In this document: piece by piece, positions 1-22,621 of the stretch
Layout: each line of letters opens with the position of its first letter
How positions within the stretch are numbered: position 1 is the stretch's first letter
Virus record (IMG/VR): IMGVR_UViG_3300017773_000157
Location: 1 to 22,621 of that record
DNA from: a virus
Direction: 5' to 3' (one strand)
Length of the DNA stretch: 22,621 bases
The notes under the pieces: model-generated
Database searches by the model: none
What the model saw: the letters and a program-made list of their open reading frames with translations, nothing else
What the model was told of the DNA's origin: nothing
Position numbers and translations under genes: made by a program

Positions 1-1
1 C

Positions 2-196
2 GAAACTATTGGTGGTAATTTTACTGAAACAGTAACTGGTAATGTTACCGAAGAAGTTGGCGGTACAGTCAATGAAACTTATAAGTCCACGCAAACTACT
101 AGTATCTCAGGGCAGCAAAAAACTACTGCAGCATCTATGGATATTAATGGTGGTAGTTCTATTGATATGGACGCTTCTAGGATTGATCTAAACTAA
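2..196 (+). CDS. 5: gp5-like baseplate hub / tail spike, C-terminal end (partial)
   Basis: This is the last 64 codons of a gene that begins before the window; the frame is open from base 2 to the TAA at 194-196. The translation is a run of short glycine- and threonine-rich repeats with alternating valine or isoleucine (for example FTETVTGNVTEEVGGTVNET), followed by polar and aspartate-containing strands (DINGGSSIDMDASRIDLN). This is the pattern of the triple-stranded beta-helix at the C-terminus of T4 gp5 and VgrG proteins, the needle that punctures the outer membrane. The lysozyme and OB-fold parts, if present, lie upstream and cannot be checked. A PAAR gene about 0.9 kb downstream fits, because PAAR proteins cap this needle. 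Assignment to gp5 is inferred from the repeat and the neighbourhood; another beta-helical spike is the alternative. Confidence 0.72.
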   Translation, partial: ETIGGNFTETVTGNVTEEVGGTVNETYKSTQTTSISGQQKTTAASMDINGGSSIDMDASRIDLN

Positions 197-197
197 T

Positions 198-926
198 ATG
201 ACTATAACCGTATCTCCAACACAGATTAGTTTGGACAGACTGATCTTGTTTACTCAACCTAACGGCAAAATTATGCGTGATACCGATTTTGGGAATATCA
301 CCTTTACTGCTTATACTAACACTGGTGATGATATTATTTACTGTAGAATGTACCCAGCAGGAGAGAGTTATCAGGGCGGTCAAGAAACTATCTTTTCTGA
401 CTGGGACTCTGGAATCACTTTCAGGGTGAATAGTAATACAAGTTCATCGATAATGGGGGAGTTTAAAGATCAGTTTGGCGGAGAAGCCATAACTCATATT
501 CCAAAGGGTAAAACTACTAGGATGTTTATGGAATATGAAACAGTTCCTGTTATTGAGGATGGTGTTCAGGTAGGTACAAAGGAAGTCCCGCAGGGAGAAA
601 GACCTATGACCGATTCTGAATTTTCTTCAGCAAAAGCGAAAAATCCAGAGATAGTAAAACCCACTGTAACAAATGGAACAGCTAATGTCCCACCTAATCA
701 AGAGATATTAGGATTTACTGCTGATAGTACAAACCGTCTTGATGCGGAGTTTACCATAGAGGTTGGATATTACGAGAATACCGAAGATCCTGAAGTAGAC
801 CCTATAAGAATCCATTACGAAACCAGACATATCTCAGTTCATAATGACTTGGATAGTCTTTTAAATTGGATTAATAATTACATGGACACATATTCACCTT
901 TTGTATCGCCAAATCCAGAAGGATAA
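198..926 (+). CDS. Unrecognised structural-region protein, 242 aa
   Basis: I do not recognise this family. The start codon lies one base after the spike gene's stop, so translation is probably coupled; the only purine-rich site is a distant AGGAT about 15 bases upstream. The protein has no signal peptide or membrane segment. Residues 1-110 look beta-rich with several aromatic residues (IIYCRMYPAGESYQGG, FSDWDSGITFRV). Residues 110-165 are a charged, proline-rich linker, and the last 60 residues (TIEVGYYEN, RIHYETRHISVHNDLDSLLNWINNYMD) appear to form a strand pair and a terminal amphipathic helix. Its place between the spike and PAAR genes suggests a baseplate hub component, an assembly factor or a spike accessory protein. 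That is inference from position only. Confidence 0.55.
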   Translation: MTITVSPTQISLDRLILFTQPNGKIMRDTDFGNITFTAYTNTGDDIIYCRMYPAGESYQGGQETIFSDWDSGITFRVNSNTSSSIMGEFKDQFGGEAITHIPKGKTTRMFMEYETVPVIEDGVQVGTKEVPQGERPMTDSEFSSAKAKNPEIVKPTVTNGTANVPPNQEILGFTADSTNRLDAEFTIEVGYYENTEDPEVDPIRIHYETRHISVHNDLDSLLNWINNYMDTYSPFVSPNPEG

Positions 927-929
927 AAT

Positions 930-1124
930 ATGCACGAGTTTGTTATACTATTAAATGGGGAACTCAGAACATATGATAATTTTGATGATATACCCATGCA
1001 GTTTGATAACTTAATAAAATTTAAGCCATACCACATTCCTGGACCGCATACAGAGGAAGAGCATGAAATAAATTCTCAGTGGTTGGGTAAACTAAAAGAA
1101 TTAATGAAAAGGGAGACACGATAA
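930..1124 (+). CDS. Small conserved-type protein upstream of PAAR, 64 aa
   Basis: A short gene with a good ribosome site (AGAAGGA at 917-923) that overlaps the stop of the gene before it; its own stop TAA overlaps the PAAR start by one base (1122-1124). The protein starts with a short hydrophobic strand (HEFVILLNGELRTY), then an acidic segment and the stretch PYHIPGPHTEEEHE, and ends in a charged helix (QWLGKLKELMKRE). I recall similar small proteins, with a PHTEE(Q/E)H stretch and a terminal helix, beside baseplate genes in marine T4-like phages, but cannot confirm this here. Function unknown. The tight coupling on both sides and the strong ribosome site argue that it is a real gene. Confidence 0.6.
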   Translation: MHEFVILLNGELRTYDNFDDIPMQFDNLIKFKPYHIPGPHTEEEHEINSQWLGKLKELMKRETR

Positions 1125-1408
1125 TGCCAGCAGTAGCAAGAATTGGAGACGCAAACGAAGATCATTGTTCAGGTATGGTTCAGGCAGAAGGAAGCGGTAA
1201 TGTATTTGCTAATGGACGAGGCGTGTCAAGACAAGGTGATAAAAATACTCCTCATGACCTTCCAGGAGCTCCATGTCCTGGTCATGATGTACCCATAGCA
1301 TCAGGGTCTAGTTCTGTGTTTATAAATGGGGTAGCTTGTGGTAGAGTCGGCGACCCAACCTGTACTGCAGTTGCCGCAGGAAGTCCAAATGTTTTCGCTG
1401 GGGGCTGA
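1124..1408 (+). CDS. 5.4: PAAR-domain spike-tip protein (T4 gp5.4-like)
   Basis: A 94-residue protein that is almost entirely a PAAR domain. These proteins form a sharp zinc-bound cone on the end of gp5 or VgrG spikes in contractile tails and type VI secretion systems. The start reads MPAVARIGDANEDHC, followed by a repeated glycine-rich pattern (GSGNVFANGRGVSRQGD; SSSVFINGVACGRVGD; GSPNVFAGG) typical of the family's three-fold pseudo-symmetry. Possible zinc ligands are His14, His44, His54 and Cys72 or Cys80; family members normally use three His and one Cys. Usual PAAR length is about 95 residues, so this is a bare tip with no effector extension. GGGAG at 1111-1115 serves as the ribosome site, and the start overlaps the previous stop. 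Confidence 0.93.
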   Translation: MPAVARIGDANEDHCSGMVQAEGSGNVFANGRGVSRQGDKNTPHDLPGAPCPGHDVPIASGSSSVFINGVACGRVGDPTCTAVAAGSPNVFAGG

Positions 1409-1416
1409 TAAACCAG

Positions 1417-1424
1417 TATAAATA
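1417..1424 (+). promoter_or_regulatory. T4-type late promoter, upstream of gp25
   Basis: Exact TATAAATA, the late promoter box read by the gp55-type sigma factor of T4-like phages, within the shared 11-mer AGTATAAATAA. It lies in the 21-base gap between the PAAR gene and gp25. In T4 the box spans about -13 to -6, so transcription should begin at about 1430, which is the A of the gp25 start codon. Confidence 0.75.
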
Positions 1425-1429
1425 AACGT

Positions 1430-1873
1430 ATGACTACAGAATTAATTTCAGATAAAACCCTTCAGGATACCAGATCTAAGATCACTGGTACTACTAGGCA
1501 GTACAGAGACCTTTCTTTGGGATTCAGGGTGCACCCTGAGTATGGCGATATATCGCCTGTTAAAGATTTAGAGGCAATCAAAAACTCTATCAGAAATATC
1601 TTAAAAACAAATCGTGGAGAGAAACCTTTTGATCCAAACTTTGGGTGTGGTTTAAAAAACTATTTATTTGAACCAGCTGATGGTATCACAAAAGCATCTA
1701 TGCGTAGAGAGATAATGTATTCTATTGGGATTCAAGAGCCAAGGGTCGAAGTAACTGATGTTGCTATTGAAGATTACCCTGATAAAAACGCATATGCGAT
1801 TACGATATCTACGGTAATTGTAAACACACAACAACAATTTGACCTTCAACTATTATTAGAGAGATTAAGGTAA
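1430..1873 (+). CDS. 25: Baseplate wedge subunit gp25
   Basis: gp25 is the small sheath-initiating wedge protein (homologous to type VI TssE) that binds gp6 at the inner baseplate. The diagnostic features are DLSLGFRVHPEYGDI (residues 27-41), the region before the gp25 core, and NRGEKPFDPNFGCGLKNYLFE (residues 61-81), the classic gp25 fingerprint R-G-x-x-P-F-x-P-x-F-G. The length of 147 aa is close to T4 gp25 (132 aa). The ATG at 1430 is the only sensible start: an in-frame stop lies at 1409, and later starts would cut the conserved core. No Shine-Dalgarno sequence lies within the usual distance, and a late promoter box ends five bases upstream, so the gene may be translated from a leaderless message. 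Its stop overlaps the gp6 start by one base. Confidence 0.95.
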   Translation: MTTELISDKTLQDTRSKITGTTRQYRDLSLGFRVHPEYGDISPVKDLEAIKNSIRNILKTNRGEKPFDPNFGCGLKNYLFEPADGITKASMRREIMYSIGIQEPRVEVTDVAIEDYPDKNAYAITISTVIVNTQQQFDLQLLLERLR

Positions 1874-3708
1874 TGGCGCAAACAGACCTAACAAAACTAG
1901 ACTTTGATCAGATAAAAGATTCTATCAAAGAATTTTTAAAGAGCCAAGACGAATTCACGGATTACGATTTTGAAGGTTCTGGTCTGAATGTATTGATGGA
2001 CGTTCTAGCCTACAACACGCACTACAATGCATTACTAGCACATATGACTCTTAATGAGTCCGACCTTGCTACCGCTCAAGTTAGATCTAATGTTGTTGCC
2101 CGTGCCCAGTCTTTGGGTTATATTCCTAAATCTAAAAAGGCTTCTACAGTCACTCTTGATATTACAGTTACAGGTACAGCGCAAACAGCAAACAGAATTA
2201 CTCTGAAGCGAGGGTATAAAGTAAGTGGTAAAATTAATAACAAGACTTACTACTTTGTAGTTCTATCAGATGCAACAGCTGTGAAGTTATCTAACAACAC
2301 ATATAAGTTTACTAACATTCCATTATATCAAGGTGCTCTTAAAACAGAAACTTTCCGTACTGATGGTCTTGCTCCATTCCAGAAGTTTGAGATATCCTCT
2401 GATGATGTAGATATGGAGACTTTAAGTGTTACTGTTTTTGAAACTGAAAATCAACTTGCTGGGGAAGCATATGCTTTCTTCAATAAAATTAACGAGACTA
2501 GACCAGACTCCGAGGTCTATTTCTATAACGAGAATAATTTTGGTAGGTATGAATTTTACTTCGGGGACAATTACTTAGGTAAAAGACCACCAAGCGGATC
2601 AAGGGTAGCTGCAGAATATTTGACGACCGAAGGTAAAGAAGCTAATGGGATTACTACATTTTCTTCTGCGGGTTCAATAGAAAATATCTCTGCAATCTCT
2701 ATAGCATTATCACCTAGTAGTGAGCGGTCTGTTTCTGGCTCCGATAAAGAGAATACAGAATCTGTAAGATTTAATGCTCCGATCAATTATGCAACTCAAG
2801 ACCGTGCCGTAACTGCTGACGATTATCGTTCTTTGCTTATCCGTGAGTTTACTGACATCCAAGATATATCTGTTTGGGGCGGTGAAGATAACGACCCCCC
2901 AATTTTCGGGAAGGTGTTTGTTGCTCTGGCTCTTAAGAATCAAGAAAGGGTTACAGAGACATTCATCAATAACGCTAAATTATTCTTGAAGGATAAGAAC
3001 GTTGGTGCGATTACACCTGATGTAGTCGAAGCCGAATACACAAACCTTGAAATTGAAGTGGACTTTAAATTCGATACCAACAAGAGTAAACTTACTTCTG
3101 GTGAGTTGGAAAGTAAAGTGACCGAAACTATCACCAAGTATAACGAAGATAATCTACTTTCGTTTAATGGTATTTTCCGTATGTCGAATCTTCTTTCTCT
3201 GATTGACAATGCAGATTCTGGGATTATAAACTCTGTTATACGAACAAGAATGTATAAGAGGTTCAGACCATTCCCTTTGAAGGCAGAAGATTATACAATT
3301 AATTACCCGAACGCTCTTTATATCTCTACTTCAGAAGAGCCGACAATCAATTCTAGCGTTTTCTTATTAGATGGCGTTGAATGTAGACTTAGTGACGAGC
3401 CTATAGATGGGCAGTCTAGTAGAAGAATCTTTATAGTGAATAACGCTACGAACTTAAAAATTTCCAAGTACGCAAATGTCGGTAACATAGACCCAGTAAA
3501 AGGTACTGTGAACCTTAAGAATATAAAATTCGACCTTTCTAACTTTATTACCATTTATGCTAAACCAGACAGCTTCGATATCAGCCCTAAATATAAGCAG
3601 TTATTAAATATACCAACTGATACAATTAAAGTCACGTCTGAGATAGATACGGTATCGCTACTAGGATCTACTGGATTATCTGGCTATCAAACGTTTACGA
3701 GACACTAA
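1873..3708 (+). CDS. 6: Baseplate wedge subunit gp6
   Basis: gp6 forms the continuous inner ring that holds the wedges of the baseplate together and contacts gp25 and gp7. The protein is 611 aa (T4 gp6 is 660 aa). The N-terminal segment, LDFDQIKDSIKEFLKSQDEF followed by DYDFEGSGLNVLMDVLAYNT and the helix with HYNALLAHMTLNESDL (residues 9-65), is the conserved start of gp6/gpJ-type wedge proteins. The stretch RAVTADDYRSLLIREF (roughly residues 310-325) with the following DISVWGGEDNDPP is also typical of the family. Start and stop codons are shared: ATG at 1873 overlaps the gp25 stop, and TAA at 3706-3708 directly abuts the next ATG. This tight spacing fits stoichiometric production of wedge parts. 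I see no insertions. Confidence 0.94.
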   Translation: MAQTDLTKLDFDQIKDSIKEFLKSQDEFTDYDFEGSGLNVLMDVLAYNTHYNALLAHMTLNESDLATAQVRSNVVARAQSLGYIPKSKKASTVTLDITVTGTAQTANRITLKRGYKVSGKINNKTYYFVVLSDATAVKLSNNTYKFTNIPLYQGALKTETFRTDGLAPFQKFEISSDDVDMETLSVTVFETENQLAGEAYAFFNKINETRPDSEVYFYNENNFGRYEFYFGDNYLGKRPPSGSRVAAEYLTTEGKEANGITTFSSAGSIENISAISIALSPSSERSVSGSDKENTESVRFNAPINYATQDRAVTADDYRSLLIREFTDIQDISVWGGEDNDPPIFGKVFVALALKNQERVTETFINNAKLFLKDKNVGAITPDVVEAEYTNLEIEVDFKFDTNKSKLTSGELESKVTETITKYNEDNLLSFNGIFRMSNLLSLIDNADSGIINSVIRTRMYKRFRPFPLKAEDYTINYPNALYISTSEEPTINSSVFLLDGVECRLSDEPIDGQSSRRIFIVNNATNLKISKYANVGNIDPVKGTVNLKNIKFDLSNFITIYAKPDSFDISPKYKQLLNIPTDTIKVTSEIDTVSLLGSTGLSGYQTFTRH

Positions 3709-6700
3709 ATGTCAAATAAAGAAATCACAAGAGTTCCCGAGATACTTCCAGATAATTTGGCGGCAGAGTCTGTCGAATTTGTAACATTCCTTAAAAAGTA
3801 TTATGAGTGGTTGGGACAAGAAGGTAATCCTTCACACGACATAGACCGATCACTAACGCAAAGAACTCTTGATAATGCTGTTGACTTTTATCTCACTTCA
3901 TTATATAATGAACTTGGGTATGGGTTTGTTTTAAATAACGACACAAACCAACAAAATATTGTCAATAACCTAGCAGAAATATATTCTGCGAAAGGTTCGT
4001 TACAATCTGTTAAGGTTATGTTCAGGGCATTATTTGGTGAAGAGATTGACATCAAATTACCTAAAGAGCAAATTTTTAAAGCATCTTCTGGTAATTGGCT
4101 CAGTGAATATTCTGTAATTGTAGAGTTAAATGAAGGCGACCTATACAGCGCAGTCGGTAAGTATGTTGAGGTTGAAACTACTTTCCCTAACACCCCCACA
4201 CAAACTTTCGATGTAGAAGTTAAACGTGTAGAGCAAAGAGAGGAGACTTCCGAAGCTCAAGTGTATGAAGTCTATGTTTCACGATACTTTGCTGGTTTCT
4301 TCTATTTTAATAGTGTTTTGAAATATGGTGATGTGCGAGCAACTCTGCAACCATCAATGTCAGAAATACTGAATATTGAAACTGGCGGTACTGGTTTCCG
4401 AGTTGGCGAAACTTTCCCAATCAATGATTATGTTCGGTCAAATGGGTTTAATACGCAAGCGAAGTTACCTACTAACTTTAGACGGAGAGTATATTCTAGG
4501 TCTGGGTTGCGAAGAATTGATATCGAAGATGTTGATACTGATGTACGTTCTGATGGTACGATAACGCAGACTATTAAATTAGGAGATATTGTAACCACTA
4601 GAATTATACGTGGTACAAATTCGATAACTCGTATAGAGCAAGGCGGTCAGGTAAAAGAGTTTAAAGAAACTTTACCAGGAATTCCTACGCCCAATTTGGC
4701 TATTAACTGGGATGCTATAGCGACAGCAATGACCGAACTCGCAGGTTTCGATGGATTAGATGGTACAGTAAGTATTTTCTTATACGATTTCTTAAAAGAA
4801 ACCCCAATCGCAACTTATGTAGACGGTACTACAGACCCATTATTTGATACAACTGGAGGTGCAACTCAATACGCTAGAGGCGATTTCGATAGAGATGGTA
4901 CAGTCTCTATTGACGATGCTACCAGTTTGATAAAATATCTATTTGACATAGACCCAACTCTTCATGCTGGTGATACCGACAGATACGATAGAATAACAGA
5001 TGTAATTACCGCTTGGAATGCATACACCACAGCTAACGGATTATCAGAGTATGCATTTGCTCTTAGATCTCCGAATACTTCAGGTGATGCTTGGGATCCG
5101 ACGTATTCTATACCCATAGACGTTGGTGTAGATCTTTTAAGATTATCGGTAGATGCAGGTGCATACTCCTTATCAGCGCAAACAGCGCAACTGAATGAGT
5201 TGGCAGGTTCTACGCAATATAAAAAAGGTGACATTGACAATGACGGAACCGTTGATACCGACGACCTTGTAACACTTATTAAATATCAAGACCCAGTTTT
5301 AAGAACTTCTTTAACTGCTAATCAAATTGCTTGGATAACAGAATACCTTGATACTGGTAGTGTGTCAGATTTAGACCTCATGGTCTCTGCGATGGCTCTT
5401 GACTTCCAGACAAACAGAAGAAACCAACTACACGACTTCTTACTTCAAACTGATGGAGATTTTGCTACTGGTCGTGTTCGTGGAGATATTAACCAAAATG
5501 GTAGAATTACTCTTGATGACGTTACACTTCTATTAAGACGTGCTAGTGGTTATTACGACCTATCGAGCGGTGGTATAGAAAAGGTAGAAGTAACAACGCT
5601 GGTGGGTGGGTACAAAGAAGGAACTGGGGCAGTATCATTAAGCAACTCTGGAACTGGTAGTGGTGCCGAGATAAGACCTATAATCAGAAATGGAGTTATC
5701 ACTGAATTTGATACTGTTTCTGCTGGTAAAGGTTTAAGGAAGGCGATTGGGTTAATTCAAGTATTACCCGAATCTCATATAAGCAATGTGCCTGACGGAT
5801 GGAGATCTGTCGCATTCTCTCAAGGTATTTCTTATTACGAAATTGATTTAACTATCGCAAATGGTAAGATTCAAGGTCTTTCAGCTCCAGGGATAATGTA
5901 TAACTTCCCTTCAAACCCACTTGAGGCTATTCAACCTACGTGGGAAGAATCTAGTATAACCCCTGTAATAAATTCAAGTAATGAGATTACTGGGTTTACT
6001 GTCAATGATGGCGGTACTGGTTACGATTCGACTACAGCATCTGTAGTAATAGTAGACGTTGAGGGTGAGGGTGCTGTACTTACTGCTAATCCTGTTTCCG
6101 TCAAAGATGGCGTTATTGATAAAATCAATATTACAGATGGTGGCTCTAATTATACTGATGCTACAATATCCGTAACGATAACAGGCGCAGGCGGTAGTGG
6201 TGCTACGCTAGTTCCAGTTATCGTTAATGGAGTTTTAACTGCTTTAACAATCCAAGATGGCGGTGAAGATTACGACCCTTCAACAAACGGCATTACTATA
6301 ACTGACTCTGGCACTGGAGCTGGGGCAAATATAGGCTCGTTTGAAATAATTGACGGTATAGTTGATTCTATTTCTGCCCCTTCTAATGGCGGTAGTAACT
6401 ATACTTCAAACGTTCGAGCATATATCGAAAGAGGGAACTCAGTATCTGCGACTCCAAAAATTGATACTATAGTTCAAGATGGGGTTATTACTGAAGTAAT
6501 TGTAGATAAACAAGGTATTAATTACCCAAGCACCACGACAGTAGCAAATACTTTCCAAAGGCACGATCCTACACTAAAGGCAAATTTAAATTCTAGTGGC
6601 GGAATTACTAGTATTGTATCCACTGGCGATGACGCAAGTAAATCATTATGCGGTTGGCAGTCTGCCACCATTACTGTAACAGATTTAGCTGCAGAAGCAG

Positions 6701-9700
6701 AAACTTCTTCAGGAGCAGGTGATGCTATCGGTGGTACTGGGGCGAGTATCACTGTAGATATTGATGATGGTAAGATCTCTGGGTTCGTCATTGGTGCGGC
6801 AGGTAGCGGATATATTGAGCCTCAAGTTACAATAACTGGCACAAGACTCAACTCTACAATTGTAGCGAACACCACTCCAGATTATGTTGAATGGATTGAC
6901 GAGGTTATTGGCGAACCTTTATTAGGTAGTGTATACAACCCACTTCTCGTGGATGGACCTGGAACTGGGGGGAGTGCTCGTGTAACTCGAGTCGGGTCAA
7001 ATGGCGAATTGCAAGAATTAAAACTAACCAGCTTTGGATATAATTACCCAGATGTTTTCACAACTACCATAGTTCCTGAAGATTCGTCGGGTGCTAATGC
7101 CAAGGTCACTTTTAGATCTGGCGTTGTTGGGATTACTTCTCCAAATTATGTTGACCGCAAAGGTTTCCTATCTGATATCATTAAGATACAAGATAATGAC
7201 TTGTATCAAGAGTTCTCATATGTTGTAGAAACTGGTATCGACTTTGATATATTCGAAGACTTAATTAAGAAGTCTGTTCACCCTGCAGGTATGAAGATAT
7301 TTGGCGAACAAAGTATCAATAGTCAGTTTAGTATAGAAGTACAACAATTCAATGTTGCAAGTACATATTATAATCGTTATTTCGCAGACGCTACAGATAA
7401 TGGTGAAATCTTAGGTGGTGATGGTACTTCAACTAGGAATACTGATGGCGATATCTATCATATGGATAAGGATCTTCCTAGAGTAGAAGACCCTACTTCT
7501 GAGACTATAGACCCTGTATCTGAGAAAGAAACCTACCAGATAGATAAGGATATGACTTCTTTTGGTAATCCGCAATATGTACAGATAGCTGATGCTGAAG
7601 ATGTAAAAGAAACATATCAGTTAGATAAGGATATGACCGCTACTGGTAATGCTCATTATGTTCAGATTGCAGATGCTGAAGATTTAAAAGAAACATATTC
7701 AATGGATAAGGATATTCCTAGACAAGAAGATCCTGAATCAGAAACCATTGATCCTGTGTCTGAGAAAGAAACATATTCAATGGATAAGGATATTCCTAGA
7801 GTAGAAGATCCTACTTCTGAGACTATAGACCCTGTATCTGAGAAAGAAACATATGCTCTAAGCAAAGGGTTAATTGTAGATGTAAAAAACGCATTTGCTC
7901 TGAAAGAAACATATTCTCTAAGCAAAGGGTTAATTGTAGATATACCAGATGCATTCGATCTCAAAGAAACATACCAGTTTGATAAGGATCTTCCTAGAGT
8001 AGAAGACCCTACTTCTGAGACTATAGACCCTGTATCTGAGAAAGAAACGTTCTTACTAGCAAAACTTCAATTTGATTCTATTACTCAGACTGCTGATGGT
8101 GATGCTGACGATTTCTCATTATCTAAACCTTTGTCTGATTCTTTAATTCAAATAAGATCTGGCGATGATGACGATTTCTCATTATCTAAACCACTTTCTG
8201 ATATACATTATGCGCTTTCATTAGATGATAAAACTGTAGAAAAAGATTTGCCAGCTGCAGATGACCCAACTGACGATACTACAGATACAACAGATTCTGA
8301 CAATTATTCTATACTAAAAGATTTCCCACCAGCTGATGATCTTACTGACGATACCGTAGATCTATCTGAAGATGATTCTGATACAAAACTATTTTTGAAA
8401 GGTTTAGATGACGAGACTCAAAATGTTGCAGGTGGGGATGAATCATCATTCCTTGTAAGTAAACAATTTTTCGACACTTCTACAACTTCCGATATTTTCT
8501 CGGTCGCAGACGCTGATATTTACCTAATAACTAAAAGTGAAGCCGATGCTATTAGTGCTAATGTTGATGAAGAAACTGATAAGTCTTTTGCTAAACCGTT
8601 TACAGAAAGTATTAATAACCTACTAAGTGATAGAGCTGAAATGGAGTTCTCTATTTCCAAAGGGTCTTTTACAGAAAATATTAATGTTTCTGCAGAAGAA
8701 AATGAAACCGTTACGGTATTAAGAGCCAAAGGGGTTGACACAGATTTCCCAGATGCAGAAGATGCCATACTTGGTAAACAATTATCTAGAGGATTATCCG
8801 ACTCAACTATAGGTTTCTCGACCAATAAAAATAATGATCTGCGTGTCGATCTTGGGGTTTCTTTATCAAGGGGTCTTCAAGATACTCTAACAGACAATGT
8901 TAGTGAAGAAATAGAGCATATAGATTTTAGTAAAGAATTATTCGATACTAATGACTTTGCCAGAAAACCAATAACGATTCATGCGGAGTTTGCTAATTCT
9001 TTTCGGGGTCCAAATTATGATAATGAGGCGGTATTAAGGTTATTAGAAAACCCACAAGATTCTTCTGATGCTGATATCAATCTTGATGAAAATAGCGAAT
9101 TAAATGATACAAATAGAGATAGGTCTCAAGATCCTCGATTACAAGAATATGATTATTGGGATTCTGCAGAATTCCGCACATCATCCAGTTCGAATTATAC
9201 TCGACCATTTTCTAACCCATCTGGTAATTTCAGAGGTGGGCAAGGCAATGGTCTTACTACAGACTATTTCGGCACATCTGGATCGGTCGTGTTGAAATAC
9301 TATGCTGAAGCCGTTCTAGTTGCCTATGTCGGAGACACAATAAAACTTGAATATTCAAAAACAGTTGGAGTTACCAAGCATGATCCAGCTAATGGGTATT
9401 GGCTTAAGACATCTAAAACCACTGATACGACGACTGATAATGTAAGTAGTGGAGTGACTAACCAAGGGATGGTTAACAACGGCACCACCAACTCAGGATA
9501 TACTAATCCTGCAACTAGTAGCGGAACTTTGACATGGGACACTTCTGGGGCTGATGCTGGCAATTATTATTTAATGGGTGGTGGGTTAACTGTAGACGGA
9601 AGCACTGACGCTCAAGATAACTCATGGATTCAAATATTACTTCTAGACCCTTATGATATCAACGAAGATGTAGATATTGCTAAAGGTAAGGCTCTTTCAG

Positions 9701-9969
9701 ATACGCTAGATATAGACCAAGACGAAGAAGAATTTGACTTTTCTTTGTCTAGATCGATTAGTGATTCAGCTTCAGTATCAGATATATTTTCTTTGGCAGA
9801 CGCTGATATTTATAGTATAAATAAAGGTATCCAAGATCAGGTGTCAAACGTTGCTAACAATGACAGCGGATCTGTGGTAAATACGAGATCTTGTATAGAA
9901 CTAGGTTATTTCGCAACAACAGATCTCGACTACGAGTATTCTTCCGAAACGTCGGGAGCAACATTTTAA
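3709..9969 (+). CDS. Giant modular baseplate wedge protein in the gp7 position, 2086 aa
   Basis: The gene follows gp6 directly, as gene 7 does in T4, but T4 gp7 is only 1032 aa. Residues 1-215 (FVTFLKKYYEWLGQEGNP, YSAKGSLQSVKVMFRALFGEE) and residues 1150-1213 (GFLSDIIKIQDNDLYQEFSY; HPAGMKIFGE at 1191-1200) look like the structural core of wedge proteins from marine T4-like phages. Between them lie three dockerin-like calcium loops (391-403, 507-519, 592-604) and a series of about 42-residue GxGY repeats (about 630-1140). Residues 1245-1760 are acidic tandem repeats of the type (Y/F)xxDKD..R.EDP..ETIDPVSEKET and DxFSLSKPLSDS. A globular beta-rich segment (about 1764-1982) interrupts them, and the repeats resume to the end. 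No catalytic motif is seen. The start has no gap from gp6 and a weak ribosome site, suggesting coupling. The gp7 label rests on position and recalled similarity, so a gp7 equivalent is likely but not certain. Confidence 0.68.
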   Translation: MSNKEITRVPEILPDNLAAESVEFVTFLKKYYEWLGQEGNPSHDIDRSLTQRTLDNAVDFYLTSLYNELGYGFVLNNDTNQQNIVNNLAEIYSAKGSLQSVKVMFRALFGEEIDIKLPKEQIFKASSGNWLSEYSVIVELNEGDLYSAVGKYVEVETTFPNTPTQTFDVEVKRVEQREETSEAQVYEVYVSRYFAGFFYFNSVLKYGDVRATLQPSMSEILNIETGGTGFRVGETFPINDYVRSNGFNTQAKLPTNFRRRVYSRSGLRRIDIEDVDTDVRSDGTITQTIKLGDIVTTRIIRGTNSITRIEQGGQVKEFKETLPGIPTPNLAINWDAIATAMTELAGFDGLDGTVSIFLYDFLKETPIATYVDGTTDPLFDTTGGATQYARGDFDRDGTVSIDDATSLIKYLFDIDPTLHAGDTDRYDRITDVITAWNAYTTANGLSEYAFALRSPNTSGDAWDPTYSIPIDVGVDLLRLSVDAGAYSLSAQTAQLNELAGSTQYKKGDIDNDGTVDTDDLVTLIKYQDPVLRTSLTANQIAWITEYLDTGSVSDLDLMVSAMALDFQTNRRNQLHDFLLQTDGDFATGRVRGDINQNGRITLDDVTLLLRRASGYYDLSSGGIEKVEVTTLVGGYKEGTGAVSLSNSGTGSGAEIRPIIRNGVITEFDTVSAGKGLRKAIGLIQVLPESHISNVPDGWRSVAFSQGISYYEIDLTIANGKIQGLSAPGIMYNFPSNPLEAIQPTWEESSITPVINSSNEITGFTVNDGGTGYDSTTASVVIVDVEGEGAVLTANPVSVKDGVIDKINITDGGSNYTDATISVTITGAGGSGATLVPVIVNGVLTALTIQDGGEDYDPSTNGITITDSGTGAGANIGSFEIIDGIVDSISAPSNGGSNYTSNVRAYIERGNSVSATPKIDTIVQDGVITEVIVDKQGINYPSTTTVANTFQRHDPTLKANLNSSGGITSIVSTGDDASKSLCGWQSATITVTDLAAEAETSSGAGDAIGGTGASITVDIDDGKISGFVIGAAGSGYIEPQVTITGTRLNSTIVANTTPDYVEWIDEVIGEPLLGSVYNPLLVDGPGTGGSARVTRVGSNGELQELKLTSFGYNYPDVFTTTIVPEDSSGANAKVTFRSGVVGITSPNYVDRKGFLSDIIKIQDNDLYQEFSYVVETGIDFDIFEDLIKKSVHPAGMKIFGEQSINSQFSIEVQQFNVASTYYNRYFADATDNGEILGGDGTSTRNTDGDIYHMDKDLPRVEDPTSETIDPVSEKETYQIDKDMTSFGNPQYVQIADAEDVKETYQLDKDMTATGNAHYVQIADAEDLKETYSMDKDIPRQEDPESETIDPVSEKETYSMDKDIPRVEDPTSETIDPVSEKETYALSKGLIVDVKNAFALKETYSLSKGLIVDIPDAFDLKETYQFDKDLPRVEDPTSETIDPVSEKETFLLAKLQFDSITQTADGDADDFSLSKPLSDSLIQIRSGDDDDFSLSKPLSDIHYALSLDDKTVEKDLPAADDPTDDTTDTTDSDNYSILKDFPPADDLTDDTVDLSEDDSDTKLFLKGLDDETQNVAGGDESSFLVSKQFFDTSTTSDIFSVADADIYLITKSEADAISANVDEETDKSFAKPFTESINNLLSDRAEMEFSISKGSFTENINVSAEENETVTVLRAKGVDTDFPDAEDAILGKQLSRGLSDSTIGFSTNKNNDLRVDLGVSLSRGLQDTLTDNVSEEIEHIDFSKELFDTNDFARKPITIHAEFANSFRGPNYDNEAVLRLLENPQDSSDADINLDENSELNDTNRDRSQDPRLQEYDYWDSAEFRTSSSSNYTRPFSNPSGNFRGGQGNGLTTDYFGTSGSVVLKYYAEAVLVAYVGDTIKLEYSKTVGVTKHDPANGYWLKTSKTTDTTTDNVSSGVTNQGMVNNGTTNSGYTNPATSSGTLTWDTSGADAGNYYLMGGGLTVDGSTDAQDNSWIQILLLDPYDINEDVDIAKGKALSDTLDIDQDEEEFDFSLSRSISDSASVSDIFSLADADIYSINKGIQDQVSNVANNDSGSVVNTRSCIELGYFATTDLDYEYSSETSGATF
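4690..5570 (+). other. Three dockerin-like (EF-hand Ca-loop) units inside the gp7-position protein
   Basis: Three copies of a loop with D-x-(D/N)-x-(D/N)-G-x-(I/V)-x-x-(D)-D are visible: GDFDRDGTVSIDD (residues 391-403), GDIDNDGTVDTDD (507-519) and GDINQNGRITLDD (592-604). Each is followed by a short hydrophobic helix (ATSLIKYL, LVTLIKY, VTLLLRRA), as in type I dockerins, and each is spaced 85-116 residues from the next. Two are preceded by the same TQY(A/K)(R/K) motif, and two by a matching helix (LYDFLKET, LHDFLLQT). This implies internal duplication. A fourth degenerate loop may be FDGLDGTVS near residue 347. Confidence 0.75.
5940..7140 (+). repeat. GxGY beta-repeat array in the gp7-position protein
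   Basis: A series of about 42-residue units of the form GxIxxxxIxDGG(S/T)(G/N)Yxxxxxxxxxxx(G)xGA. The aromatic turn motif begins at 6013 (GTGY), 6142 (GSNY), 6262 (GEDY), 6391 (GSNY) and 6514 (GINY), giving spacings of 129, 120, 129 and 123 bases, with further copies at about 6805 (GSGY) and 7036 (GYNY). The unit probably forms a small beta-structure that packs as a rod. The same unit occurs in gp8. Confidence 0.72.
7465..7532 (+). repeat. 68-bp repeat, copy A
   Basis: Encodes DKDLPRVEDPTSETIDPVSEKE. Reading base by base, it is identical to copy D (7981-8048) over all 68 positions and differs from copy C at two. Confidence 0.85.
7705..7772 (+). repeat. 68-bp repeat, copy B (diverged)
   Basis: Same unit with several substitutions: it encodes DKDIPRQEDPESETIDPVSEKE. 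It sits next to copy C, separated by an ATATTCAATG spacer. Confidence 0.8.
7783..7850 (+). repeat. 68-bp repeat, copy C
   Basis: Differs from copies A and D at two positions, giving Leu to Ile and one silent GAC to GAT. Same flanking residues KETY(S) as the other copies. Confidence 0.85.
7856..7975 (+). repeat. 60-bp tandem duplication (LSKGLIVD unit)
   Basis: Two adjacent 60-base units, 7856-7915 and 7916-7975, each starting with the same 26 bases (CTCTAAGCAAAGGG and on to TTGTAGAT) and each encoding LSKGLIVD...AF.LKETY. They lie between 68-bp copies C and D. Confidence 0.8.
7981..8048 (+). repeat. 68-bp repeat, copy D
   Basis: Exact copy of copy A although 516 bases apart, which implies very recent duplication or gene conversion. 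Confidence 0.85.
9000..9655 (+). other. Globular beta-rich segment inserted in the repeat array, possibly cupredoxin-like
   Basis: Residues about 1764-1982 of the gp7-position protein break the acidic repeats. The part with VLKYYAEAVLVAYVGDTIKLE (about 1861-1881), GYWLKTSKTTD (1896-1906), GVTNQGMVNNGTTNSGY and SGTLTWDTSGADAGNYYLMGG (about 1938-1958) resembles, in order and spacing, cupredoxin-like domains found in marine phage structural proteins. The usual His of HPFYIKT and the Cys/His of the YYQC.H segment are replaced here, so metal binding is doubtful. The fold call is an inference from pattern memory. Confidence 0.4.
9807..9814 (-). promoter_or_regulatory. Possible antisense late promoter, part of a palindrome
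   Basis: TATTTATA on the + strand is TATAAATA on the - strand. Together with the box at 9816-9823 it forms the 17-base perfect palindrome TATTTATAGTATAAATA. Transcription leftwards would run antisense through the end of the 2086-aa gene. It may be chance in AT-rich coding sequence. Confidence 0.3.
9816..9823 (+). promoter_or_regulatory. T4-type late promoter inside the 3' end of the giant gene
   Basis: Exact TATAAATA in the 11-mer AGTATAAATAA, the same 11-mer as the boxes at 1417 and 22457. The expected start is at about 9829, giving a 165-base leader before the 179-aa gene at 9994. Within the host gene the box is read as codons for Ser-Ile-Asn. Confidence 0.65.
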
Positions 9970-9993
9970 ATTTTAATTTGGAGAGTATCTAAA

Positions 9994-10533
9994 ATGATAG
10001 CAAAAGATAAAACTAATGGCGTAACTGGTAGGTTATGGGTAACCATTAAAAACGAAAAGGGGGAAACAAAGCAAGAATTTGATGTCCCCAACTTGGTAGT
10101 AGACGACGGTCTAGAATATATTGCCGAACGTATGAAAGACGGCAGTGGCGGTGCCTTTAGTGATAGAGCTGAAATGGAATTTATGGAACTCGGTCATGGT
10201 AATGCTGATGGTACAGCTACTACTCCTGCTGCTAGCGATCCAGCTCTTGAGGGTCCAAAGGGTGGTCATGGTAATACTAGAAAACAATGTACTGTTGCTG
10301 TTTCTGCTAACACAATCACTTATACAGCTACTTTTACTAACGGTCAATCAACTGGTTTCAGCACATCTGCGACTCCTGCAGGTACTGGTGAGATCGTTGA
10401 AGCTGGTATCTTTGATCATCAAACGAATACGTTTGCTCAGGGCGCAAGAATGCTTTGCCGTACTACTTTCTTGCCAGTGAACAAAGAAGCAGGTGATAGC
10501 ATGACTATTACTTGGCAGGTTACAATAAGCTAA
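9994..10533 (+). CDS. Virion structural protein, 179 aa (LVVDDGLEYIA family)
   Basis: The gene has a strong ribosome site (GGAGAG at 9980-9985) and probably its own late promoter. The N-terminal segment VTGRLWVTIKNEKGETKQEF followed by DVPNLVVDDGLEYIAERMKD (residues 9-48) resembles a family of small structural proteins seen in marine T4-like phages, in which a strand pair leads into a conserved (N)LVVD.GL.YIA.RM helix. The rest is Thr/Ala/Gly-rich beta sequence ending in FLPVNKEAGDSMTITWQVTIS, a typical edge strand of a small beta-sandwich. Membrane segments and signal peptide are absent. It lies between the gp7-position gene and gp8, so a baseplate role is plausible; its exact role is unknown. 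Residues 56-63 (SDRAEMEF) are identical to a segment in the acidic repeats of the upstream giant protein. Confidence 0.7.
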   Translation: MIAKDKTNGVTGRLWVTIKNEKGETKQEFDVPNLVVDDGLEYIAERMKDGSGGAFSDRAEMEFMELGHGNADGTATTPAASDPALEGPKGGHGNTRKQCTVAVSANTITYTATFTNGQSTGFSTSATPAGTGEIVEAGIFDHQTNTFAQGARMLCRTTFLPVNKEAGDSMTITWQVTIS

Positions 10534-10548
10534 TAAGGCTATTAAAAA

Positions 10549-12219
10549 ATGGCAACTGTACTAAAGAATGATGTACATAATAGTATTGCGGAGATTGTAT
10601 ATAACGGTATTCTAAACAGAACATCGAGACCATACTTTTTCTTAGGGAAAACATTATCTTGGGATGGTGGAGATATTGCACCGCCCACGCCTAATGCCTC
10701 TAGGGAATATGAATCCGAGACAAGAAGTTCTATTGTAGGGATGAGATACGTTACTATTTCTGATGTATCTTTCGCTATTGATAGAGAAAATTGGTCATCT
10801 GGTACAGTTTATGATATGTATGATGATAGATACTCGTCGGAATTTCCTGCGCCCTCTGGGGCGCAGGATATTGCGGATGCTAAGATGTTTGTAATAACAT
10901 CAGATTTCAATATCTACAAATGCATATCAAATAACTATAATCAGCCTTCAACCGTACTGCCTACTGGTACTCCCGAAACTGCATATATCGGACCACTAGC
11001 TGATGGGTATGTCTGGAAATATATGGGAACGCTTGATGAAGTTCAACGGAACAAATTCTTGACTCCTGAATATTTACCAGTAACTAATTCAACTAGCGGT
11101 TTTTATCAATCAGGTATTGCATTGAACCCGATTAAAGTTTCTGGTGGGTCAGGTTATGTTGCTACCAATACAACTGTTATAGTGCAAGGAGACAATGGTT
11201 CGCCTGTCAACAATGCAGTAATAACTCCAGTTATAGATCCATCAACAGGAGAAATTTCATCATTGACAGTCGAGAATCCAGGAACTGGTTATTCAACAGC
11301 ATCTATTTTAATAACCACTCCAGATCCAGGTCAGGCTCAAGGCGCAGGTGCTCAGTTTACCGCTCAAATAGATCAAGGTTCTCTTGTATTATCTAACGTG
11401 GGGGCATCAGCTATAGATGGTCAATTAAGTTTCGTCTATGTTAATGATGGAGGCTCTGGCTACTCGCAAAATACGACTGTTACTATATCTGGCGATGGAT
11501 CTAACGCAACTGCAACTGCTATTATAGCGAATGAAGTCATAACTGGCATACAGTTAAATAATCGTGGTACAGGATACACCTTTGCTACTGTAACAATAAC
11601 TGATAGCGGTGGCGGTCAAGATGCTCAAGTTGAGGTTATCATTTCCCCAGTTGGTGGGCATGGTAATGATCTTGTAAAAGAATCCTTTGCGCATACTCTT
11701 GGTTTCCAGATAACCACTGCTGATGAAATTAACCAAGGTTTCACTCTAGAAAATGATTATAGGCAATCTGGTCTTATATTTGACCCCGACTCTTTTGTAG
11801 AAGATGGGGCTCAACGTTCTAGATTTTATGGAGCATATGGATCTGCTTGTTATAGGGTAGATATTCCTACAGCTAACTTGGCTTCAGGGATAGATATTAC
11901 AGATTTTACGCTAGATCAAAAGATCTACAACCAAACAACTGGAAAATATTTGGTTGTCATAGCAAAAGAAGATTATGAAGTAGGTGCTTCTGTAGTTGGA
12001 GTATCTTTATTGCTTCAATCAATAGATGGATCTGCCCCAGAAGTTGGGGATGTCTATCAAAATGCTGACAGTAGTAATTTATTTACTATACCAGCATCAA
12101 GTGTTACGAACCCGACAATCGATAAGTTTTCAGGGTCTATGGTGTTTATCAATAACCGAACACCCTTCAGAAAAAATATTGAACAAATCGTCAACCTTCG
12201 TACTTACATTGAATTCTAA
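10549..12219 (+). CDS. 8: Baseplate wedge subunit gp8, enlarged by repeats
   Basis: gp8 is a dimeric wedge protein that binds gp7 and gp10 in T4. The N-terminal part (NRTSRPYFFLGKTLSWDGGD, residues 24-43), the motif DGYVWKYMGTLD (about 152-163; T4 has DGYVWEYLFEIP) and the C-terminal SGSMVFINNRTPFRKNIEQI (residues about 528-547; T4 has SGEMIYMENRPPI followed by an EEIN stretch) support the call strongly. At 556 aa it exceeds T4 gp8 (334 aa). Most of the excess is a block at about residues 195-375 with GxGY beta-repeats (motifs at 200-203, 245-248, 302-305 and 340-343), the same kind as in the gp7-position protein. The ribosome site is TAAGG about 10 bases upstream, and the gap to the previous gene is 15 bases. 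Confidence 0.9.
   Translation: MATVLKNDVHNSIAEIVYNGILNRTSRPYFFLGKTLSWDGGDIAPPTPNASREYESETRSSIVGMRYVTISDVSFAIDRENWSSGTVYDMYDDRYSSEFPAPSGAQDIADAKMFVITSDFNIYKCISNNYNQPSTVLPTGTPETAYIGPLADGYVWKYMGTLDEVQRNKFLTPEYLPVTNSTSGFYQSGIALNPIKVSGGSGYVATNTTVIVQGDNGSPVNNAVITPVIDPSTGEISSLTVENPGTGYSTASILITTPDPGQAQGAGAQFTAQIDQGSLVLSNVGASAIDGQLSFVYVNDGGSGYSQNTTVTISGDGSNATATAIIANEVITGIQLNNRGTGYTFATVTITDSGGGQDAQVEVIISPVGGHGNDLVKESFAHTLGFQITTADEINQGFTLENDYRQSGLIFDPDSFVEDGAQRSRFYGAYGSACYRVDIPTANLASGIDITDFTLDQKIYNQTTGKYLVVIAKEDYEVGASVVGVSLLLQSIDGSAPEVGDVYQNADSSNLFTIPASSVTNPTIDKFSGSMVFINNRTPFRKNIEQIVNLRTYIEF
10845..10868 (+). other. GC-rich perfect hairpin within gp8
   Basis: A 10-base stem TCCTGCGCCC pairs perfectly with GGGCGCAGGA across the 4-base loop TCTG, unusual in this AT-rich gene. 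There is no T-run after it, so it does not look like an intrinsic terminator. It encodes PAPSGAQD, so the bases may simply reflect coding constraint. Confidence 0.6.
11110..11675 (+). repeat. GxGY beta-repeat block in gp8
   Basis: Four units with turn motifs GSGY (begins 11146), GTGY (11281), GSGY (11452) and GTGY (11566), each followed by a Thr/Ile-rich strand and a G(A)-rich loop. This block accounts for most of the extra length compared with T4 gp8 and is followed by the conserved GGHGND segment. Confidence 0.75.
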
Positions 12220-12232
12220 TGAATGTAGATAC

Positions 12233-12240
12233 GATAAATA
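12233..12240 (+). promoter_or_regulatory. Late promoter variant GATAAATA upstream of the DUF4815 gene
   Basis: GATAAATA in the 54-base gap before the 2389-aa gene. It matches the relaxed NATAAATA form reported for cyanophage late promoters. The expected start at about 12246 gives a 28-base leader containing a GGAGAG ribosome site at 12261-12266. Confidence 0.5.
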
Positions 12241-12273
12241 CTATTAGAAAAGATAATTCCGGAGAGATGCTAG

Positions 12274-15200
12274 ATGGCGATTACCAACAATTATAACACA
12301 GAGCCGTATTATGACGACTTTAACCCTGATGATGATAAGAATTTTCATAGGATTCTTTTCCGCCCAGGAGTTTCGGTTCAGGCTCGTGAGCTGACACAGC
12401 TACAAACTATTCTACAAAATCAAATAGCAAGACATGGAGAACACTTTTTTAAAGAAGGTGCTGCAGTCACTGGTGCTGAATTTGGATTTACTAATAAGTT
12501 CCATGCGGTTAAACTGAACCCTACAAATGGAACTCAATCGGTAGAAACATACCTTGACGAATTACTAGACCTAGTAGTGCGTGGTTCTAAGAGCGGTATT
12601 GAAGCTAGGATTGTTCACGTAGAGCCTGCAACAGCTGTTGACCCGACAACTATCTATGTAAACTACGTCGGCAGCGGTATCGATGGTAAAAGTTACTCTT
12701 TCCAAGATGACGAATCTTTACTTTGGCAAAGAACTGACGAAGATATTGCTGCAAATACAATTGATATTAGCGGTATTGCTGAAGGGAATCCTCTAGCGGT
12801 AACGATACCTTCAAATGCGACTTCGGATGGATCTTCTGCGTCTATAGAAAGCGGTGTAATCTTTGCGAAGGGTAATTTTGTTTATATAGAAAAACAAAGA
12901 ATTATTTTATCGAAATACACTAGCGACCCAACAGCGAGAATAGGGTTAGAGATATCAGAATCTACAGTTTCCGCTGATGAAGATCAGAGTCTGCTTGACA
13001 CTGCTCTTAATGCCCCAAACTATGCTGCACGTGGTGCAGACCGATACGTTATCGAATTAAAACTGGTATCTAAACCAGTTACAGATACAACATCGGATAA
13101 CTTCATAGAACTACAGCGTGTAGCTGGTGGTTTACAGCAGGCAAAAGCTAAGACATCGGAGTATGATGTTCTTGGGGATAATCTAGCCAGACGTACACAT
13201 GACGAGTCAGGCGATTATACAATTAAACCTTATGAATTACAACTAAAAGAAACCCTTGATGACGGCATTAATCAGGGAGTTTATTCAGCAGGAACTACTA
13301 CTGATTCTGGCGAGTTAGCTTCTAACGATTCTATGACTTTACAAGTTTCTTCTGGTAAGTCATATGTAAAAGGATTCGAGCTGACTACTACTGCTCCATC
13401 TTTCCTCGACATACCAAAACCAAGAACCTTTGAGAGTATTGAAGACGCAACTACAGTTGTTCAGGTTGGTAACTATGTAGAATTATCTAATGTTAGTGGT
13501 ATGCCTGAAACCGTTGGCGACACGACTATCAACGAATACGAACTTATAGAATTGAAGAAAGAAGTCAGTGGCAGTTCTTCAGAAACTATTGGCGTAGCAC
13601 GTGCTAGAGACTTTATAACTTCGGCAGCACTAGATACAGACAGCAACGATATCCTAGACGCTAATGCTCAATTTAATTGCTACTTATTTGACATCAAGAT
13701 GTTTTCTAAAATTAATATTAGCGTTACAGCCTTTCAAGCTGCTGCTGTTGCTCAGGGAACGCTAATAACTGGTGAAACGTCAGGTGCTACTGCATATATC
13801 CATAGCACTGATGCTACTGGTATCTATGTAACTTCTGTATCGGGCAACTTCTTCCCGACTGAAAAGTTAATATCATCTAACAGCTTCGAAACTAATGGCT
13901 ATTTGGTAGAAAACGCAGATACAACCGATCACCTTACTGTTTCGAGTGTTACATCTTTCGCTTTTGAAAATGTTAAGAGTCTATTCCAAGCTGATGCAGT
14001 TCATGATTTTGAAGGTGATGTAGTTCTGGATAACCTATTTACCCTTGATGGATCGGTTACTGTTCATAGCGCAACCGTCACAGGTTTCAGCACTAATTTC
14101 TTGTCTCAGTTACAAGTTGGGGATGCTTTACTATTGCCTAGTGGTTCAAATCAGGCATTAGAAACAAGATATGTTGCCTCTATAACAAACAATAATTCGC
14201 TGACTTTAAATGCTCATGTTAGCAATAATCTAACAGTAGCAGTTCCCTTAATAAGGATACGTGCTGGTCTTAAAGATCAAGAGAAAAACTTGATGCTTCG
14301 CTTGTTAGACAAGCCTTTTGTAAAGACCCTCAAGACCACAGTTAATAATTTCCAGCCAGAGAACGATGTTGTTGTTTCTAGACAATTCCAAGGACAAGTC
14401 GGGGCTAGTGGTTTAGCACTAACAGGCGCAACTGGAGATCAATTCAAAGCTAAGTCCAATGTTAATTATCAGGTTACTGTCTTATCTCAAGGTACTGCTT
14501 CTATACCAGATGGGTCTTTAATGGATGTAGAAGAGCTAACATTTAGCGGAGAAGGAACTAATCAGGTTACTATTTCTGGAGGTGGTTTAGCTGCCAACTC
14601 CGTGATACGAGTCAATGCTTGTTTACAGAAACAATCACAAAAAGAAAAATCTAAGTCTCTACAGAAATCTGCTTTATTGCGGGTTTCAAATAAGTCTGCT
14701 CAAAATTCTGGTAACCTACCTTATGGTACTTCTGCTCACCACAAAGAGATTTCTCTTGGCGTTGCTGACATTTATAAAGTAGTTGCCATTTATGATTCTG
14801 GTACTCCTGGAACTGACGCATCTCCGCCTTCAGTAGCGGTAAGTTCTACTGTTGGATCTTTTTCTAGGAACGAACAAATAAGGGGATCTGAATCTGGTGC
14901 TCTCGGTCTTGTTTTGACTATTGGTAATACTGTTGAATTTGTTTCCCTAAATGGATTAAATTTCCAAATTGGAGAAACTATCACTGGTCAAACTACAAGT
15001 TCTACTGCCGTTGTTCAAACTGTGGCAGTAGGGAGCAGGAATATTACTAACAGGTTTAAGTATGATACTGGTCAGCGTGATAACTACTATGACATCGGTA
15101 AACTAATTCTTAAGAACGGACAGCGTGGTCCTGAGGGTGATTTATATGTAATCTACGATTACTTTACTCATGGATTTGGTAATTTCTTCACTGTTGATTC

Positions 15201-18200
15201 ATATGTAGATATTCATTATAAAGATATACCAGCTTACACTTCTACACGTATTGACCCCGAAAGTCCAATGCCCACAGGTATATTTGATCTAAGGTCTTCA
15301 TTAGACTTTAGACCTAGAGTAGCCAATGCTGCTGCTACTATTACCAATGATGTTCGAGTTGTAACAGGTTATTCTTTCAATATCAATAGCAGAAACTTCT
15401 CTCCAGATTCTAATAGCGGTGCTTCTACTGTTAATACAGTAAGAGATAATTCCAACTTCAATTTCGATTATGAATATTATCTTGCTAGAAGAGATTCTGT
15501 TTACCTAACGACTGATGGCGAGTTTGTAGTAATACAAGGTAACGATAGCGAAAACCCAAAATACCCCGATACTGTCGATAATGCTATGAGGTTGGCTGAT
15601 ATAAGCATGCCTCCATATGTTGCTGATGTCCGTGATGTTTCTATTAAGACTTTCAGTAATAAACGATTTACTATGAAGGATATTAGTACATTAGAGAAAA
15701 GAATCAATAATATTGAATATTATACTTCTTTGAATCTTCTAGAAGTTTCAGCTAACACCCTTCAAGTCAAAGACGAAAATGGGTTAGATCGATTTAAATC
15801 TGGTTTCTTGGTTGATAACTTTGGTGGTCATAAAACTGGTGATGTCCTTCACCCAGACTATCGTTGCGCTATCGACATGTATAAGCGTATTCTTCGTCCA
15901 AAATATGTTATGAAGAATATTACATTAGAAGAAAAGGCGGTAACTGACGATGAAAGGTTATCAGCTGGGTATGTTGTTACAAATGGCGATCTCGCTATGT
16001 TGCCATATACTCACGTAACTTCTATCGAACAAAAGTTTGCTTCTACTATTGAGAACCTAAACCCTGTCTTAAACTTCGGTTGGACTGGTACTATGACCTT
16101 GTCGCCATCTTCGGACGAGTGGTTCGAGATAAACAGACTACCTGACCTAACAGTAAATGTTGAGGGTAATTTCGATACATTGATTGCTCAAAATGCTGAT
16201 GCGCTTGGAACTGTATGGGACGCAGCGACTACTAACTGGACTGGTATTACGACTACAGATTTAGTTGGTCCCAGAATCAGAGAAAATACTGGTAACTTCC
16301 GAGCCGATTTCGTAAGGGGCTTCGGTCGTCGTGTTCTTCAACAGCAACAAGAGACTGAGCTTGGTGTACAAACCAGAAACGGCATCGAAACAAACGTTAT
16401 TGAACAAGTCGATATCACCTCTAATGGCGATCAGCTAAGAAGTACTGCAATCATACCATACATGAGACAAAAAGAAATTACGTTTGAAGGTAATGGCTTA
16501 AGACCTCATACTCAAGTTTATCCTTTCTTTGATAATGTGGATGTATCAGATTACTGTATTAGAACTTCTGGTGCTATCGCCCCTAAACCTGGAGCAACAG
16601 TAACTAGAACTCAAGAAGTAACTCCTGCTTTTAATACTGTTAGAAGAGTATTAATATCTTTTGACAAGAACAATAATCTAAGAAATAGAATCAGCTTGGC
16701 TAGAAACATACAAGGTAAGTTGAACGGATCGTACTCTACAGTTGCTTCTGTATTGACTAGTGCTAGAAACACTACTGACCGTGATGTTATGGAGTTTCTG
16801 TTTGATGCTAATTCAGACTTAGAACCAAACGAGTTTGGGGAATTGTTCTTAGCATTTACCTTTTCTCATGAGGATAACAGAGCATTTAACAAGTGGTTCC
16901 AATTATCGGAAATACAATTCTTTAACGAGAACTATAGCGAAAACCCGAACTTGTCTTCAGGTAATCCACCCCCAGAGGGTTTCCCTCATACTAGCGTTGA
17001 AAGCTGGAACCTTTACAACTCATTAATCGACAGCACTCAATTTGCAGAAGTTGTTAAATTCAACAATATGAAAAATGTCGAGAACCTTGTTGATGGTGGT
17101 GCTCAACTTGCAGGTTACTTAATCGACGGCATCAACTATCGATCCGATCATAGTGGTTATTCTGAGGCTCAAATTGTAAAAGGCGTTAAAAAAGCTGATT
17201 GTATTGTCAAACTTCGTGGTGGAGTTCGTACAGTAGATTACGTGGAAAACCTAGAAAGATTTATCAGTAATGACGATATTGATCCAAAAGCACTAATGAC
17301 AGATGCTTCTGGTCACATTTCTGGTATATTCCAAATACCAGATCCAAACGTTGTGGGTAATCCTCAATTTAGAACAGGCACAAGACTACTCAGGTTGACT
17401 TCGAGTGATGTCAATACTAAAGAACTTGTAGATACATTTGCTCAATCTAACTATACTGCTTCTGGTATATTGAATACTGTACAGGAGACATTTACTGCTA
17501 CTCGTAACGGTCGTGTTGAGACTAGACAAGTTCAAGAAAATACAGAGGTGAGTAGATCGAGGGATTTAGGTCTTGTTCAGGTTGGTTGGTATGACCCTCT
17601 TGCTCAATCTATTATGCCTTCAGTTCCAGGTGGAGAATTTATTACTAAGATCGATGTATTCTTCTCATCTAAAGATGAATCTGCTCCTGTAACTATTCAG
17701 CTGCGAGAAATGGAAAACGGTTTACCTACTCGAAATGTATTACCACATGGTTCTAAAACCTTATATCCAGACAATGTAGTGACTTCTCAGGTTGGCGCCA
17801 ACGCAACGACATTTGAGTTTGATTCTCCTGTTTATGTGAAAGAAAACCAAGAGATCTGTATAGTATTAATGACCGACTCTATCGGTTATACTGCTTGGAT
17901 CTCAAGACTTGGTGACAAAGACATAAATGGCGTTGATGATATATCTGAGCAACCTTACTTGGGTGTTCTATTTAAATCTCAGAACAACTCTACTTGGACA
18001 GCTTACGATTACGAAGACCTCAAATTCACAGTTTATCGTGCTGAATTTGATACTGGTGTTAATGGTGTAGTAACTTTAGAAAATCAAGAGATTCCTGATA
18101 AACTTCTAGAGTCTAACCCTGTGGTAGCAGATGCGTCTAGTAGTATCCTCCGTATCAATCATAAAAATCATCAGATGTATTCTGGCGTAACTGGTCAAGA

Positions 18201-19443
18201 AGATTTAGTAAAAATCTCTGGTGTGTCTTCTGGTATATCTGGAGAGTTGAAAACATCTATTACGGATAGCGCAACTTCTTTTGTAATTGAAAACGTTACA
18301 AACGCAATGCCTACAAGCGGTCAGCATTATTTTGCTATAAGGTCTACTTTCCGAGGAGAATATCAAGACGAGATTATTCTGGGTACTGTTTCTGAATCTG
18401 GGGGCGATTATACTGTTAGTTCTTTAACTAGGGGTATAGGCGGTTCTCCAATAAGCCCGCACACTGGTAATGAGTTTGATACTGCTAATAATTCTACTGT
18501 CTCAGCCACTGTTGACTTGTATGAAGTAAACGGTATTTCTCTAGCAGATATAAACCGAATTCATGAAGTTCAAGATTTTGGTTTTGATCATTATACGATA
18601 GATATCAGTAATAATGCTATAACTTCCGACGTTACAGCTACCGCTGACTCAATATTTGGCGGAGACTATGTGTATGCTTCTGAGAATATACTTGTAGATG
18701 CGTATCAGTTGATGTTGCCTACGGTATCTTATCCTAAAACGAATATTTCTACTCGTATAAAATTTGCTACTGGTTCTTCTTTGTCAGGCAATCAGATACC
18801 ATTTGTAGATAAAGGGTATGGTAAAACTGAATTAGTAGATCGTGTCGAATTTACGACGCCTAGATTAATTGCTTCGCAGGTTAATGAAACTGAACATATG
18901 GGCGGTAATAAATCTTCTTCGGTAGAAGTTACATTATCTACTCAAGCGTCTAACTTAACTCCGATACTAGATCTAGAACGTAAATCTATTACAGCTTATG
19001 GTAACCGAGTAGATAACATATCAACTTCTAGCGATGTCGATAGTACAAGTACATTTATACCAGCTACTGCCCCTGAAGGGGATAGTTCTGAGTCGGTTTA
19101 CATAACTAAGCGTGTTCAGTTGAAGAACCCAGCAACTTCTATTAAGGTATTGTTCGATGCTGTTGTAAACTCTAGTGCTTCGGTAGAGGTAATGTATAAA
19201 GTTCTAAGATCTGACGACTCGTCAGACTTCGACGAATTAGGTTGGAATTACTTCAATACAGCAGGGGAAACTGATACTCCAGTAACTTCTGCAGTAGATA
19301 GAACTTCTTTCAAGGAACATGAATATACAGAGAACGATATACCTGAATTTATCTCTTTCTCAATTAAGATTAAGATGAAAGGTGTTAACTCTTCTGAGCC
19401 ACCATTATTAAAAGACTTAAGAGCAATAGCATTGGCAGTATAA
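12274..19443 (+). CDS. Giant DUF4815-type virion structural protein, 2389 aa
   Basis: The N-terminal segment YYDDFNPDDDKNFHRILF (residues 12-29) and PGVSVQARELTQLQTILQNQ (31-50) is the signature of the DUF4815 family, large tail-associated proteins common in marine T4-like phages. Further family-like blocks are SGKSYVKGFEL with PKPRTFES (about 364-390), DLRSSLDFRPRV (about 1006-1017), a helix with LEKRINNIEYYTSLNLLE (about 1138-1155), and GWYDPLAQSIMPSVPGGEF (about 1771-1789) before a beta-rich C-terminus ending LKDLRAIALAV. The central part has GETSGATAY-like repeats (TGETSGATAYIHS; GSESGALGLVLT; TITGQTTSSTAVVQT) that look like short beta-turn units. No enzyme motif is seen. Position after gp8 matches that of the T4 gp9/gp10/gp11/gp12 genes, so it may carry tail-pin or fibre functions; this is not shown. 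A GGAGAG ribosome site lies 7 bases before the ATG; the ATG at 12267 is out of frame and likely unused. Confidence 0.82.
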   Translation: MAITNNYNTEPYYDDFNPDDDKNFHRILFRPGVSVQARELTQLQTILQNQIARHGEHFFKEGAAVTGAEFGFTNKFHAVKLNPTNGTQSVETYLDELLDLVVRGSKSGIEARIVHVEPATAVDPTTIYVNYVGSGIDGKSYSFQDDESLLWQRTDEDIAANTIDISGIAEGNPLAVTIPSNATSDGSSASIESGVIFAKGNFVYIEKQRIILSKYTSDPTARIGLEISESTVSADEDQSLLDTALNAPNYAARGADRYVIELKLVSKPVTDTTSDNFIELQRVAGGLQQAKAKTSEYDVLGDNLARRTHDESGDYTIKPYELQLKETLDDGINQGVYSAGTTTDSGELASNDSMTLQVSSGKSYVKGFELTTTAPSFLDIPKPRTFESIEDATTVVQVGNYVELSNVSGMPETVGDTTINEYELIELKKEVSGSSSETIGVARARDFITSAALDTDSNDILDANAQFNCYLFDIKMFSKINISVTAFQAAAVAQGTLITGETSGATAYIHSTDATGIYVTSVSGNFFPTEKLISSNSFETNGYLVENADTTDHLTVSSVTSFAFENVKSLFQADAVHDFEGDVVLDNLFTLDGSVTVHSATVTGFSTNFLSQLQVGDALLLPSGSNQALETRYVASITNNNSLTLNAHVSNNLTVAVPLIRIRAGLKDQEKNLMLRLLDKPFVKTLKTTVNNFQPENDVVVSRQFQGQVGASGLALTGATGDQFKAKSNVNYQVTVLSQGTASIPDGSLMDVEELTFSGEGTNQVTISGGGLAANSVIRVNACLQKQSQKEKSKSLQKSALLRVSNKSAQNSGNLPYGTSAHHKEISLGVADIYKVVAIYDSGTPGTDASPPSVAVSSTVGSFSRNEQIRGSESGALGLVLTIGNTVEFVSLNGLNFQIGETITGQTTSSTAVVQTVAVGSRNITNRFKYDTGQRDNYYDIGKLILKNGQRGPEGDLYVIYDYFTHGFGNFFTVDSYVDIHYKDIPAYTSTRIDPESPMPTGIFDLRSSLDFRPRVANAAATITNDVRVVTGYSFNINSRNFSPDSNSGASTVNTVRDNSNFNFDYEYYLARRDSVYLTTDGEFVVIQGNDSENPKYPDTVDNAMRLADISMPPYVADVRDVSIKTFSNKRFTMKDISTLEKRINNIEYYTSLNLLEVSANTLQVKDENGLDRFKSGFLVDNFGGHKTGDVLHPDYRCAIDMYKRILRPKYVMKNITLEEKAVTDDERLSAGYVVTNGDLAMLPYTHVTSIEQKFASTIENLNPVLNFGWTGTMTLSPSSDEWFEINRLPDLTVNVEGNFDTLIAQNADALGTVWDAATTNWTGITTTDLVGPRIRENTGNFRADFVRGFGRRVLQQQQETELGVQTRNGIETNVIEQVDITSNGDQLRSTAIIPYMRQKEITFEGNGLRPHTQVYPFFDNVDVSDYCIRTSGAIAPKPGATVTRTQEVTPAFNTVRRVLISFDKNNNLRNRISLARNIQGKLNGSYSTVASVLTSARNTTDRDVMEFLFDANSDLEPNEFGELFLAFTFSHEDNRAFNKWFQLSEIQFFNENYSENPNLSSGNPPPEGFPHTSVESWNLYNSLIDSTQFAEVVKFNNMKNVENLVDGGAQLAGYLIDGINYRSDHSGYSEAQIVKGVKKADCIVKLRGGVRTVDYVENLERFISNDDIDPKALMTDASGHISGIFQIPDPNVVGNPQFRTGTRLLRLTSSDVNTKELVDTFAQSNYTASGILNTVQETFTATRNGRVETRQVQENTEVSRSRDLGLVQVGWYDPLAQSIMPSVPGGEFITKIDVFFSSKDESAPVTIQLREMENGLPTRNVLPHGSKTLYPDNVVTSQVGANATTFEFDSPVYVKENQEICIVLMTDSIGYTAWISRLGDKDINGVDDISEQPYLGVLFKSQNNSTWTAYDYEDLKFTVYRAEFDTGVNGVVTLENQEIPDKLLESNPVVADASSSILRINHKNHQMYSGVTGQEDLVKISGVSSGISGELKTSITDSATSFVIENVTNAMPTSGQHYFAIRSTFRGEYQDEIILGTVSESGGDYTVSSLTRGIGGSPISPHTGNEFDTANNSTVSATVDLYEVNGISLADINRIHEVQDFGFDHYTIDISNNAITSDVTATADSIFGGDYVYASENILVDAYQLMLPTVSYPKTNISTRIKFATGSSLSGNQIPFVDKGYGKTELVDRVEFTTPRLIASQVNETEHMGGNKSSSVEVTLSTQASNLTPILDLERKSITAYGNRVDNISTSSDVDSTSTFIPATAPEGDSSESVYITKRVQLKNPATSIKVLFDAVVNSSASVEVMYKVLRSDDSSDFDELGWNYFNTAGETDTPVTSAVDRTSFKEHEYTENDIPEFISFSIKIKMKGVNSSEPPLLKDLRAIALAV

Positions 19444-19444
19444 A

Positions 19445-19681
19445 GTGATAGAGTTAGATAATGTAAAAAAGGTTGAGGATAATATGGATCTTGTGAGGGA
19501 TCCATATTCTCACGCTATAGTTAACACAAACGAATCAGCATATAAACAGGCAGTGGCTGCAGCTAAAGCAGCAAAAGCTAAGAATAAGAAATTAGAGGAT
19601 GCTGAAGAAGATATAAATAATCTTAAACAGGAAATGTCCGAAATCAAAGGACTATTGCAAGAATTACTAAACAGGGTATAA
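19445..19681 (+). CDS. Small coiled-coil protein, 78 aa (GTG start) or 65 aa (ATG)
   Basis: The gene starts one base after the giant gene's stop if the GTG at 19445 is used, but this site has no ribosome binding sequence. An in-frame ATG at 19484 has GAGGA at 19475-19479, a little close but good, so the real protein may begin MDLVRDPYSHAIVNTNESAY (65 aa). The segment LVRDPYSHAIVNTN is reminiscent of small proteins near fibre genes in marine T4-like phages. Residues 40-78 (KAAKAKNKKLEDAEEDINNL and LKQEMSEIKGLLQELLNRV) are a strong amphipathic coiled coil, with leucine and isoleucine every seven residues. It could be a fibre-assembly chaperone, trimerising adaptor or virion component; no function can be assigned. 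A late promoter for the next gene lies within its 3' part. Confidence 0.72.
   Translation: MIELDNVKKVEDNMDLVRDPYSHAIVNTNESAYKQAVAAAKAAKAKNKKLEDAEEDINNLKQEMSEIKGLLQELLNRV
19612..19619 (+). promoter_or_regulatory. T4-type late promoter inside the coiled-coil gene, upstream of the fibre gene
   Basis: Exact TATAAATA inside codons GAT-ATA-AAT-AAT. The expected start at about 19625 leaves a 61-base leader before the fibre ATG at 19686, so the fibre can be made independently of the preceding genes. Confidence 0.62.
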
Positions 19682-19685
19682 TTGA

Positions 19686-22469
19686 ATGGCGAACATTAAT
19701 TTAAGGGGCACATTGGCATCAGGTACTACTCTTACCTTTGCTCAGGTCGACGATAACTTCACAAATTTGAATAACGAATCTTTTTATGGCGGGATTACCT
19801 TTAATGGCGGTACACTATCCTTTACCCCTATTGGTCACGCAGGCGATTCAAACGCATACCCCGATGTAACCCTGAACCTAGACGATAGATATGTCGATAT
19901 TCTTAGCGATTTATCGCAGAAAAATATTATAAAGAACATCTATGACTCTGAAGAAGACGTCTTACGTTCTTCTGACAGCGGTTGGTCGGTATTTAATAGC
20001 AAAATACATGTTGATAACAGCGCAAGTTTAGCTATTAATTCTAATTTCTATACCCCTGATATAGATTTATCAGATTACCTGCCAACCACACCTCTCAAAG
20101 TGCCGATAACTGATTCTACTTTTAACCGCAATCTGCATTGGAGGAATAGAGTACAAACTACTGACTATCCCGATGTTGCATTCAGTAATAATGCTGACAC
20201 AATCATAATATCAGACCTTTCTAAATGGGACAAAATTACTGGGACTGATACCGATAGCTATACTCAAAGAGGTTCTAGTCTAACCCCATATTATGTCGCC
20301 TTTGCAGCTTCTATGATTAATTTGGACCAAGACCTAGTTGGTACAAGAGTAGATGTAAACGGTTGGGAGGGGTATCCTTCGGGGCATAGAAGAGGAACTA
20401 TCTCGTCTATTTCTATATCTACAGTAACCGAAGATAGCAATGTAGTAGTAGATGAAGTTGAAATTGATGTTAATTGGGACACTTCCGAGGATGTGGGGGA
20501 TCCAAGTTCGGTATCAGCAAACGATTACATAGAACAAATAAAATTCCATGGTTTATTAAAATCTCCAAGAACTCCGATAGTGGCGCCAAGAGAAGGAAGT
20601 ATAGGAATCTGGCAAGAAACTTCTTTTGCTAGGTTATTGGCACCTAATCATAGCTTGGCTGCAGATCATTCAGACCTTACATTCAGGTATGCTGATCAAG
20701 ATAATTTATTGTGTTCGGGCTTAACAAGTCAATCTGATATTGAAATAGCACCCTTATCTTCTTTTGGTGGCGATTCCGTTAGCACTCAAGGCGTTAATGG
20801 TGCTCAATGGGAATCGGATCCAGGTGTTTCTCCGGATGATCTAATAAGGACATCTAGCTATACACTAAATGGCGGTGATGTTTTTATTGGCGGTGGAGAT
20901 CACACTCAAGGAAATTCCTCCAAAGGCGGTGATATAGTTTTAAGGAGCGGTCTTAGAAAAGGAACAGGTGAGGGTGGTTTACAGAACGATCATAACCACA
21001 TAGCTAGAAATGCTCCAGCAAACCTAACCGATAACACTTCTGCTAGGACAGAAATATCAATAATGGGTTACTCAATGTATGATGATACTGTCATTCGTAG
21101 TCCCAACGGTCAGGGCAGGTTGTCTTCCCCATCAAATGGTCAAAAAGAGATTCATGATCATGTAGGGATTAGATTATTCGCTGGTACGAACTACAGTGCA
21201 ACTAATAATGATACAAATCAAAGAGATGGTAGAGACATCGTTATTATGCCAGGAGGTGGTGTGAACTCTGGTACTCCTGGATCTCTAAGAGTTGTATTGT
21301 CTGGTGTCCCCTATACTAATCGGTTAGTCGAAGGACAGAATTCGTATGACTCGAATCTACAAGATACTCAGGAGCTGAATGAAACTGTAGTTCCCATTTC
21401 TATAGATTGGGAGACTGACGGTACTAGAGGGGATTACTTTTTTGATGGCTACGGGAATGGCGGTCATTCGGGATATAATATAAATCTTGGGTTCAGTACT
21501 GATTATACAAAGCTGAATATCGGCTCTAGAATTACGCAAATGAACGACAGTACTATGGTACAAGAACCATCAACGTTTGCTTATTCTAGAGTTATGAGTG
21601 ATCGTTCTACATGGTTTAATACTGATGGATTCCTTTATCAGAGATCCAACGCAAACCAAGATGATATTGATGTTTTTAACGGATTTGCATCTGGAACTAC
21701 AGGGATCACGGATAACGTTCTCAGGAACATGGCGTATTACTTGAGTGATAAGGATAATTATCAAGATTCCGTAGGGTATGAAGGTTATGTCAGCGATTCG
21801 AATCCATTTAATACTGACTTTATATTCAATACTATTCTTTCGTATGCAGGATCTACGGTTGATGTTGAAAGGAGTTTTGCGGGTGAAGAAAGGATGGGCG
21901 GTGACAGCTTTTTCTTCGGTAATGTCAGGAAAAACGTACAAGATCAAATAAGTGATACTGATGGCGATTATACAACAGAAAACAACTATTTAGGTTGCGG
22001 TGTTTTAGTTGATGGTTCTGAGTTGAATTTGTTTAGTAATCCAATACAGAATAATTCTGGTTTAACTAAAGTGAATGTAAAAGCTGAATCAGTTGATATT
22101 GATGGAGCAACAGATATTGCTGGCGACCTTACGGTCACAGGACAGATAACTGCAACTGGGGATATTACCGCATTCTCTGATGAGAGTATTAAAGAAAACG
22201 TTGAAGTAATCGAAGATGCAGTAGATAAAGTACAGCAACTTAATGGTTACACGTTTGATCGTACTGATATCGAAACTTCAAGACAAACTGGTGTTATCGC
22301 ACAGGAAGTTCTTAAGGTATTACCAGAAGCTGTCGGCGAATCAGACGGCAAACATACTGTCGCTAATGGTAACATGGTTGGTCTATTAATCGAAGCAATT
22401 AAAGAGCAGCAAGGTCAAATTGATTCTCTAAAAGAAGAATTACAATCAATTAAAAGTATAAATAAGTAA
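19686..22469 (+). CDS. Tail fibre protein with C-terminal S74 intramolecular chaperone
   Basis: A 927-residue protein. Its N-terminus (NINLRGTLASGTTLTFAQVD followed by DNFTNLNNE) resembles the virion-attachment ends of marine phage fibres. The middle is a long beta-rich, Gly/Asn-rich body (for example GGDVFIGGGDHTQGNSSKGG) consistent with a fibre shaft and receptor-binding tip. Residues 829-927 form a peptidase S74 / endosialidase-type chaperone: SDESIKENVEVIEDAVDKVQ, then GYTFDR, GVIAQEVLKVLPEAV and a terminal helix VGLLIEAIKEQQGQIDSLKE. In this family a Ser and a Lys five residues later form the self-cleavage dyad, here Ser831 and Lys836, so release of a 97-residue C-terminal piece is predicted. 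The CAGGG at 19672-19676 is the ribosome site. It is likely the host-recognition protein of the segment; its receptor is unknown. Confidence 0.88.
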   Translation: MANINLRGTLASGTTLTFAQVDDNFTNLNNESFYGGITFNGGTLSFTPIGHAGDSNAYPDVTLNLDDRYVDILSDLSQKNIIKNIYDSEEDVLRSSDSGWSVFNSKIHVDNSASLAINSNFYTPDIDLSDYLPTTPLKVPITDSTFNRNLHWRNRVQTTDYPDVAFSNNADTIIISDLSKWDKITGTDTDSYTQRGSSLTPYYVAFAASMINLDQDLVGTRVDVNGWEGYPSGHRRGTISSISISTVTEDSNVVVDEVEIDVNWDTSEDVGDPSSVSANDYIEQIKFHGLLKSPRTPIVAPREGSIGIWQETSFARLLAPNHSLAADHSDLTFRYADQDNLLCSGLTSQSDIEIAPLSSFGGDSVSTQGVNGAQWESDPGVSPDDLIRTSSYTLNGGDVFIGGGDHTQGNSSKGGDIVLRSGLRKGTGEGGLQNDHNHIARNAPANLTDNTSARTEISIMGYSMYDDTVIRSPNGQGRLSSPSNGQKEIHDHVGIRLFAGTNYSATNNDTNQRDGRDIVIMPGGGVNSGTPGSLRVVLSGVPYTNRLVEGQNSYDSNLQDTQELNETVVPISIDWETDGTRGDYFFDGYGNGGHSGYNINLGFSTDYTKLNIGSRITQMNDSTMVQEPSTFAYSRVMSDRSTWFNTDGFLYQRSNANQDDIDVFNGFASGTTGITDNVLRNMAYYLSDKDNYQDSVGYEGYVSDSNPFNTDFIFNTILSYAGSTVDVERSFAGEERMGGDSFFFGNVRKNVQDQISDTDGDYTTENNYLGCGVLVDGSELNLFSNPIQNNSGLTKVNVKAESVDIDGATDIAGDLTVTGQITATGDITAFSDESIKENVEVIEDAVDKVQQLNGYTFDRTDIETSRQTGVIAQEVLKVLPEAVGESDGKHTVANGNMVGLLIEAIKEQQGQIDSLKEELQSIKSINK
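22176..22466 (+). other. S74 self-cleaving chaperone domain of the tail fibre
   Basis: Encodes residues 831-927. Ser831 (SDESIK) and Lys836 fit the family's Ser-Lys dyad; GVIAQEV and LPEAV are conserved family blocks, and the C-terminal helix likely trimerises. Cleavage before Ser831 is expected once the fibre trimer has folded. Confidence 0.8.
22457..22464 (+). promoter_or_regulatory. T4-type late promoter at the 3' end of the fibre gene
   Basis: Exact TATAAATA in AGTATAAATAA, overlapping the last codons (Ser-Ile-Asn-Lys) of the fibre gene. The expected start at about 22470 gives a 24-base leader for the next gene, whose ribosome site (AAGGAT) lies at 22485-22490. Confidence 0.7.
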
Positions 22470-22493
22470 AAGAGTTAAACAAAAAGGATAGTA

Positions 22494-22621
22494 ATGGCTG
22501 CATATGCTAATCTAGTTATCGATCAAGGTAGTACATTTACTACTGCCTTGACTGTCGAAGACGCTGACGGTAACGTTCAAGACTTATCGGGATTCACTGC
22601 ATATGCATCTATCCGTAAAAC
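22494..22621 (+). CDS. N-terminal start of a virion structural protein (partial)
   Basis: Only the first 42 codons are inside the window. They read MAAYANLVIDQGSTFTTALT followed by VEDADGNVQDLSGFTAYASI and RK. A QGxTFxxxxxVxDxxGxxxxLxGxTAxxxIRK pattern is familiar from small structural proteins of marine T4-like phages and resembles the N-terminal beta-sandwich of baseplate or fibre-attachment proteins. The start has a good ribosome site and a late promoter 29 bases upstream. The 3' end and therefore the total length are unknown, and the functional call is only structural protein. Confidence 0.65.
   Translation, partial: MAAYANLVIDQGSTFTTALTVEDADGNVQDLSGFTAYASIRK

Follow-up and report, generated by a model that had tools for sequence, protein, structure and literature searches.

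Dockerin-like loops in a predicted gp7-type baseplate wedge protein and a related module that may circulate among phage virion proteins

The window, by which we mean the whole 22,621-nucleotide stretch of DNA analysed, carries baseplate genes in the order PAAR, gp25-like, gp6-like, a long open reading frame (ORF 3709–9969), a 179-aa protein and gp8-like. The long frame lies between gp6 and gp8, the position of the gp7 gene, and comparison with the gene orders of T4 (PAAR, 6, 7, 8) and of Melnitz and Mosig (25, 6, then an unnamed protein) assigned it to the gp7 place; the arrangement PAAR–(gp25)–gp6–gp7–gp8 is the one found for T4 gp7 and the Kyanoviridae wedge proteins at this position (PF23786). 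The Pfam Baseplate_wedge profile (PF23786) matched its product with 36.3 bits (cut-off 27). A six-row profile of the N-terminal region aligned in hhalign with residues 652–773 of T4 gp7 over 116 columns (E 3.9e-4, probability 35%), the two having the motif YSxKG...F..L..EE..I in common, and the Kyanoviridae homologues at the gp7 position share both the N- and the C-terminal core with the window protein. The gp6 neighbour is ~33% identical to proteins of Kyanoviridae (Methylophilales, Synechococcus and Pelagibacter phages), which suggests that the window comes from an aquatic T4-like phage; judged solely by these nearest named relatives, the origin may be sea water. Farther along, the window encodes a 2389-aa protein of the baseplate/fibre region with a DUF4815 domain (201 bits) and without a dockerin loop (12274–19443), and a 927-aa tail fibre with a C-terminal Peptidase_S74 self-cleaving chaperone domain (19686–22469). 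The wedge gene and its parts are the following.

3709..9969, + strand: predicted gp7-position baseplate wedge protein of 2086 aa, in which the dockerin-like block lies (from gene order, PF23786 and the T4 gp7 alignment)
3709..4428, + strand: N-terminal core (aa 1–240), common to dockerin-free gp7 homologues
4690..5613, + strand: dockerin-like block (aa 328–635), kept in five species and missing from most gp7 homologues
4882..4917, + strand: loop 1, DFDRDGTVSIDD (aa 392–403), near-canonical in L052 and lost in L053
4972..5025, + strand: a degenerate stretch around DTDRYDRITDVITAWNAY that may be the partner half of unit 1, as read from the sequence
5215..5412, + strand: loop 2 and following helices (aa 503–568), superposing weakly on whole dockerins (VIA-align 2)
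5230..5265, + strand: loop 2, DIDNDGTVDTDD (aa 508–519), ligand residues invariant in five species
5485..5520, + strand: loop 3, DINQNGRITLDD (aa 593–604), positions 3 and 5 varying among D, N, T and S, positions 1, 6 and 12 invariant
5614..6879, + strand: GxGY-type repeat region (aa 636–1057)
6880..7311, + strand: C-terminal core (aa 1058–1201), common to other gp7 homologues

The C-terminal ~850 residues of the protein (window 7312–9966) are mostly made up of short acidic repeats (KETYxxDKDM...), and in the DNA units of 81, 78 and 60 bases are tandemly repeated at window positions 7525–7973. Repeat tails of this kind are also found in L004 and BUCT-ZZ01, and L004 and L005 differ in how many repeats they have.

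A sequence-only reading of the window had noticed three D-x-D-x-D-G...D-D loops in the gp7-position protein, spaced by 85–116 residues and placed between the conserved N-terminal core and the GxGY-type repeats. The loops are indeed present, in the form D-x-[DN]-x-[DN]-G...DD, at residues 392, 508 and 593 of ORF 3709–9969, with measured spacings of 116 and 85, and the block has the position stated. In shuffles of the same protein a strict form of the loop pattern had a mean count of 0.00045, and none of 20,000 shuffles contained it three times. The same reading had proposed duplication inside the gene from two sets of flanking motifs, which fared differently. With the loops masked, the similarity of units 1 and 2 (TQYxxGD...) was reached by 5 of 1000 shuffles, that of units 2 and 3 was weak (29 of 1000), and that of units 1 and 3 (DFLK/LLQT) was not significant (272 of 1000). 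Duplication thus has support in units 1 and 2, while its extension to unit 3 is uncertain.

The blocks of two groups of close relatives (L002/L003 and L004–L008, ~77% identical in the N-terminal core) contain all three loops, and two further species (L051/L052 and L053/L054, 55–59% identical in the N-terminal core) were found with the segment around loop 3. We computed conservation of the block over five species, comprising 15 loops in all. Identity to the window ranged from 35 to 63% in the block, from 55 to 85% in the N-terminal core and from 58 to 83% in the C-terminal core. Within the block, every one of the 15 loops has Asp-1 and Asp-12, all ligands of loop 2 are kept in all species, and in loops 2 and 3 taken together 8 of the 10 ligand/Gly columns are invariant in comparison with 46 of 241 in the rest of the block (Fisher p 9e-5). 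Loop 3 varies at position 3 (N/T/D) and position 5 (N/T/S/D), L002 having no Asp at either, and loop 1 reads DANGDSRVSSFD in L052 and DATAGGLINWWD in L053. Its loss in L053 indicates that loop 1 is dispensable and, with the missing Asp-3 and Asp-5 in loop 3 of L002, that not every site is needed. In the putative partner half of unit 1, R-I-T and WNAY near DTDRYDRITDVITAWNAY are kept in three species. The losses would also suit vestigial or fortuitous Asp-rich turns that bind no metal; we consider this highly improbable, as the ligand positions are invariant in a block of 35–63% identity, the triple pattern never arose in the shuffles, and both the Dockerin_1 profile and dockerin sequences of the PDB give matches (see below).

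Outside the five species, most gp7 homologues lack the block. In an outlying clade (L075/L076 and L071–L074, ~37% N-core identity) a single loop is found at the corresponding place, GDINHDGIIDLDDL and GDINHDNAIGLDDV, of which the latter was missed by the loop pattern and seen by eye. No loop was present in ~60 other gp7-like loci (L098 excepted), some of which end at a contig edge, or in four cultured-phage homologues, and the gp7-position homologues of BUCT-ZZ01, pf16, Melnitz and Mosig lack the block. The comparison of homologues proposed in the earlier reading gave this distribution: block in five species, one loop in the outlying clade and none in most gp7 homologues. Searches with tblastn using the block or single loops found no relative among 50,697 cultured phages, where the low-complexity filter may hide short Asp-rich queries, and two scans of 84,980 bacterial and archaeal genomes found none either. 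The sole yield of one search of the cultured phages was unrelated capsid stretches at E 0.3.

This distribution bears on the idea that the block is a constitutive structural element of the wedge, in which Ca2+ (or Mg2+) stabilises the loops from the outset and the loops have no role after release. The strong conservation of loop 2 together with the RNxLHxxLLQ / VR[GA]DI segment around it, and the retention of one loop at the corresponding place in the outlying clade, would fit such an element. Its dispensability in most gp7 homologues and its divergence, faster than that of both cores, speak against it, and we regard it as unlikely, if the least so of the alternatives.

Profile searches associate the block with dockerins, known as connectors of cellulosomes. 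The anticipated match to Dockerin_1 (PF00404) was obtained with 24.7 bits for the whole protein and 34.1 bits for a fragment (cut-off 22.9). EF-hand_1 (PF00036) matched less well, with 27.5 bits for the fragment and 16.7 for the whole protein (cut-off 25.4). The blocks of L002, L052 and L053 were also above the Dockerin_1 cut-off, that of L004 just under it (21.3 bits), and a six-frame Dockerin_1 search matched a single place, under the cut-off (18.3 bits). When a five-row profile of the loop 2–3 region was compared with the PDB, the five best sequences were dockerins (4fl4, E 1e-4; 2y3n, E 2.2e-4), and loops 2 and 3 aligned to both dockerin loops of 4fl4, 2y3n and 2ccl. The dockerin-like reading of the block is thus supported at the sequence level. 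Cellulosomal type I dockerins (PF00404) have the same 12-residue loop, D-x-[DN]-x-[DN]-G-x-[IV]-[DST]-x-x-D, followed by a helix, but carry two loops in ~60 residues, whereas the window block spreads three canonical loops over ~215 residues and sits inside a phage virion protein. By this spacing the block is not a canonical dockerin: a compact ~60-residue pair of canonical Ca-loop/helix segments is absent, the canonical loops being 116 and 85 residues apart.

The Dockerin_1 and PDB matches could still mean that the units are true dockerins, docking onto a cohesin carried by their own virion or by the surface of the host. Cohesin (PF00963), however, gave no match in four related, possibly incomplete phage contigs, one of them the 120-kb relative, while a control genome scored above the cut-off; a cohesin of the host may still exist. 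The missing cohesin in the 120-kb relative and the loop spacing of 85–116 residues in place of a compact pair argue against docking of the cellulosome type, and we hold true dockerins to be quite improbable.

AlphaFold2 models were poor overall, with a mean pLDDT of 38.6 for the full block (three rows) and 49.1 for loops 2–3 (five rows), rising to 67–78 in the part with loop 2 and its following helices, and Foldseek with the low-confidence model returned no significant fold. In a second look with VIA-align 2, the six best matches were dockerins, 6kge_B first (rmsd 3.0, 60/60 residues) at a low Z of 3.9. The superposition covers approximately model residues 38–106, which correspond to residues 503–571 of the window protein, and hints that loop 2 and a degenerate second half may form one dockerin-like unit, with a Z too low to claim the fold.

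One of the gp7-like loci extends the picture beyond the wedge. The 2084-aa gp7-like protein of L098 includes a segment of ~90 residues containing RKLGDIDNSGTLTSAD, which is cleanly missing from L105, a collinear protein with 44% identity over 1932 aligned residues. When this segment and its relatives were used as queries, scans identified further copies of a mobile module of ~90 residues with the signature EP..TLFN....GRKLGDI[DN]N.G in other uncultured phages, in the following places.

L127:2322-3254, L128:1911-2843, L132:5421-6470, L139, L140 and L141: inserted in SU10-type adaptors (PF24175)
L124:2920-4695, L125, L133, L134 and L136: near the C-terminus of head-closure Hc3/Phage_stabilise proteins (PF11134/phrog_578)
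L126: in a gpJ-like central tail fibre
L127, L129 and L142: C-terminal to phrog_28581 proteins
L128:5521-6672 and L143:5485-6789: two tandem copies in a small virion-like protein starting with MLGFSPLAGA and ending in a repetitive P-S-Q-T tail

The adaptors show that the insertion is clean: HTVC027P gp66 and HTVC023P gp56 of Pelagibacter phages (216 and 220 aa) have no module and align on both sides of it in the 310-aa adaptors of L127 and L128. Several contigs hold more than one copy. On the L098 contig (49,711 bases), a second copy lies at the contig edge (positions 5–172) in a different, 1510-aa open frame. The other ORFs of the window contain no module, and queries of 88–93 aa found no member among the 50,697 cultured phages; nor was a member found in the 84,980 bacterial and archaeal genomes. 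A protein family of reference phages, phrog_19101 (595 aa), is similar in length to the Hc3 carriers, and its match in L133 and L136 covers the module region; reference phages may thus hold related insertions. The module family scores below the Pfam cut-off, which makes it invisible to current annotation.

The relationship of the mobile module to the window block is less direct. In the window, matches to the module profile were confined to the three loops, with 25–45 residues each (21.8, 13.5 and 12.0 bits), and in L053 the match spanned 43 residues (30.1 bits); most full-length members score 69–149 bits, and no full-length match was obtained in the window. Direct cross-matches between module and window extend over ~25 residues, mostly the loop. 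Any homology between the two would be carried by about 25–45 residues, and these partial matches make the window block a relative or a parallel case and not a proven member.

The following account of the block, from metal binding and fold to exposure on the virion surface, timing and function, is what we infer. Most likely a single Ca2+ is bound in each canonical loop, where it would lock the neighbouring helices together as one compact unit. Because phage wedges are built in the cytoplasm of the host, at very low free Ca2+, most of these sites would be filled only once lysis has released the particle into water rich in calcium. The inserted domain would then become stiffer and act as an outward spacer, a stabiliser or a docking surface on the wedge. 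The occurrence of related modules in unrelated virion proteins suggests a swappable decoration domain and not a component of the wedge machinery, with a role perhaps comparable to that of phage Ig-like domains. We lean, with some reserve, towards this reading as a whole: dockerin-type loop–helix units in a gp7-type wedge, whose loops bind Ca2+ and stiffen after lysis, forming a swappable decoration domain. In T4, gp7 is a monomer present in six copies, with three linked domains of which one swivels by ~45 degrees at the baseplate switch (PMC3004832), and a calcium-stiffened insert in a protein of this type could affect the switch, the stability or the contacts of the baseplate.

Our literature search found nothing on dockerins in phage baseplates. 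Dockerin similarity has been mentioned singly for the tailspike-like Gp02 (PMC5967307) and for VvAW1 gene 40 (PMC3558961), in neither case analysed as a module. The phage lysin LysGH15 (PMC4022735) resembles the window block in having an EF-hand-type calcium site; that site lies in the catalytic domain of a lysin, whereas the window loops are in a structural baseplate protein. Phage Ig-like decoration domains (e.g., T4 Hoc; PMC10385173) are, like the module, small, present or absent among members of a family, carried by unrelated virion proteins and sometimes tandem, but they are beta sandwiches, whereas the module is predicted to be helical and of the loop–metal type.

Wider and more interesting than the block itself is the finding of a related module that moves between virion proteins of unrelated families. 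We see evenly balanced grounds for and against a broader picture in which calcium-locked dockerin-type modules circulate in wedge, connector, adaptor and tail-tip proteins, several per genome, as an environment-triggered counterpart of Ig-like domains, the window showing the most elaborate form with three loops in one wedge protein. If true, this would be a second mobile virion domain besides the Ig-like folds, and a calcium-locked relative of dockerins as a swappable part of the phage particle would directly link the calcium of the surrounding water to the mechanical state of the virion.

What the first reader, a model, noticed from the sequence alone, without database searches (positions are those of the whole stretch)
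7465..8048. Near-identical 68-bp coding repeats in a recombination-prone array
Copies A and D are identical over 68 bases, copy C differs at two and copy B at several; a 60-base tandem unit lies between C and D. Such identity implies recent copying and predicts length variation of the extension between isolates, possibly tuning reach or surface exposure of the baseplate.
Basis: seen in the sequence. Interest (0 to 1): 0.5.

Follow-up and report, generated by a model that had tools for sequence, protein, structure and literature searches.

The report
Recombining repeat arm in phage baseplate protein
A large tail-baseplate protein of a marine T4-like phage carries a chain of short repeated segments that relatives rewrite by swapping and dropping copies, so the repeats are real and recently copied, but phage tail proteins with such repeats are already known.

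Summary
In detail: copies A (7465-7532) and D (7981-8048) are identical over 68 bp, C differs at 2 positions, B at 13, and a 60-bp tandem pair lies between C and D. They belong to a longer array of 17-27-residue units with an aromatic-x-hydrophobic-x-Lys core in a 2086-aa baseplate-wedge-like protein encoded between gp6 and gp8. Nine other phage lineages have core-enriched tails at the same place, each with its own unit. Units resemble others of the same protein more than those of relatives (55 of 74 nearest neighbours). In one metagenomic group, one of seven contigs lacks exactly one 78-bp unit and another carries five clustered changes that copy a unit 309 bp away. Recent copying and occasional length change are thus supported. 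Five other near-identical pairs show no length change, and no close relative of the window's own array was found. A role in reach or exposure is untested; structure prediction failed. Verdict: real; a new member of a known kind, recombining repeats in phage tail proteins; moderately interesting.

The parts
3709..9969 (+). 2086-aa ORF that contains the array; baseplate-wedge-like protein in the gp7 position between gp6 (1873-3708) and gp8 (10549-12219)
   Evidence: PF23786 Baseplate_wedge E 5.7e-9; PHROG baseplate wedge and virion structural families
6955..7353 (+). conserved domain containing HPAGMKIFGE, directly before the array; shared with hundreds of cyanophage structural proteins
   Evidence: tblastn hits in 321 phage records; alignment A1
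7456..8838 (+). repeat array: units of about 17-27 aa with core [YFW]-x-[FLMIV]-x-K and acidic spacers
   Evidence: 16 core matches after HPAG against a shuffled mean of 0.84, maximum 4 of 200 shuffles; unit list
7465..7532 (+). copy A (identical to D)
7525..7686 (+). 81-bp tandem pair, unit KETYQ[IL]DKDM...YVQIADAED
7705..7772 (+). copy B (13 differences from A)
7783..7850 (+). copy C (2 differences from A)
7842..7961 (+). 60-bp tandem pair, unit KETY[AS]LSKGLIVD
7981..8048 (+). copy D (identical to A)
8097..8202 (+). next, more diverged pair of units (DDFSLSKPLSD), 88% identical over 43 bp
9316..9663 (+). C-terminal probably beta-rich domain, conserved in L010 and L012; only weakly like a plastocyanin-type domain
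   Evidence: alignment A3; 23% identity, E 0.015 to a domain of L134 that matches PF00127; no Pfam match of its own
9793..9966 (+). conserved C-terminal cap (DIYSINKGIQ ... ELGYF ... DYEYSSE)

Best explanation
The four copies are units of an intragenic repeat array in a T4-like phage baseplate-wedge protein. The array is a variable insert between a conserved wedge domain and a conserved C-terminal cap. Each unit has a core (aromatic-x-hydrophobic-x-Lys), possibly a short beta strand, and an acidic spacer. Homologous recombination between units (unequal exchange and short-tract gene conversion) copies, deletes and homogenises them in frame, so each phage lineage ends up with its own unit sequence. 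The protein most likely uses the array as an extended arm that holds the C-terminal domain and cap away from the baseplate. Shown: the array, its position, within-lineage homogenisation, one unit deletion and one conversion-like tract in relatives. Inferred: that the same kind of event made A and D, and the arm function.
For: A and D are identical including all 22 codons, while gp6 of L010, the nearest relative with an array, differs from the window's at 84 of 211 fourfold sites. Units are more alike within than between proteins (mean identity 0.355 against 0.213; 0 of 500 label shuffles reach the difference; 55 of 74 nearest neighbours in the same protein), although the HPAG region is 83-89% identical among window, L010 and L012. 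L013 lacks one 78-bp unit at a 26-bp direct repeat. L090 differs from L012 at 7 of 3216 positions, 5 of them within 9 bp, and the 43 bp around them exactly match a unit 309 bp upstream. Core motifs after HPAG exceed all 200 shuffles in all six proteins tested. The longest exact repeats lie after HPAG in six of six: 28-68 bp against 11-17 bp before it. Published precedent: at least two recombination events proposed inside a tail gene of cyanophage S-TIM4 during laboratory evolution (PMC6224464, section 9 read).
Against: No near-identical relative of the window's array was found. Copy number is constant in 6 of 7 contigs of the best group and in five other near-identical pairs; some of these contigs may come from one water body or from reassembled samples, so they are not clearly independent. 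Nineteen of 74 units have their nearest neighbour in another protein. L012's longest exact repeat (42 bp) is only just above the maximum of its synonymous resampling (39 of 200 trials). AlphaFold2 was unusable (mean pLDDT 31.9 and 33.5), so the strand and arm ideas rest on weak ground. All relatives that show changes are metagenome assemblies, and the reads were not seen.
Confidence: 0.72

Rival explanations
1. The identity of A and D is an assembly artefact: a repeat was wrongly duplicated or copies were collapsed.
For: The contig is a metagenomic virus record and 68 bp is longer than some assembler k-mers (general knowledge); no reads were available.
Against: The stretch between A and D holds distinct units and stays in frame. 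Similar arrays recur in relatives, including the cultured phage BUCT-ZZ01. L090's tract shares only 3 bp with the donor after its last change, too little for an assembler to jump back (inference). L013's deletion lies at a 26-bp repeat although tandem repeats of 38 and 34 bp at the same spacing are intact.
Confidence: 0.08
2. The units are kept alike by selection on the protein (each core binds the same partner), not by recombination.
For: The core is kept across lineages: the Lys by definition of the search, the aromatic and hydrophobic positions mostly.
Against: Synonymous sites of A and D are identical too (0 of 10 fourfold sites differ; codon identity by chance about 5e-9), and the spacers, not only the cores, are homogenised within a lineage (spacer-only test).
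Confidence: 0.07
3. The array is a multivalent docking strip: each Lys core binds another virion protein such as a fibre or whisker, so copy number sets how many are carried. This concerns function and is compatible with recombination as the origin of the copies.
For: A kept core with a variable spacer fits repeated binding sites better than a passive linker (inference); a large tail-fibre-type gene lies downstream.
Against: No partner is known; the number of proximal units differs widely between proteins (7 to 18), and nothing here tests binding.
Confidence: 0.2

Closest known systems
S-TIM4 ORF108 (YadA-domain tail protein of a T4-like cyanophage), intragenic recombination under laboratory evolution (PMC6224464; section 9 read)
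   Same: T4-like cyanophage tail or baseplate gene; clusters of changes that copy neighbouring parts of the same genome
   Different: A different gene with a YadA-like domain; the clustered changes there were synonymous and interpreted as codon adaptation
Phage K8 GP075 baseplate wedge duplications D7, D14, D21 (PMC9887876; passages read)
   Same: Short in-frame tandem duplications in a baseplate-wedge protein, with copy-number variants
   Different: A gp6-like protein with one 7-aa unit; link to host range shown by experiment; no long diverged array
T4 gp37 adhesin domain duplications (Tetart 1996; only the title seen, in the reference list shown)
   Same: Duplication of a small domain in a tail protein of phage T4
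   Different: Tail fibre adhesin, not a baseplate-wedge protein
crAssphage BACON domain tandem repeats (PMC6949934; abstract and section 3.4 read)
   Same: Tandem repeats in a phage tail-associated protein, expanded by internal duplication
   Different: A known domain; in cluster 1 the order of domains is conserved, whereas here units are homogenised within lineages
S-PM2p084 and other Kyanoviridae structural proteins encoded between gp6 and gp8
   Same: Same gene position and homologous HPAG domain
   Different: The tail stretches of S-PM2, S-MbCM6, QB2 and Melnitz printed do not show this kind of array (read by eye)

Membership tests
Baseplate wedge protein (PF23786) / Kyanoviridae structural protein of the gp6-gp8 interval | N-terminal match to the wedge profile | tested here: met
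   PF23786 36.3 bits, cut-off 27; the best stretch covers only profile positions 182-221 of 284
Baseplate wedge protein (PF23786) / Kyanoviridae structural protein of the gp6-gp8 interval | Gene order gp25, gp6, this gene, gp8 | tested here: met
   same order, with one further small gene before gp8, in S-PM2 and in the window
T4 gp7 | Sequence homology to T4 gp7 | tested here: inconclusive
   No match to a family or solved structure named gp7; several matched PHROGs are named only 'baseplate wedge subunit'; only the position corresponds. PMC7029224 (passages read) reports T4 gp7 as absent from cyano- and pelagimyophages
VrlC / DUF4815 protein | DUF4815 domain | tested here: not met
   DUF4815 is in the gene at 12274-19443, not in this one; that DUF4815 marks VrlC is an inference from the 'putative VrlC protein' label
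Tail-protein repeat arrays that evolve by recombination | Near-identical in-frame units within one virion gene | tested here: met
Tail-protein repeat arrays that evolve by recombination | Copy-number or conversion variants between close relatives | tested here: met
   Met in the L012 group only: one deletion and one tract among seven contigs; could not be tested for the window's own lineage
Tail-protein repeat arrays that evolve by recombination | Effect on host range or adsorption | not testable with these tools
   needs isolates
Diversity-generating retroelement target | Nearby reverse transcriptase and template repeat | tested here: inconclusive
   No reverse transcriptase among the Pfam and PHROG matches of the nine genes scanned, but the record is only 22.6 kb of a larger genome

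The most novel reading that the evidence does not exclude
The array is a retroelement-free diversification device: the phage keeps a store of variant units inside one baseplate gene and reshuffles them by recombination, changing the length and surface of a baseplate arm faster than point mutation would, as part of adaptation to hosts.
Probability: 0.12. Interest if true: 0.65.

Novelty: new member of a known kind. Interest (0 to 1): 0.4.

Why it matters
It shows, in natural marine phage sequences, unit loss and a conversion-like tract inside a baseplate gene, and helps explain why the C-termini of these proteins differ so much between close relatives. Such arrays can be miscounted by short-read assembly, and they are a testable candidate for rapid change of the host-contact apparatus of marine phages.

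Tried and rejected
Direct search for relatives with the array peptide in viral contigs and in bacterial and archaeal genomes found none. tblastn of the array and of the C-terminal part against phage records found none. The L012 array gave one weak hit (MT839449, E 6e-4, not followed up); ZZ01's array found only itself and L116's nothing. Two further scans with L116 and L107 proteins brought only the contigs already seen. Structure prediction of the HPAG domain plus array and of the C-terminal part failed (mean pLDDT 31.9 and 33.5); I did no fold search on them. No solved structure matches by sequence (one search gives only a chance-level designed protein, E 0.8). A profile of the core was too strict and dominated by the L012 group, so I used a motif count with shuffles. 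No Rfam match, no tRNA, no PADLOC match for the two genes tested. Only two imperfect inverted repeats of 20 bp or more within 300 bp were found, neither in the array. Literature: the listings showed no paper on this repeat family; the library holds open-licence papers only.

Rows dropped before counts: units of more than 34 residues between lysines were not kept and cores closer than 14 residues were merged; only the 74 units of the proximal arrays were compared. In one search, 80 of 176 relatives were returned, and, 80 of 193. One search examined 71 of the 80 loci; the nine left out (L099-L106 and L113) belong to the L010 and L012 groups already read. Of these 71 tails, 13 have three or more core matches and 11 of the 13 exceed all 200 shuffles; L143 and L150 do not. 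The ten lineages are my grouping of near-identical contigs.

Full report
Observation. Copies A (7465-7532) and D (7981-8048) are identical over 68 bp; C (7783-7850) differs at 2 positions and B (7705-7772) at 13. A 60-bp tandem pair lies at 7842-7961 (87%) and an 81-bp tandem pair at about 7525-7686. Without 7441-8970 the longest exact repeat in the window is 15 bp. Synonymous resampling of the same tail gave a longest repeat of 17 bp on average and 32 at most in 300 trials.

Where it lies. All copies are in frame in one ORF, 3709-9969 (2086 aa), between gp6 and gp8. Matches: PF23786 Baseplate_wedge near the N-terminus, one dockerin match and several PHROG baseplate or virion structural families. 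The gene at 12274-19443 carries DUF4815, the one at 19686-22469 a Peptidase_S74 chaperone and the one at 1124-1408 a PAAR motif. The top-listed cultured relatives by gp6 and by the N-terminal part of the DUF4815 protein are Methylophilales phages of the Melnitz group (33% and 45% identity). The window is a whole virus record of 22,621 bases.

What the repeats are. They belong to an array that starts about 60 residues after the conserved motif HPAG. A strict core motif, [YWF]-x-[FLMIV]-x-K, occurs 16 times in the 896 residues from HPAG on and once in the 1190 before it; shuffled tails give a mean of 0.84 and a maximum of 4 in 200. With a looser core, the units are 17-27 residues long and rich in Asp and Glu (25% against 9% Lys and Arg). 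The strict motif is rare in the other eight genes: 3 matches in all.

Relatives. The gp6 scan brought close relatives with a complete ORF at the same place: L010 (gp6 86% identical), L012-L015 (79%), L018, L019 and L026 (56%). All have an array after HPAG, each group with its own unit. Cultured Synechococcus phage BUCT-ZZ01 also has one. A scan with the HPAG domain added L107, L114, L116 and L145 as further lineages whose tails exceed all shuffles. That makes ten lineages in all, the window included. Most other tails are different: of 71 examined, 11 exceed all shuffles, and L073-L089 and L045/L048 carry other short repeats.

Homogenisation. Among 74 proximal units of six proteins, mean identity is 0.355 within and 0.213 between proteins; 0 of 500 label shuffles reach the difference; 55 of 74 units have their nearest neighbour in the same protein, 19 do not. 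With the first eight residues of each unit removed, 58 of 74 do. Window, L010 and L012 share 83-89% of the HPAG region (all). A and D share all 22 codons, while gp6 of window and L010 differs at 84 of 211 fourfold sites. In six of six proteins the longest exact repeats lie after HPAG: 28-68 bp against 11-17 bp. For the window the 68 bp is far above the resampling maximum of 32; for L012 the 42 bp is only just above its maximum of 39 in 200 trials.

Events seen. Seven near-identical contigs of the L012 group cover the array (L012, L013, L014, L015, L090, L096, L098). L013 lacks exactly 78 bp, one unit, at a 26-bp direct repeat; the other six have the same length. L090 differs from L012 at 7 of 3216 positions from HPAG on, 5 of them within 9 bp; the 43 bp around them exactly match a unit 309 bp upstream, and L012's own version has no other match over the tested span. 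I read this as a conversion-like tract. After its last change only 3 bp are shared with the donor, which makes an assembler jump unlikely (inference). Against frequent change: L107/L108, L109/L110, L111/L112, L114/L115 and L010/L095 show no length difference. Independence of these samples is unknown.

Function. Structure prediction was of no use. The array links a conserved domain to a conserved cap, so an extended arm is the simplest reading; a docking strip is the main rival. A domain before the cap is weakly like a plastocyanin-type domain (E 0.015). None of this is tested.

Known precedents. PMC6224464 (section 9 read) reports clustered changes in a T4-like cyanophage tail gene, attributed by its authors to at least two recombination events. 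PMC9887876 (passages read) reports short in-frame duplications in a baseplate-wedge protein linked to host range. PMC6949934 (abstract and section 3.4 read) describes tandem BACON domains in gut phage tail proteins. The present array is a new member of this kind.

Noticed in passing
window 4870-5560 (residues about 388-617 of the 3709-9969 ORF): One dockerin match (PF00404, residues 506-528) and, by eye, two more GDxxxDGxxxxxD-like stretches in the same baseplate protein.
   Followed up: no
L004 (Synechococcus phage ACG-2014b), about 8001-8417: The homologous gene ends shortly after the conserved domain, and the next listed gene begins downstream; relatives S-MbCM6 and QB2 have one long reading frame there, so a frame change is likely.
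   Followed up: no
L073-L089 and L045/L048, after the HPAG-like domain: Other, unrelated-looking short repeats occupy the same C-terminal place (FD-rich repeats; LLLEDG-like repeats), so this position seems prone to repeats in general.
   Followed up: partly
L008 (S-MbCM6) and L009 (QB2): The homologous region is part of very long genes: 21,069 and 18,852 bases in the records.
   Followed up: no
L134 5763-6065: A plastocyanin-like domain (PF00127, E 3.2e-5) at the C-terminus of a related phage protein.
   Followed up: partly
MT839449.1 2903-3508: A weak tblastn match (E 6e-4) of the L012 array to an unannotated phage record from human faeces.
   Followed up: no
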